Origin: Incurvaria masculella
Taxonomy: Eukaryota > Arthropoda > Insecta > Lepidoptera > Incurvariidae
Direction: 5' to 3'
Assembly (NCBI GenBank): GCA_946894095.1
Contig: OX335655.1
Location: 15,004,001 to 15,068,000 of the forward strand
Length of the DNA stretch: 64,000 nt
The position numbers and the translations under genes were made by a program. Shown in pieces: positions 1 to 64,000 of this stretch. Each line of letters opens with the position of its first letter. Within the stretch, counting starts at the first letter, position 1. The notes under the pieces were generated by a model that was given only the letters and a program-made list of their open reading frames with translations, searched no databases and was not told where the DNA came from.

Positions 1-343
1 TTAAATAATAAGTTAAAAAATGTCATGGTGGCCAATTTTCAAAATGTCATGAACTGCGTACACAATGAATATGTTGCATGTTTAAATGGTTACAACACTA
101 ACGGTAACCGTTGAATGTTTGTGGCTTTAGCAACGTCACAGTGACTCAAAAAGTATCCACCGGTTCCCGAGCCCTGCACCGCGCATACCGCGCAGGATAA
201 ATTCCCACCTGTGCACACGAATGCCTATTGGTAGGCATGCGCGAGCGCACGCACTGCACAACTACGCGCCCCAGGTGCAGGTCACCGGAGGCCGCCCTCA
301 CGTGGGTCACCCGAGGGTCACCCGACACGGAAACAGCTTCGTT
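1..343. other. No recognised feature
   Basis: AT-rich for the first 130 bases, then a more GC-rich stretch (about 165-315). I see no splice-bounded coding sequence and no repeat shared with the rest of the window. Confidence 0.4.
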
Positions 344-625
344 ATTCCAAGGAATGTGACATGAATGTATGAATAATCGACCGTGAAGCAAGGACATATT
401 CATTAAAGAAAGATCCCTGTAAAAAGAACTACTTTACGAATATACTGCAAGGCTGGACCCGAACTAACCACATACTGGAAGGCTCGTCTAACCAATTTCG
501 CCACCTGCTGTATACCCATAAATTGGAATTCTCCTACAGTCCCTCTTCCCGTAATCAATGATAACGGGAATGTGTCCTTGCTTCACGGTCGATTATACAT
601 ACATACATGTCACATTCCTTGGTAT
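344..625. mobile_element. Palindromic MITE, family F, copy 1
   Basis: The ends are inverted copies of each other over about 50 bp. The left arm starts CCAAGGAATGTGACATGAA near 347 and the right arm is its reverse complement ending near 622. The middle matches the repeat at 47.4-47.6 kb. There is no coding capacity, so this is a non-autonomous inverted-repeat element. The exact ends and target duplication are not resolved. Confidence 0.65.
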
Positions 626-674
626 AGGCGATGTACGTGCCAGCATTCCGGCATTTCCTGGCAGAACACACGAC

Positions 675-812
675 GTGGGAACTGGGTGCCATGCCAGGAC
701 ATTTCTTTCTATGATATTGCACGGCTAAATTGAAATGTTTACAATTATAAATTTCGCTTTGAGTAACTATCATTGAATGCGATGGTACCAAACCCAGGAG
801 GAATTAAACCGA
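675..812 (-). repeat. SINE family B fragment
   Basis: Reverse-complement match to the body of the tRNA-derived SINE seen whole at 31.1-31.5 kb, including the segment around GGCATGGCACC and the GGTACCATCGCATT-like block. Truncated at both ends. Confidence 0.6.
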
Positions 813-1285
813 ACGCGCCCACCCAGAACACGACCGCGGCCATTGTTTCTTAACCTCGAGATCGAGACCCGGCGTCGCCTCACGAGGGTGATATAATGTA
901 GTCGATTGTGAATGTTTCCAGTAAAAAACTGCCGGAATAAAGTGAAAGATATAACGCATCCAAGTTGGATGAAAAAGTAATGAAATAGTTATGGTATGCT
1001 TATTATTATTATTTTTGCTATTGGCCCATGCCATACCATAGATTAAATAGGACCATACGTTTCTCTGAACACCCGAAGCTTCCGGAAGCCTAATGAAAAG
1101 GATTCCTATCCTCAATTGAGTGACAAGCCCTCGCAAATTGCCGCATCCGCAAACAAATAAAGCAAAGAATGTCACCGCCATAAGCCAGTCGACGACCCTC
1201 CTCGCCTTGGACGGACCGAGCTGTTTCCACGGGAACAAAACGTACAGAGGCGGCGTATCGGCTGGTGGTGTACGAACAAACCGGG
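813..1285. other. No recognised gene
   Basis: A 144-codon open frame exists on the minus strand (804-1238), but its composition is irregular and no domain or splice context supports it. No repeat family recognised. Confidence 0.35.
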
Positions 1286-1503
1286 GGGGTTACCATGGTA
1301 AATATCTCGCCAGGTTAACAGCGGGTGAACAGGGAAAAGAGTGATAAAATCTGACGTTTAGTGGCATTTCCTGCCATACCAACCGGTAAGTTTCACGTCG
1401 TTTCACAGTTAGCATGGTATGAAATGCAACTAAAACTTCAGATTTAATCCATCTCTTGCCCGTTCACCTGCTATTCACCCGGCGAGTTAACTTACCACGG
1501 TCA
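1286..1503. mobile_element. Hairpin MITE, family G, copy 1
   Basis: The left arm (GTTACCATGGTAAAT, then a CGGGTGAACAGG-type block and AAATCTGACGTTTAGT) is mirrored by the right arm ending in TTAACTTACCACGG. The same layout recurs at 19.4-19.6 kb and 31.9-32.1 kb. Non-coding fold-back element. Confidence 0.65.
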
Positions 1504-2907
1504 TTCAGTGTTCTCCCATCAAAATAGCTATCTCCTCGTTCATTTTATATGATATAAGATATGACAGAAATCTGACCGCGTTTCGGCTGATATAAAAAAC
1601 CCGAAAGTTATGTAAGAATTAGGAAATCATCGCAAATTAAACCCCGTACAGGCCCAAGGAGTAAGGAAAACCCACGCTTCGAATATAAGCGGTCAGGTAT
1701 CACTATAACGCCTTGGAGCTCATAAAAATGGTTATGAACTTACGCTAAATCAAAGAAAAGTGACAGTTTGCAGTAATTCTCATAGCTCTTCCTTCGTTTA
1801 TTTAGTTTAAGTTTTTTCAACACTGCCTTCGTTTATTATTACTGCCATCACACATCCACTTACGCAGCACAGAAACACGGCCTCACATAACACACCACAC
1901 CGTCCCCTAATCACACACACATAGGTACAAGTAGAAAACCAGCAACCTATTTATGTAGTTTATGACTAGCCACTGAGCTAGTGCCAATTGGCATGCGACA
2001 ATGCATATTACAATTAAGATTAATTACATCCAACTCACAAATTGTTACAATAAGGGTTTTTTTAAGCACCTCTCGATAAAGTTCTCATTAGCTATTGAGC
2101 ACGTAAATCTGTTCAATCTTTCCTAAGATACTATTTTTAGCATCCATTAATAGTTTCAATAGCCAAATAGTCGTCAAAATAATAACTGGTTTTATATTTA
2201 TGATATGGTATTTTTGGCATATCTGGCATATTGACGGAGCTCGCTAATAAAGGACTTTGTAGGTTACACATGAGACAGGTAACGACAACCTTTATCGAAT
2301 GGTGATAAAATAGGCCCTTAGTACCTATAAGTTGTATGAGCCAATAAACAGTTTTAATTTATTTAGTCTAAATTTTTTCGTTTGGGGCATTGTTGCATGG
2401 AATCGCCTCTCTTCATTATACGCTCTATGGCAACGCCCTAATGAGACCCTTCGCATGGGGGACGCTTCGCCGACAAATGGCCGAGTGTCGCTCCGGGCCC
2501 GCGGACCAGCGAGACCTCATACACCTCGCATGCAAATGGGAACAACAAGTGTGATGCCACACGCGTGTCACACTCCAATATGGGACCTTCGGCAAACTAA
2601 TACCGATATTATACTATACGCCTTTGCCGCATCATAAGAAAGCACCTCTGAGAATATGGGTTACAGTCAAGTTATGCAACAGTGCCTCATAATGGCGTGC
2701 GTCATGTTATTGTCAATAACATTTATATACAGGTTGATACTAACCTCAAAATGTAAGTAATGATTATTGCGGTTTCTCATCTAACGGTCCCGTGAGCATA
2801 CGAATTCAGGCGACAGGGAATGGATACTCTAAATATTGTATTTGTATAAACAAGTTATGCTTAAACTCTTACAACAAACAAATACGAGTTATGTGCCACA
2901 CTTAGCC
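1504..2907. other. No recognised feature
   Basis: AT-rich sequence with a GC-richer patch near 2440-2600. The 101-codon plus-strand frame at 2332-2637 has no recognisable domain. No repeat family seen elsewhere in the window was detected. Confidence 0.35.
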
Positions 2908-3053
2908 CCGATTGCACGAAGATACGGCTGATTTGATCAATGTTCAAACACGTCACTTTTAGTGAACCGCATGGAGTTCCTTCCATGTATTAAGTGACGT
3001 GTTTAATCATACGTTGACGTTGATTTTGATTTTTTGTCCTTTCGTGCAATCGG
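2908..3053 (+). mobile_element. Palindromic MITE, family D, copy 1
   Basis: The termini CCGATTGCACGAA and TTCGTGCAATCGG are inverted repeats, and inner arms around AAACACGTCACTT / AAGTGACGTGTTT also pair. A second copy lies in the opposite orientation at 25.99-26.13 kb. About 146 bp, non-coding. Confidence 0.7.
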
Positions 3054-3210
3054 CCTTTAATGTTTTTTTTATGTTAACAGACAAAAGTGCCGACCAGTTA
3101 AGAGAACATTTGTTGAGAAACAAGTGGTTATTGTAACTTTGTGATTGTGTCTCTCTACTACATTTTACACTCTAAAATGAAATGTTTATTAAAAAGCAAC
3201 ATTAAATTAA

Positions 3211-3214
3211 CTTC
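3211..3214. other. Target-site duplication of gypsy element (left)
   Basis: CTTC lies directly before the 5' LTR and is repeated directly after the 3' LTR (16557-16560). A 4-bp duplication is usual for Ty3/gypsy integration. Confidence 0.85.
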
Positions 3215-3464
3215 TGAAACAATTATAAACGGACTGCTCCCTGCGCTTCTTAGGAGCACCAACTGACTTCTCCTCATTTGCCCCGTCTCGCTCCCACTCG
3301 ATCATCGACCATCTGAGGGAGTGAGAGGAAAGAGACGCCAAGAAAAATGCACAAAAAGTGACAGCAGTGATGAGAGCCAATGAAACAAGTATTGTTTGTG
3401 TTTCGATTTGATTTTAATTTTGTCTTAATAAACAGTTTGATTGCGACCGAATACGTTTATTACA
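3215..3464 (+). repeat. 5' LTR of gypsy element
   Basis: 250 bp, starts TGAAACAATTATAA and ends TTTATTACA, identical to the LTR at 16307-16556. An AATAAA polyadenylation signal is at 3427-3432. Transcription would start and end within the LTR; the start site itself is not marked by a clear TATA box. Confidence 0.95.
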
Positions 3465-3466
3465 AG

Positions 3467-3477
3467 TGGCGCCCAAC
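3467..3477 (+). other. Primer-binding site (tRNA-Lys type)
   Basis: TGGCGCCCAAC lies two bases after the 5' LTR. It is complementary to the 3' end expected of a tRNA-Lys(CTT), the primer used by Drosophila gypsy-group elements. The tRNA assignment comes from family knowledge. Confidence 0.7.
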
Positions 3478-3564
3478 TAGTGGCCACGTCGTGAATCGAG
3501 TGCGCGTTAGTGAAAACTACGAACTTTGGCAGGAATCGTCAGGTTCCCTGGAGGTCCACCAAAA

Positions 3565-5915
3565 ATGCCTCCAAAGAAAGACAAAGACATTCCGCCTTCC
3601 GATCCCGACGGAGATGAAACCACGCGATCAAATCAAACGGACCTGGCCTATATCATCACGACTTTGCAACAATCACAACACGAATTCAACCTCCGCCTGT
3701 TGGAACAAGTAGCCGAGATGCGCGCTGCGTCTCCGGCCTTAGCCTCACCGACATCGGCGCTAGCGCCCGCGCCCGCAATCCTACCTCCGCCAGGCAACTT
3801 TGCTAGATGTCCTGCGCGCTATGACGGCGCAGAATCATCTAATGAACAATGCGGCGACGCTGTGGAAGCGTTCATCGATAGTGTTTCGGTGTACAAAGAG
3901 TGTGTGAACTGTTCTGACGAACATGCCCTTCGTGGACTGCCCATGTTATTAACGGGGCAAGCGGCAGTTTGGTGGCAAGGTGTGAAGAACTCTGTAAACT
4001 CATGGAGTGAAGCAATTGATAGACTTCGTGCGATGTATGGTGAACGTAAAAAGCCGTATAAACTTTTTCGAGAACTGTATTCCATGGAACAAGATCCCAC
4101 AATGAAAAGTGAGATATTTCTATGCCGCGTTCGATCTATTTTAACAAAGGTTCCTTATGAGTTAAGTGAAGAAATAAAAATTGACCTTATATATGGACTA
4201 TTAAACCGCAAAATACGTAAACAAGTACCTCGGGACAATATTAAATCATTCGACGAACTTATCAACAAGTGTAGGGAAGCGGAGGAGTCTATGGGTGAAC
4301 TTACACCATCTGCCCGAACAGATGACGTAACGAGTGCGCGCGCTTGCCGAGCTAGTGATGCGAAACACAAAGTTATATCAAGTGCTCCCGGACTCACTTC
4401 ATTTAAACCACCTAAGAACTCTGTTGACGCCTCAAGTGTTAGTGACGTTCTCGTTACGCATGGACGGTTGCGTTGCAATTATTGCAAAAAGTTCGGACAC
4501 ACAATGGAGGTTTGCCGTAATTTGGACAACAAATTGAAGAAAACTGAGAGTAGTGCAGGACGTTCCCTTAGTAATCAAGTGCCCAAGTCTGAAGTGCAGT
4601 GCTATGGCTGCGGTCAACCCGGAGTCATACGGTCTCGCTGCGAGAGGTGCAAGAATACACCTACAGCTGCACAGCAAGTTGAGTTCAACGCCGACGAGAT
4701 CGTGGAGGTCACAGACTTTTCTAAGCCAACTATTAAGATCAGTGTCAACGGTCATGCTGGTGTGGCTACTGTAGACACCGGAGCATCTCACAGCATCGCG
4801 AGTCCTGCCCTTTACTCCATTTTAAAAGACTGCGCTTCGTTCGAAGATTCAGTCATACACATGACGCTTGCTGACGGAACGACCACAGAGAGGAAGATCA
4901 TAAAAACTAAGATGGATGTCTCTCTCGAGGGCAGGAGAATCGAAACTATTTTCATGGTACTTCCTGACGCAGACACTACAACCTTGCTTGGAAGAGATTT
5001 TGTTACGGAAGCAGGTATGATTTTAAATCTGGCCCAACGAACCTGGAGCTTTTCCAATGCTCCAAACGTAATCTATGATTTCGTGGCCTCTTATAGCCTG
5101 CAGAACACAACGGAGTTATTCAAAACGAGTGTGCAAGATCTGAGCCTACGTGAAGATGAAGCCACCAAGCTCTCTTTGGAACAAAAAAACAGATTAAATG
5201 CACTCATTGAACGCCACGCTGATCGGTTTGCAAGTGCAGGTCCCCCGACAGAGTATGCCACTCATCGAATAGAGACAGATAATCATATTCCTGTTTCTTC
5301 GCCGCCGTATCGGCTTTCCCCAGGGCGCAAGGAAGCTCTAAATCATGAAATTGACAAATTACTGGCTGATGATATCATCGAGGAGTGCGAGTCGCCTTGG
5401 GCTTCAAATGTGGTCCTCGTTGCCAAGAAGGACTCATCATTTCGACTTTGCATAGATTATCGTAAGCTCAACGCTTTGACCCGACCAGATCGATATCCAT
5501 TACCCAGGATAGATGATATCTTGCATGCAGCTAAAACTTCAAATTTCATGTCTACTCTGGATTTAAGATCCGGGTATTGGCAGGTCAGTGTCGCTGAAGA
5601 AGACCGAGACAAGACAGCCTTCACGACTCCCTCAGGTACATACAGATTCAAGCGCATGCCGATGGGATTAAGGAATTCAGGTGCGACTTTCCAGAGACTG
5701 ATTGATCGGTTTAAGAGCAATCTCAAGGAAATCTCATTATTCCCTTACCTCGATGACATAATTGTACTATCAGATGATTTTGAGCAACATTTGAAGGATC
5801 TTGATAAAATATTTTTGCGATTGAGATTATACAATCTACGTGTGAACCGCGAGAAGTCCGTTTTCTCCCGAGATTCTGTAAAATTCCTTGGCCACGTGAT
5901 CGTGCCTGGTGGATT
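3565..5915 (+). CDS. Gag-pol polyprotein, 5' part (Gag, protease, reverse transcriptase), interrupted
   Basis: The first ATG of the long frame is at 3565 (AAAAATG); the frame is open upstream to about 3526 without an ATG. Residues 1-300 are Gag-like. A CCHC zinc knuckle has Cys304, Cys307, His312 and Cys317. A second knuckle-like motif (CYGCGQPG) has Val where His is expected. The retroviral-type aspartic protease active site DTGAS has its Asp at residue 404, followed by a LLGRDF motif. Reverse transcriptase follows, with the YLDD catalytic box at about residues 728-731 (5746-5757). At codon 784 the frame runs into the nested element and stops at 5956-5958. The downstream half resumes at 14254 in register. 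The protein would act in virus-like particles to copy element RNA; here it is broken after the RT palm. Confidence 0.92.
5913..5915. other. 3-bp target duplication of nested element (left)
   Basis: ATT before the element is repeated as ATT at 14251-14253. Removing the element and one copy leaves the gypsy reading frame in register, which fixes the insertion boundaries. Confidence 0.8.
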
Positions 5916-6496
5916 TAGTACGAGAGCGGACCGTAGTCAACCCTACGTCATCGAGTAACAACATGGGACCCATTTGTGGTTGTGCGGATTAGAATAGGCT
6001 TCCTAAAAATACTAGGTTGCCTGACCCAAACCTGGAACGTTTTGTGCAGTAGGTAATATTAAATCACTTTTTTGGTAGAATTTAACGTCATCGAGTAACA
6101 ACATGAGACCTAGCACAATCGGTAAAGGTCATCAAGAAAAGCTAAAAAAAAGTAGGTTGGCTCGTCCTACCCTGGCACGTTCTGAGGTTGGTCGGTTTTA
6201 AAATGTCGAAAAATAAAAAAAAATACGTCATCGAGTAACAAGATGACAATACCACCATTCGATAGTCCTATGAACATACTTCATAAAAAAATTAGGTTGG
6301 CTGCCCTCAGCCTGGCACGTTTCCTACGCGGCCATGTTGAACGTCGGATGCGCCCAGTTCTTATATTCATCAATTGTTAAATTACTATAATATAACAGTT
6401 TTGTGATATGTATATCTATAAACCGGTGATGTTTTTATTGATCTGAACTCACCTTGGATAGGTAAAACAAATGACAAAATGAAATATTTGTGATAT
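5916..6496 (+). repeat. Left terminal inverted repeat of nested element
   Basis: Contains ACGTCATCGAGTAACAA at about 5945, 6085 and 6225, exactly 140 bp apart. Each is followed about 75-100 bp later by a TAGGTTG(C/G)CT block and a CCTGG(A/C)ACGTT block. The 140-bp units are diverged tandem repeats, as expected for repeated transposase-binding sites. Confidence 0.85.
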
Positions 6497-6639
6497 ATTG
6501 AGAGTTTGGGTGCAATGGTTGCAAAAAAATTCATTTCAACAAATATTTTTCTTCTGTCGCGCAAGATACAACTAAATACATCCAATAAATTGTAAATCTC
6601 GCATTAGAGCAACTCAAAATATTTTTACCACGCAATAAG

Positions 6640-7440
6640 AAGTCTGTCACTTTTGAATCTGTTAGCTGTTCTGAGATTCAAAAAGTAACAGAGACCTTAA
6701 GTCCAAAGGACCGCAAGGTTTATGGAACATATCTACTAATCTGTTAAAGTCCATATGGGGCAGTATTATAGAACCTCTTAGAATTGTATTTAAGATGGCA
6801 CATTTCCAGACTTATTAAAAATTACTAGGGTAATACCATTGCTTAAAAAGGGATCTCATAATGATGTTGAAAATTATCGGCCTGTGTCCTTACATTCACA
6901 GTGTTATTAATTATAATCAATTCGGATTTCGTAAGTCTAGGTCAACAGGAGATGCCATTGCCTTGATGTTAATATCTATTTTAACTTCTCTACTTAAATC
7001 TATGAGCACCTACGGCATTTTCTGTGATGTATCAAAAGCTTTTGATTGTGTAGATCACAAAATACTTCCAGGAAAACTAGAACACTTATGGTGTTAGGGA
7101 AAATAAATGAGGTATTTGTAAATTATATATATTAAATAGACAACAAAATTGTGAAGTAAACGGTACTAAGTCTGATGTAGAATCAATCACTATGGGTATA
7201 CCGCAGGGTTCAGTTCTAAGACCGTGGTTTTATATGTTGTAATAAATTATATTTCAAGCTGCATCGCAACAGATAATGATATGATTTTATTTGCGGATGA
7301 CAAATCATCAATTTCAAAAAATCGTATATCAGAACTACCGGAGTCCTTTATACAAGCTATGAACTCACTTAAATTATGGTGTGAAGCCAATAACCTACTT
7401 TAAATGACAGTAAAACGAGTTTAATGCACTGGGGACCCAA
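6640..7440 (+). pseudogene. CR1/Jockey-like LINE reverse transcriptase remnant
   Basis: Translated pieces in shifting frames keep the order of non-LTR RT motifs: a VIPLLKKG / NYRPVSL block near 6830-6890, NQFGFRKSRST near 6915, a DVSKAFDCVDH block near 7025-7065, GIPQGSV near 7195, and a FADD motif near 7290. Many stops and small deletions separate them. 5' and 3' parts are missing. It is cargo of the nested element and not functional. Confidence 0.75.
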
Positions 7441-7734
7441 ATACGTAATGTGAATTGTGATGTATTAAATACAGCAAATGATCTATCTTCAGCTATAACT
7501 AAAGAAATAACGTTACTTGTGATACTTTTGGGGTTACCGTGGTCGTTAAATATATTTAAAAATTGTTATGGCTTTTCACGCGGCGGGAGGAGACATTCGC
7601 CGACGTATCGAGCTGATCGTTCAGCCTGTTGTCAATGAGGTGGTCCGCCACGTTCATACGCAGCAGACGACTGACAACTAGGCTCGCCGTGGTCGTAAGT
7701 CATAGGTGTGGGTCGAGGTGGTAGCGGAAATGCG

Positions 7735-8605
7735 GTGGTAGCGCTTCTACGTTCTTCCTAAAATTCACAAAGACGGGAACCCCCTTAGACCAATAGTCAG
7801 CCAGATAAATGCTCCTACCTACCTCCTCGCTACACATGTCGCCACAATATTTCAACCCCTGTCTGGCAAGACGTCGTCCTACGTTAAAGATTCGGCCCAT
7901 TTTGTGGAATTGTTGTCTACAGTGAAGTTGGCATGCATGGATCTATTAGTGAGCTTTGACGTCGAGTCGCTGAATACAGACGTACCAGTCCAAGAGTCCC
8001 TCGACATCATCAGAAACTTAGTCATCAGCAACGACATCGACACTGAGTGCGTCAAGCTCCTGCCATATTGTCTCACTACGACATACTTTCTGTGGCAAGG
8101 ACAATACTACATCCAGCGAGAAGGTGTAGCAATGGGATCACCAGTGACACCAGTGGTGGCAAACCTTTTCATGGAACCGCTGGAACACCGCACATTGCAA
8201 ACTTCACCTCTTAAGTCAATGTTTTGGGTACGGTACTTGGGTGACGTGATTTCAATCTGGTCACATGGTCGCCAATCACTAGACGCTTTCATCTCTCATC
8301 TTAATTAGGTTCACACAAATTTAAAATATACAGTAGATTGTGAGAAGGTAGGCACTTTGGCGTTCTTGGAAGTACTTGTTGCTCGACGATTGGATGGAAT
8401 CCTAAGCCACACAGTGTACCGTAAGCCGACACACACAAATCGTTGTCTACAAGCTACTTCGCATCATGCTCATTTTGGTGCATTTGTGTGGGTGCATTTG
8501 GAATCGGTCGCAAGAACTCAGAGCACAGCGGTTGTGTGACAAGGACCATATCTTCACCGAAATGGACCCTGTGCTTCTAGAACATGGGTACAATTTTCGC
8601 AATGT
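7735..8605 (+). pseudogene. Penelope-like element reverse transcriptase remnant
   Basis: A LPKIHKDGNPLRPIVS block (about 7757-7800) leads into SFDVESL and GVAMGSPV...ANLF motifs in the open frame 7904-8308. After a stop, a FLEVLVARR / VYRKPTHTNR block follows. This order is diagnostic of Penelope-like RTs. The catalytic box reads RYLGDV where family members have an Asp-Asp pair, so one catalytic Asp is lost. The frame is also interrupted, and no GIY-YIG endonuclease was seen. Confidence 0.75.
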
Positions 8606-9475
8606 CGGTCAGTCAGTCAGCGTGTTTGCGTCCACTGCTGGACATACGCGTCTCCAATCCTTTTCCAGTCCTCCCGGCCCTCAGCGGTACGGAACCACTG
8701 CTTTCCGCCGACGCACTTGTCTCATCTTCCCACCTGGCGAGTGGTCTTCCCACACTCCGTTTGCCTGTTCACGGCCGCCAGTGTAGGACACGGTAACTCC
8801 AACGGTCGTCGTCTCTTCGGCTGACGTGACCAGCCCACTGCTATTTGAGCTTAGCCACCCGGTGTCCAATATCGACTACTTTGGTACGTCGGCGGATTGC
8901 CTCTTTACGTACCATATCCCGTAGCGATATTCCCAGCATGGCTCGCTCCATTGCTCGCTGGGCAACTTTTAACCTTTGGACAACGGCGACCGTCAGAGTC
9001 CACGTTTCACACCCGTACGTCATGTCATAACCGGGAGGACGCACTGGTCATATGTTTGGGTCTTTAAATTTCTACGGAAGGTCAGACCTCAGAGCGAATT
9101 TAAGCTTTCCGAAGGCAGCCCAACCCAGATGAATCCGTCGCTCAACCTCCAAAGACAGTCCTTGTATACGAAGCCGCAGGATTCGACCGAGATATACGTA
9201 CTCTTCAACCTGTTCGATCACTTCTACGTCGATAACGATTTGTCCTCCCGTCATACCCTCAGTCGCCATGACCATGGTTTTATCCCGGTTCATCTTCAGA
9301 CCTACCTTTAAAGGTCTTCCAGCATGGTTTAAAGCTAAACTCGGGAATTTTACAGAAGAACAATGTGATCGGCGTAGCGAAGATGACTGAGGAAAATATT
9401 CACTAACGTTGATACCCATGTTTTCCCATTCAAGCGTCTTGAACACATATTCCGATGCGTTTGTGAAGAGCTTGG
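8605..9475 (-). pseudogene. RTE-type LINE remnant, 3' half of RT region (minus strand)
   Basis: Read on the minus strand, frames contain VGLKMNRDKT, EYVYLGRI, YGCETWTL, and AQRAMERAMLGISLRD followed by RRRTKVVDI. This is the RT C-terminal region typical of RTE-clade elements. The same sequence occurs in plus orientation at 11.9-12.4 kb. The copy breaks at 9475, and its upstream part resumes at 10650-10860 after another LINE. Confidence 0.75.
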
Positions 9476-10649
9476 GTTAGAAAATGTGGGTGAGAAAGTA
9501 ACGTAAATATAAGATATACAAACAGAACAAATGGATTATTATTATCGATAACTCTGTATCACGATTATTTGAAACCGATTACGGAGTACCTCAAGGCTCA
9601 ATCATGGCACCATTGCTGTTTATTATTTTTATTAATGACATTGCAAAAGACACTATGCTAGTACTTCTCGCGAAAACCATAGTAATTTACGCTGACGACG
9701 CAAATGTAATTGTTACTGATAAAAGTCTTGAAACACTCCTTACAAAAACAACAAAAATAATTGAGGAGTTGGGTAAATGGTTCGCAGCAAATGGGTTAAT
9801 GTTAAATAGTGCTAAAACACACTGTGTACATTTTAAGATGAAAAATATTAAACATATAACAATAGAAGTGAATTATGAGATGTTTATCGAATATAACGGT
9901 GAAGTCATAACGTTTGCAACATCTACTATATTCTTAGGCTTCACGTTGGATCAAAAGTTACGATGGGACAAACACATTCAACATGTTTGTGATAAATTAA
10001 CAAAAGCATGTTATTGCCTCAGAACCCTGTCTAAATGCTGTGACTTGGATACCCTGAAGAGTGCCTTCTTCGGTTATTTATACTCTGTACCTCTGGCATT
10101 GAGTTCTGGGGTTCTTCAGCGGTTTCAGTATTTAGACTACAAAAGAAAGCAATTCGGATAATTACACACTCTAAATGGGACGCACTTGTTTGCACGCCTT
10201 TGTTTAAAAACCTAAAATTGCATACTATGTATGATGTGTACTATGTATGATGTGACGTACAAATAACTATTTTTTATGTGAGAAATTATCCGGAATCATA
10301 TAATAATTTTAAACACGGATATTCGACGAGAAATAAAAATGTAATCCAGCAAGCTGCACACTCAACATAGAAATTTGAGAAGGGGGTCCACTTCAATAGT
10401 ATTAATATGTATAATAAGCTACCAAGAGACTTGCGAGAAGAAACTAACATAAGATTTAAAAAGAAGTTAGGTACATGGTTGCTTGACCAAACTTTCTACG
10501 ATTTAAGTTATTTTAATATTATTGTGTAAAACGACGAATTCACATGATTGGTATCAATATTATAATCTGTTATGCAAATTCTTAATATTGTAATGTAATC
10601 ACTGCGAATAAAATATTTCGATTTGATATTTTTGATTTTATTTGATTTG
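9476..10649 (+). pseudogene. Truncated LINE inserted into the RTE copy
   Basis: A VPQGSIMAPLLF...YADD block and a 185-codon frame (9604-10161) show a CR1/Jockey-like RT C-terminal half. A (GATTT)-rich 3' tail ends at about 10649. The minus-strand RTE sequence stops at 9475 and picks up next to this tail, so the LINE landed inside the RTE copy. 5'-truncated; stops follow 10161. Confidence 0.75.
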
Positions 10650-10965
10650 AGATCACATCCCCCTGCCTAACGCCTTTACCAATAGGGATGGGTTGGGTAT
10701 TTTAATGGAGCCTCACAGTCATCGTCACGGACCGATACAGAGTACCTCGATGTAGCGGTGGTCGATTCTGCACCTCAGGAGGAAGTTTTCGACGGCCCAT
10801 TTTTCAACTGAGTCGAACGCCTTTTCGTAGTCCACGAAGGCTACAAAGAGCGGCTACTCCTCCTTCTAGCTAGCTTAGCCACCCGGTGTCCAATATCGAC
10901 TACTTTGGTACGTCGGCGGATTGCCTCGTTACGCACCATATCCAGTAGCGATATTCACCAAGGGA
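10650..10965 (-). pseudogene. RTE remnant, 5' piece of the split minus-strand copy plus an extra 3' fragment
   Basis: 10650-10860 is the reverse complement of the RT segment at about 11590-11810 on the plus strand (same NSV-KWAVEN-like block). 10872-10960 then repeats the 3' fragment also found at 8850-8945, so the copy has been rearranged. Confidence 0.6.
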
Positions 10966-10989
10966 ACATGAAGTTGGTTGAGCGCGTTA

Positions 10990-12470
10990 TAGAGGAAAAT
11001 CGAGACAGTAAAGTGTTTTCCCGTGCCTTCTCTACCGGCGCTAACTAAATTTCAAAACTCGAGCGAGCGGATGGGGTTGTCACTGCAATAAAGACGGATA
11101 TACTTGAGGCGGTGGTAAAAAAATATGACGAATTGTACTCCGCAGCAATGCATGCTCCGAGCCCAAGCAAACCACTCGACTCTGATAGGTGTGCCCCGCT
11201 CACTAGATACTACACCGAGGATCTGCCGGAGTTTAGTGTCTATGAGATAAAGGCTGTTTTGAAAGGACTAAAATAACACAAGGCTCCAGATGAGGACGGG
11301 ATAACGATGGAACTGCTAAAGTCTGGCGGGAGACCATCAGGAACTGCAAACACTGTGCAATGCAGTTCTCAAAAAAATAAGGCGAAGTTGAAGAACTATC
11401 GACCTATCTCACTTCTAAGCGACGTATACAAGGTCTTTTCATGAGTCATCACGAGTTGGCTGACACAGAGGCTGGATCAGTACCAGCCTCGTGAGCAAGC
11501 TGGGTTCAGGAAAAGATACGGCATAATGGATCACATATTTACTGTGAGACAAGTGGTGCAGAAGTGCGAGGAGTACAACAAGCCGCTCTTTGTAGCCTTC
11601 CGCTTCTTTTCTAGTCCTTTACGAGAAGGCGTTCAACTCAGTTGAAAAATGGGCTGTCGAAAACTCCCTCCTGAGGTGTAGAATCGACCACCGCTACATC
11701 GAGGTACTCCGAAATCTGTATCGGTCCGCGACGATGACTGTGAGGCTTCATTAAAATACCCAACCCATCCCTCTTGCTAAAGGCGTTAGGCAGGGGGATG
11801 TGATCTCACCCAAGCTCTTCACGAGCGCATCGGAATATGTGTTCAAGACGCTTGAATGGGACAACATGGGTATCAACGTTAATTAATATTTTCCTCAGTC
11901 ATCTTCGCTTCGCCGATCACATTGTTCTTCTGTCAAATTCCCGAGTTCAGCTTCAAACAATGCTGGAAGACCTTTATAAAGATAAGTAGTAGAAAGATAG
12001 GTAGTTCTGAAGATGAACCGGGATAAAATCAAGGTCATGGCGACTGAGGGTATGACGGGAGGACAAATTGTTATCTCGGTCAAATCCTGCGGCTTGGTAT
12101 ACAAAGACTGTCTTTGGAGGTTGAGCGACGGATTCAACTGGGTTGGGCTGCCTTCGGAAAGCTTAAATTCGCTCTGAGGTCTGACCTTTCGCAAAATTTA
12201 AAGACCCGAACATATGACCAGTGCGTCTTCCCGGTTATGAGTGGGCTGGTCACGTCAGCCGACGAGATGACGACCGTTAGAGTAACCGTGTCCTACACTG
12301 GCGGCCGTGGACAGGCAAACGGAGTATGGGAAGACCACCCACCAGGTGGAAAGACGGCATCAAGTGCGTCGGGGAAAGCAGTGGGTCCGTACCGCTGAGG
12401 GCCGGTAGGACTGGAGAAGGATTGGAGAGGCGTATGTCCCGCAGTGGTCGCAAACACGCTGACGGATTGA
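10990..12470 (+). pseudogene. RTE-type LINE remnant (plus strand)
   Basis: Frame fragments include YTEDLPEFSVYEIKAVLKGLK, HKAPDEDGI, LKNYRPISLLSDVYKVFS, an EQAGFRK block, and further on the MNRDK and ERRIQLGWAAFGKLKF blocks. This is the domain order of RTE reverse transcriptase. Several stops and frameshifts occur. Together with the minus-strand copy it forms a long, imperfect inverted duplication inside the nested element. Confidence 0.75.
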
Positions 12471-12737
12471 CTGACTGTTCTCAAACCATTGTACTCTTAT
12501 TTTTTTGTAGGTGGTAGCATTTAAAGGTTTAATATTATGTCGTTTTTTTTTTTGCTGTAAGAATAATAAGGTTTTGTAATTTGTCTCTTTGTTTACAGGT
12601 CACTATAGTAGTTCATGACAAAAATAATAGTATAAATTCTGGATCTAACACTAGACTCATCAGAAGGACTAAATCGTACACAGGTTTTAAAATGTTTTCT
12701 TGTTGCCACTGGAGTGTGCATCGCTTTAAGGTCCTTT

Positions 12738-13493
12738 CTTCAACCCCTGTCAGCCCATGCCTACGACATTAGAGGCGCACGCTTTACATTCGGCGACGGA
12801 GCTCTTCATTACATAATTCAAATTTGATTGAATGTAAACCTAATGTAATGAAGAATTTTAATAGTCATAATAAAATAAATCGCCACAAAGTTACTATTCT
12901 TTAATTCACAGGACTTTAGGTTAAATATTTATGGTTATTTCCATCCTTTAAACATTTAAATGTATATGTTTTCTATAACTAATACATAAATATGTTTACA
13001 GAGCTTTTCAGGTATTATTTAAACTATACCTACGACTTAAGAGCTGTTAATTTAAAATTCCGCTTTGGTTTAGACACATTGCAACTTTGTTACGATAAAA
13101 TAAAAGAGATACGTAAATAAAGAAAAGAGAGTGACGCCAAAGCTTACTAAACTTCCTTAATATGTGAGTGACGATGTGGACATGTACTTTTGTATAGACC
13201 CGGCAACGTTGCGTATATATTTATAGAAAACATATACATTGAAATGTTTAAATAATGGAAATATACTCTAGAATATTTACCCTAAATTCATGTGAATTAA
13301 AGAATAGTAACTTTGAGATACTTCACTTATGGGTTTAAGTTTTGTGGCGATTTATTTTATTATGACTATTAAAAAATCTTCATTACGTTATGTTTACATT
13401 CAATCTGATTACAATTTTGTAATAACGAGGGCCGTGGCAGAATTTAAAGCGTGCGCCTCTAATGCCGTAGGCATGGGCTGACTGGAGTTGCGA
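12738..13493. mobile_element. Inverted-repeat element inside the nested element
   Basis: Arms of about 250 bp are imperfect inverted copies. The left starts near CAGCCCATGCCTACG; the right ends in its reverse complement near 13485. A spacer of about 180 bp separates them. No coding capacity. Likely a MITE that inserted into the larger element. Confidence 0.65.
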
Positions 13494-13670
13494 TTCCCTA
13501 CGTTGAATGATCCATACGGTAGATTCCGAAAGCATATGTATATGAAACTTCCGGTTTTTACTCTTCAAGTATGCGGAACTATGTGCATCATAACCTAAAG
13601 TTAACTTGAGTTAAACTTAGTTAATAATTAGATACGACAATGCCTTAATATCACGTAATCAATCAATACC

Positions 13671-14250
13671 TATATCACAAATATTTCATTTTGTTTTTTT
13701 TTAACCTATTCAAGATGAGTTCTGATCACTAAAAACATCACTGTTTATAGATAGACATATCACAATACGGTTATATTATATTAATTTAACAATTGATGAA
13801 TATAAGAACTGGGCGCATCCGACGTTCAACATGGCCGCGTAGGAAACGTGCCAGGCTGAGGGCAGCCAACCTAATTTTTTTATGAAGTATGTTCATAGGA
13901 CTATCGAATGGTGGTATTGTCATCTTGTTACTCGATGACGTATTTTTTTTTATTTTTTGACATTTTAAAACCGGCCAACCTCAGAACGTGCCAGGGTAGG
14001 ACGAGCCAACCTACTTTTTTTTAGCATTTCTTGATGACCTTTACCGATTGTGCTAGGTCTCATGTTGTTACTCGATGACGTTAAATTCTACCAAAAAAGT
14101 GATTTAATATTACCTACTGCACAAAACGTTCCAGGTTTGGGTCAGGCAACCTAGTATTTTTAGGAAGCCTATTCTAATCCGCACAACCACAAATGGGTCC
14201 CATGTTGTTACTCGATGACGTAGGGTTGACGACGGTCCGCTCTCGTACTA
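13671..14250 (-). repeat. Right terminal inverted repeat of nested element
   Basis: Reverse complement of 5916-6496. Its three motif copies lie at 14201-14222, 14061-14082 and 13921-13942, keeping the same 140-bp spacing as the left side. Confidence 0.85.
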
Positions 14251-14253
14251 ATT

Positions 14254-16267
14254 CATAGTAGATCCAGATAAGACCTCGGCAATTGCTAACTTACCCCCAC
14301 CAAAGAATATCAAAGACGTGAAGAGCTTCCTGCAGACTACAAGCTGGTTTCGACGTTTCATTCCAGAATATGCAGAGAGGGCCCGTCCATTGATCCAGAT
14401 GATGAAGAAAAATGCCACGTTCGAGTGGAAGGAACTTCAGCAAAAAGCCTTCGAGGATTTGAAGACAGCATTAGTGACGGCGCCCATATTGAGGCAGGCC
14501 GATGAGACCAAGCCGTACGTTCTAAGGACTGACGCGAGTAAATATTGTCTTGGAGCGGTTTTGCTCCAGGGGGAGGGCCCCGACGAAAGGGCCGTCGAGT
14601 ACGCCAGCCGTCAGCTGTCACCTGCTGAAATGAATTATTCAACAACAGAGCGGGAGGCCCTGGCTGTTGTTTGGGCAGTTTCCAAATTTAGAGGTTACAT
14701 AGAAGGTGCTGAGACAACAGTACAGTCAGATCACCAACCCTTAAAATGGTTGATGAGTGTCAAATCGCCAAGTGGAAGACTAGCGAGATGGACTTTACTA
14801 CTGCAAGAATTTAATTTACGAGTGGAATACACCCCTGGTAAAATGAATGTTGTAGCCGATACGCTATCTCGTCCGCCGCATCAAGAGGAGCAAGACCAAG
14901 TTTTTGACCTTTGTACCGCCACAGTGGACCTACCTTCCCGTAACCCCAGTGAGGTCCGTGAGAATCAACTGAAGGACCCTGAAATATCCAAGATTGTGAA
15001 AGACTTAGAGTCTGTGCACGACTCATTTCGTGCCAGAGCGTGGACTGACCGTGGGTACATAATGTCCGATGGCATATTGTACAGATATGCACCAGAGAAT
15101 GAAGATGGTGAAGACCCCCAGCTTGTGGTACCACAGCATGAACGTGACAAGGTGCTGAAAGATTTACACGATGCTCCCACAGCGGGACATTATGGCATAG
15201 AGCGTACCATGCGTCGTATAAGTCTAAGATATTATTGGCCCGGAATGCGAAATTTCGTCACAGAATATGTAAAGAATTGTGTGCCGTGTCAGAGGTACAA
15301 GGCGGACACACGCCGACCGGCTGGTCTGGTTCAAACACCTGCTTCGTCTCGTCGGTTCGAAACCCTCTCCGTAGACCTGTTTGGCCCTTTACCAGAGACG
15401 GAAACAGGAAATAAATGGATCCTAATAATTGAAGACACCTGTACCCATTGGGTAGAGTTATTTGCTCTCCAGAAGGCTACTGCGACTGAGTGCGCTAAGA
15501 AATTGGTTGAAGAGATTTTTATGAGGTATGGTACCCCTCGACGCATTATAAGTGATAATGGCGTACAATTTATAAGCGACGTAATGCAACAGGTTTGTCA
15601 CGTGATGGGCATCGAACAACTGCTGACTGCTTTATATCATCCCGAAGCAAATCCGGTGGAGCGAAAAAATCGCGATTTAAAGCCTCAGTTGGCTATTCTG
15701 GTTGGAACGGACCACAACACATGGGATGCCCACCTGTCATCAATAAGATTCGCTATGAATACGGCAGTTACAAGCAGCACAGGCTATTCCCCTGCATATT
15801 TAAATTTTGGACGTGAAATGAGATCCCCTCAAGATGCACGGAATGACCTCAGAACCATTGTTGACAATGACAACTTTGTCCCTTCCATAACCCCTTATTT
15901 AAAGAAGATGACCTCTGTTCTAATAGACGCCCGTGATACCCACGAGAAGGAGCAACTTCGCCAGAAAAGTTATACTGACCAGCATAGACGTCCTGCCCCA
16001 GAATACAAGGTTGGTGATAGAGTCTTGGTGAAGACGCAAGGCATAAACAACGTCGATAAAGGACAAATCTCTAAGTTTATCCCAAGACGAGATGGCCCAT
16101 ATAAGATAAAAGAAGTCCTTTCATCTGTTAATTACTCATTAGAGGACTCTGCTGGTGAACCCCTTGGGAAGTATCATGTGTCCCAATTGACACCTTTTCT
16201 GGGAGAAGATCAAGAGTTGCCGATCCGTCCCAAGAAGCGCCGAGGTAGACCAAAAAAGAATAACTAA
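14254..16267 (+). CDS. Gag-pol polyprotein, 3' part (RT thumb, RNase H, integrase)
   Basis: Continues the gypsy frame directly after the ATT duplication, in register with the 5' half. An RNase H domain has TDAS (Asp codon 14531), a TEREALAVVWA block and QSDHQPL. Integrase follows: an HHCC zinc finger (His codons about 15169 and 15187, Cys pair in NCVPCQ about 15280), then the catalytic Asp codons at 15374 and 15554 and Glu at 15659. This gives D-X59-D-X34-E, with the insect-typical HPEANPVER context. A C-terminal GPY-type segment (RRDGPYKI) and a basic RRGRPKK tail, like an AT-hook, end the protein. No chromodomain seen. The frame has no internal stop, consistent with a young element, but it is cut off from its start codon by the insertion. 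Confidence 0.92.
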
Positions 16268-16296
16268 CCCAGGCGCGTGGACGCTAAGCCTAGGTT

Positions 16297-16306
16297 AGAG
16301 GGGGAG
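16297..16306 (+). other. Polypurine tract
   Basis: AGAGGGGGAG directly abuts the 3' LTR. It is the expected primer site for plus-strand synthesis in LTR retroelements. Confidence 0.8.
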
Positions 16307-16556
16307 TGAAACAATTATAAACGGACTGCTCCCTGCGCTTCTTAGGAGCACCAACTGACTTCTCCTCATTTGCCCCGTCTCGCTCCCACTCGATCATCGA
16401 CCATCTGAGGGAGTGAGAGGAAAGAGACGCCAAGAAAAATGCACAAAAAGTGACAGCAGTGATGAGAGCCAATGAAACAAGTATTGTTTGTGTTTCGATT
16501 TGATTTTAATTTTGTCTTAATAAACAGTTTGATTGCGACCGAATACGTTTATTACA
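16307..16556 (+). repeat. 3' LTR of gypsy element
   Basis: Identical to 3215-3464 over all 250 bp by eye. The CTTC target duplication follows at 16557-16560. Confidence 0.95.
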
Positions 16557-16628
16557 CTTCTTATACTATTCGAACTGTTTCGCTTATACCATACCCCATA
16601 TATATCATACACGCCTCATACAAGAGTA

Positions 16629-16769
16629 CAGTCGTTTCCCCTCAATTGTATACACTGGAAAGAGAAGGAATTCCTAAGTCCATTTTATTCTATGGTTGAC
16701 TTCAGCATACAGAAAGAGACCTCAAATTTGTCTTTATTTCCAGTGTATAGATTTCAGACAAAACGACTG
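16629..16769. mobile_element. Small palindromic MITE
   Basis: Begins CAGTCGTTT and ends AAACGACTG. Inner arms TGTATACACTGGAAA / TTTCCAGTGTATA also pair. 141 bp, non-coding. Confidence 0.6.
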
Positions 16770-17117
16770 GACTAACGGCTGATTTCATATCGATTTTGTG
16801 ACTTAACTTGAATATACATAGTCTATTTAGAATTGTTCAAATTTGTCTACAATCAGCCCCCTAAGTCACGAAATAATGTGCACAATCGGCCTGTATATGG
16901 ACAGATTTGAGAGAATTAAAATTGTCACGCGGTTTTCCCGCCCAGCAGTCGTAAGCAAACAAAAGATTTTTATTTGCAGAAAATTTAGAGAATCAAAATA
17001 ATCGCATCGCCTTTTCCCAGAATTACTGTCGCATGCAATCAGCTTGGAGCTGATACAAACAGACAGCGCTGATAAGCGATGAGAGGAAAAAACAACGTTG
17101 GAACCTCCGATCGAAAA

Positions 17118-17210
17118 ACCCGCCAAGAGCGAGTTTCTCCCACGAAGGGTTCCGTACCATCAGTTTAAACACAAAACAATCGCGTTTATTTTCCTTTTTA
17201 ATTTTAATTT
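17118..17210 (-). repeat. Repeat family A fragment (minus)
   Basis: CACGAAGGGTTCCGTACCATC marks the 5' end of the family in minus orientation. It is truncated and abuts a plus-oriented copy. Confidence 0.55.
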
Positions 17211-17448
17211 TTAGGTTTCAGTACCCAAAGGGTGCCAACGGAACCTCCGCTGTCCGTACGTCCGTCCGTCCGTCTGTCACAGGGCTGTATCTCATAAACC
17301 GTAATTGGTAGGCAGCTGAAATTTTCACAGAGTATGTATTAATTATGCCGAAAATAATGAATGCAAAAAACGTGATTTTTTTGTTTTAAATCTTGTACGA
17401 TGGTACGGAACCCTTCGTGTGCGAGTCCAACTCACACTTGGCCGGTTT
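17211..17448 (+). repeat. Repeat family A copy
   Basis: Starts with GTACCCAAAGGGTGCCAACGG. It has a (GTCC)n core, a CAGGGCTGTATCTCAT block and the terminal CACTTGGCCGGTTT. This short interspersed repeat is widespread in moth genomes; I do not assert a published name. Confidence 0.75.
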
Positions 17449-17670
17449 CATAATATACACGAAGAATGCATGCTTTTGGATGTTCTGAATTTTGGATATT
17501 GTGCTTCTTCGACTTTACGAAAGCGACCCGTGGGAACTGAGTCGGCGAACGTATTTCGGGAGCAATCGCGGGCGGTTGAGATGTTGGGATTGTGCAGCCA
17601 ACGAGAAAAACCCTCTTTCTCGTTGTGTGTGGCATACGACCACGCTGATATGCACAATTTGTCCATAAAA

Positions 17671-17998
17671 CCATAGACTAGGATTGTAGGGATAGACTGC
17701 TAACGTCATACAACGTACACAACTCGCTAAATACTTCTTATTTTCGCTTGTACTATGACATTTCTAAGCAGCGCCATCTCCCGTCACTGCAAGAACTAGT
17801 TACACCGTTATTAAAACTAATTTTAATTTTAATTAAATCTTAATTAAGCAGGCATGATGAAAACGTTACATTTTTACTATACATTGAGTAATTTAATGCC
17901 ATTTTAAATAAAAAAATTCATTCATATTCATTGGTTTGTTTTAATGTACTCTCAAATGTGAATTGCAACGCCATCTGTTGACTTTCATTATCCCTATT
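17671..17998. mobile_element. MITE family H, copy 1
   Basis: About 330 bp shared with 62.30-62.64 kb, including GCGCCATCTCCCGTCACTGC and GTGAATTGCAACGCC. The ends TTGTAGGGATA and TATCCCTA are inverted. Non-coding. Confidence 0.6.
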
Positions 17999-18364
17999 CA
18001 ACACTCACATAACGTTAGCATCTTTCTCTGCTAACATTTATCTATGATAAGGCGGAGTCGCGAGAAACGACCATAAGACACTTCTATTTCATTTTCTCTT
18101 CTGTGGTTGCAACCGAATAGCAATCGCCAAATTCTTATTCAGTGTCATTTTAATAAAAGACAGCTATCAGCAGTCCAGAAACGCACTCTGGGCGGGTCCT
18201 ACGCGCCCGAATTACTAATGTGGGGATAAAAAACTGAAGCGAGGGCTCGCGACCAGGCGGCCGTGCAGGATGGTTGTCTAATTTTAGATCCGGCGTCATC
18301 CTGATGTGACGGTTACATGAGTTCATAGAAGACGAACATTACATGCCTAGCATTTTTTTCGTGA
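17999..18364. other. No recognised feature
   Basis: Mixed-composition sequence with no repeat match or coding signal found. Confidence 0.35.
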
Positions 18365-18815
18365 TGGAATTCAAATTCAAATCTATTTATTCATTACCAA
18401 AAAAGCTTAGCCTAATATTACATCATTCATATGTTTTATTTCTTTTAATAACTAGGCTGATATATACTGTAGTAACCCTGCTTCTCATGCTGGGATTCCC
18501 TGTGTTATGAGAAGCAGGGTCTTTCATAGAGCTGTCGGGTTAAAGTAAACATGTAAATTAAAAACAATTGCACTCAACATAGAAATTAGTACAATATTAA
18601 TAAATGCATACAGAAGCATCGATACGTGAATTAATACAAGAGCAAAGAAATACATATAAGTTAATGCTACACAATATTTAATATTAATTTAAAATCAGTA
18701 AATAACAACTAATTATATTAAAAGAAAAGGAGGGGAAAAAAATCTAATCCTATATAAGTAAAATTTCATAAAATTACAAACGCAAAAATAAAGAAAGAGA
18801 TAAAACGAAAAAAAA
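18365..18815 (-). repeat. Probable LINE 3' end (minus strand)
   Basis: AATTCAAATTCAAATCTATTTATTC at its left edge is the reverse complement of the AATAAATAGATTTGAATTTG tails that end many lepidopteran non-LTR elements. AT-rich sequence follows without RT motifs, so this would be 3' untranslated sequence. Confidence 0.4.
18477..18520. repeat. 13-bp perfect hairpin
   Basis: CCCTGCTTCTCAT and ATGAGAAGCAGGG pair perfectly around an 18-base loop. It lies within the probable LINE 3' region, where such hairpins can serve RT recognition. Confidence 0.6.
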
Positions 18816-19364
18816 AAAAACATTTATGAACTAATATTAGAATACGATTAGAGTGATGAAAGAGATCATCTTTATAGGAATGATAAAGTAAGCAATAATT
18901 ATTGGCTCTCTGAGCTGTAGACCTGGTTATCAGACCTGCTTACAAAATTTCACGAAATGGGTTGAGAAATGAGACTTGAATAGATCAGTCGGACATACGA
19001 AATAATTTTTGGCCAATCTGAAACGAAGACGCAACGCTCGAGCTTCGCTCTTCGCTCAATAATAATTTTTCTATTGTTGTTGTTGTTGTTGTTGTCGGCG
19101 AGCAGCTGCCGACGCTTGAACGCACTTGACACGAGGCCGTTGTGCTCAGTAACCCGACTTTTGGCTCACTTCAGCCAGCCGAGCTCTTCCACAAAGCGTA
19201 GCAGCCCTTTAGGGTCTTTCCACACTTGCGGGTCGCTCCTTTCGAAGCTTAATTTTTCTATTATAAAAAAGCAAAGTTTACATCATTTTTATTTGCATGC
19301 ATTCTAGTGACCCTCTATTACACGAAAAACTCTAAGCTTGTCTTTCGTAAACGCTCCCGGAATA
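18816..19364. other. No gene; (TTG)n microsatellite at 19074-19096
   Basis: A run of about seven TTG units lies in otherwise unremarkable sequence. The frames covering it are low complexity. Confidence 0.4.
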
Positions 19365-19566
19365 GAGGGTGAACGAATTCGCCGGGTGAACAGGCAAGTG
19401 TGTGATTAAATCTGACGTTTAGTTGCATTTCGTACCATGCTAACTGTCAAACGACGTGTTACTTCAATTCGCCAGTTAGCGTAGTACGAAATGAAAATAA
19501 TAGTCAAATTGAATCACTCACTTGCCTGATCAGCCGGCGTGTTAATGTACCACGGTAATCCCTCTG
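19365..19566. mobile_element. Hairpin MITE, family G, copy 2
   Basis: The CGCCGGGTGAACAGGCAAGTG arm and the mirrored CACTTGCCTGATCAGCCGGCG arm share their layout with 1.3-1.5 and 31.9-32.1 kb. The central parts pair less well. Confidence 0.6.
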
Positions 19567-19679
19567 GAAAGAGTACTACGATACGAACAAACGCACTCGG
19601 TACAAATACGGTGATTTTCCATTTGACCTATGCACCGTAATAATTAGGAAGCAACTTTGCTCTTTGCCAACTATTAGCT

Positions 19680-19818
19680 ATAGACTAGGAGGTCGCGACA
19701 ACAATGGTAACGATAACGTAAATGGCTGAAGCTGGGTTCACAGGATAAAGATCAACTCTCTGAAGCTAAATGTGTCGGTCCGCCTGGGCCAAGTGGTTGC
19801 GTAACCAAGATAAGGCGC
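19680..19818 (+). repeat. Repeat family I, half copy
   Basis: Matches the left arm of the inverted-repeat element at 28.14-28.69 kb, starting GACTAGGAGGTCGCGACAA and ending near CAAGTGGTTGCGTAAC. A SINE copy follows directly. Confidence 0.6.
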
Positions 19819-19828
19819 CAGAAAAAAA

Positions 19829-20060
19829 TTACTGGGTGGTAGGGTTTAAGCCCGCCCGGGTTGGTAACATCGCATTGGATGAAAAGATGGTCGAAGCGGC
19901 AATGAAAAATTGTCCGTGTTTTCCATCCAGTTCAATGTAACCGCGCTCATAAAGGGAAGGTCCTGGCATGGCACCAAATTCCTTCGGGAATGTGGTGTAT
20001 TGGGCTAATATCATAACGGTAGTTGTGTGGTATTAGCCATCCATGTCAGGTCGCATAAAA
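19829..20060 (+). repeat. SINE family B, 5'-truncated copy
   Basis: Shares GGTGGTAGGGTTTAAGCCC, GGTCGAAGCGGCAATGAAAA and GTGGTGTATTGGGCTAATAT with the full copy at 31.1 kb. The tRNA-like head is absent. Confidence 0.75.
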
Positions 20061-20065
20061 AAAAA

Positions 20066-20110
20066 GTTGCCTTTTCACCCGGCGAGTTAATTTACAATAG
20101 TAACCTCCAG
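20066..20110. repeat. MITE family G fragment
   Basis: CACCCGGCGAGTTAATTTAC matches one arm of family G. Confidence 0.45.
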
Positions 20111-20268
20111 GTCTGAACGGCACAATACATATTTTTATCTTCACGCAAGAATAAATTTAAAATTAATTAGGGGAATATAGGAGATATGATGTATGCTACT
20201 ACTGTATAATAGTATATACATAGTATGCTATAATATTGATATTAATAGCACTAACTATATTCATTTTT

Positions 20269-20538
20269 AGGGTTCTGTACCCAAAGGGTGCAAACGGAAC
20301 CCTATTACTAAGCCTCCGCTGTCCGTCCGTCCGTCCGTCTGTCTGTCACAGAGCTGTATCCCATGAACCGTAATAGCGGGCAGCTGAAATTTTCACAGAG
20401 TATGCCGCTATAACCACAAATAGGTAAAAATCAAACAAATAATAAAAATCAAAGGGGGCGGCCCCCTTCTTAGTTTTCAAAGAACGTGATTTTTTGGTGT
20501 TGAATCTTCTATGATGGTACGGAAAGCTTCCGGTTTTG
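20269..20538 (+). repeat. Repeat family A copy
   Basis: TAGGGTTCTGTACCCAAAGGG start and (GTCC)n core present. The 3' end is degenerate at the usual GGAACCCTTCG block. Confidence 0.7.
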
Positions 20539-20589
20539 GCTTATTATTTTATTCAGAAGTGGTAGTGGCAGACTCGAAAGGAATCAAAC

Positions 20590-21174
20590 ATGATAACAAT
20601 GTTTGTATCCTGTATAAATGACTTGCAGGTCTGGGGGACTGTGAAAGAAAGTCTATTGACAACGAAGCTTCAGACTGTTAACTTTGCAGATAGTGGTTCC
20701 CTTTTTATATACTCTAAAAACGAAATTAGTAAATTTAATTGTTGTTTATGGTTTAATAAACTGCCCATAACGATTATCAGTCGTATTCAAGAGATGCGAG
20801 TGATAAGTGGCGCTGCGTTCAGTGGAGGTCGCTCGACCCACTCAACAACACCCTCGAGAGCACCGCTTGAGATAACAGAGCCATGTGGTCTGTCTCGTGA
20901 GACCTGGCCCCCTACTACGAACGATCGATATCGAAAGCGCTTTCGAAAATATCTGTTAAAAGCATACAATATTTCTGACAGGCGATATCGCCTTCTCGAT
21001 AGCGCTTACTCGATAGAGTTCTTAGTAGGGCTCCTGACCCACACTACAGCAATGCTACTGCACATTGAACCGGACAGATTGAGATTCAGCACCAGTTGCC
21101 TTCAGGCTAGCTTCAGACTTTTCGCACTTTATGGTTTGGAACCCATGTTCGACTATGGGCACGTGGCAGGGTAA
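20590..21174 (+). other. Unidentified 194-codon open frame
   Basis: The first 60 codons hold short strings reminiscent of a non-LTR RT (a CINDL segment and, 25 residues later, a FADSGSLFIYS segment where RTs have FADDT). The rest matches nothing I know and includes one arm of the 36.7-kb MITE near 20980-21010. More likely a chance frame over repeat debris than a gene. Confidence 0.2.
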
Positions 21175-21468
21175 GAATGAGGTGTGGAATTTGACGACAG
21201 GAGACAGAAAACGATCAGCGTAGTGTTGAATGGAAACCTGGCGTGAGGGCAGGTTCGAGAGCCTGAAATATGTGAGCAAACTTTTACATTGCGATATATT
21301 TTTGAAATCGAAAAATATAGATCGTGTAATTTGATATATGCTTAAATTTGAAAGTACTTTTGCAATTATATTTTGTCAAGAAACTTTATCATGAATTTTG
21401 TTTCACAAGTTTGTTTATCCATGTAATTGGACCTAGATGACTAACACTCGCCACTATGATATTAGGCG

Positions 21469-21545
21469 CAGGAATTAGGTGCCATGCCAGAAACTGGATG
21501 GAAAACCAGACAATTTCGGATTGCCTATTCGACCAGTTTAATACG
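21469..21545 (-). repeat. SINE family B fragment
   Basis: GAATTAGGTGCCATGCCAG followed by CTGGATGGAAAA is the reverse complement of the SINE 3' half. Confidence 0.45.
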
Positions 21546-22588
21546 ATACGATACCAAATATATAATATAATAGCAAATCAATTTAAGCGTTTGTTAGACC
21601 AAATCTTCAGTCCACAAAATGGTTGCGACACAAAAAATGCGCCAAAACCAACACGTCAGATCATAAATAATTCTTGACGACCGTTCTAACAACGCCACAA
21701 TATGGGGGCAATTATGCCTTTATCAGTTAAAATGCGCCTTTTAACCAGAGAGGGCCCGAGGGAAATGCACAAGCTGTCGCTCCCCAACCAACATTAAAAA
21801 ACGCCACTTCACAAAAGGACACCTCGACAATCGAGGATTTCGTCTCGCTCCACTGAAGGCGTGAGCGAGTTGATCAAATATACCTCCTGCCGAAAAGAGA
21901 TACGATCCAAATTGGAATGGCCTAAGTTGCGAAACGAATGGAAGGCACGATTGTGGAACAAGTTGGTGTAGGTTGGATGGCGTTCAAGTGTTTACGGTAC
22001 GAAGGACACTCGAGAATTGAAGGGAACATATTTTTAGCCTTTAATTACGCAGACGCGCTTACCGGGAGCGAAAGTCATAGAAATTTTACTAAATATAAAG
22101 AAAAAAATACATTTTACTCAAAAGGACTAACTCGGAATTCACCCGTAACATTAAGCAATGAAGGAGACCCAAAGCTAAATCAGAAACACGATCCTAAAAT
22201 TTCTTAGTCGCCGCTGACGACATCCACGGGAAGCAATGCCGTCGGACCACTTATATTCTTTTACGCGCCGGAACCCGTGTTCGAAATGTTTTCCTTAAAC
22301 GCTATACAATTTCGACTGAGGTCATAGTTACGTACGCCACCGTCAGCTAATTTACCTTTCGAATGCGATTAACAATTCCCCGTAACTTCTATAATTACTT
22401 AGAGCTGAGCAAAACTGATATCACGGTCGGGCGCATTAGCTAATTGAAACGGCCCGCAACTTATAAAAGTCCGCACGGCGTAGTCGCGCTTGCTATTTGC
22501 ATGTCAATGTTAATTACATTTGCAAATGACAGAATACGCGGGCAGTTCTTTAAACTATAGTGCGCTAGGGTTGCAAAGTGACCCAGAG
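21546..22588. other. No recognised feature
   Basis: The longest frame is 89 codons (21938-22207) with no recognisable domain. No internal repeats noticed. Confidence 0.35.
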
Positions 22589-22945
22589 CCTGTAGTCCAA
22601 GTTGTCACCTAAATTGGCGTTTACGGCAAACCGATCGACTGGCGTTTTCAAATGTATGGAGAAATTAAAGAGCGCGGGCAGTGGGCGTTGATCTAAATAA
22701 CATTTGCGAGTCCGAGTTTGATTTGACAGCTTACTCAACGTTGCCGTAAATACGTCGACGTTGCCGTTTACGCCGACTCCGCGTTTTCATACAAATCGGA
22801 AGTCCGAGTTTGACTTTGACAGCTTGAAGAAGTAAAACCACAGAATATCTAGTAAAAACCTGTATGGAGTTTGAATTTTTTACAGAAAACGCCAGTCGAT
22901 CGGTTTGCCGTAAACGCCAATTTAGGTGACAACTGGGACTACAGG
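22589..22945. mobile_element. Palindromic MITE, family C, copy 1
   Basis: The ends CCTGTAGTCC and GGACTACAGG enclose arms that pair almost perfectly for about 60 bp, including CACCTAAATTGGCGTTTACGG and its complement. 357 bp, no coding capacity. Other copies are at 35.3, 40.6 and 44.5 kb. Confidence 0.8.
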
Positions 22946-22954
22946 TTCACGTGA

Positions 22955-23140
22955 AAGAACCGACCAAGTGCGAGTCGGACTCGCACATGAAAGGTTCCGC
23001 ACCATCCTACAAGTAATACAATAAAATCGCGTTTCTTGTTTATTGTATTTTAATTTAAGTTTACTTATACAATTGGGCCCCACTGCATTTCTTCCGGTGA
23101 CGACAGAGGGTTTACTCGTTCGTAGCTCAAATAAAAACAT
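22955..23140 (-). repeat. Repeat family A, truncated
   Basis: The start CCAAGTGCGAGTCGGACTCGC and the following GGTTCCGCACCATCC are present. The (GGAC)n core and the end are missing. Confidence 0.6.
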
Positions 23141-23204
23141 GGTTTAATTAACTAAAAGTTCTGAACATTATCGAATTTAGAAATATGAACGATACGTAAT
23201 CATA

Positions 23205-23362
23205 ATCCCATCGCATTGGATGAAAAGATGGTCGAAGCGGCAATGAAAAATTGAACGTGTTTTCAATCCAGTCCAATGTAGCCGTGCTCATAAAGGGAAG
23301 GTCCTGGCATGGCACCTAATTCCTTCGGGAATGTGGTGTATGCCATCCCTGTCAGGTTGCAT
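23205..23362 (+). repeat. SINE family B, truncated copy
   Basis: Runs from CATCGCATTGGATGAAAAGA to the 3' end CCATCCCTGTCAGG, with an internal deletion of the GGGCTAATATC block. Confidence 0.7.
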
Positions 23363-23448
23363 AAAAACAATTGTTAAGTATTGTCTCCTAGAACGTTTAT
23401 CTTTTTTCAGAAAACATTTATCCATATCCGACGAGATAACACATGTAT

Positions 23449-23745
23449 AAAAAACCGGCCAAGTGCGAGTCGGACTCGCACACGAAGGGTTCCGTACCAT
23501 CGTAAAAGATTTAATAAAAAGAAATCAGGTTTTTGTATGGGGCCCCCCTTTCATTTTAATTATTTTTTAATCTTAACTATTTGTTGTTATAGCGGCAAAA
23601 TAAATACACACTCTGTGAACATTTTAGCTGTCTATCTGTTACGGTTGCTGAGATACAGCCCTGTGACAGACGGACGGACGGACGGACGGACAGCGGAGGC
23701 TTAGTAATAGGGTTCCGTTGGCACCCTTTGCGTACGGAACCCTAA
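23449..23745 (-). repeat. Repeat family A copy
   Basis: Complete in minus orientation: CCGGCCAAGTGCGAGTCGG start, (GGAC)n near 23671-23695, and the end GTACGGAACCCTAAAAAG. Confidence 0.8.
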
Positions 23746-25352
23746 AAAGTGTGCCACAACCAAGGTGACCCATTCACCGGACCCCAGCTGAGTCAACAGT
23801 GGCTGAAATTGGGGCACGCAGGCCCTCACGCTACGATGTTTTCGACCGAAGCGTCGAGAAGCGAGGGCAGTAATGATGACTCCGCGAGCGCATTATTGGG
23901 TGCATCGTGCACTATGCACAGAGCAAGAGTTCGTGTGGTCGGTGTCTGCATGTGAGCTATACGTGCGAAGTCCAGAAACATCATAGAAGCTGTGACAAAG
24001 ACTATACAGACAGAAATGAAAAACGTATTCACGAGTTTGGATGGATAAGACCGGAATGGAATGACGTAATTGTCGAAAATGTGTGCACACAATCAAACTT
24101 AGTTAAAGTGTCCTTGTTGAGAGAGAAAGCTGAAAAGAGGAAAAACGCTTAGGGCTTAGATTACTAAAACTACATTTAATTAAGTCAACCTAGGACTGTT
24201 ATGCCATGTGATGACGGCAATATGTTACGCAGGTAAAGTTATTGTCGCATTTATAATATTGGTATGGATGTCTAGTCAATAGCAGTTGAACAATAAACTC
24301 TCAAACGTATTAAATTGTTAGTTCTTCTAACCACTAATTGTATATCAAATTCACAACTTATGATTCTTAGTTCGATGTCAACTCAAAGGTTGACCGACCG
24401 CCATACATGAACACCGCGAACTAGCTAGCTATACAAATTACTAATTGAAAAATACTTACCTACTTCTGAGGTCAATTCAAAAGACTGTCGTATCTCTCTC
24501 CGTTGCCGTGGTCGCTTTCCGGTCATAAATCAGTATCGTCGTTATTGCCTTAATTAATACTTAATGGTACTGTTAACACGAACTGATTGTCATTAGCGGG
24601 TGATAAAAAAATATATTGTGATTGCGTGTAGCAAATATTTGAGTCATAATTACTTATTTTTATAATGCTTAGGTTGTATGGTTGAACCGTGAGTATAATT
24701 AATATTTGCAAAACTTGGTTACAATTTGCTTAGGAGACACAATATATTTCGGAGTCAAATACTAAGTGGAATCGAACTCCATGGGATCAACCCTGGCTCT
24801 CGTCGGACCGTACGTCACAGTTATGGTTTGATTATGGAGTAACCTAACTGAACTATTATATGGCGCATGTATTGCAATATTACTATAAAAAATTAGTTTT
24901 GTTCAATGTAGCCGTTAGCAATACGGGAACAGTGTATCTTAAACCCTATATCTTAATCTCAGTGTATTTTGACGTGACACCAGTTCCCTAGTCCGGAAGC
25001 AGAAAACATTAACCAAAACAGTTTCATGTATTGCCAAATATCTCAGTTTTGTCAATATCATACACCGGAGGAAACGTAATTACGACGTAACTCGGTAAAC
25101 TTCGAGTAGCACTCCCATATTTTCCCTCTCGGAACTGCGAGGGTCTAAACGGCGAACGTCTGCTGGCTCCTTGGGCCTAATTAAGTACTACCTTAATTAA
25201 GGGAGCCGAGACGAGATATTCGCTCGTTCGCTGAGGCCTCCCTAAGGGCTGCCTTTGTTTGCGTCGACGTCTTGCCGGAGATCATGGAAATTATTGATGG
25301 GGCCAAAGAAACGTTTCCAAAACACGAAACACGTCTCTATGTGGCCAATTGT
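23746..25352. other. No recognised feature
   Basis: 1.6 kb with only short frames (81-88 codons on both strands near 23.8-24.15 kb) and no domain, splice-bounded exon or repeat match that I could support. Confidence 0.35.
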
Positions 25353-25637
25353 ATTTTTAGGGTTCCGTACCCAAAGGGTGCCAACGGAACCCTATTAATA
25401 AGCCTCCGCTGTCCGTCCGTCCGTCCGTCACAGGGCTGTATCTCATGAGCCGTAATAGGTAGGCAGCTGAAATGTTCACATAGTGTGTATTTATTTTGCC
25501 GCTATAACAACAAACAGGTAATTTTTAAAAATAATAAAAATTTAAGTGGGCTCCCATACAAAAAACGTCATTATTTTGTGTTAAATCTTGTGCGATGGTA
25601 CGGAACCCGTGTCCGACTCGTACTTGGCCAGTTTTTT
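25353..25637 (+). repeat. Repeat family A copy
   Basis: Complete: TAGGGTTCCGTACCCAAAGG start, (GTCC)n core and CTTGGCCAGTTTTTT end. Confidence 0.8.
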
Positions 25638-25684
25638 AATGAAAAACCGGCAAGGGTGGCTGTCATATATCTCGCCTCGCGAAG

Positions 25685-25987
25685 CCACGCTCAGCGAAGC
25701 ACCAAGCCAACGGATCTGCGGACTATCGCTGAGCTATCGAGCTTGTTGAAATTACGCTTGAAGACTCCCAGGTAATAGGCATTAAGAAAGACACCCGCCC
25801 CGCCACAGTTGCATATGCGGCAGAGAAATGAGTGTGAGAAACGTTTCGTTCTCAAACGCATAATGTCAACCACAAAGGGGTGATCTAATTCTTGGGTGCT
25901 TCGGATATGGGTAGAATGGGGAGGAATAAGTGATGCCAGTTCCACAGAGCAACGTCCATGGTAGTACCTGTAGAACAGACTGAGACC
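25685..25987 (-). pseudogene. LINE ORF2 C-terminus remnant (minus)
   Basis: The minus-strand frame reads LSLFYRYYHGRCSVELASLIPP, then HPFVVDI, RTKRFSHSF, and after a break YLGVFKRN. These are landmarks of the conserved tail of insect non-LTR RT proteins. A more decayed relative lies at 60.1-60.3 kb. No RT catalytic part remains. Confidence 0.6.
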
Positions 25988-26133
25988 CGAGTGCACGAAA
26001 AAATCAAAATCAACGTCAAAGTATGATCAAACACGTCACTTTGTGTGGACGGTAGTGAAGGAACTCTATGCGGTTCACTAAAAGTGACGTGTTTGAACAT
26101 TGATTAACTCAGCCGTTTCTTCGTGCAACCGGG
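25988..26133 (-). mobile_element. Palindromic MITE, family D, copy 2
   Basis: Same element as 2908-3053 in the opposite orientation, sharing GTGACGTGTTTGAACATTGAT and the GTGCACGAA / TTCGTGCAACCGG ends. Confidence 0.7.
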
Positions 26134-26382
26134 GCTGAGAGAGCCCACAAATCGTCTGAGGCTCGGGGACTCCAGGCTAATTAATGGTGAGGTGTGGGTT
26201 CCGACCGGACCGAACCGGACTATGAGAGTCTGATATTTAGGTTTCAAATATAGCTAGACCATCAATGCATCTGTCATATTTTTGAAATTCCAAAATATGT
26301 AGTCGTTATCTTTAAAAATAATAAAATATGATTTCACTTACGCCATCATGGAAATGAATGCAATCAGGTGTTATTTACGCCC

Positions 26383-26757
26383 TTAAGAACGGCCCGTAAG
26401 CTATGCTCCCAAATAAACGTAGTTTACTGATCATTTGGAAACCGCTATTCCAATTGAATTGATATTTAATATCTAATATCAGGTAACAAATATCTGTGTC
26501 TGCATACTTTTGTTTTTTTGAAAAATCCTAACTGAATGAAATGAAAGCAAAAAGAAAATCTTTATACGAACTTTGTTTTCTCTGTGGTTTGACCCAGAAT
26601 ACATTTACCGAAAAAAGAAAGGCATGCAGACACAGATATTTGTAGCCTAATATTAGATACCAAATATCAAGTAAGTTAGAACAGCGGTTTTCAAATTATT
26701 AGTAAACTACGTTTGTATGGGAGGCGAAATTTCCTGATGCTTACGGGCCGACCTTAA
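26383..26757. mobile_element. TTAA-flanked palindromic MITE
   Basis: Both edges are TTAA (26383-26386 and 26754-26757). Arms of about 130 bp pair imperfectly, outermost CGGCCCGTAAGC / GCTTACGGGCCG and further in CAAATATCTGTGTCTGCAT. TTAA target choice is typical of piggyBac or Kolobok-type transposases. Confidence 0.7.
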
Positions 26758-27668
26758 ACAACATCCCTGCAACAAATACAACACGCCGAGACCGACGACG
26801 GAATGGAAAGAAGACAAGGCAGTGGTCGATAAGCGCCATGTAACAGTACAGTCAACCAAAGGATAAAGGATACACTTCCGGTTAAACGTAAAAATGAATG
26901 GTGTTTAAATACAACCTCCGATTCAATTTTGTTAGGGGTTTGTTTACACAGTAGCTAGTAGACACCTTAAACTACGTTTGAATCTATACTCAACCTTATA
27001 ATTGTTTCCAAAAGACAAAGTATTTCGACTGTTCATCTTTTCATTCAACCGGATGTGTATCCTAAACTCTTTGTTCGACTGTACGCAGTGTATGCGCGTT
27101 AAAATATTATAAATACACGATAAGGAAGTTTTATTATCGCTCGGCCACATGTTATTGAGACACGGGCTTTAGTTGTGTTAAGTCATAGTGAAATTGATTA
27201 AAGAGGTCGTTAACTCAGTTTTGAAGATCGCTTTTAATGTTTCCATAAATAAATCGAATAAAAACCCTAAGCAGCGCACCCAACTAAATAACTAACTAAA
27301 CATGATTAAATCGACTAATCACATAGATGTACAGATCGTTAAGTGACTAATAAAAAGTTTCCGAAGTAAATATTTAGGACAAAAAAAAATAACTGGATGG
27401 AACGGTGAACAAGCAATATTTTACTAAGAATTTCAGAATAACCTAGACCCAATATACTCTTAAGTATGATAATAAATAAATGTATACCCATATTTGGTTT
27501 CGTCGTAGGAAATAACAAACATACTAACTACAGTGTAAATCGGTTTCATTTGTATAAAATTACTAGCCTTGGTTCCCAGTTTCGCTCGGATCAATTTTAT
27601 TTTTAGTATTCACCCGAGCGGAGTCTGGTAAAATGTGATCAGAAAGCGTTTCATGCAAACGGTCAGTT
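26758..27668. other. No recognised feature
   Basis: AT-rich, no frame above 70 codons, no shared repeat recognised. Confidence 0.35.
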
Positions 27669-27935
27669 AAAAAACTGGGTTCCGTAACATCGAATAATAT
27701 TTAACACAAAAAAATCACGATTTTTGTATGGGGACCCCCTTTAATTCCTATTATTTTTAAATGTTACCCATTTCTTGTTATAGCTGCAAAACAAATACAT
27801 ACTTTGTAAACATGTCAGCTGCCTATCAATTAAGGTTCTTGAGATACTGACAACAGATGAAGATGGACGGATGGACAGCGGAGGCTTAGTAATAGGGTTC
27901 CATTGGCACTATTTGAGTACGGAACCCTAAAAAGT
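27669..27935 (-). repeat. Repeat family A copy, degenerate start
   Basis: Minus orientation. The CCGGCCAAGTGCGAG head is lost, but TGGGTTCCGTAACATCG, the core and GTACGGAACCCTAAAAAG remain. Confidence 0.7.
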
Positions 27936-28137
27936 ATGGATCTCGACAACACCGCCACCTACCGGGTCCAACTATAGCTAAGAACTATCCAGATGAACCC
28001 ATAAGTACCAACAATATTTTATCAAAATCGATCAAGCCATTTACTAACACACGCATACCACAAATAAAGCATTTTACATGTAAAGATTGATCACATACTA
28101 TTATATGTAGATACTGTAGATCCAGATTAGCCAAATA

Positions 28138-28693
28138 GACTAGGAGGTCGCGACAAAAATGGTAACGATAACGTTAATGGCTGAAACGGGGTTCACAGGG
28201 TAAAGACCAATTATCTGAAGCTAAATGTGTCAGTTTGCCTGCGCCAAGTGGTTGCGTTACGTAAATAAGGCGTCTTAAAAAGTAGTTATTGTGACAAAAA
28301 AAAATATATGACAAGGTAAATGGCTGCAAATAACGAAGCATGAAAGTATCAGTACATACTTGCTTAGCAATACCAACACTTAACAAATCTTTGGTTGCAT
28401 TTGGTAGTTATATGCGATTTATGTTACAGATATAACTTTAGGTATATTTAAGTATTTAATTAAAAAACCGACTGGTTATTGTTGCATAATTAATAGGTGT
28501 CAATGTTTCTAGACAGTCAGTGCATTCATTGGTAGGTACATACCAACATCTATTTTATATAGCCATTCTAGATAACGCAACCACTTGGCGCAGGCAGACC
28601 GACATATTTAGCATCAGAGGGTTGGTATCTAACGCATGAACCCTGATTCAGCCATTTACCTTATCGTGACCAAAAATGTCGTGACCTCCCGGA
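28138..28693. mobile_element. Inverted-repeat element, family I
   Basis: The left arm (GAGGTCGCGACAAAAATGG through CAAGTGGTTGCGTTA) is mirrored at 28566-28693 (AACGCAACCACTTGGC through CGTGACCTCC). A 300-bp AT-rich spacer separates them. A half copy lies at 19.68 kb. Confidence 0.65.
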
Positions 28694-28979
28694 ATAAAAC
28701 CAGCTTAAATAATTAACCATCCACAACACTATCACCGCCGGACGTGTCATCACGACACGTCACGTCAGTCATACCACGCACTCATAAAATTTTTGTGGTC
28801 AGCGCTAGCTGGCATGTCATTAGAGTTAGGGAAAAATTAACATGACCCACTATAGTACATGGAGGGTAATATAATAAAAAACATTACGAGACTAACATTT
28901 TTAGCATGTGTGAATACAAACCGAGTCTGAGTTACGCATAGATACTCCTCAATGCCTAAGAATAAGCTAACTTAACACT

Positions 28980-29215
28980 TCTGAGAACAAATCTTGGAAC
29001 TTCTTCTTGCACCACATTCTTTCTCTTGCTGAGTTCGATAAGTGAATTTCGTCACGAATGCGAGCGGCTCCATGGTTCGGAATCCATGTAAAACTGTAGG
29101 TCCCCTTCCCCTACTAGGTGGTAGGGTTAAAGCCCGCCCGGGTTGGTACCATCGCATTGGATGAAAATATTGTCGAAGCGGCAATGAAAAATTGTCCGTG
29201 TTTTCATACTTACGA
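28980..29215 (+). repeat. SINE family B, 3'-truncated copy
   Basis: Keeps the AGTTCGATAAGTGAATTTCG and GTAAAACTGTAGGTCCCC region through GAAGCGGCAATGAAAAATTG, then breaks off 20 bases before the (TTAGG)n tract. Confidence 0.7.
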
Positions 29216-29234
29216 ATTCGGATATTTTTAATTG

Positions 29235-29260
29235 GGTTAGGTTAGGTTAGGTTAGGTTAG
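29235..29260 (+). repeat. Interstitial (TTAGG)n telomere-type repeat
   Basis: Five perfect GGTTA units in a row. TTAGG is the standard insect telomere repeat; here it is internal, between a broken SINE and a mariner element. Confidence 0.85.
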
Positions 29261-29293
29261 ATAATATGCATATTATAATACACGCGAAAAATA

Positions 29294-30577
29294 TTGGTTG
29301 GGGAAAAAGTTTCTTCGCATTTTTTAAGAAAATTCAAAACATTTTTTAATATGGTTTATTTACATTTAACTAAAGTATGTAGGTACCATTTTGTTCGATA
29401 ACTTTTTGCCATCTTGTAGGTAGGGACATGATCCCATTGCTATAGAAATATTGGGACTTCTGATCAATATACCGCGACAAGTGGTTTTGGCAGTCCTCTC
29501 GTGATGTTAACCTGACACTGCCTAAAGAATTCTGAAGAGACCTAAACAGGTGGAAATCTGAAGGTGCAAGGTCAGGACTATACGGCGGATGCATTAACAC
29601 CTCCCAGCCAAACTCTCTTAGTTTTTGCTGAGTGGCTAAAGATGTGTGAGGTCTAGCGTTATCATGATGAAAAACCACACCCCTTCTGTTGATTAATTCC
29701 GGCCGCTTTCTCTCAACTTCTTGCTTTAATCTCATCAGTTGTTCGCAGTAGAGTTCAGAATCGATGGTCCTGCCTGGTGGTAACAGCTCATAATGAATAA
29801 TGCCCTTCCAATCCCACCACACACACAGCATCACCTTGTTGCGAGTTAACCCGGGTTTCGCCACAGTCTGTGAAGCTTGATCGGCCTTTGACCACGACCT
29901 TTTTCGCACGTTCTTGTCGTACGTGATCCACTTTTCATCACCAGTTATCAGCTTCTTCAAAAATGGTTCGGTTTCATTACGTCGTAATAAAGAATCACAA
30001 ATGAGTACACGCTTCATTAGGTTTCTTTCAGTGAGCTCGTGAGGTACCCAAATATCGAGCTTTTTTGTGTACCCAGTTTTTTTCAAATGCGCCAAAACTG
30101 TTTTGTGGTCAATTCCTAGTTCTTCAGCTACGTCGTAACTACTGATATGCCGATCTTGCTCCACTTTTTCAAAAATGGCATCCATTTTATCCGTAATAGG
30201 GCGACCAGAGCGACGTGCATCTTTGACATCAAAATTTCCGGATTGAAAACGCTTAAACCAAATTTGTGCTACTCTCACAGACACTGCACTAGGTCCATAA
30301 ACATCGCAAATTTTTTTCGCGGCTTGCGTTGCATTTTTACCTTTTTTGTAGTAAAATTTTAAAATGTATCGAATTTCTTCATTAGATTCACTCATTGTGA
30401 CAGTACGAAAAACAAATGAGAATCACACATTTTCCTAATTTGAATTTGGAATTATGTTCTTTAAAATTTAAACTTTCAATGATACCAAAACCAGCCAGAT
30501 ACAAATAGTATAGCCAAAGAGATTTTATTACAAGTTCATACATACTATAATGCGAAAAGACTTTTTCCCCGACCTAT
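29294..30577 (-). mobile_element. Mariner transposon, intact copy
   Basis: Terminal inverted repeats of about 28 bp (GGTTGGGGAAAAAGTTTC on the left; GACTTTTTCCCCGACC on the right) enclose a 1.28-kb unit flanked by TA dinucleotides. Size, ends and TA target are those of Tc1/mariner. The right flank reads TATATA, so the exact outer base is uncertain by two. Confidence 0.9.
29370..30395 (-). CDS. Mariner transposase, full length
   Basis: 341 codons from ATG to stop without interruption, a normal length for mariner. The N-terminal half holds two helix-turn-helix regions (about residues 1-110) for inverted-repeat binding, and [10 protein letters not shown] at 116-125 links to the catalytic core. 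The core has TGDEKW (Asp153), HHDNARPH (Asp245) and SPDLAPSD (Asp280), giving the mariner-specific D,D34D triad. All signature residues are present, so the protein could be active: it would cut and paste elements with matching ends at TA sites. It is nearly identical to the broken copy at 54.8-55.9 kb, so the family moved recently. I do not assign a subfamily firmly; irritans or cecropia type is likely. Confidence 0.93.
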   Translation of the reverse strand: MSESNEEIRYILKFYYKKGKNATQAAKKICDVYGPSAVSVRVAQIWFKRFQSGNFDVKDARRSGRPITDKMDAIFEKVEQDRHISSYDVAEELGIDHKTVLAHLKKTGYTKKLDIWVPHELTERNLMKRVLICDSLLRRNETEPFLKKLITGDEKWITYDKNVRKRSWSKADQASQTVAKPGLTRNKVMLCVWWDWKGIIHYELLPPGRTIDSELYCEQLMRLKQEVERKRPELINRRGVVFHHDNARPHTSLATQQKLREFGWEVLMHPPYSPDLAPSDFHLFRSLQNSLGSVRLTSREDCQNHLSRYIDQKSQYFYSNGIMSLPTRWQKVIEQNGTYIL

Positions 30578-31119
30578 TATATACTTTTGGACCTTATGCT
30601 TTTTGGACTTTATGAAGGCGATCCATATATCCTATTAAATATTTTAAAAGAAAGACGTCAACACAAACATATTATTTATATGTTTTCACCAAACCGTTTT
30701 ATCGTTGAACAACAATAAAAGATTAATTCTGGAAGAGATAATTTTAATGTGGATAAATCTTAAGCGTTTTGAACAATTTAAGCATGGCACAAAATGTGGA
30801 AATAAGTTCGAGAAAAGCCGATTAATATATCAAAGGGACTGCTAAAGCCACTTCCAAACAAGGCTACTTAGCAAGATTCGGGTCATTGGGCACATTGCCA
30901 AATCGGGAAGCGGCACGAATGGCCGATATTAAGCCGAAGTTGCTCAAAAACAAGCCTTCAGAAAGCGTTCGATAACACTCGACCGCACCGGATACCCTCT
31001 CCAAGCAGCGTTCTATCGCCTAATTGGCACCCAGAAAGTGCAGTGTCGCACTTCGGCGCAGATGCGTGACACACTGATCCAGATAACCGAACTTCACATT
31101 TTGATTTTAATGAGACTTT
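30578..31119. other. No recognised feature
   Basis: AT-rich flank followed by mixed sequence. No domain or repeat match found. Confidence 0.35.
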
Positions 31120-31515
31120 GCCCGACTCGTAGCCTCGTGGCGCGGGGACTGGCCTAGCGTACCAGAGGCCTGGGTTCAATTCCGACATGCACCACTGTCT
31201 TTCTCTTTCCGAGTTCGATAAGTGCATTTCGTCACGAATGCGAGCTGCTCCATGGTTCGGAATCCATGTAAAACTGTAGATCCCACTCCCATACTAGGTG
31301 GTAGGGTTTAAGCCCGCCCGGATTGGTACCATCGTATTGGATGAAAAGATGGTCGAAGCGGCAATGAAAAATTTCTGTGTTTTCCATCCAGTTCAATGTA
31401 GCCGTGCTCAGAAAGGGAAGGTCCTGGCATGGCACCTAATTCCTTCGGGAATGTGGTGTATTGGGCTAATATCATAACGGTAGTTGTGCGGTATTAGCCA
31501 TCCATGTCAGGGCGC
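31120..31515 (+). repeat. SINE family B, complete copy with tRNA-like head
   Basis: Starts with a box-A-like TAGCCTCGTGG and, about 50 bases on, a box B GGGTTCAATTCC, as in RNA polymerase III promoters of tRNA-derived SINEs. The body follows: GATAAGTGCATTTCGTCACG, GTAAAACTGTAG, GGTGGTAGGGTTTAAGCCC, GAAGGTCCTGGCATGGCACC. It ends near CCATCCATGTCAGGGCGC. This is the reference copy for the family in this window. Confidence 0.8.
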
Positions 31516-31877
31516 TTAGAAAAAAGAGAGAATATTCCGTTCTGGAGAGATCATTCAAAACGTTTTAAACACATTAGTGGTTATCAATTTGAAATAAAAT
31601 AAAAAAAATGTGCAAATTACTCCTAAATAGGTATGAAGTTTTTAGTGAAGTTGCAAGATGACTTCGAAATTTTTGGCGACGAATCAGTCAGGTTTGTAAT
31701 TTTCTGGTGGAATAAAGGGGCATGAAGCAGTAATGAATTTAAATGATCAGTGGCAAATCGGACTCGCCTTGACAGTTATCATGTAGTTGGTTGCATGTTC
31801 GTTGTTGGTTGGTTCCAAATTCAAATGTCCTGCGGCAAATCGGAACGCCTCTACAGATTAGCATGCATGTATCAATC

Positions 31878-32091
31878 CGGGGGGTTACCATGATAAATTA
31901 ACTCGCTATATGAAAGGGTAAGTGAGTGACTAAATGTGAGGTTTTATTAAATTTCGTACCATCCTCATTATCTAACGACATTTTATTAAGAGTGTACTGA
32001 AATTTTCCAAATAACATGAAATGAAATGCTAATTTAGTCACTCACTTGCCTGTTCATCTGGCCAGTAATTTACCATGATAACCCCTCCCCC
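31878..32091. mobile_element. Hairpin MITE, family G, copy 3
   Basis: CCGGGGGGTTACCATGATAAA at the left is mirrored by TTTACCATGATAACCCCTCC at the right. It sits inside the tandem array. Confidence 0.65.
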
Positions 32092-32274
32092 TGATTTAAA
32101 TCCCTGCGGAGAATCGAACTCGTCTCGCCAGTTTTCTTGTGTTTTACTTTATGAAAAACCATTTGACCTAATTAAAATTTATTAAGGCATGCACGTAAAA
32201 GCTCTGCAGTTCCTATTTCAAATCCCCTGCGCTGAATCGTATTCACCTCAGAAATTCTCCTGAATTTGGCTGCA

Positions 32275-32568
32275 TGAAAAACCGGCCAAGTGAGATTTGG
32301 ACTCGCACACAAAGGGTTCCGTACCATGGTACAAGATTTAATACAAAATAATCAAGTTTTTTGTATGGGGCCCCCCTTTAATTCTTAATATTTTTAATTT
32401 TACCTATTTGTTGTTATATCGGCAAAATAAACACACACTCTGTGAAAAATTCAGCTGCCTACCTATTACAGTTCATGAGATACAGCCCTGTGACAGACGG
32501 ACGGACGGACAGCGGAGGCTTGGTAATAGGGTTCCGTTTTCACCCTTTGGGTACGGAACCATAAAAAG
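32275..32568 (-). repeat. Repeat family A copy
   Basis: Complete in minus orientation (AACCGGCCAAGTGAGATTTGG to GTACGGAACCATAAAAAG), inserted between units of the tandem array. Confidence 0.8.
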
Positions 32569-32730
32569 CTTGGGCATTTCCTAATTCAAATGTCTTAGGG
32601 CGAATAAGACTCACCTCGGCAGTTTACTTGTATTCGAATGGACGAAAAAGCATAAGGCATTCCTAATTTAAATGTCCTGCGGCGAATCGGATACGCTTCG
32701 ACGGTTTCCTAGTAGCTGGTCGCAGTACAG

Positions 32731-33399
32731 AATAATCGGACGATGAACCGGCCCAACTCGCCAGTAGCTCTATTAATTTGATGTGCTGATAAAGAGTCAT
32801 ACAATCGACCGGTCGCTTCGCAGGCGGGGTGCAGTCACAGTCGAACGATTCCTTTATGCAAATTCGTGCGTTGCGCCAGAGTATCGGCGCGAAACACTCG
32901 AATGGTTTTTTTTGCATCGCCGCACAATGGCGGCGAGCGGTAGTCTGCCTGGGTAGGAAGTAGTCGTGGGCGTTTCCACTGGTCTTCAAAAACTTTTGTT
33001 ACTGTTATTGCTGATGCCGATAGCCGTTTGCGGAAACTGTTGCCAATAAAGAAATGAAAAAAACTCCCTCTCCCTATTCTTCTCCTTTTTTTGTGCAACT
33101 GGACATGAATGGGTATAATAACATCTAGCACGGTTCGATCATCTTACATGAATTCTGAATCTCAAGTGCAGTGACCTGTATTCTCAACAAAAATCAAAAT
33201 CAAGAAAGAGGTTTTGTTACTATGTAGTTATCGCAAACAATTAAGAAGTCAGACAAAACTTTTTATCCTCGACAAAATAATCCCCAGAAATAATAAAACA
33301 CAAATAATAAATAAACATAATTATCATTTATTTTATATGCCTATTAGAATTTAGAAATACTAGTCGTTGGACTTTTTCTGTAAGTAATCCACAACGGCG
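32731..33399. other. No recognised gene
   Basis: Minus-strand frames of 98-108 codons exist at 32663-33131 but overlap repeat debris and show no domain. No splice-bounded exon supported. Confidence 0.3.
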
Positions 33400-33690
33400 G
33401 TCGCTAACAATGTAGCCCCTCTTCGACTACAGTGCGCACTGCGCGCGAGCATTACAGTTTCGGCGGTAACCCCAGTTGCGAGAGTCGCCGGCTACAAGCC
33501 CCAACTCCAGTTACGAGAGTCGCCGGCTCCAAGCCTCAACCGAAGTTACAGATACTGCCGCCCGCCATTGCGCGAGCGAGACAGTCGCGGCTGGCGGGTC
33601 GTTGCGTCTAGACGGCTCGCAACCTACCGGCTTTCGTTAGCGCGCCGCGTGCGCGATCCAGTGCGCTACAAGAAATTTGTAGCGGCCATA
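33400..33690. other. GC-rich, CpG-rich patch with internal repeats
   Basis: GC-rich in an AT-rich setting. Two near-copies of GAGAGTCGCCGGCT(A/C)CAAGCC sit about 45 bp apart. Such patches in insects often mark promoters or 5' exons, but no open frame or TATA box is convincing here. Confidence 0.35.
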
Positions 33691-34615
33691 CTGCTCGGCG
33701 TAAAATGAATACTTCGTTTTTACACTAGTAACAGTTATACGAACCCATTTGTCATTTCTCGTTCTAGTAGGAAGCAATACACTTATAATGTATCTTAACA
33801 TCTACAAATAATCTACGCTATAATCTAGGCTACGATAAAATCAGGAAATTCCTAATTTACATACTATTGCGGGCAAAGATACTCGCGAAGTAGATCCAGG
33901 CGAAATACTTCATTATTATGCAATACTGAATGACAGCGCACAGCCTAATCAGTTTGACCTAAAGATTTGAAATGGAGGAAATATCCCTAGAGCGGGGTGC
34001 TCTACATCCGTGGTTTTTTCCGTCCTTTTTTTAAATATAACACAGAACAGTGAACGAGAACAGGGTTGAAGTTTGCATGGATTAATGTTTTCTCCTGTAT
34101 GCGTTCCAACAATTCAACAACCAAATTTGGTAACTTTTTGTGCAACCTCCGCAGGTTTCAGACCAAATTTTGCCGGGCTCCGCTCGGGAGAAGGTCAAAA
34201 ACTAAACTGACCCGAGCAGAGCCGGGTCAGAGCCAATCTTAGTTGGTCAGATATAAAATACACTCGCTCGACCAGCGTTGGGAGGAAAAGTGTGAATATG
34301 CAACTATTGGACAGTTCACACGTTCTCTGAAGGCATGCAGGTGATCGCAGCTACAAGAATTGCAACAACGAAACTCGAGCCGGCTTCGTCGGCCGATTCA
34401 CACGTGCATTCCAACTAAGGTGTGTGCGGTATTTTCGCACCTGTCCGCGGTGTTACGTGGAATGCCATTCATAACTACCTCAAGATTCAAGTTTAAGACG
34501 TAATGTTTTAATTTTTGGTGAAATACGAAAGGAAAACGATTTTTTTTTAATATACAACTGCACATTGATGACTAATACCAAACTGACCATCAGATACTAG
34601 CTTAACACACCATAT
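33691..34615. other. No recognised feature
   Basis: Short inverted motifs around CCGAGCAGAGCCGGGTC (34.2 kb) but no defined element, and no coding signal. Confidence 0.3.
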
Positions 34616-34780
34616 GAGAACTAGGTGCCATGCCGGGACAACTTTCATTGCCGCTTCGACCATCGTTTATTCAATCCGATGGTACAAACCCGGGCGGAAC
34701 TAACCATACCACCTAGTAAGTAAGGAAGGGGACCTACTGTTTTACTTGGAATCCGACCCACGGCCTGTCTCAACGGTAGG
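34616..34780 (-). repeat. SINE family B fragment
   Basis: Reverse complement of the middle of the SINE (GGTGCCATGCCGGGACA, CATTGCCGCTTCGACCATCG, ACCACCTAGTAAG). Confidence 0.65.
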
Positions 34781-34816
34781 AAATAGCATGGTTTATACAT
34801 ACCTCGAGGTACAAGT

Positions 34817-34991
34817 CTAAGGCTGAGATAAATAGTCGTAACAGAAACTAAGACTAACGAAAAGTTGTACTTTGTGAGGTCACTTTGACACATTTTGTAT
34901 GGTCGAAATCTCAAAGTAATGCAAAGTGACGTCACAAAGTACTACTTTTCGTTAGTTTTAGTTTCTGTTACGACTATTTATCTCAGCCTAA
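34817..34991. mobile_element. Palindromic MITE, family E, single copy
   Basis: A near-perfect 175-bp palindrome. GGCTGAGATAAATAGTCG at the left and CGACTATTTATCTCAGCC at the right, with arms of about 75 bp. The same unit is amplified at 58.3-59.6 kb. Confidence 0.85.
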
Positions 34992-35261
34992 GATTGCCTG
35001 TTTTCATTTGAAAACCTATTGAAAATGGGTTTGTTTATTTTCTATTAATATTAATACAATATCTCGTTGTGCGTACACAAACGCAACGCGTAACCAAATA
35101 CATACGTTGACTCGTCCGATATGAATTAACCCCGGCGATGTAACTCGAGAGCCAACGCAACCGGAGAGACGAACCGAACTAGAAAATAAACAGATCGAAT
35201 GATAGGGGGTGCCCATTTTACCGACAATCGCTCGCACTTGAGCGGAACCCACGACTTCAGA

Positions 35262-35608
35262 GTTCCTAGTCCGAGTTGTCCCCTAAATTGGCGCTTACGG
35301 AACTTCGAAGTTACGTAAAAACGTCAAACTCCATAAAGTTTTTAATAGATATTCTGTGGTTTTACTTCATCAAGCTGTCAAAGTCAAACTCGGAATTACG
35401 TTTGTTTGAAAACGAGGAGTCGGCGTAAACGGCAAGTCGACGTATTAACGGCGACGGTGAGGCTGTCAAATCAAACTCAGACTCGTAAATGTTAGTTCGC
35501 TTAACGTCCACTACGCGCGCTCCTCAATTTCTCCATACATTTGAAAACGCCAGTTGATAGGTTTGCCGTAACGCCAATTTAGGTAACAGCTGAGACTAGG
35601 GTCTCAGA
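35262..35608. mobile_element. Palindromic MITE, family C, copy 2
   Basis: CCTAGTCCGAGTTGTC at the left, and GCCGTAACGCCAATTTAGGTAACAGC with GACTAGGG at the right. The arms are more diverged than in copy 1. Confidence 0.7.
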
Positions 35609-36019
35609 TTCGGATGAAAGCGAATCGCGGTACCAGCTGAGCGTAATTCCACAGCCGACGTCACGCCACGTGATGACGGATTAAGTCAACACGACGATTG
35701 AGTCACACCGCGCACCGTTCCGATGATCTAGTTCGTGAAGTGTCAACGCTTACGCCTGCGCGTTGCAATAATAAACGTAACGATTCACTTGCGCGAATCG
35801 CGGTGCCACCAAGTTTTGTGCAAATATTGAAGAATCGCGATAATTGGACAGCCATTTACGTATTGACACACCGTGCACCGTCTCCGATTTTATTTCCTAT
35901 TTACGATTACCGTTCCTATTTGAGTAGTGTTTGACAATTTGAACGCGATATGGTTATTTTTGTGATAACTCGGTGATTGCAACGCGTGAAGTAAATTTTA
36001 TTGCATGCAAATAAACAAA
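35609..36019. other. No recognised feature
   Basis: A 78-codon plus frame (35698-35934) lacks a domain. No repeat match. Confidence 0.3.
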
Positions 36020-36449
36020 AACGGGCCAAGTGCGAGTCGGACTCGCACACGAAGAGTTCCGTACCATCGTACAAGATTTAACACCAAAAAACCCCGTTAT
36101 TTGTATGGGCCCTCCCCTTTATTTTATATTTTTAATGGTACATGTTTCTTGTTATAGCGGTATAAATACATATTCTGTGAAAATGTCAGCTTCCTACCTT
36201 TTACAGTTCAATAGATAGTCATAAATTAGCATGCAGTGTTCACAACGTAGTAGGGTGTACATTGCTGTAATACTATACGTTTTTTTTTATTTCAATGTCT
36301 ATAATGTATAACCCTGTATGTGAACCAATAAATAAATAAAAAATATATAAAAAAATGATACAGCCCTGTGACAGACGGACAGACGGACGGACAACGGAGG
36401 CTTAGTAATAAGGTTCCGTTGGCGCCCTTAGGGTACGGAATCCTTAAAA
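36020..36449 (-). repeat. Repeat family A copy split by a retroposon
   Basis: The head at 36020 (GGGCCAAGTGCGAGTCGG) runs to 36218. The rest, from GATACAGCCCTGTGACAGACGG, resumes at about 36360 and ends GTACGGAATCCTTAAAA. The interruption has an A-rich tail. Confidence 0.75.
36219..36359 (+). mobile_element. Short retroposed 3' end inside a family A repeat
   Basis: About 140 bp ending in AATAAATAAATAAAAAATAT, the tail type of insect non-LTR elements. GATA flanks both sides, a possible short target duplication. Confidence 0.5.
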
Positions 36450-36690
36450 TTAATAGTCTCGCCTTCAGTGCTACTTTCGTTCATCAGATACGAGTCACAA
36501 CTTGACCAAGTTCTCGTCCAAGAAAGTGAGCCGCCGGGCGGGTCAGCGAATCGATCCAGCCCGCTTGGAACAGCGCCAAGTGAGTGCTTGGCTTGGCTCA
36601 CTTGGAGCTAGCTTCGGAACCCGGAGTCGCTTAGCTTGACGACCCGAGGCGACACATCCTAAATAACCCGCGTCTTCCACACCAGGAGCT

Positions 36691-36831
36691 CCACTATGAA
36701 CGCTATCGAGAGAGCGACATCGCCTGTCGAAATATATTGTATTCGTTTGACAGATGGTATTGAAAACGATGTCGAACGTATAATTTATATGTTGACAGGC
36801 GATGTCGCCCTCTTGATAGCGTCCATAGTGA
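36691..36831. mobile_element. Palindromic MITE, family J
   Basis: Arms ACGCTATCGAGAGAGCGACAT and CGATGTCGCCCTCTTGATAGCGT pair almost fully, with CACTATG / CATAGTG outside. One arm is also present near 20.98-21.01 kb. Confidence 0.7.
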
Positions 36832-37078
36832 ATCTCCAGGACAGTCGTTTTCCAGCCGCTTCAAAAACAGGAAAAACGTCCGTTTACATTACTCATGCGT
36901 ATAATATACCCTATCGCTAAAGTTTAAGTAGTCATTTTCCTTATTTCCATTATATTTAGAAATTACCAACCAGGTTAAATTATTTGCCTCTCCAACATAG
37001 GTTGCACTCAGAAAACACAGCGCTCGATACTTCGAGAGTAGCGAGGCACGCTAGAAGAGGAAGGCGGCATAGGAAACG

Positions 37079-37309
37079 TCAGCGAAGAAAGCCATGCGCG
37101 ATACAGACCAGTCGGGCGACGGAGGTGAGGTCCCAGGCGGAGCGCGTCTTGCCGCGCTGCTGCGTCTCCTTCCTGCGCGGCAGCGAGCCGTAGTTGGGCG
37201 TCTCATCGCGCTTCTTCTTGCCGCCGCGGCGCAGCGAGTTGAACCAGTTCGACACGGAGCCGCGCCGCTCCTCCTCGGGCCCGCCCGCGACGCCCGTCTT
37301 GATGAACAT
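37079..37309 (-). CDS. Candidate minus-strand first exon, unknown protein N-terminus
   Basis: An ATG frame of up to 76 codons with a protein-like, charged composition: a SNWFNSLRRGGKKKRDE stretch, then PNYGSLPRRKE. No stop interrupts it, and codon use is GC-rich in an AT-rich setting. A TATA-like TATTATAG lies about 80 bases upstream. No strong GTRAGT donor is visible; GT dinucleotides near 37130-37150 or 37110-37118 on the minus strand are weak. It lies on the same strand as, and downstream of, the cytohesin exons at 48.6 and 52.8 kb. An alternative first exon in a cytohesin intron is therefore one reading, and a separate gene another. I do not recognise the protein. Confidence 0.45.
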   Translation of the reverse strand: MFIKTGVAGGPEEERRGSVSNWFNSLRRGGKKKRDETPNYGSLPRRKETQQRGKTRSAWDLTSVARLVCIAHGFLR

Positions 37310-37380
37310 AGCCTCAGCGGGCGCGCATCACACTAACTCAATCCACACGACGGAGGCACAGCACTACGGCGGAAAGAACA

Positions 37381-37388
37381 CTATAATA
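37381..37388 (-). promoter_or_regulatory. TATA-like box upstream of the 37.3-kb exon
   Basis: TATTATAG on the minus strand, about 75 bases before the ATG at 37309, in a locally GC-rich block. Suggestive only. Confidence 0.25.
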
Positions 37389-37617
37389 CTCCCGCGACGA
37401 ACGACTCGGTATCGGTGCTGATGGTCGGTTTTTAGGAACGAACGCCCGGACGGAATTCGAGGAATGCAGCACTAGACCATAGTGATAATCAGCAAAGGTG
37501 TGCTTTAAGCTTTTACGCAGAAACATAATCGTTGAGGATGTTTCATTCATTAATTGTAAATGTATTTGAAAATATGTACATGAAAAACGATCGTTCACAA
37601 GTAAATTTGTCATGTAA

Positions 37618-37724
37618 TCTCTGGTTATGTTTAAATATCATCTGTCTTCTTTCTTCTTATGTCTTAAGGCGTAAGAAGGAAGAAGGCAGACAATATTTTA
37701 CACTAACATAACCATAGCCAGAGA
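37618..37724. mobile_element. Hairpin MITE
   Basis: CTCTGGTTATGTTTAAATAT at the left pairs with the ATATTTTACACTAACATAACCATAGCCAGAG end, and inner CTTCTTTCTTCTTA pairs with TAAGAAGGAAGAAG. About 107 bp. Confidence 0.6.
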
Positions 37725-37825
37725 CGGAGCACTTCAGTCAGCGTTGCGACGTGCTGCATACAACACTGTGCCAGAGTGATAAATTTGACGAGCAGTGACA
37801 GGTTTGTAAATAATATTGTTCGTTT

Positions 37826-38152
37826 CAGCTTTTTGAAAATCTTAAATATCCTATTTTGAAATGTTAACGTCTTTTTGCAGGTACACATATTTAACCAATG
37901 CTAAATTATTTTTAAGGTCGCTTTTACAACGTTACACACGTCTACATTCCTTGAATTCAGCTGGCCGGCTGTTCGCTCCTAAAAACCGAGCAATATCGAA
38001 ATCGATCCGCGAACGTGAGCGTCGAAAGCGAAACAAAGTGAATGCGAGGCGATGGGCGAATGCAAACTAGCGGCGATCGAAGGCGACGGGGGCTACCTGG
38101 TTGTCCTGGGCTCCGGAGCAGGCGGCGACACGGCCCAGCGCGACCGGCCAGT
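37826..38152 (+). repeat. Segmental duplication, copy 1
   Basis: Shares with 38178-38545 an AT-rich front (CAGCTTTTTGAAAATCTT) and a GC-rich end (AAGCGAAACAAAGTGAATG, then GCGATGGGCGAATGCAAACT). Between the copies the small frame starting at that second ATG differs only by 3-bp and 6-bp indels, which keep it in register. Confidence 0.7.
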
Positions 38153-38177
38153 TTTTTACATTTTTCTTTTTCATTCC

Positions 38178-38545
38178 TAACAGCTTTTTGAAAATCTTTA
38201 ATTTCTCATTTGGAAATTTTAATGTTTTTGTCTATTTACACATATTAGCCCATGCAAATTGTTTTTAAATTCGCTTTTGCAACGTTACACATGCCTATAT
38301 TCCTCGGATTAATCTGGGTGTTTGCTCCTAAAAACCGAGTAATATCGACTCTATTCGTTGCCAATGCCGAGTCGATCGAGGCGGGCTGTCGGAATCGACC
38401 CGCGAACGTGAGCGTCGAAAGCGAAACAAAGTGAATGAGAGGCGATGGGCGAATGCAAACTAGCGGCCGAAGGCGACGGGGGCTACCTGGTTGTCTTGGT
38501 CGCCGGAGCAGGCGGCGGTGGCGGCGCGGCGCAGCGCGACCGCCC
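38178..38545 (+). repeat. Segmental duplication, copy 2
   Basis: Diverged tandem copy of 37826-38152, with about 40 extra bases (TCTATTCGTTGCCAATGCCG region). The ATG at 38445 opens a 100-codon GC-rich frame (to 38747). Its tail is Arg/Gly/Ala low complexity, so coding status is uncertain. Confidence 0.65.
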
Positions 38546-38597
38546 ACCACAGCGTCTCCGCCAGCAGCCGCACGTCGAGGCACATCGCGGCCGCGTT

Positions 38598-38688
38598 GCC
38601 GCACGGAGCGATTCCTCCGGGCGACCGCACACCGAGACGCGACGCCGCACGGAGCGATTCCTCCGGGCGACCGCACACGGAGACGCGT
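38598..38688 (+). repeat. 46-bp tandem duplication in GC-rich island
   Basis: GCCGCACGGAGCGATTCCTC and the following 25 bases occur twice, starting at 38598 and 38644, with a single C/G difference noticed. Confidence 0.75.
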
Positions 38689-39480
38689 CGCCGCGCACTT
38701 CTGGCGCGGTGACAGCGGCGACGCGACCGACCGACCGCAAGATATAGCTAATCACAACAAGCGAGCGCCAGCCGCTTGCCCACGTGAACGCGGAGGTAAA
38801 CAGTAGCGACGGGCCGTTCCGGCTCCGAAAAAGAATGCATTCCAAACGTCCGGAATGAAGGTCCAATATTACTACGAGAACCCGTCGCGAACTCACAAAA
38901 ATCTGGGATGGTTAGAATTTCCACCCCGGAGAGGCGATAATTTCGCTTCGGAATGGCTATACTGTAATAGCGGATAGTCCGAGAAACAGAAAAAGTCTTA
39001 AATCTGATCCAAGTTTTCATTGAACATTTCGAATGAGCAAAGTAAAGGTCATGCGACCGATTTGGTTAAGGAGAACCTTAACCTCTGGAATTTATATTAT
39101 GCGGTGTGGAATTACCATTCAGCCGCCCGGTATGACTATAATACGACGGAATTGATATAACTTAATTAGGAGTGGGAATAGGAATAGGAATCAGTACGGC
39201 TAATGAGGAGTGTCAAAAGGAAGCAGGTGAAGCGGATTCTCGGAATGGGGTGCACCCGGAATGGCCCATCGCTAGTATACAGACGACGGCAGTCTTCTTC
39301 GCACGTCGTGCTCGCGAAAAAACAAGTGCCGAACGGAATCGAGGCGACGACGTTTCCAAAAGCTGAAGAGACACGACTAATCCTATCTCGTCCGGGTCGA
39401 AGTGCCCACTTCGAGGAAGCATTCCGCGGAATGTCAGGCGCACGCACGGCGCGGCGGGCCCGAGCGGTTTCCCATCGGCC
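38689..39480. other. No recognised gene
   Basis: Overlapping open frames of 76-137 codons on both strands reflect high GC and lack of stops. None shows a domain. Possibly part of a CpG-rich promoter region. Confidence 0.3.
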
Positions 39481-39896
39481 TAAGGTTGCCATCCGTCAGG
39501 GTTTCCCCGGATTTGTCCTAGTTTAGAGGGCATCCGGGGAGCGTCCGGGCGGGGCTTCATTTGTAGTCAGGGTTTACAAATGTATAGTCTTTACTATCAG
39601 TATTCTTCGATAGTAAGATAGTAAAGGATTTGTAAAACAATTTGTAACATACTGTAATAATATTCTGTTTTATTAAGTAAATACATTTAAAATAATGATA
39701 AAAGATCACTAAATTTAATTTTAAGGTCTGAAAATAAATAAAAAGGTGACTATTGATATTTTCAACTGTTTTTTATAACACTGACTGTTTAAAAAAACCT
39801 GTTGACATGTCCGGGTTCTGGGCTCTACAATCCGGGGTTTCCACGCGTATTTTCACATTTTGTCCTGGTTGACAAATTTCAGAGATGGCAACCCTA
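39481..39896. mobile_element. hAT-like MITE
   Basis: Starts TAAGGTTGCCATCCGTCAGG and ends GAGATGGCAACCCTA. Arms around CCCCGGATTTGTCC / GTCCTGGTTGACA continue the pairing. TCGGCC flanks both sides (39475-39480 and 39898-39903). AGGGTTGCCA-type ends are common in hAT-derived MITEs. Confidence 0.65.
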
Positions 39897-40054
39897 CTCG
39901 GCCGGACAGTCGGCACGCTATCGGAGCGGATGCGGCGAGACGGAAGCGCTTGTCGGAGGCGAGATAAGGACAACACTGTGAGAATCGTTGCAAACTGACT
40001 GCTGCCTGTTATACGAAGTCTAGAAAAGTTCGATTGTTTGGTACTGAGAACTAT

Positions 40055-40415
40055 TCAACATGTCAGCCTCGGCAGCTCGGTGGCGCATGTCTTGCGGTTC
40101 GATAGGCATGGTGAAGCAACTCTGAGCGCGGTTGGGTTCTAAATGGGCGACAGTCTCCAACCGTTGAGGATGGCCGTGGTTCGGATGCGACATAAAACTG
40201 TAGGTAAACTTACTAGGTGGTAAGGTTAATCCCGCCGTGGTTGATAAGATCTCACTGAATGAACGATGGTAGAAGCGGCAATGAAAATTGTCCGTGTTTT
40301 CCATTCAGTTAAATGTAGCCGAGCAATAAAAGGTAGATGCTGGCATGGAACCTATTTCCCATGTGGTGTGCTTGGCTAATATCATGATCGTTGGTATTAG
40401 TTAAGAGTCAACTAT
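40055..40415 (+). repeat. SINE family B, diverged copy with head
   Basis: A tRNA-like head (GGTGGCGCATGTCTTGCGGTTCG) is followed by TAAAACTGTAGG, GAAGCGGCAATGAAAATTG and GGCTAATATCATGA. This is the most diverged full-length copy; it has an alternative 5' body. Confidence 0.65.
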
Positions 40416-40627
40416 CAATTTGTCATGCATATTTATGACTAGGTGGGAAGTGATTAGGAATATTTGCAGAATTTAATCATTTAATCGTTTATGAAAAAAA
40501 ATCGTAGAACAATACCAATACGTTGCCATATAAAACAAACGTACTAGGGATCGAGCATAAGTAATTAATTTGAAGATAAACAAGATAAGCCATGTGTTAC
40601 GGACATCGTAAATGTAATTTAGTAAAA

Positions 40628-40925
40628 ACAGAGTGGCCAATCGGAGTTTTCACCTAAATTGGCGTTAACGAACTTCGAAGTTACGTAAAAACGTCAAACC
40701 CCATACAAATGTTTACTACTTATTCTCTGGTTTTACTTCTTCAAGCTGTCAAAGTCAAACTCGGACTTCCGATTTGTATGAAAACGCGGAGTCGGCGTAA
40801 ACGGCAACGTCGATGTACTTACGGTGAGTAAGCTGTCAAATCAAACTCGGACTCGCAAATGTTAGTTCGCGTTACGCCCACTGCGCGCGCTCCTCAATTT
40901 CTCCATAAATTTGAAAAGGCCAGTA
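40628..40925. mobile_element. Palindromic MITE, family C, copy 3 (right end lost)
   Basis: CACCTAAATTGGCGTTAACG, AAACTCGGACTTCCGATTTG and TCCTCAATTTCTCCATAAAT match copies 1 and 2. The last 40 bp of the right arm are missing. Confidence 0.65.
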
Positions 40926-41619
40926 TTCTTTCTGCTACACTCGAAATTCTTCATTCATTTTCAACTTTTCATTTTATAACGTGGCACGTAAAAGAATCGG
41001 CGCCTGAAAGCACTTCAGATGCAAAAAAAAAAACACTTTATGGGCAGACAGCAATAACAATTCTGTTGAGATGTTTTGGCCAACGGTAAACAAATTGAGA
41101 ATCACCAAAACATAATAACGTGCCAGCACACAATGTTGACAATGTCGACTTCGAATTTTGGTTGTCCGGTCGCAAAAACTTCAACGCGAATACAAACGTG
41201 CGAGAGTTTCAAATGAAACAAGACCAATTTCCAGTGAGCCACAATAATATCTCAAATGATGGATGGTGGCTGGGAAACAGGAAAAGAAGAAATTCGGCGA
41301 AGTGCTTGTCGGACCACGCACATAACAGTGAAAGGTTCTGTAGCCGGGAAATCGAAAATGTCGCATACCTCTAAAACGGATACAAATATAAATGTTGATT
41401 TCCAACTACACGACATATCTCTTGTTCAACCCAATTTCCATTGAAAGTATTTTTAAGTTCTACCATCTTTTTTCTACCTACCACATTATTGAACAATTCG
41501 ATATTTTACTCAAGAAATAAAAAAAACTCTACCAATAAATGCTCTCATCACGTAATTTCGTGTCATAAGAAACGAAAAACGCTCACTAACTTTCTTGAAG
41601 AAAAGCACAAACATAGCCC
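40926..41619. other. No recognised feature
   Basis: Short frames (62-84 codons) only; none recognised. Confidence 0.3.
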
Positions 41620-41890
41620 CTTGGCTCGGAGTCCATGTAAAACTGTAAGTCCCCTTCCCCTACTAGGTGGTAGGGTTTAAGCCCGCCCGCGTTGGTACCA
41701 TCGCATTGCATGAAAAGATGGTCGAAGCGGCAATGAAAAATTGTCCGGTGTTTTTAATCCAGGTCAGTGAAGCCGTGGTCATAAAGGGAAGGTCCTGGCG
41801 TGGTACCTAATTCCTTCGGGAATGTGGTGTATTGGGCTAATATCATAACGGTAGTTGTGTGGTCTGAGCCACCCACGCCAGGGTGCATAC
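41620..41890 (+). repeat. SINE family B copy
   Basis: Runs from CTCGGAGTCCATGTAAAACTG to CCACCCACGCCAGGGTGC and lacks the tRNA head. Confidence 0.75.
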
Positions 41891-42101
41891 AAATTTAATA
41901 GCGCATTCACGAAAAAAACATTCTCTAATACGATTTGATACCTACATGTTTTCAACACATTTACATTATTTCAAATTTCTACAGAAATATCACGGACAGG
42001 CGATTTAGTGCATACCTCGAATGCTTTATTCAATGGTGTAAGCTAGCGAAATCGACGATCGAAGGGATTTTGTGATAGAATACGTAAGTCGCAATACTGC
42101 C

Positions 42102-42168
42102 CTCCTTATTAAAGAGGCGGTAACTACATATGAGGCCCATATGTAGTTACCGCCTTTTTAATAAGGAG
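42102..42168. repeat. 31-bp near-perfect snapback hairpin
   Basis: 42102-42132 and 42138-42168 are reverse complements except for one position, which would be a G-U wobble in plus-strand RNA. The loop is 5 bases. The stem centre is GGCGGTAACTACATATG and its complement. Confidence 0.85.
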
Positions 42169-42718
42169 AGCAGAATTGGCCTCTCAGCCCTACGCCCTAG
42201 CACCAACAAAACAACCAACACACACGCGGCGTGCTATCCGATGCTTGGACAGTCAACAGACACTAAACTCCCGGGGAACTTTGCGAACAGTTTCGCAGAG
42301 CTGACAAAGAAAGCCAGGGTCCTCGGAAGCGTAGTTTCACAACGGAACTATTGTCTGGAAAGACAGATGCCGAGCGAGAGGCAGCGATAGTGAGGGGGGA
42401 CATTTCTAATCTGTAAAAGGCTGTCTGGGAATACAAGGCAGAAAACAACGGTAGCGGTTGCAAAATAACGAGTTATCAAACACGTATAGGAGTTACACTT
42501 TGCATGCTTCAATAGTTGCTCGATTTCCATGAATATGGGGTCTAAAAACAAAATCACAACATCCCTAACTCATGAAATCAACGTTTGCTAGACGGTTAAT
42601 TATAACGGCTCATAACTTGAGAACGACTTCACCGATTTTGATGCGGTTTGCACCTACGTATAGCTTCTTCCCTTATAAACTGTTAGGTGTATGCTAATGA
42701 GAATTTTATCCCTAGATG
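42169..42718. other. No recognised feature
   Basis: Frames up to 86 codons without a domain. The stretch CATAACTTGAGAACGACTTCACCGATTTTGATG (42611-42643) resembles a motif common in lepidopteran repeats, but no element boundary is visible. Confidence 0.3.
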
Positions 42719-43008
42719 GTAAAAACCAGCCAAGTGCGAGTCTGACTCGCACACGAAGGGTTCCGTACCATCGTAAAAAAAAACAAGTTTTTTGTATGGG
42801 AGCCCCCTTTAATTTTAATATTTTTTTAATCTTACCTATTTGTTGTTGTAGCGGCAAAATACACACTCTGTGAAAATTTCAGCTGTCTACCTGTTACGGT
42901 TACTGAGATGCAGCCCTGTGACAAACGGACAGACGGACGGACGGACGGACAGCGGAGGCTTAGTAATAGGGTTCCGTTTTTACCCTTTGGGTACGGAACC
43001 CTAAAAAC
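42719..43008 (-). repeat. Repeat family A copy
   Basis: Complete in minus orientation, with (GGAC)n at about 42928-42952. Confidence 0.8.
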
Positions 43009-44269
43009 CATAGATATGGTAAGCGTGCTGAGCGCGGATGCTAGGTCTATGGTAAAAACGCCCTAGAAGCTTGTACCGATATTAGGTTATTGTAATGATT
43101 GTACTGGACAACTTGCATTTTTTCAAATATACATTTGCATAGGCAAGTCATCTGGACAGCATATCTTAGAAAATTGTCGAATTTGGATAAATGTGCCAGA
43201 CCATTTTTAAATGTACCTAGCATCATCAATACTTCCAATGTACAAATTTACATGACTTCCTTAAAAACTGAACCTGTATACCTGTGGCATTTCACCCAAG
43301 TACCTCAGTAAATATATAACAAATCAACTAACAAGACCGGCATTTCCAGGAAGGCTCTCAACATATTTCCCACGGTGAAAACTTCAAAGCTGCTGAGGAA
43401 ATGGAAATTCGGAGCGTTCAAGGAAATATATGTATGAAAACGGTTTTATTTACCTAGGTTGTGACGATTCTTGGTAAATGTCATTACCTCAGGTAGGTAA
43501 AGGCAGAATTTAATGTATTCTTGGAGGCGGTATAAACAAGGTTTAATTTTATTTTATTTTGCAAAATGTGTGTGCGTTAAGTATTATAGATTTTTTCGCA
43601 AACATTTACTTTTGTGTCTGTACTTTTGAGATGTGCAGTAGAAAGAAAGTTGTGAAATAACTTCATTATATGTATTGTATGAGTCAGCTCTCTAATTGAA
43701 CCAATTGCGGAACTGTCAATTCTATAAATGGTATAGGTATGATAAATGGTATATGTATGTAAATGTGATAATTTCGAGACTTATTTCAGGCTTCAAAAAC
43801 ACCTCAATGTTTATGAAACATGACGCGCCGTCATTACGATTTCATTCTGAAGGCCAATGAGCCCTTATCTCAGATTCATTCGCTGAAATTAAACGATTCC
43901 GCGAAAACTCTCTCACCCGAGACCTTTAGCGGCTTGGAGACATCTCGAAGGATCTCTCACGCATAATGTCAACAGACCGATCTCGTCTCCCGATATCATC
44001 CAGCGAAGAACGCGGAAGCAATTCAACGAGGGCGCGGTGACAAATCCATATTGGCATTCAATGCCGTCTTGGGCTCTCCGGACAATCTAATCGCGAAGCG
44101 ATCAGCCCAACCTTCGCAAAACCCAACCCGTCACGACCGCAACCAGTTTGCATTCAGGGTAAAAACCAGAGGAAAAAACATCGCGACATCACGAACACTT
44201 CACCCGATAAGATTCACATACGATGCGCTATTTTGATAGCACTCACACGGACCGACACAATCGCTCCAG
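43009..44269. other. No recognised feature
   Basis: 1.26 kb, AT-rich at the left, more balanced from 43.85 kb. Only a short direct repeat (ATAAATGGTATA at 43724 and 43742) was noticed. Confidence 0.35.
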
Positions 44270-44430
44270 CCCACCGGGGGTCACTTCACAACTGACGCTC
44301 GGCGGCGGGCGCTTATCACGTCGCCGACAGTGCCGTGAGCGAGACGCGTGCTACCCGCTCGGCGGGTCGGCGGTGACTGACGGTGCGGGACTGACGGAAG
44401 CCGGCCGGCGGTGAATGGGGGAGGGCGTAC
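44270..44430. other. GC-rich patch
   Basis: CpG-dense 160 bp in AT-rich surroundings. Open on both strands, without a recognisable protein. Could be a promoter or 5' untranslated exon of the minus-strand gene; that is inference only. Confidence 0.3.
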
Positions 44431-44472
44431 TACCAGCAAACAAACGCACGCAGCGCGAGGATGCGCTGTCAA

Positions 44473-44540
44473 AGCCCCTAGTCCGACTCGTCACCTAATT
44501 GGCGTTTACGGCTAACCGATCGACTGGCGTTTTCAAATGT
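44473..44540. repeat. MITE family C fragment
   Basis: Only the left arm remains (CCTAGTCCGACTCGTCACC to CGACTGGCGTTTTCAAATG). A SINE follows directly. Confidence 0.7.
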
Positions 44541-45770
44541 ATATCAACTTACTAGGTGGTAGGGTTAATCCGGCCCTGGTTGGCATTGAATAAACAATGG
44601 TCGAAGCGGCCATTAAAATTGTCCGTGTATTCCATCCAATTTAATGTATCCGAGCAATATAAAGAAGTCCTGGCATGGCACCAGTTCCCATATGGTGTGT
44701 TAGGCTATGATCATGACGGTCAGTCTGGTATTATAGTCGAGCCGTTATAAGAAGCGTTTTTTGACAGATGAGGAATAGGGAAGGGTAAAAACCAGAGTTT
44801 TACTTTTATATCGATAACATTTCAAAACGGAAAAGCAAAAACCTAATAATAGGGAATCTTCTCAAAAAAAAAAACACATTGATAAAGATGGACAGTTGAT
44901 TATCTGATTCCGGAAGGTGATTCATAACCTAAATACAAGATTTTTTGCACATATACAGCTTTCAACGGAATAATGTTCCAAACATTGCAAAACATTTGAT
45001 TAAGATTTTGCTGTACACCTTAAAAGGATCGTCTTCCACATACATTTTCGTGAGTGGAAATTGACAACTTTTGAGGTGCGACTTTTTTTGTCGAAAAACA
45101 GTACTGAGAACCGAAAAAGGGAAAACATAACCACCCAAAATGGAAAAAAGGGCGACGTGCAAATGAATCTAAGCCGATTGTTATTATTCTATTTCACCTG
45201 AGATTACTGTCAGTTTTATTCGACTGATTCGACTTTATTCTTCAGCGATGTAAAGTTAACTGACTAGAAAAAGCTAGATGATTCTGCAATTAACTTTACA
45301 TTTATTATGTGTGCCTAAACATATCATTTAAGAAATGAAGGAGGCATTAGTTAATTGCTGGAAATACCGAGACCGAATATTCTTTCTCGTAAGCCAACAT
45401 TGGTAATCGTGATGATATCTATTTGATTTTCCTTTATAAGATTATTTAAGTAATAGTTAAAAGATATAAAAACTTAAATGGTCGATATTATTTTGCAGGT
45501 TCACATCCCTATTTCAATTTACTCCCAGTGCTGGTACTGTACCACAATTTTGTTTATAATTATATTATTTAATACATTGTTTAATAATTAATTGACACAA
45601 TAAATAATAAAAATAACACATCAGCAAGCTGTTATTATTTGGTCCCAAAAATATAAAACGTGGGGTAAAGTGGTCTGTTCCATAATTTAGTCATTAGCTT
45701 TCCTTCCACACAGCTGTGTCAAAAAACCCTTCTTAGAACGGCTCGACTATAGCTACCCATATCCAGTAAC
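44541..45770 (+). repeat. SINE family B copy interrupted by a TA-flanked element
   Basis: The SINE body from ACTAGGTGGTAGGGTTAATC runs to GGTATTA at 44733. The remaining GCTACCCATATCCAG (expected GCCATCCATGTCAG) appears after 45751. The interrupting 1.0 kb is annotated separately. Confidence 0.75.
44734..45749. mobile_element. 1.0-kb TA-flanked TIR element (Tc1/mariner-like MITE)
   Basis: Ends TAGTCGAGCCGTT and AACGGCTCGACTA, with a further GTTTTTTGACA / TGTCAAAAAAC pairing, giving about 36-bp TIRs. TA lies on each side, and the host SINE sequence continues across. No transposase frame, so non-autonomous. Confidence 0.8.
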
Positions 45771-46395
45771 ATAAAAACAAACTATTCTTCGTTTTCTAAG
45801 CTTAAAAATCACTTGAATCGACGAAAGTATTATTTCGATATCTGGAATATTCATATACTGATTTAAGGTGATGATGAATTAATTTATGAAGAGTATATCC
45901 CTATCCGCTCGCCTCTGCATCAAAATCTTATGGGGGACTGTGAACGAGCTTGGATAAACAATGTTTTCAAGATATCGAGATATTTTTTACTATTGTACAT
46001 ATTCATGGGATTTTGGGATTGTTTTCTCAATCCAATAGAAAAAATCACGGAACTGCCCACTGCTCTAATCGAACTTATCAACTTAAGCGTATGTGCATGC
46101 CTCATGCAAACATAGTCGCAGACATATTGGAGGGTTTGTGGGTGGGAACTGACTTGACGAACGCATTTTTAGAGCACATTCGCTCGCGGTGGCGATGTTT
46201 CGACGCGCCACACAGTCGATTGATAATTCCCTTATAATTATGCATGTAGCTACTTGGGCCATACGACCGCATTCCCATCTCTTCAGTGGTACTACCTATA
46301 ATTATGAAACGTCATATAAGGAAGGTGTTTCCTGGAGTAGAGAAATTACTTTAAAAAAAAGGAAATCCAGTGCACATAAGCGTGAGGGGTATCGT
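45771..46395. other. No recognised feature
   Basis: Two overlapping frames of 61-106 codons near 45.9-46.5 kb. None shows a domain. Confidence 0.3.
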
Positions 46396-46640
46396 TTTTT
46401 GAGGGTTCCGTACCCAAAGGGTGCCAACGGAACCGTATTAATAAGCCTCCGCTGTCCGTCCGTCCGACCGACTGTCACAGGGCTGTATCTCATGAACCGT
46501 AACAGGTAGGCAGCTGAAATTTTCAGTGTATTTATTTTGCCGCTATAAAAACAAATAGGTTAAATAAAAATAAAGTGTAATTTTTGTAAGATGGTACGGA
46601 ACCCTTCGTGTGCGAGTCCGACTCGCACTTGGGCGGTTTT
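46396..46640 (+). repeat. Repeat family A copy
   Basis: GAGGGTTCCGTACCCAAAGG start to CGCACTTGGGCGGTTTTG end, with a shortened middle. Confidence 0.8.
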
Positions 46641-46714
46641 GATATATAAGTTTTGAGTTATATGTGCTTCTGAAATCATAAAAAGTGCCTCCGACACTCT
46701 TCTCGCGGCGGCTA

Positions 46715-46965
46715 CTCTAAGTTTTTAACTGACTTCAAAAAAGGAGGAGGTTCTCAATTCGTCTCCATGTTTTTTTTTATGTTTGTTACCTCATAACTTT
46801 CGCCTGGGTAAACCGATTTTGATGATATTTTTTTTATTTGAAAGCTGGTGCTTCCCATGTTTTTTGTTTAATTTGGTTTAGTTCTGACAATGATATCCAT
46901 GAGAAAATCATAAAAGTCTTAAATTTGTAAGGTAGCCAAGGTTCTCTTGACTGGCGCAGCGCGTG
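46715..46965 (+). repeat. Probable interspersed repeat
   Basis: AACTGACTTCAAAAAAGGAG followed by GAGGTTCTCAATTCG and TTGTTACCTCATAACTTTCG is, as far as I recall, a motif series repeated across lepidopteran genomes. A single copy here, with no visible termini. Confidence 0.4.
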
Positions 46966-47311
46966 CCCGGCTGACCCCGACTCTAAAAATAACAATAATC
47001 GTAACTACAAAGATGGCAATATTTTTTTTACTTTTTAGTGCTTTTTCTTTGAAGTCCATTAATTTTTTTGGTAAAAGTTTTTTTTTAACTATGAGGTGGA
47101 AAATATAGAAAAAAAATTAAGGTGGAAATAACCTTTTACATCTATCTGTACTTGCAGCGAAAGGAACAAGAGAACATTCCAAGCTACGAGTTAATATTGT
47201 TGTGGGTAGCGTAGCCTTTGTGTGGATTCGATGTACCAAAAAATACGGTACATCACGTTACGTTTCCCTGTTGCACGAACTTTTTGGGAATAAATGTGGG
47301 TCCTATTTCAT

Positions 47312-47314
<3 letters not shown>
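46966..47314. other. No recognised feature
   Basis: AT-rich, no coding or repeat signal supported. Confidence 0.3.

Positions 47315-47351
<37 letters not shown>
47315..47351. repeat. (AT)n microsatellite
   Basis: About 18 AT units in a row. Confidence 0.95.
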
Positions 47352-47353
<2 letters not shown>

Positions 47354-47395
47354 CATGTACGATACAAACGATTTGGTACGATAAAAGTGTCACAT

Positions 47396-47848
47396 GCAAC
47401 AATAAATTATGTGATATGTACGAATGTATAATCGGCCGTGAAGCAAGGACAAATTAATTAAAAGGAGCCCATTATAAAGAACTACTTTACGAATATACTG
47501 CAAAGCTGGACCCCATCGTGGATATTGCGTCTACCAATTTCGCCACCGGTAATTTGAAATTCTCCTACAGTCCCTCCTCCCGTAACAAATGCCTCCTACT
47601 AACAGTGTTTAAGATTATACCTACATACATTTATTTAACGCTTCATCTGCGTTGCGGACTTGACTGCAAAGATTGAACATTCAAACAAATTGCCGTCATC
47701 ACCAAAATCGTATTTGGCATCAGACGCTAGGTTCACTTAAATAAATATACTTTTTCGTACTAAGCAGGTTCTTTACTGGGCTCCTTCAATTTATGTATTC
47801 TTGCTTCACGGTCGATTATACATACGTACATATAACATTCCTTGGAAT
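47396..47848. mobile_element. MITE family F, copy 2, expanded
   Basis: The left part matches 365-560 (GTGAAGCAAGGACA, ACTACTTTACGAATATACTGC, CAATTTCGCCACC). The right terminus TTGCTTCACGGTCGATTATA to CATTCCTTGGAATA is at 47805-47848. About 190 extra bases separate the body from the right arm compared with copy 1. Confidence 0.6.
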
Positions 47849-47937
47849 AAGCAACGTACCTTCTTAGTACGAAAAAGTATATTTACTTAGCAATAAATTA
47901 TGCTGGCCATGCGAAAGAGCACATCTCTGCATTGATA

Positions 47938-48243
47938 AAAAACCGGCCAAGTGCGAGTCGGCCGCGCACAGGAAGGGTTCTGTACCATCGTACATGATTT
48001 AACAAAAAAAAATTAGATCTTTTGTATAGGGCCCCCTCTATATTTTTTTTATTTTTTTTACTTTACCTATTTGTTGTTATAGCTGCAAAATAAATACACA
48101 CTATGTGAAAATTTCAGCTGCCTACCTATTACGGTTAATGAGATACAGCCTGTGACAGACGGACGGACGAACGGACGGACGGACAGCGGAGGTTTAGTAA
48201 TAGGGTTCCGTTGGCACCCTTTGGGTACGGAACCCTAAAAAGT
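47938..48243 (-). repeat. Repeat family A copy
   Basis: Complete in minus orientation (AACCGGCCAAGTGCGAGTCGG to GTACGGAACCCTAAAAAG). Confidence 0.8.
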
Positions 48244-48596
48244 GTAATGTTATTATTATATTCTATTAAACTGATTTGACAACAGATTGTTTAACCAGAA
48301 TTTTTTTTTCTTGAAAGTTTGCATTTTCCGTGCCAAACAGAGTTATACTTTTTAATTTGGGTAGTTCCATTAAATAGTTTAGTAACTAATTGCACTGACA
48401 TATTTAGACGCTTTAATTTTTTTTATGGTTTTTTTAGACGGAACTAAACTCACTTTTCGACTTTGCTGGTAAACCTCTTCATTGTTGTAGACTTGTCGAG
48501 GAACATTGAAAATACCTGATAACACTGAAAGTCTAACTATTTAAGGGGAGTAGGTACATCACAAAAGGAGGTTTTCGTAAATAAAATGATGCTCAC

Positions 48597-48670
48597 CTGT
48601 ATCTCAAGTAGCAACTCAGTTTTTCGCCGTCGGATGTCGATCAACGCTTTCTGTTGTTCCGGTGTCAAGT
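48597..48670 (-). CDS. step: Cytohesin exon 2
   Basis: Bounded on the minus strand by acceptor TTTCTTCCAG and donor GTGAGC. It encodes LTPEQQKALIDIRRRK and then TELLLEIQ with no stop; other frames are not open in the same way. Starts in phase 1 and ends in phase 0, so the next exon should begin with a complete codon. Confidence 0.85.
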
Positions 48671-51600
48671 CTGGAAGAAACATTTCACATATTGAATTTA
48701 TTCAGCAGTGAAATGCTGATTCGCAATACGCTTAGAATAAGTCAAGCCAGTATAAGCTGCTGATATGTGGTTATTTTTAGGGTTCCGTACCCAAAGGGTG
48801 GAAACGGAACCCTGTTACTAAGCCTCCGCTGTCCGTCCGTCCGTCTGTCACAGGGCTGTATCTCAGTTACCGTAATAAATAGAAAGCTGAAATTTTTACA
48901 GAGTGTGTATTTATTTTGCCGCTATAACAGCAAATAGGTAAAATTGAAAAATAATTAAAATTTAAGGGGGGCCCCCATACAAAAAACGTGATGTTTGTAT
49001 CGCACTTGGCCGGTTTTTTATTTGTGGTCCACAATATGTCTAATTAAAACATTGTGTTTATTACCTATAACAATTTACAATCTATGGTTACCCAGCTGTC
49101 ATGGTGTAAGCTGATATTAAAACACAACACACACAGCCTGTCAACTTTAAGGAGCTAAAATAATGCTAATAAGCTAGAATGATAGAGTGTGTGCTGGATG
49201 ACGATGAATGATGATGGACCTAGGAAAAATCCTGGGAAAAAGACGTAGATTAAAATAAAGGAAATATATATCATCTCTTTAGAAATAGAATAGGTAGACA
49301 GCTGGATGACATAAAACCACCCTGCAAGACAAGTACAATTCACAAGACTTTGTATTTGTATTTGTATATATAAATCAGCCTTTGGAACACATAAGGAGCA
49401 CTTGGAGTCGTCAAAATCTATTCCATGGAAAAAATCTAAGTTTCAAGTTAAAAGTTAATAACTAGGTATATACAGTTATAACATAACACTTAATATTAAT
49501 ACATGCAGTATTAAGATCTTGCTTTAAGGTGGCCCAACCCGGCGGCCTCAACTCATTTGCGGGCACGGTACAAAACCGTGCTGTTGCGCTCTGGGACCTT
49601 CTCTGTTTCTAAGAATAAGACAGGCTCCGTTATGAGGAAGATGCAACCTGTCCACAAAAAAGACAATGTGCATACTGTATGATTTGGTAAGATTTACGAA
49701 AATTTTAATTTCAAAACGACTTATAGCTAAAAGTAAACCACGACCGCTGTAGTAAAAAATCTAACAAAAACCAAATAGATTATAAATCTTGATTAAACAA
49801 GCTATGTCTGATGACTAATCTTTTTAAGATGTTCTTACTTTATCATTGCGTAATCCACCTCCAAAGTAATTGTATAAAACGCGCGAAAAATCCGAACTTT
49901 CGGACGTTATAACTTGGAAACCAAACACAATTTTACAATGCCAATGGTCATCAGACATTTAGTTCAATCAAATAAAGCTATATTGAGCAAAATTTTGGAT
50001 CTCTGACAAGAAATATAGGCGTCATCTTCTTTCCCCTTTTGTATGGGGAAATGAGCGGGTTGGGCCACCTTAATTAAGGTTTATAAATTAGTAACTAAAT
50101 AGTTCATCAAAAAAGTAATAATTGTCCGAATACAGATAAAATGAGACATACAGGGCATCAATAGAATTGTCAGGATACAAAATTGCATTTAAAATACAGA
50201 GCTTCAATATTATTGTCAGAATTCAACATAAAATATGAAATACCTACAGAGCATCAATAGAATTGTCAAATAGTTACTTAATTAAAGGACCAGTAAAAAG
50301 ATAGCTAGCATCAACAGAATTGTCAACAGGATAACTGATTGGTAAATTAAGAAATAAGTGTTATTATTTATAATATTACATTACAATATAGATCAGACAA
50401 TTAATAATTTAATAGACTTGTCAACTCAGGTAGCTCCTATTTAGTCATATATTCTTGTATCGTGTAACATTCTTTTTTAATTGACTGAGTTATGAGCGAA
50501 AACATTCACTACATGAATTATGAACCCCCGCTAAGGGAACCAGATCAGAACTCAATACTAGAGCCTAAACCTCGAGACTTCGGAAGCAGATAAAGAGACA
50601 CTTTCAACAATGATAAAAATAGAAGACTGGGACACCTACAAAAGAAACCTGGCGATGATTCTGTGAAAACATAAAATCTACAAGCGAGGCCAGTAGAATA
50701 AAAAGCTCCTCTCAAGCGACGGAAACCACTCTATAGGAACACTAAAAAAACCAGATGGATCCTATACAAACAATGATGATGAAGTCAGCAATACACTTCT
50801 TGAAGCACATTTCCCAGGCTGCAAGATAACAGACGACAAAACATGGGCAGGGGAATCTTTTATATAGCCAAACCCCTCCCTCTTACAAATGGACACACAC
50901 ATACATAACACACGGCAAATGTTGCTTCTTGTATAACTTTTGTTTCGTTTTTGTTCTGTTTTGGTAAAAAGTTTACATTTTGTTACTAATTAGGCTATAT
51001 TTTATTTTTATTTTGGTTGTTAATTTTTCATCAATATCGGAGCAAGAGAAATTACTTTTATTTGTTATACTTTTTAGTTCGTTTTTTAAACGTTTTTCTT
51101 TATTATTGATTACATTTTCTTGTTCGTACGTAATTGTAATAAATGGGAATTGTTTTTGGGGGTAGCATAAGCATAAATAATATGTCTTATTATATTAGAA
51201 TGTGTTCGTATGTACCTATGTTACCGCTGTTAATTCTCTTAAATAAAAATAAATAAATAAATAAAAAAACCGCGGACTGGCAAATAGCCAACGAAGTAGT
51301 CACAAAAAAAGCGATTTGGGGAATAAACAGCTTCCAACAGTTTCAGTCACCAGGCCTGGATGGCATCTGCCCTGCACTATTGCAATGGGGCCTACCAACA
51401 ATTATGGACCAACTTGTGGCAATCTTCAGATCCTACTTGGCCCATAATTATATACCTTGCCTGTAGATAGAAGTCAAAGTGGTATTTTTACCTTAACCTG
51501 GAAAAAGTGACTACACACAGGCAAGGTCATACAGACCCATCAGCCTGACCTCCTTCATGCTGAAGACATTGGAAAGACTGATAGACAGACATCTCAGGGA

Positions 51601-52834
51601 CGGTACTCTAAAGGACATACCACTTCACCCCAGCCAACATGCATGCAAAAGTACTTTTGAATGTAATGAGATCGGCTCTAAGAATCGTAGAGAACTGGTG
51701 TGAAGGGTATGCACTCTCAGTAAATCCAAATAAGACAGGACTCATTCTCTTCACGAACAAGAGGAAATTGACAAAACTCTTTGGCATAGAATTATCCCTA
51801 TCAACAGAAGTCAAATATCTAGGCGTAATCTTTGATAGAAAGATGAACTGGAATAACCATCTTGAAGACAAAATAAAGAAGTTGTGCATCTCCTTCTGGC
51901 AGAAAAAACTCAAATGCATTAATGTGCACGGTAATTTAAGGTGAGGAAAAGGTTAAGAAAAACAATATTATTTCCAAGCGCCCAAACGATCATGGTATTG
52001 CCAAATATGTTTAAAAAAATTATACCTAAAACACAATCATAACAATTTATTCTTCTTAATATAAACATGCCTTTACATTCTAATTTTGATTATGAATTAT
52101 ACCTAAAACTCAATCATAACAATTAATTCTTCTTAATATAAACATGCCTTTACATTCTAATTTTTATTATGATCATCATTTTTTGTTACCTTATCCTCAT
52201 TTTCGTTACGGATGTAAATTTTGCACTTGACCCATATAAAAACCCTTCAAGTTCGTGGCATGCAATTTCTACCGTATATGCATAGTTTCTGGAAAAAGCT
52301 GTTTCAAATATTGGCAAGGATTTCTTTGAATTTCCAAGAAATTAAAAAAATACAATATAATAAATATAAAATACCATTAAGCAGACTGACATTTCTTCAT
52401 TCTAAATTGTAAGTACCTAATTTTTTTTGCCAAGCGTAGTTCAGACGGATTCATTCATTGCTAGTATCTGGGTGTCACCACCGCTCCGTCTAAGCCAGTT
52501 TATTATGTCAAGAACCGTTAGATACTGCTAATAGGATATGGATTACAAATAATTAGTGTAGACTGAATTCAGCCTGGGATACATATCGAGAAACCTTTAG
52601 AAAACTAGGATACCTTTTGAGATTACTTCTTGCTCGCTTTGTTCAGCACTTCAAATAACTTCAAAGAACACAGGGAGAATCTAAGAATTGCAAAACATTA
52701 CTTTAAGTCAGGTCAAGTCAATGGAAATGGGAGCAAGTTGGTAAGCGAATCATGTAAACACCTGTGTGAGTGAAGGGATCCCTCGAGGCTGGTGCTGCCG
52801 TGCCTAAAGACAGGCTCTCTAGCTCGCTCAGCAT
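48597..52834 (-). CDS. step: Cytohesin-type Arf guanine-nucleotide exchange factor, N-terminal exons (partial)
   Basis: Two minus-strand exons join in phase: 24 codons plus one base from 52834 to 52762, then 74 bases from 48670 to 48597. The split codon becomes Asp, and the joined reading runs into LTPEQQKALI and IRRRKTELLLEIQ. This is the start of the conserved N-terminal coiled coil of cytohesins (human CYTH1-4, Drosophila steppke). Cytohesins activate Arf GTPases at membranes through a Sec7 domain and bind phosphoinositides with a PH domain; the coiled coil mediates dimer and partner binding. Sec7 and PH exons are not recognised in the window, so they should lie to the left, beyond one or more long introns. 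Identification rests on about 24 residues plus matching phase. Confidence 0.7.
48774..49021 (+). repeat. Repeat family A copy in cytohesin intron 1
   Basis: Complete: TAGGGTTCCGTACCCAAAGG to CGCACTTGGCCGGTTTTTT. Antisense to the host gene. Confidence 0.8.
49022..49523. other. No recognised feature (cytohesin intron 1)
   Basis: AT-rich intronic sequence without repeat match. Confidence 0.35.
49524..50073. mobile_element. TTAA-flanked TIR element
   Basis: TTAAGGTGGCCCAACCCG at the left and CGGGTTGGGCCACCTTAA at the right are perfect inverted termini. If TTAA is the target duplication, this is a piggyBac or Kolobok-like non-autonomous element of about 0.55 kb. No coding frame. Confidence 0.75.
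50150..50430 (+). repeat. Degenerate ~50-bp tandem repeats
   Basis: The motif GCATCAATAGAATTGTCA or close variants recurs at about 50157, 50205, 50255 and 50308, with a weaker match near 50400. Confidence 0.5.
50570..51950 (+). pseudogene. R1/Jockey-like LINE remnant
   Basis: 50640-50865 encodes in pieces a FCENIKSTSEASRIKK-like linker and a DGSYTNNDDEVSNTLLEAHFPG block, found between endonuclease and RT in such elements. After a nested insertion, 51290-51600 has FQQFQSPGLDGI and RSYRPISLTSFMLKTLERL. A deletion then joins directly to a late RT segment (51639-51944: ALSVNPNKT, EVKYLGVIFD). The YADD region is gone. Confidence 0.7.
50866..51266 (+). mobile_element. Retroposed sequence with (AATA)n tail inside the LINE
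   Basis: Interrupts the LINE protein reading. It ends in AAATAAAAATAAATAAATAAATAAAA. No coding motif inside. Confidence 0.5.
51951..52717. repeat. Intronic sequence with a 77-bp tandem duplication
   Basis: At 52019-52175, a unit starting TATACCTAAAAC and containing CTTCTTAATATAAACATGCC occurs twice in tandem with few differences. The rest of the stretch shows nothing recognisable. Confidence 0.6.
52762..52834 (-). CDS. step: Cytohesin exon 1 (coding start)
   Basis: ATG at 52834 in a good context (A at -3), then 24 codons (MLSELESLSLGTAAP...FTHT) and one base before a GT at 52761-52760. The donor GTGTTT is weak, but its phase fits exon 2 exactly and completes an Asp codon. An in-frame ATG at 52939, directly after a stop, would add 35 residues; its context is poorer. 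Confidence 0.55.
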
Positions 52835-52939
52835 CCTGAAGCCTTGACAATTAACAATTCCATACGAAAAGGTTTCACGACGCGAGGTCGCGCTTCCAAC
52901 GGACCGACATATTTGTTTACTGTCATTCGGTGTTGTCAT

Positions 52940-53674
52940 TTAAGACTAGAACAAACTCGCTAAAAATACTAGTATTGTACTCTGTGCTCGCTAATGCTAA
53001 TGCCGCGATCTCCTCTCCTACTCAGGAAACCGAAAGCGAGAAATTCTTGTGTTCGATTCTATCAAACTCCATGCAGAAAAATGTATGCCTACTTTTTTCT
53101 GCCGAGTTTGACAGACGCAAACACAAGAACTTTACGCTTTCGCTTAAATGAGTAGACCCCCAGTGAGTCACCGGTGACTCACAGGTGAGAATTCATGAGT
53201 AGATTGGCTGGAAAAAATTTACGAAAAAGCACAATTAATGGTATCAATTAGGTAAATAAATTGTATCTTTCGTACATAGGTCATTAGTATTTTTTTAGGT
53301 AGTTTCACTACTCTGGAGCTCTTTTAATATGGAGGCAGACCGCTACTCGTGTGAGAACTTTACGTATTCGCTCTATGAGTGTACAAGGGCGGATCAATCA
53401 ACATGGCTTCGGTTTTTTTTGTGGCGACTGGAGCGCCAAGGCGGGGAAAATGGAACTAAAGCTGTCACAGGCCTACGCTACGCTAATCACAACTACAGTG
53501 ATGTTTGTACCCAAAACGTAGGTGGACCGGTTCGCTAGTATTTGAATGTGCGTGTGTGCATTTGTGTTTGTGAATGACGCGACTCCGGCTGCTGCTCAGC
53601 TGATCGCGTCGTGTGAGGTGTGAGTGCCTTTAGTGTTGGGCGTTGCTTGGAGAAGGCAAAGCCGGTCATCAGAC
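52940..53674. promoter_or_regulatory. Likely bidirectional promoter of cytohesin and USP22
   Basis: The two genes start in opposite directions with 840 bases between the ATGs at 52834 and 53675. The USP22-proximal part (53540-53670) is GC-richer and could be 5' untranslated. No clear TATA box near either start. A hairpin MITE occupies 53018-53155. Confidence 0.45.
53018..53155. mobile_element. Hairpin MITE in the intergenic promoter region
   Basis: CTACTCAGGAAACCGAAAGCG at the left pairs with CGCTTTCGCTTAAATGAGTAG at the right, and AATTCTTGTGTTCG with AACACAAGAACTTT further in. 138 bp. Confidence 0.7.
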
Positions 53675-53794
53675 ATGAATGACGTGGGTTGCATCCACCT
53701 GAACAACTTCAAGGCGGCGAAGGGAGCGCGCCCTTACAAAATCATAAATTCGTACTTCGTGGCTTGCACATCGCACGACGCCCGTCGATACAAG
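53675..53794 (+). CDS. not: USP22 exon 1
   Basis: ATG at 53675, 40 codons ([13 protein letters not shown]... to ...DARRYK), donor AAG/GTGCGT, phase 0. GCIHL holds the first Cys and His of the zinc-finger ubiquitin-binding domain, as in the USP22 N-terminus. An upstream 69-codon frame (53329-53538) is not in the same frame. Confidence 0.85.
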
Positions 53795-56700
53795 GTGCGT
53801 ACCTGCCTGTGTTGGTGATGTGTTTTCTTTGTAGTACGTGGGGTGGTGCATGCTGCGTTGCCTAGAATTCCTAGAATATCCGGGAGAGGATGGCGCTGCA
53901 TCGATCCGCCCGGAACGCGTGGGTGTAGCGAACAAAGACATTTTCCAGAATACCTCCTGATTACGAAACGCCGGATAAAGCCGATATCGAAAAAGCCGAA
54001 AACTGCAATAATGAAAGCATTAGAGGCAATACGTTTTCCAGATAAGACATATGTACATGTTGCCATTCAGTTGTTTATTGACCTAAAAGTCAGCTGATTT
54101 CCGTCATTACAATTTACAATCTCTTTGTTCTTAAACAAAAAATAAATATTATAGCAAAAGAAATGTTTGGAAGACTTAGGTTTGCTTAGATTATACAAAA
54201 TGGATATTTTTAGACCTACACAAATATATATATAAACTGTATATGTACACAAACATACGTACATTCTAAAATACCTACTTTTCATCATGGAGGTGAAGTA
54301 GTTCTTGACCTCTATGCATTCCATGCATTGATGTTTGATTTCATAATTATTTCATAAGGAGGCCTTTATTCTCATTTCATGTCCTGTTCCATCGATGAAT
54401 ACTAATAATTGACTCTGAGAGGTCTAATGAATGGCTCCCATGTTTCATTAATTTGGTACAGTCTGGAAACACTAAATTCCTTACAATAACTTAACTATGC
54501 CCACCATATTATAATAAATTCAACACAGATATGGTCATTCTATTGACGATTTATACAGCTTCATTATGGCTGCATCTAATGTCATTGTTAGCTTGTTAAT
54601 CTTTCACTCAATGCCGTCACTCTGATTTTTTTTTCTATCACCTCTATCTCTCTATCAAGCGTACTAACTCGTTTCACACGTTCCTCAAATCAAATATCAG
54701 TTCCCAAAACTGAAACTCGATTCGCTTACTTTCTTGGCCCGTACATATTAGGTTGGGGAAAAAGTTTCTTCGCATTTTTTAAGAAAATTCAAAACATTTT
54801 TTAATATGGTTTATTTAAATTTAACTAAAGTATGTAGGTACCATTTTGTTCGATAACTTTTTGCCATCTTGTAGGTAGGGACATGATCCCATTGCTATAG
54901 AAATATTGGGACTTCTGATCAATATACCGCGACAAGTGGTTTTGGCAGTCCTCTCGTGATGTTAACCTGACACTGCCTAAAGAATTCTGAAGAGACCTAA
55001 ACAGGTGGAAATCTGAAGGTGCAAGGTCAGGACTATACGGCGGATGCATTAACACCTCCCAGCCAAACTCTCTTAGTTTTTGCTGAGTGGCTAAAGATGT
55101 GTGAGGTCTAGCGTTATCATGATGAAAAACCACACCCCTTCTGTTGATTAATTCCGGCCGCTTTCTCTCAACTTCTTGCTTTAATCTCATCACTTGTTCG
55201 CAGTAGAGTTCAGAATCGATGGTCCTGCCTGGTGGTAACAGCTCATAATGAATAATGCCCTTCCAATCCCACCACACACACAGCATCACCTTGTTGCGAG
55301 TTAACCCGGGTTTCGCCACAGTCTGTGAAGCTTGACCGGCCTTTGACTACGACTTTTTTCGCACGTTCTTGTCGTACGTGATCTACTTTTCATCACCAGT
55401 TATCAGCTTCTTCAAAAATGGTTCGGTTTCATTACGTCGTAATAAAGAATCACAAATGAGTACACGGTTCATTAGGTTTCTTTCAGTGAGCTCGTGAGGT
55501 ACCCAAATATCGAGCTTTTTTGTGTACCCAGTTTTTTTCAAATGCGCCAAAACTGTTTTGTGGTCAATTCCTAGTTCTTCAGCTACGTCGTAACTACTGA
55601 TATGCCGATCTTGCTCCACTTTTTCAAAAATGGCATCCATTTTATCCGTAATAGGGCGACCAGAGCGACGTGCATCTTTGACATCAAAATTTCCGGATTG
55701 AAAACGCTGAAACCAAATTTGTGCTACTCTCACAGACACTGCACTAGGTCCATAAACATCGCAAATTTTTTTCGCGGCTTGCGTTGCATTTTTACCTTTT
55801 TTGTAGTAAAATTTTAAAATGTATCGAATTTCTTCATTAGATTCACTCATTTTGACAGTACGAAAAACAAATGAGAATCACACATTTTCCTAATTTGAAT
55901 TTGGAATTATGTTCTTTAAAATTTAAACTTTCAATGATACCAAAACCAGCCAGATACAAATAGTATAGCCAAAGAGATTTTATTACAAGTTCATACATAC
56001 TATAATGCGAAAAGACTTTTCCCCCGACCTATTATATAACAGAATATTACTTTACAACAATTTTACTAGGACTAACAAGCACGATTTTAAACAGCAGATA
56101 AATGGTTGGCTACTAGCACAAAACTATGAACAGACAGAAAATCTACTCTGTATAGTTAGCTAGTAACGACTATAACGCCAACTATTTTCTACAAGTCCCC
56201 TCCCTTCCCCCACATTACACCACACCGAGGGGTTAGTCACTCGAGCAAAAAGTGTACACCAGATTCCCAGTAGTCAAGATTTCCTTGGGATTTCTAGATT
56301 CCTAAAGATTTCCAAAGACTACCAAAGATAATTGGAGATTCCTAAAGATTTCCAAAGACTCCCAAAGATTCTTGGAGATTCCTAAAGATTTCCAAAGACT
56401 ACCAATGATTCTTGGAGATTCCTAAAGATTTCCAAAGACTCCCAAAGATTCTTGGAGATTCCTAAAGATTTCTAAAGACTCCCAAAGATTCTTGGAGATT
56501 CCTAAAGATTTCCAAAGACTACCAAAGATTCTTGGAGATTCCTAAAGATTTCCAAAGACTCCCAAAGATTCTTAAAGACTCCCAAAGATTTTTAGGGAAT
56601 TACAAATATACTGGGATTTTCTAACATTTCTGAGGACTACCAAAGATTACCTGGATTTTTTAAGGACTACCAACACATTTTTGGTACATTCCAAAGATTT

Positions 56701-59700
56701 CGGGATTTCTAAAGATTCTTAGAGATTCTTAGTGACCACCAACGATTCATAGAGACTTATAATTCAATAGAATATGTATGGTTAAAATCTTTTCAATCTC
56801 GTTTGTCATCTGACTGAATTGCTGACAGCCGGCTGGCCAGCTGGCTGTCCTTTGACTTGACGGCGCACAAAATACCTACAAAAATAAAATTATTGAATCA
56901 AAATCACTGACTAAAAGTCTCCCACCCAATACACAGTAGGTACACGCGGGGTGCGCGTTGCGCGCAGCACGTGTCCGTGACGTCATCGCGGACAGGCGGG
57001 CGGCGCGGCCGCCCGGCGGGGGGCGGCGCGGGCGCGGCGTCCGCGCGAGGCGGCAACGGCGCGGGCGCGGGAGGCGGCAACGGCGCGGCGGGCGGGGCGC
57101 GGGGCGCGATATTCGTTTTGGACATATTCACCCAGGCGGAATCCGGTTAAATTAGATCCCATATTATCTCAGCGATCTTTAGATCAGCGCTGATTTTTTC
57201 TTTTCCTGAGGCATTATACAATACCATTTTTGAAGCCACAGTACATATTTCACATGCTAAATTTCAAGGTGAGGTACTCCGCTCTTTCGAAATCTCTTCA
57301 AATCTCAGCCATCATTAGGTCAGGGTTGATTATTTTTTTGCCTGGGTCGTTATGAAAGGCTATATTTGAAACCTTAGCAAATATTTCACGTAGAAAACTT
57401 CGCGATAAGGTGGGTACTCTTCTTTTTCGAAATCCCTTGCAGTCGTATTCACAGTGAACCTGTAAAAACTTGGTACGAGATTAGCACCGGACTAATCATA
57501 CAAAAACCGGTTTACTTCGACCTTAATACGCGTAGTAAAGTTAGTCCGCCCACTTTATAATACTTTTTAATACTGCTGTTTGTATCTAAAACAATTTTAG
57601 TAACAAAAACAAGATTTCCAGATTCATCGGACACCTTCCGAAGATTGTCTGATATTACAAAGATTTGCAAAAATTCTCAGATTCCTTAGGATTACTCGGG
57701 ATTACATAAGATTTCCGGATTCTTCGGACTCCCGTCAGATTTATCGGACTCCGCCTAAGATTACACGAGATTTTCATGATTTTTTTAGGATTCCCAATGA
57801 TTTCCTTAGGATTCTCAGATTCTTTAGGATTACTCGGGATTACATAAGATTTCCGAGATTCTCCGGACTCCCACCAGATTCCTCAGACTCCCACCAGATT
57901 TCTCGGACTCCCACCTAAGTTTCTCAGATTCTTTAGGATTACTCGGGATTACATAAGATTTCCGAGATTCTCCGGACTCCCACCAGATTCCTCGGACTCC
58001 CACCTAAGATTCTTGAGATTCCTAAACGATTGTACACCAGATTCCCTGAGTGAGTGACCCCTCGCACCACACCACACATCCTATCACCTTACACACATAT
58101 CCCAACATCACACACAATACCTATACACATACACTAACACAAAATCAAAGTGTTTCATAACATCCAAATCACAATTTCGGATCTATGTTCATGTATATGT
58201 TTATTATTTTTTAATGCGCAACCTCTTTCCCTTGATACAGTCAAGCACTAGTTTGGGAAAGAGGGAACATAACTGTTTTTCTACTGTACCTTTATAAAAT
58301 AAAATTTGATTTGATTTGATTGTAAATGTATAGAGGTTAGATAAACAGTCGTAACAAAAACTGACTAACGAAAAGTAGTACCTACTTTGTGAAGTCACTT
58401 TGATACATTCTCTATGGACGAAATATCAAAGTAATGCAAAGTGACAGCAGAAAGTACTAGATAAATAGTCTTAACAAGGCTGAGATAAATAGTCGTAACA
58501 GAAACTAAGACCAACGAAAAGTAGTACTTTGTGACGTCACTGGACATTACTTTAAGATTTCATCCATACAAAATGTGACAAAGAGACGTTTCTGTTAGAA
58601 CTTTTTATCTCAGCCTAAGATTAATGAAAAGTAGTATTTTGTGAGATCACTTTGACACATTTTGTATGAACGAAATCTCAAAGTAATGCAAAGTGAAGTC
58701 ACAAAGCACTACTTTTCGTTCGTCTTGGCTGAGATAATTAGTTGTAACAAAAACTAAGGCTGAGATAAATAGACGTAACAGAAACTAAAGCTAACGAAGA
58801 GTCGTGCTTTCTGACGTTACTTTGACACATTTTATATGGACGAACTCTCAAAGTAATGCAAATTGACGTCACAAAGTGGTACTTTCCGTTAGTCTTAGTT
58901 TATGTTACGACTATTTATCTTAGCCTAAGACTGAGATAAATAGTCGCAACCCAGACTAAGACTAATGAAAAGTAGCACTTTGTGACGTCACTTTGACACA
59001 TTTTGAGATTTAGGCAGAGATAAATAGTTGTAACAAAATCTAAGGCTAACAAAAAGTATCACTTTGTGATGTCACTTTGACACATTTTGAGATTTAGGCA
59101 GAGATAAATAGTTGTAACAAAAACTAAGGCTAACGAAAAGTAGCACTTTGTGACGTCACTTTGACACATTTTGAGATTTAGGCAGAGATAAATGGTTGTA
59201 ACAAAAACTAAGGCTAACGAAAAGTAGCACTTTGTGACGTCACTTTGAAACGTTATGAGATTTAGGCAGAGATAAATAGTTGTAAAAAAACCAAGACTAA
59301 CGAAAAGTAGCACTTTGTGACGTCACTTTGACACATTTTGAGATTTAGGCAGATATAAATAGTTGTAATAAAAACTAAGGCTAACGAAAAGTAGCACTTT
59401 GTGATGTCACTTTGACACATTTTGAGATTTAGGTAGAGATAAATAGTTGTAACAAAAACTAAGGCTAAGGAAAAGTACCACTTTGTGACGTCACTTTGAC
59501 ACGTTTTATATGGACGAAATCTCAAAGTAATGCAAATTGACGTAACGAATTACTTCTCTTTGTTAGTATTAGTTTCTGTTACGACTATTTATCTCAGCTT
59601 CAGTGTAGAAAAGAAATACCTAACTAAACTGCCACCCTGTGTGACGGTGCAGGCGACGTCTTGCCTATGCTTCGCGTGCGGCGCACCCGGCCCGCGGCTG

Positions 59701-62700
59701 CACTCGTGCCTGCACTGCATCTACTTCGGTTGCTACGCTGGTCACATCCAGGAGCACTCGCGCGCGCGCAAGCACTTCCTCTACGTGGACATCGGCCACG
59801 GCACAGTCTACTGCGCGCAGTGCCACGACTACATATACGACCGGGAGCTCACGGAGATCGCAAACCTCAACAGGCGGAAGGAAGCCAAGTTAGTGATGTT
59901 CGCTTGTAGTCGTATTTTTTTTGCATGCTAAGCCCGGCATATGGCGCACGCCAGGACCTGACAAAAAAGGTGCCCAACGGTGTCCATAGCCTTTTGGACT
60001 TTCACAGTGGCTGCGAAAACCATGCCGGCCGGCCAGGTGCTTCTTCACACCATCTTCGAAACACCCCAGGTGTACTTTGAGGGAAAAACTTCAGCAGGGA
60101 GTCGATTCCATAGTTTACCGACCCTCTAGATAAAAGATCTAGACGATAGGTGTTTCCTTATTTTGGGAATTTCGACAATGAATGGGCGCTTTCCTTGCCT
60201 GTTCCGCGTTGTGCGGTGGTAGAAAGGAGACCAAAGGACAGCGTTATGCAGCTCCGAAGAGCACTTTCCATGGTAAAGACGATAGAAAACAGAGAGACCC
60301 TTCAACTCGGACCTCACCTTCAACAGGGTATCTCTTCAGAGATGAAGGGTCTCTAAATTATACTGTGGCTTATAAAGTAGATTCCATCACGACTGTTGAA
60401 ATTAAAAGAGGTAACAAAGGTAGTTTAGATTGCGGTCAAGCATGGATTATGAAGAAAATTAACATTCCATCCAGTCACGTATCTCTTACCTCCTGAGTAT
60501 TCGTAGTTTTCGTGGACTACTTAGATGTATAGAGTTTGATGAGAGCTGCCAAAACTTTAGTTTCGTCTTTATGTCCATAGCATCACAGTATTAAGTTTAA
60601 ATCTACCCCTAAATGAAATATCATGTTATTTCTAATAAATCATACACATGATAGATATCGTAAACACATATCTAATCCATAAAAACAGATATAAGAGGGT
60701 AATAAGGCGCCCTTGAGCACAATAGCTGTGAACTATGCATGGCGAAAAGATAATTATTTGCAAACAATAAATGTTTGTTGCAGCCTGCCAATATTAAATG
60801 AGCTTCCCTCTTGGTGGGAGGGTAGAGGGGGTAGTGGCGCCCACAGGCGGAGGCCCGCACTCCAGAAGGATGAGAAGTGGACTGAGAAGTATGTCACTGA
60901 TTTTGTCAATGTTTATGTTATCGATGTCTGAAGTCATCCAAGCCAAAGAGGAAATTTCGCTAGTTCTGTTGCAAATTTTCCTGGGGTTTTTAAGGGAAAC
61001 GATTGTATCTTGGTATTCAATAACTTCTATAAAATCCAATGTCTATCGCCTGTCGATCTCTATGTCTGTCCGTCCGCTTATTACCTACGGTTTGTAAACA
61101 TATACTTATGCCTCCTTATCTTCATTATTTTAATTCTTAGAATATTAGGAACTGATGTTTTCCTACCCCTTCCAAACAGCTGCTACGTAGAAACCCAATC
61201 CAATATAGTTTTGGGTCTGCACAGCCGTTTGCGAGTGGAGGGGACCGACCAACAGCCATCCCGAGAAATATACTACCACCTCTAAATTATCTGAGGGGAG
61301 AAGTGGCGTAAATATTTTTTTTGTTTATATTTATGTTATATATATTTTTTATGTTTTTCGACAAATTTTAACGTGGCCGGAGCATGACTAACACAATTTA
61401 AAACGATATAAACTGAATATAATATATAATATATATGTAATATAAACAAACCACGCTGGAGGAACGAAGACGTAGAGGCGATCTCATTGAAACATTTAAA
61501 ATTTTATCAGAACTCTATGATGTGGCAGATCTCAAACTTATGTACACAATGAATACCAATGATCACCTACGTGGACACTCACTAAAACTGAACCGAACCT
61601 CAAGCAATTCAAACCCGAGGAAACACTTTATAACCAATCGTGTGGTTGAGTCGTGGAACAGGCTCCCGGAGGAAGTGATTAGTGCCGCTTCAGTGAACAG
61701 CTTTAAAAACAGACTTGACACTTATACAAAAAATCATAAACTTTAGACTTTTTATAGGAATAAAAAAAAACAAGTGCACCCCCAGTTACCAACTCAGATG
61801 TACACGCATCAGCTTTAAGCTGCTAGTGTATCGAGACAATAATAACAATAATAACAATAACAATTCGTTTTTTTTAGCAAATCCGTTCTTGCTTATTCCG
61901 CATTTTCATCAAGTTGCTTGTTGCACGCATGTACAATATAAGTCACCGTCATACATTTTTTCTCAGCATTTCCCCCTGAACAGAGTGTTGGCCTCTGTAT
62001 TGTCGATGCTATAGTTGTAGGTCGGCTTATTTTTTGTATAAATTAACGTAGAAGAAAACCAACCTACTTATAGAAGGTAAATTTGTTTTTTCTTCCAATA
62101 TTTTTCATTTAGAACTACTTAAATTTATTAATTTGAGTTTCAGCGACATCTACATTTGAAGCATTGTAATCAGATTTTGAAAATAATCTGAAAAAGTATT
62201 GGTCGTGACCTTATACTTAAATGTATCATACAGGAGACACTTAAAACACCCAGGTGCTATTTCTGAGCACCGAATTACGATTGAAGCGTTACCTTCGGCA
62301 TAGACATAGGATAGTAGGGAAGACTGCTATCGTTATACAACGTACAAAAAATATGCTTATTTTCGATGTTACTATTTCATTTCTAACCAGCGCCATCTTC
62401 CGTCACTGCTAGAACTAGTTACACTGACATTAAACTAAACTTAATTCAAAATTTTGCATAGGTAGGCGTGATGAAAACATTACATTTTAACTATAAATTG
62501 AGTTATATCAATGTAATAAAAAAATATCATTGATATTAATTCGTTTTTAATTAATGTATTCTAAAGTGTGAATTGCAACGCCCTCTGTGGACATCTATAA
62601 TTTTTTTTATTTATAATATTAGCAAAATTTCCCTACTATAATGTATACATGCCTGCGGCGAAAGGAGGTTGAAAATATGTAGTTTTGTCAACCTGCTTAC

Positions 62701-63560
62701 GCTCAATTATGTTTTAGGTACACATATGCTGTGATTCATACACGTTACTCGTACTTGGCTGAGCCAAAGTATGGCTTCATCCATTACGTTCGTCCATGTC
62801 AAAACTGATCGTCGAAAGACATACTTTGGCTCAGCCAAGTACGTCTAACGTCTATGAATCTCAGCAGTAATGAGTGGCGAGTTAATTGACGGCATCGTTG
62901 CTCTCATTAGGTCACTCGGTCTGAGTACACCGTACTCGGCATGGCTGCCCAACGAGCGGGAGGCGACGGCGCTGCGGCGGCTGCGCAAGCGGCGCCTCAT
63001 CACGCCGCGCACCACCACTGGCCTGCGCGGGCTGCAGAACCTCGGCTCCACCTGCTTCATGAACTGCATAGTGCAGGTGGGCCCGTGCTGGTGACTTCAC
63101 CTTCTCAATGTGGATCTCTTTTCATTTTCACATCCTCTGCCTATAAATATGGATAGCTATTTATGAGGGTCTTTACCCCATCAACTGTGGGCGTTACTGT
63201 TTACATGCTCTAAATTATCAAGTGATTACAAAAATTTCATTAAAATCTGTCAATTTTTCGGGGTAGGGAGCCGTTAGATCAGTTTGGAAGACGATTTCAC
63301 TAGTTTAGTGTAGGTGTTTCACAGTCGACGTGCAAAATTGTGCCTTGGCCAATGGACAAGGAAAGCATTTCTTCAAATTTTCAAATCTCAGAGCCCCGCT
63401 ACATTCACGAAGGTCTTAAAAATGCATTCTAAATTCGCAGACACTAATCCACACCCCACTGCTGCGTGACTACTTTCTCGGCGAGAAGCACAAGTGTAAG
63501 ATCACGTCGGCCGGCGCACCTGGAAAATGTCTCGTCTGCGAGGTCTCCAAGCTTTTCCAG
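53675..63560 (+). CDS. not: USP22/nonstop, ubiquitin carboxyl-terminal hydrolase of the SAGA complex (5' four exons, partial)
   Basis: Exons 53675-53794, 59653-59888, 62911-63076 and 63441-63560 join in phase to 214 codons, all with GT/AG borders. The order is that of USP22: a first zinc ligand pair (Cys6, His8), a ZnF-UBP domain (about residues 41-118), a linker ending [15 protein letters not shown], the catalytic Cys box with Cys167, and [13 protein letters not shown]. With Sgf11, ENY2 and ATXN7 partners, USP22 removes ubiquitin from histone H2B (and H2A) in the nucleus. The catalytic His and Asp and the rest of the USP fold lie beyond the right edge. Intron 1 (5.9 kb) and intron 2 (3.0 kb) are filled with repeats; intron 3 is 364 bp. 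Confidence 0.92.
53795..54747. other. USP22 intron 1, first part
   Basis: Nothing recognised before the mariner copy. Frames at 53843-54097 (plus) and 53734-54066 (minus) are unsupported. Confidence 0.35.
54748..56032 (-). mobile_element. Mariner transposon, defective copy
   Basis: Same termini as the 29.3-kb copy (AGGTTGGGGAAAAAGTTTC; right CCCCCGACCTAT), flanked by TA (54746-54747 and 56033-56034). Differs from the intact copy by scattered substitutions and no indels in the coding part. Lies antisense in USP22 intron 1. Confidence 0.9.
54825..55850 (-). pseudogene. Mariner transposase pseudogene
   Basis: 1026 bp, aligned end to end with the intact gene at 29370-30395. Two TGG codons have become TAG: Trp156 in the TGDEKW motif (55383-55385) and Trp168 (55347-55349). 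Other changes noticed are K48Q, K128N, R166K and L220V. The downstream catalytic Asp residues remain but cannot be reached. Confidence 0.9.
56280..56620 (+). repeat. 40-bp satellite
   Basis: Unit TTGGAGATTCCTAAAGATTT plus CCAAAGACTCCCAAAGATTC, about seven copies with small changes (CTC/CTA alternation at one site), becoming degenerate to 56.75 kb. Confidence 0.9.
56940..57115. other. Very GC-rich core with CRE-like site
   Basis: About 175 bp of dense GGCGCGGGCG-type sequence with many CpGs. TGACGTCA at about 56977 is a perfect CRE/ATF-type palindrome. The minus strand is open as Pro/Ala-rich low complexity (56904-57131), not a convincing protein. Confidence 0.5.
57166..57430 (+). repeat. Diverged ~130-bp tandem duplication
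   Basis: The segment from ATCTCAGCGATCTTTAGATCAG to CTTTCGAAATCTCTT is repeated from ATCTCAGCCATCATTAGGTC to TTTTTCGAAATCCCTT, with many substitutions. Confidence 0.6.
57620..58025 (+). repeat. Second satellite of the block
   Basis: Units such as TTTAGGATTACTCGGGATTA, ACATAAGATTTCCGAGATTC and TCCGGACTCCCACCAGATTC recur in a higher-order pattern of about 115 bp. Its AGATTTCC and GGACTCCCA words resemble the 40-bp satellite on the other side. Confidence 0.75.
58140..58322 (+). repeat. Probable LINE 3' tail
   Basis: Ends in TAAAATAAAATTTGATTTGATTTGATT, a tail type seen also at 10.6 kb. A CCTCTTTCCC / GGGAAAGAGG stem precedes it. Confidence 0.45.
58326..59605. repeat. MITE family E array with 84-bp minisatellite
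   Basis: Several complete or half palindromes of the 34.8-kb MITE (GAGATAAATAGTCGTAAC ends, GTGACGTCACTTTGACAC centre) lie head to tail. From about 59013 to 59520 a half unit is repeated about six times at 83-88-bp spacing. The array ends about 47 bp before the USP22 exon 2 acceptor. Confidence 0.85.
59653..59888 (+). CDS. not: USP22 exon 2 (ZnF-UBP domain)
   Basis: Acceptor GACGGTGCAG, then 78 codons plus two bases, donor GTTAGT at 59889. It carries most zinc ligands: [24 protein letters not shown] and [12 protein letters not shown]. This is the arrangement of USP22 and its yeast homologue Ubp8, where the domain docks the enzyme into the SAGA deubiquitinase module. The donor leaves AA, completed to Lys by the first base of exon 3. 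Confidence 0.92.
59920..60330 (-). pseudogene. Decayed LINE C-terminus (minus)
   Basis: The minus frame 60126-60323 reads [16 protein letters not shown] and later a [12 protein letters not shown] segment, parallel to the 25.7-kb remnant. Upstream pieces are unreadable. Confidence 0.5.
60331..61439. other. USP22 intron 2, no recognised feature
   Basis: Frames of 81-104 codons without domains. A GC-richer stretch near 60800-60880 may be LINE debris, but no motif is secure. Confidence 0.35.
61440..61746 (+). pseudogene. CR1-like LINE ORF2 C-terminal fragment
   Basis: [20 protein letters not shown], then HLRGHSLKL and [14 protein letters not shown]...VNSFKNRLD ending at a stop is the conserved tail of CR1/Jockey-type RT proteins. 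5'-truncated; about 100 codons. Confidence 0.75.
61747..62300. other. USP22 intron 2, no recognised feature
   Basis: Begins with LINE 3' sequence and an (AATAAC)n-like stretch near 61838-61862, then AT-rich sequence. Confidence 0.35.
62301..62643. mobile_element. MITE family H, copy 2
   Basis: ATAGTAGGGAAGACTGCTAT at the left and TTTCCCTACTAT at the right are inverted. The body matches 17.67-18.0 kb (GCGCCATCTTCCGTCACTGC, GTGAATTGCAACGCC). Confidence 0.65.
62727..62867. mobile_element. Palindromic MITE next to USP22 exon 3
   Basis: Outer arms CTGTGATTCATACACGTTA / TAACGTCTATGAATCTCAG and inner GTACTTGGCTGAGCCAAAGT / ACTTTGGCTCAGCCAAGTAC pair. 141 bp. The right end is 43 bp before exon 3. 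Confidence 0.75.
62911..63076 (+). CDS. not: USP22 exon 3 (catalytic Cys box)
   Basis: Acceptor TGCTCTCATTAG, 166 bases, donor CAG/GTGGGC, ending in phase 0. It encodes a basic linker, then [19 protein letters not shown]. Cys167 is the catalytic nucleophile, and Asn162, five residues before it, is the usual oxyanion-hole residue. Most family members have Asn where this protein has Ser166. The acceptor has a short pyrimidine stretch. Confidence 0.92.
63441..63560 (+). CDS. not: USP22 exon 4
   Basis: Acceptor AATTCGCAG and donor CAG/GTCAGA bound exactly 40 codons: [13 protein letters not shown], then GEKHKCK and [11 protein letters not shown]. This follows the Cys box in USP22 and starts the first helical part of the USP fold. 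Phase 0 at both ends; the gene continues to the right. Confidence 0.9.
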
Positions 63561-63904
63561 GTCAGAAAATGTATATAATCCCTCTTTAGAACCAAGCTGT
63601 TGGCGCTCCCTGCCGGTCAAACCTTAACGAACAAGTATTTGCACACAAACTTCAGAAGTAATACATGTACAGTCAGTTGTATCAAATAAATAAGGAGGAA
63701 TGTTGCTCGCAGGTAGAGAGGACTTGGCAATAGGTAAAATGCTCCATCAGTGACAACATTCTTCGGCAAAACTGTGTTCCACGAGGACACATGACTCTTG
63801 GTCGTATTTTCTTATATGTACATTTGGAGCTTGACTAAGTTAGTAGTGACATTAGTTGAAGTTACACGCAGTGCAGGTGTACGGGATTTAACTTATCTAT
63901 AATC
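63561..63904. other. USP22 intron 4, no recognised feature
   Basis: Ordinary intronic sequence up to the SINE. Confidence 0.35.
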
Positions 63905-64000
63905 TATAATTGAACGGCTCGTCGCTTAGTGGTGCAGGGAATTGCCTTGTATTCCAGAGGTTTGAACCACTTTCTTACTCTTTCTGAGGTGGATAAGTGC
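63905..64000 (+). repeat. SINE family B, tRNA-like head (runs off window)
   Basis: Box A TCGCTTAGTGG and box B GGTTTGAACCAC at normal spacing, followed by TTTCTGAGGTGGATAAGTGC, which matches the start of the family B body. Confidence 0.75.

Follow-up and report, generated by a model that had tools for sequence, protein, structure and literature searches.

A recently amplified family of large non-autonomous DNA transposons filled mostly with dead retroelement sequence in Incurvaria masculella

How does an insert of more than 8 kb with no visible transposase come to interrupt a gypsy retrotransposon whose own LTRs are identical? The question is posed by a window of 64,000 nt, the whole stretch of DNA analysed here, from Incurvaria masculella contig OX335655.1 (positions 15,004,001-15,068,000; GCA_946894095.1). 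The insert very probably belongs to a family of non-autonomous cut-and-paste DNA transposons that has recently amplified to a high copy number, apparently mobilised by a rare 11.2-kb relative that shares its ends and supplies the enzyme. This reading follows from the exact ends that the copies share, their varied 3-bp duplications, a common dead interior, near-identity across contigs and the existence of 11.24-kb relatives. The locus is laid out as follows:

3215-16556, plus strand: host gypsy retrotransposon, pol split by the insert; LTRs at 3215-3464 and 16307-16556
5913-5915: left ATT target-site duplication
5916-14250: non-autonomous DNA transposon of 8,335 bp, with exact inverted ends and a 3-bp ATT duplication
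14251-14253: right ATT target-site duplication

A first-pass annotation of this DNA had claimed exact boundaries, and 5916 and 14250 indeed hold, with ATT at 5913-5915 and 14251-14253. The gypsy frame is likewise in register across the insert: the left part of its Ty3 reverse transcriptase aligns up to residue 264 and the right part from residue 275 onward, the gap between the two alignments being 10 residues in both proteins. The gypsy element is flanked by its own CTTC duplication, and its LTRs are identical across 250 nt, as had been noted, a value that sets only an upper bound on their divergence of below about 1.2% (95%). Neither Rfam, at gathering scores, nor tRNA scanning gave any match in the window.

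Each end of the insert is a long inverted arm that carries two kinds of short block:

5916-6500, plus strand: left terminal inverted repeat; identity with the right arm ~99% over the outer ~474 nt, less further in
5945-5965, plus strand: block A1, ACGTCATCGAGTAACAACATG
6013-6041, plus strand: block B1, TAGGTTGsCT-N8-CCTGGmACGTT
6085-6105, plus strand: block A2
6153-6181, plus strand: block B2
6225-6245, plus strand: block A3
6293-6321, plus strand: block B3
13667-14250, minus strand: right terminal inverted repeat
13845-13873, minus strand: block B3, right arm
13921-13941, minus strand: block A3, right arm
13985-14013, minus strand: block B2, right arm
14061-14081, minus strand: block A2, right arm
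14125-14153, minus strand: block B1, right arm
14201-14221, minus strand: block A1, right arm

The ends read TAGTACG, and the two arms agree at 465 of their outer 470 nt. Their similarity extends to about 585 nt, in line with the inverted repeats of ~580 bp first described, and is weaker past position 474, where mismatches and gaps amount to 11/108 as against 4/295 in the outer spacers. Blocks A and B occur three times per arm at a spacing of exactly 140 bp, starting at 30/170/310 and 98/238/378, a layout that holds for 48 of 49 arms, among them three from autonomous-type copies; we read the blocks as putative transposase-binding sites. A kinship of the outermost 29 bp with block B was rejected, being equalled in 83 to 322 of 1,000 shuffles (better orientation), and so was a compound of two complete smaller copies, the interior containing neither any 14-mer from the outer arm nor an arm match. 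All four motif scans of viral contigs gave 0 matches, the last with a host-repeat motif; in prokaryote contigs the block-A 17-mer found 8 stretches, below our own estimate of chance expectation, and arm matches were of at most 24 nt. At the level of literature listings, the terminal letters matched only as the 11-mer TAGTACGAGAG, longer end and block-A words being absent, and no title listed for long-TIR elements with 3-bp duplications concerned the present element.

That the element might stand alone in the genome, a prospect raised with the first-pass annotation, is contradicted by near-identical full copies and by its outer 17 bp, which occur exactly 266 times per strand in the 552-Mb genome, against none for the reversed control. 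We estimate from these 532 ends a family of roughly 260 copies. A script applied to 99 of 100 listed ends, out of the 532 counted, recovered 47 end pairs of 6.0-11.2 kb, none of these 47 being shorter than 6 kb; recurrent lengths were 8950 (nine pairs), 6956 (four), 8310 (three) and 8318 (three). The 16 copies of an 8,310-bp subfamily show a mean of 1.875 pairwise differences, with 10 of 120 pairs identical; as the first 20 copies read were those that best matched the arm of the window copy, their likeness is inflated. The window copy itself falls in a smaller subfamily that is 98.2-98.3% similar to the main one, and it has a near-twin on contig C3 (L017, TTA duplication) with 7 differences in 8,335. 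The earlier description of a recently mobile, large, non-autonomous element with dead cargo is supported. The 3-bp duplication is perfect in 23 of the 25 two-ended copies, the window's included, and imperfect in L022 and L036, so that it holds for most copies but not for all; in a further copy (L025) the second end is absent from its stretch. The duplicated letters vary (ATT, TTG, TTT, ACC, TAT, GTC and others, plus TAA and TTA).

Between the arms, foreign and native sequence can be told apart:

6518-12740: foreign dead cargo; RVT_1 matches only, with inverted pairs
12741-13218, plus strand: 80.1% match, in opposite orientation, to the C3 autonomous-type copy at nt 751-1219
13222-13666, minus strand: subterminal segment, colinear with the C3 autonomous-type copy at its 5' end; segment and arm together correspond to the first 987 nt of that copy

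The cargo presumably consists of non-LTR fragments, a Penelope-like reverse transcriptase fragment, two RTE-like fragments that form an inverted pair, and some sequence of no assigned kind. RVT_1 was the sole model matched in six-frame searches of the interior (E up to 0.1), always on the plus strand, in keeping with the reported lack of a visible transposase, and the cargo has no counterpart in the compared part of the C3 autonomous-type copy. The segment 13222-13666 plus arm is 89.7% identical to that copy over 1,033 columns. Since 12741-14250 corresponds to the autonomous relative at its 5' end, with 12741-13218 inverted, this stretch is element sequence and not cargo. The window has a palindrome at 12741-13490, and the C3 copy has none in its first 1.2 kb; that the palindrome is native to the autonomous element was therefore rejected, and comparison of the two sequences identifies 12741-13218 as a putative inverted duplication that created it. 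The earlier picture of a mosaic of dead retroelements thus stands for the cargo but not for 12741-14250, palindrome included; nor is the mosaic peculiar to this copy, being common to 23 other non-autonomous copies read, with parts missing in L025 and L030.

A search for an autonomous relative with the same ends, as the first-pass annotation had proposed, yielded two copies of 11.24 kb with a large gene in place of the cargo:

C3:25165858-25177098: autonomous-type copy, TTT duplication
C16:755308-766549: autonomous-type copy, TTG duplication; read except 761301-766379

The arms of the C3 copy are 96.5% (600 nt) and 97.6% (537 nt) identical to the window's left arm. Its large gene has a broken frame, and the C16 copy, the only one found with an intact frame, has a single uninterrupted frame of 1,463 aa. 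The last ~600 residues of this protein contain XPG/FEN1-like motifs, and three families of the genome share 85 invariant columns, which include the XPG-type acidic motifs. The protein's resemblance to XPG nucleases is at motif level: single-sequence searches gave Exonuclease 1 at E 1.6 and 1.7, and a profile placed it third, at E 0.88, after two unrelated proteins at 0.17 and 0.41. Pfam and NCBIfam gave no match, XPG included, to the protein pieces scanned, only unrelated sub-cut-off scores, and no DDE triad was located. Relatives in the same genome retain long open frames, one of 1,579 aa at 38% and eight of 1,533 aa at 25%. The ends had first been said to match no superfamily; a relative with these ends now offers a large protein with XPG-like motifs, while superfamily membership is still unproven.

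Academ transposons make target duplications of 3-4 bp and encode a transposase with an XPG-like nuclease domain. The 3-bp duplications here fall within that range and the autonomous relative's protein has a putative XPG-like region; the copies read differ from Academ in being mostly large and non-autonomous. On such sequence features assignment to Academ, a superfamily named in the Repbase list (PMC4455052), is likely, if not proven. The protein may instead represent a transposase superfamily, likewise with an XPG-like domain, that has yet to be described, a distinctly less probable reading: it would accord with the lack of any library match for the pieces scanned, whereas the duplication and a putative XPG-like domain would together fit Academ.

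Other superfamilies fare less well. CACTA elements sometimes exceed 10 kb and carry host sequence, a likeness to the present family. By the plant criteria in PMC10741241, CACTA/EnSpm and PIF/Harbinger share its 3-bp target duplication, while its inverted repeats of ~600 bp set it apart; the former is rejected on the ends, TAGTACG and not CACTA/CACTG, and the latter on duplications that vary and are not TAA/TTA only. Bari1 and Bari3, Tc1-mariner elements whose long TIRs contain three direct repeats (PMC4120734), similarly have three repeated putative binding sites per long inverted repeat, whereas the present arms alternate two distinct blocks, each with an exact 140-bp spacing, and 3 bp are duplicated in place of TA. 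Tc1/mariner is rejected, a TA reading disrupting the gypsy frame in the window copy and the 3-bp duplications differing between copies. Polinton/Maverick, with long TIRs and a 6-bp duplication (PMC8969392), is rejected on the 3-bp duplications.

The window's element has inverted ends, a target duplication, no transposase of its own and an autonomous-type relative sharing its ends, as non-autonomous DNA transposons do. The candidate transposase, the 1,463-aa frame of the C16 copy, would bind the putative three-fold A/B arrays of both arms and bring the ends together; the element would then be cut out and inserted with a 3-bp stagger, the enzyme working in trans on all copies. An improbable alternative makes the 11.2-kb copies mere passengers, their large frame accessory or captured and the transposase supplied by an unrelated element elsewhere. 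The protein pieces scanned lack a recognised transposase domain, and the protein search, with 69 of its 82 candidates scored, gave no more than two copies at near-100% identity, compared with 266 + 266 ends; against this, the 11.2-kb copies share the ends, block layout and 3-bp duplications, and the protein's relatives keep long open frames, as transposases do.

Still less probable is that the element already lay within the source gypsy and was carried along by retrotransposition, with no jump into this gypsy copy. LTR identity dates the gypsy integration alone, and the unoccupied gypsy site that the first-pass annotation had hoped for did not appear, the genome giving 0 matches at up to 2 mismatches; carriage would nonetheless require copying in trans of a 13-kb RNA whose pol is disrupted. 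This question leaves the reading of the family as DNA transposons unaffected. Assembly error or satellite-like spread, which the extreme likeness of the copies might suggest, is negligible, since the sites read lie on many contigs and differ in their flanks and 3-bp duplications.

Under the cut-and-paste reading, the family likely originated from an Academ-like element whose coding part was exchanged for about 6.2 kb of mostly retroelement debris. The coding interior of the autonomous ancestor would have disappeared, an inverted duplication of the 5' subterminal part would have arisen, and the debris would have filled or collected in the gap ahead of the burst; later variants would have multiplied as well, one carrying a 2-kb LINE insertion. 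Ds-type derivatives are defective and are moved in trans. MULEs and CACTAs that carry genes form Pack-MULEs and Pack-CACTAs (PMC10741241). The present family resembles all these in its foreign DNA between functional ends, and presumably in movement of defective copies in trans, and differs in a cargo that is a multi-kilobase mosaic of dead retroelements predating the amplification of the copies read.

Small size is the usual explanation for why non-autonomous elements succeed. In the present, recently amplified family most copies read are of the very large, coding-dead kind. We tentatively suggest that an XPG-type transposase acting on dual-site ends of 3 x 140 bp may be nearly insensitive to length or may need long spacing; in either case the successful parasites would be elements of 6-9 kb padded with foreign dead DNA, not small MITEs. 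The candidate enzyme, ends and substrate together make a natural system for the effects of length and multi-site ends on transposition, and for the way dead retroelements are carried along and multiply. The dead core recurs in the single copies read of the 6956, 7762 and 8950 lengths, the last with an additional ~2 kb holding a 639-aa frame with a reverse transcriptase domain; as this LINE insertion sits in the commonest length class, size was no barrier to amplification.

The insert has exact bounds at window positions 5916-14250 (8,335 bp) inside a gypsy element (3215-16556), carries TAGTACGAGAGCGGACC at each end in inverted orientation, and is abutted on either outer side by ATT. As the first-pass annotation had proposed, the gypsy frame is in register on both sides: the alignment of the left part of pol ends at residue 264 of the Ty3 reverse transcriptase, that of the right part starts at residue 275, and removal of the insert with one ATT allows the ten intervening residues to pair one-to-one with Ty3. 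TA was rejected as the target duplication, since it would disrupt this frame. The two scanned gypsy parts contain 800 and 671 open codons, the gypsy's own target duplication is CTTC, and the 250-nt LTRs flanking the split pol are identical, as had been claimed. The proposed order of events at the site is based on the gypsy frame and the LTRs. An empty counterpart, suggested earlier as a check, was sought as the uninterrupted gypsy site across the genome at up to two mismatches, and none was found. That the element was carried along inside a retrotransposed gypsy, rather than jumping into this gypsy copy, is unlikely; the preferred reading, direct transposition into the gypsy, would make the window copy a single event in the amplification history of its family.

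That family is extensive in the 552-Mb assembly (31 contigs, with the window on C15). With the 485-bp left arm as the query, all 40 scored of 564 candidates match at 99-100%, and exact matches to the 17-bp end number 266 in forward and 266 in reverse orientation, against 0 for a reversed-pattern control. Pairing 99 of the 100 ends listed (C1 to part of C3) yields 47 pairs of 6,048 to 11,241 bp, none of them shorter than 6 kb, and leaves five ends unpaired, one of which (on C2) belongs to copy L036, whose second end is inexact. If the listed ends are typical, we infer about 260 elements filling about 2 Mb of the genome. The dead interior recurs in all 20 fetched copies, chosen as the top matches beyond the window copy itself, with parts missing in L025 and L030. 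Nineteen of these are two-ended in the fetched stretch (L025 lacks a second end there), of which 17 are flanked by perfect 3-bp duplications. Inclusion of the window copy, three further copies (L037-L039) and two autonomous-type relatives brings this to 23 of 25; the exceptions are L022, where the duplication has a mismatch, and L036, where the outer end is damaged.

Sixteen 8,310-bp copies, the main subfamily, differ by a mean of 1.875 bases, with 10 of 120 pairs identical; at a butterfly mutation rate of 2.9e-9 this corresponds roughly to 40,000 generations, for a sample that favours likeness to the window's arm. On C3 lies a near-twin of the window copy (L017; 7 differences in 8,335) with its own target duplication, TTA. 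These two resemble the main subfamily at 98.2-98.3%; L029 and L030 are roughly equidistant from the two groups. Among the 47 pairs, the recurrent lengths are 8,950 (nine), 6,956 (four), 8,310 (three) and 8,318 bp (three). One copy each of 6,956, 7,762 and 8,950 bp was read, and all three contain the same dead core; the 8,950-bp copy is enlarged by ~2,042 bp that include a 639-aa frame (L037:3687-5603), in which a scan detected the reverse transcriptase domain RVT_1 (E 7e-29). As 8,950 bp is the commonest length, we infer that the element multiplied further after gaining this insertion.

The left and right terminal arms are identical at 465 of the 470 outermost positions, whereas the inner arm, to ~585, agrees less well (11/108 mismatches plus gaps versus 4/295 in the outer spacers; Fisher p = 0.00017), a pattern suggestive of homogenisation in the outer part. 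Each arm comprises a 29-nt end followed by three modules of exactly 140 bp, every one with a single block A (ACGTCATCGAGTAACAA[C/G]ATG) and a block B (TAGGTTGsCT-N8-CCTGGmACGTT) that begins 68 bp past the start of A. Modules agree with each other at 20-21 of 21 positions in block A and at 28-31 of 39 around block B, but outside the blocks only at chance level (20-25 of 80; 26% expected). The probability of four spacers retaining their length is ~3e-4 at the mildest assumed indel rate and lower at the others. Spacers randomised in sequence yet constant to the base point to selection on the spacing of the blocks, which are putative binding sites. With up to two mismatches tolerated in A and three in B, the identical layout is seen in 48 of 49 arms, three of them autonomous (the C16 5' arm read in part); the remaining arm is shifted by one base. 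The end at 5916-5933, TAGTACGAGAG...GACCG, is similar to the sarcin-ricin loop of large-subunit rRNA, probably by chance.

The interior was described initially as a mosaic of dead retroelements lacking a visible transposase, and six-frame scans at E up to 0.1 bear this out in returning only reverse-transcriptase matches. Scanning fragments singly at E up to 1 added one RVT_1 above the cut-off, with nearly all matches below it unrelated, and Pfam detected no transposase in the interior. It holds non-LTR fragments, a fragment we take to be Penelope-like, and an inverted pair that is presumably RTE-like.

The search for an autonomous relative with the same ends uncovered two ~11.24-kb copies. The interior of the 11,241-bp pair on C3 (C3:25165858-25177098) is different and contains long open frames, and a protein search of the genome recovered a second copy on C16 (755308-766549; two ends and 755308-761300 read) with an uninterrupted 1,463-aa frame, a candidate transposase; no third locus at near-100% protein identity appeared among the 69 of 82 candidates scored. 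In each copy the ends are exact and a 3-bp duplication is present (TTT on C3, TTG on C16). Compared over 4,454 nt, the two are separated by a single substitution and a one-base difference in length, the latter coinciding with the C3 frame break. The C3 arms are 93.5% identical to each other (618 columns), 96.5% and 97.6% to the window left arm, and 89.7% (in a longer alignment) and 92.9% to the right arm. The first 987 nt of the C3 copy are colinear with window 14250-13222. Its nt 751-1219 also align, oppositely oriented, with window 12741-13218 (80%), and its first 1.2 kb contain no palindrome. The best reading of the window palindrome at 12741-13490 is therefore that the 5' subterminal part of the autonomous element was duplicated and inverted, which would have happened as the derivative arose. 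With the palindrome taken as element sequence, the foreign cargo narrows to about 6518-12740, a stretch not found in the initial 10.7 kb of the C3 copy.

No library model matched the scanned pieces of the autonomous protein, beyond unrelated matches below the cut-off. Over its last ~600 residues the protein resembles further long open frames of the genome, on C6 and C12 (37-39%) and in eight 1,533-aa frames (24-25%). Across three of these protein families 85 columns are invariant, among them an acidic set ordered D-G, F-D, H-E-E-x-D, D-x-D, G-C-D, an order we take to be that of XPG/FEN1 nucleases. In a single-sequence PDB search Exonuclease 1 gave the sole two matches, both non-significant (E 1.6 and 1.7); a four-sequence profile placed a Cmr5 protein (0.17) and a beta-glucosidase (0.41) ahead of it, with Exonuclease 1 third (0.88), all likewise non-significant. 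The eight 1,533-aa frames (C1, C4 twice, C18, C19, C20 and C26 twice) have equal or nearly equal scores and perhaps represent another XPG-like transposon family with recent activity; one of them was read in part. The C6 locus (C6:13954646-13956418) has a 1,579-aa open frame with 38% identity to the autonomous protein; the TAGTACG end, at up to four mismatches, is absent from the 4.8 kb fetched.

We propose that a C16-type protein would act in trans on both arms via the A/B arrays, moving whatever DNA sits between them with a 3-bp stagger. The defective derivative may have been born when retroelement debris replaced the coding sequence, and it and its variants would later have come to make up most of the copies. 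Foreign filler in non-autonomous elements has precedents; this family is unusual in its element size, in a cargo that is dead throughout, in copy number, in the strict 140-bp spacing of its dual-site array and in the lack of small derivatives among the elements examined. Academ transposases carry an XPG-like domain and make 3-4 bp duplications; the duplications here are 3 bp, and the acidic motifs may reflect an XPG-like domain. Repbase lists Academ among its superfamilies and sorts non-autonomous elements on two criteria, the length of the duplication and the 11 outermost bases of the ends (PMC4455052). Long TIRs with three sites, paralleling the three A/B modules per arm, are described for Bari (PMC4120734).

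The window contains other repeats. Two mariner copies, at about 29290-30590 and 54745-56040, are 99.15% identical over 1,294 nt, the first with a 350-aa open transposase frame and the second with its frame split in two. Tandem arrays at 56296-56591 and 58933-59507 have 40-nt and 84-nt units, and sequences related to the 84-nt unit occur at 34817-34996. Dispersed repeats bearing GTCCGTCCGTCC and CGAGTCCGACTCGCACTTGG, of a type found in moths and butterflies, to which the host probably belongs, lie at 46530-46640 and many other window sites.
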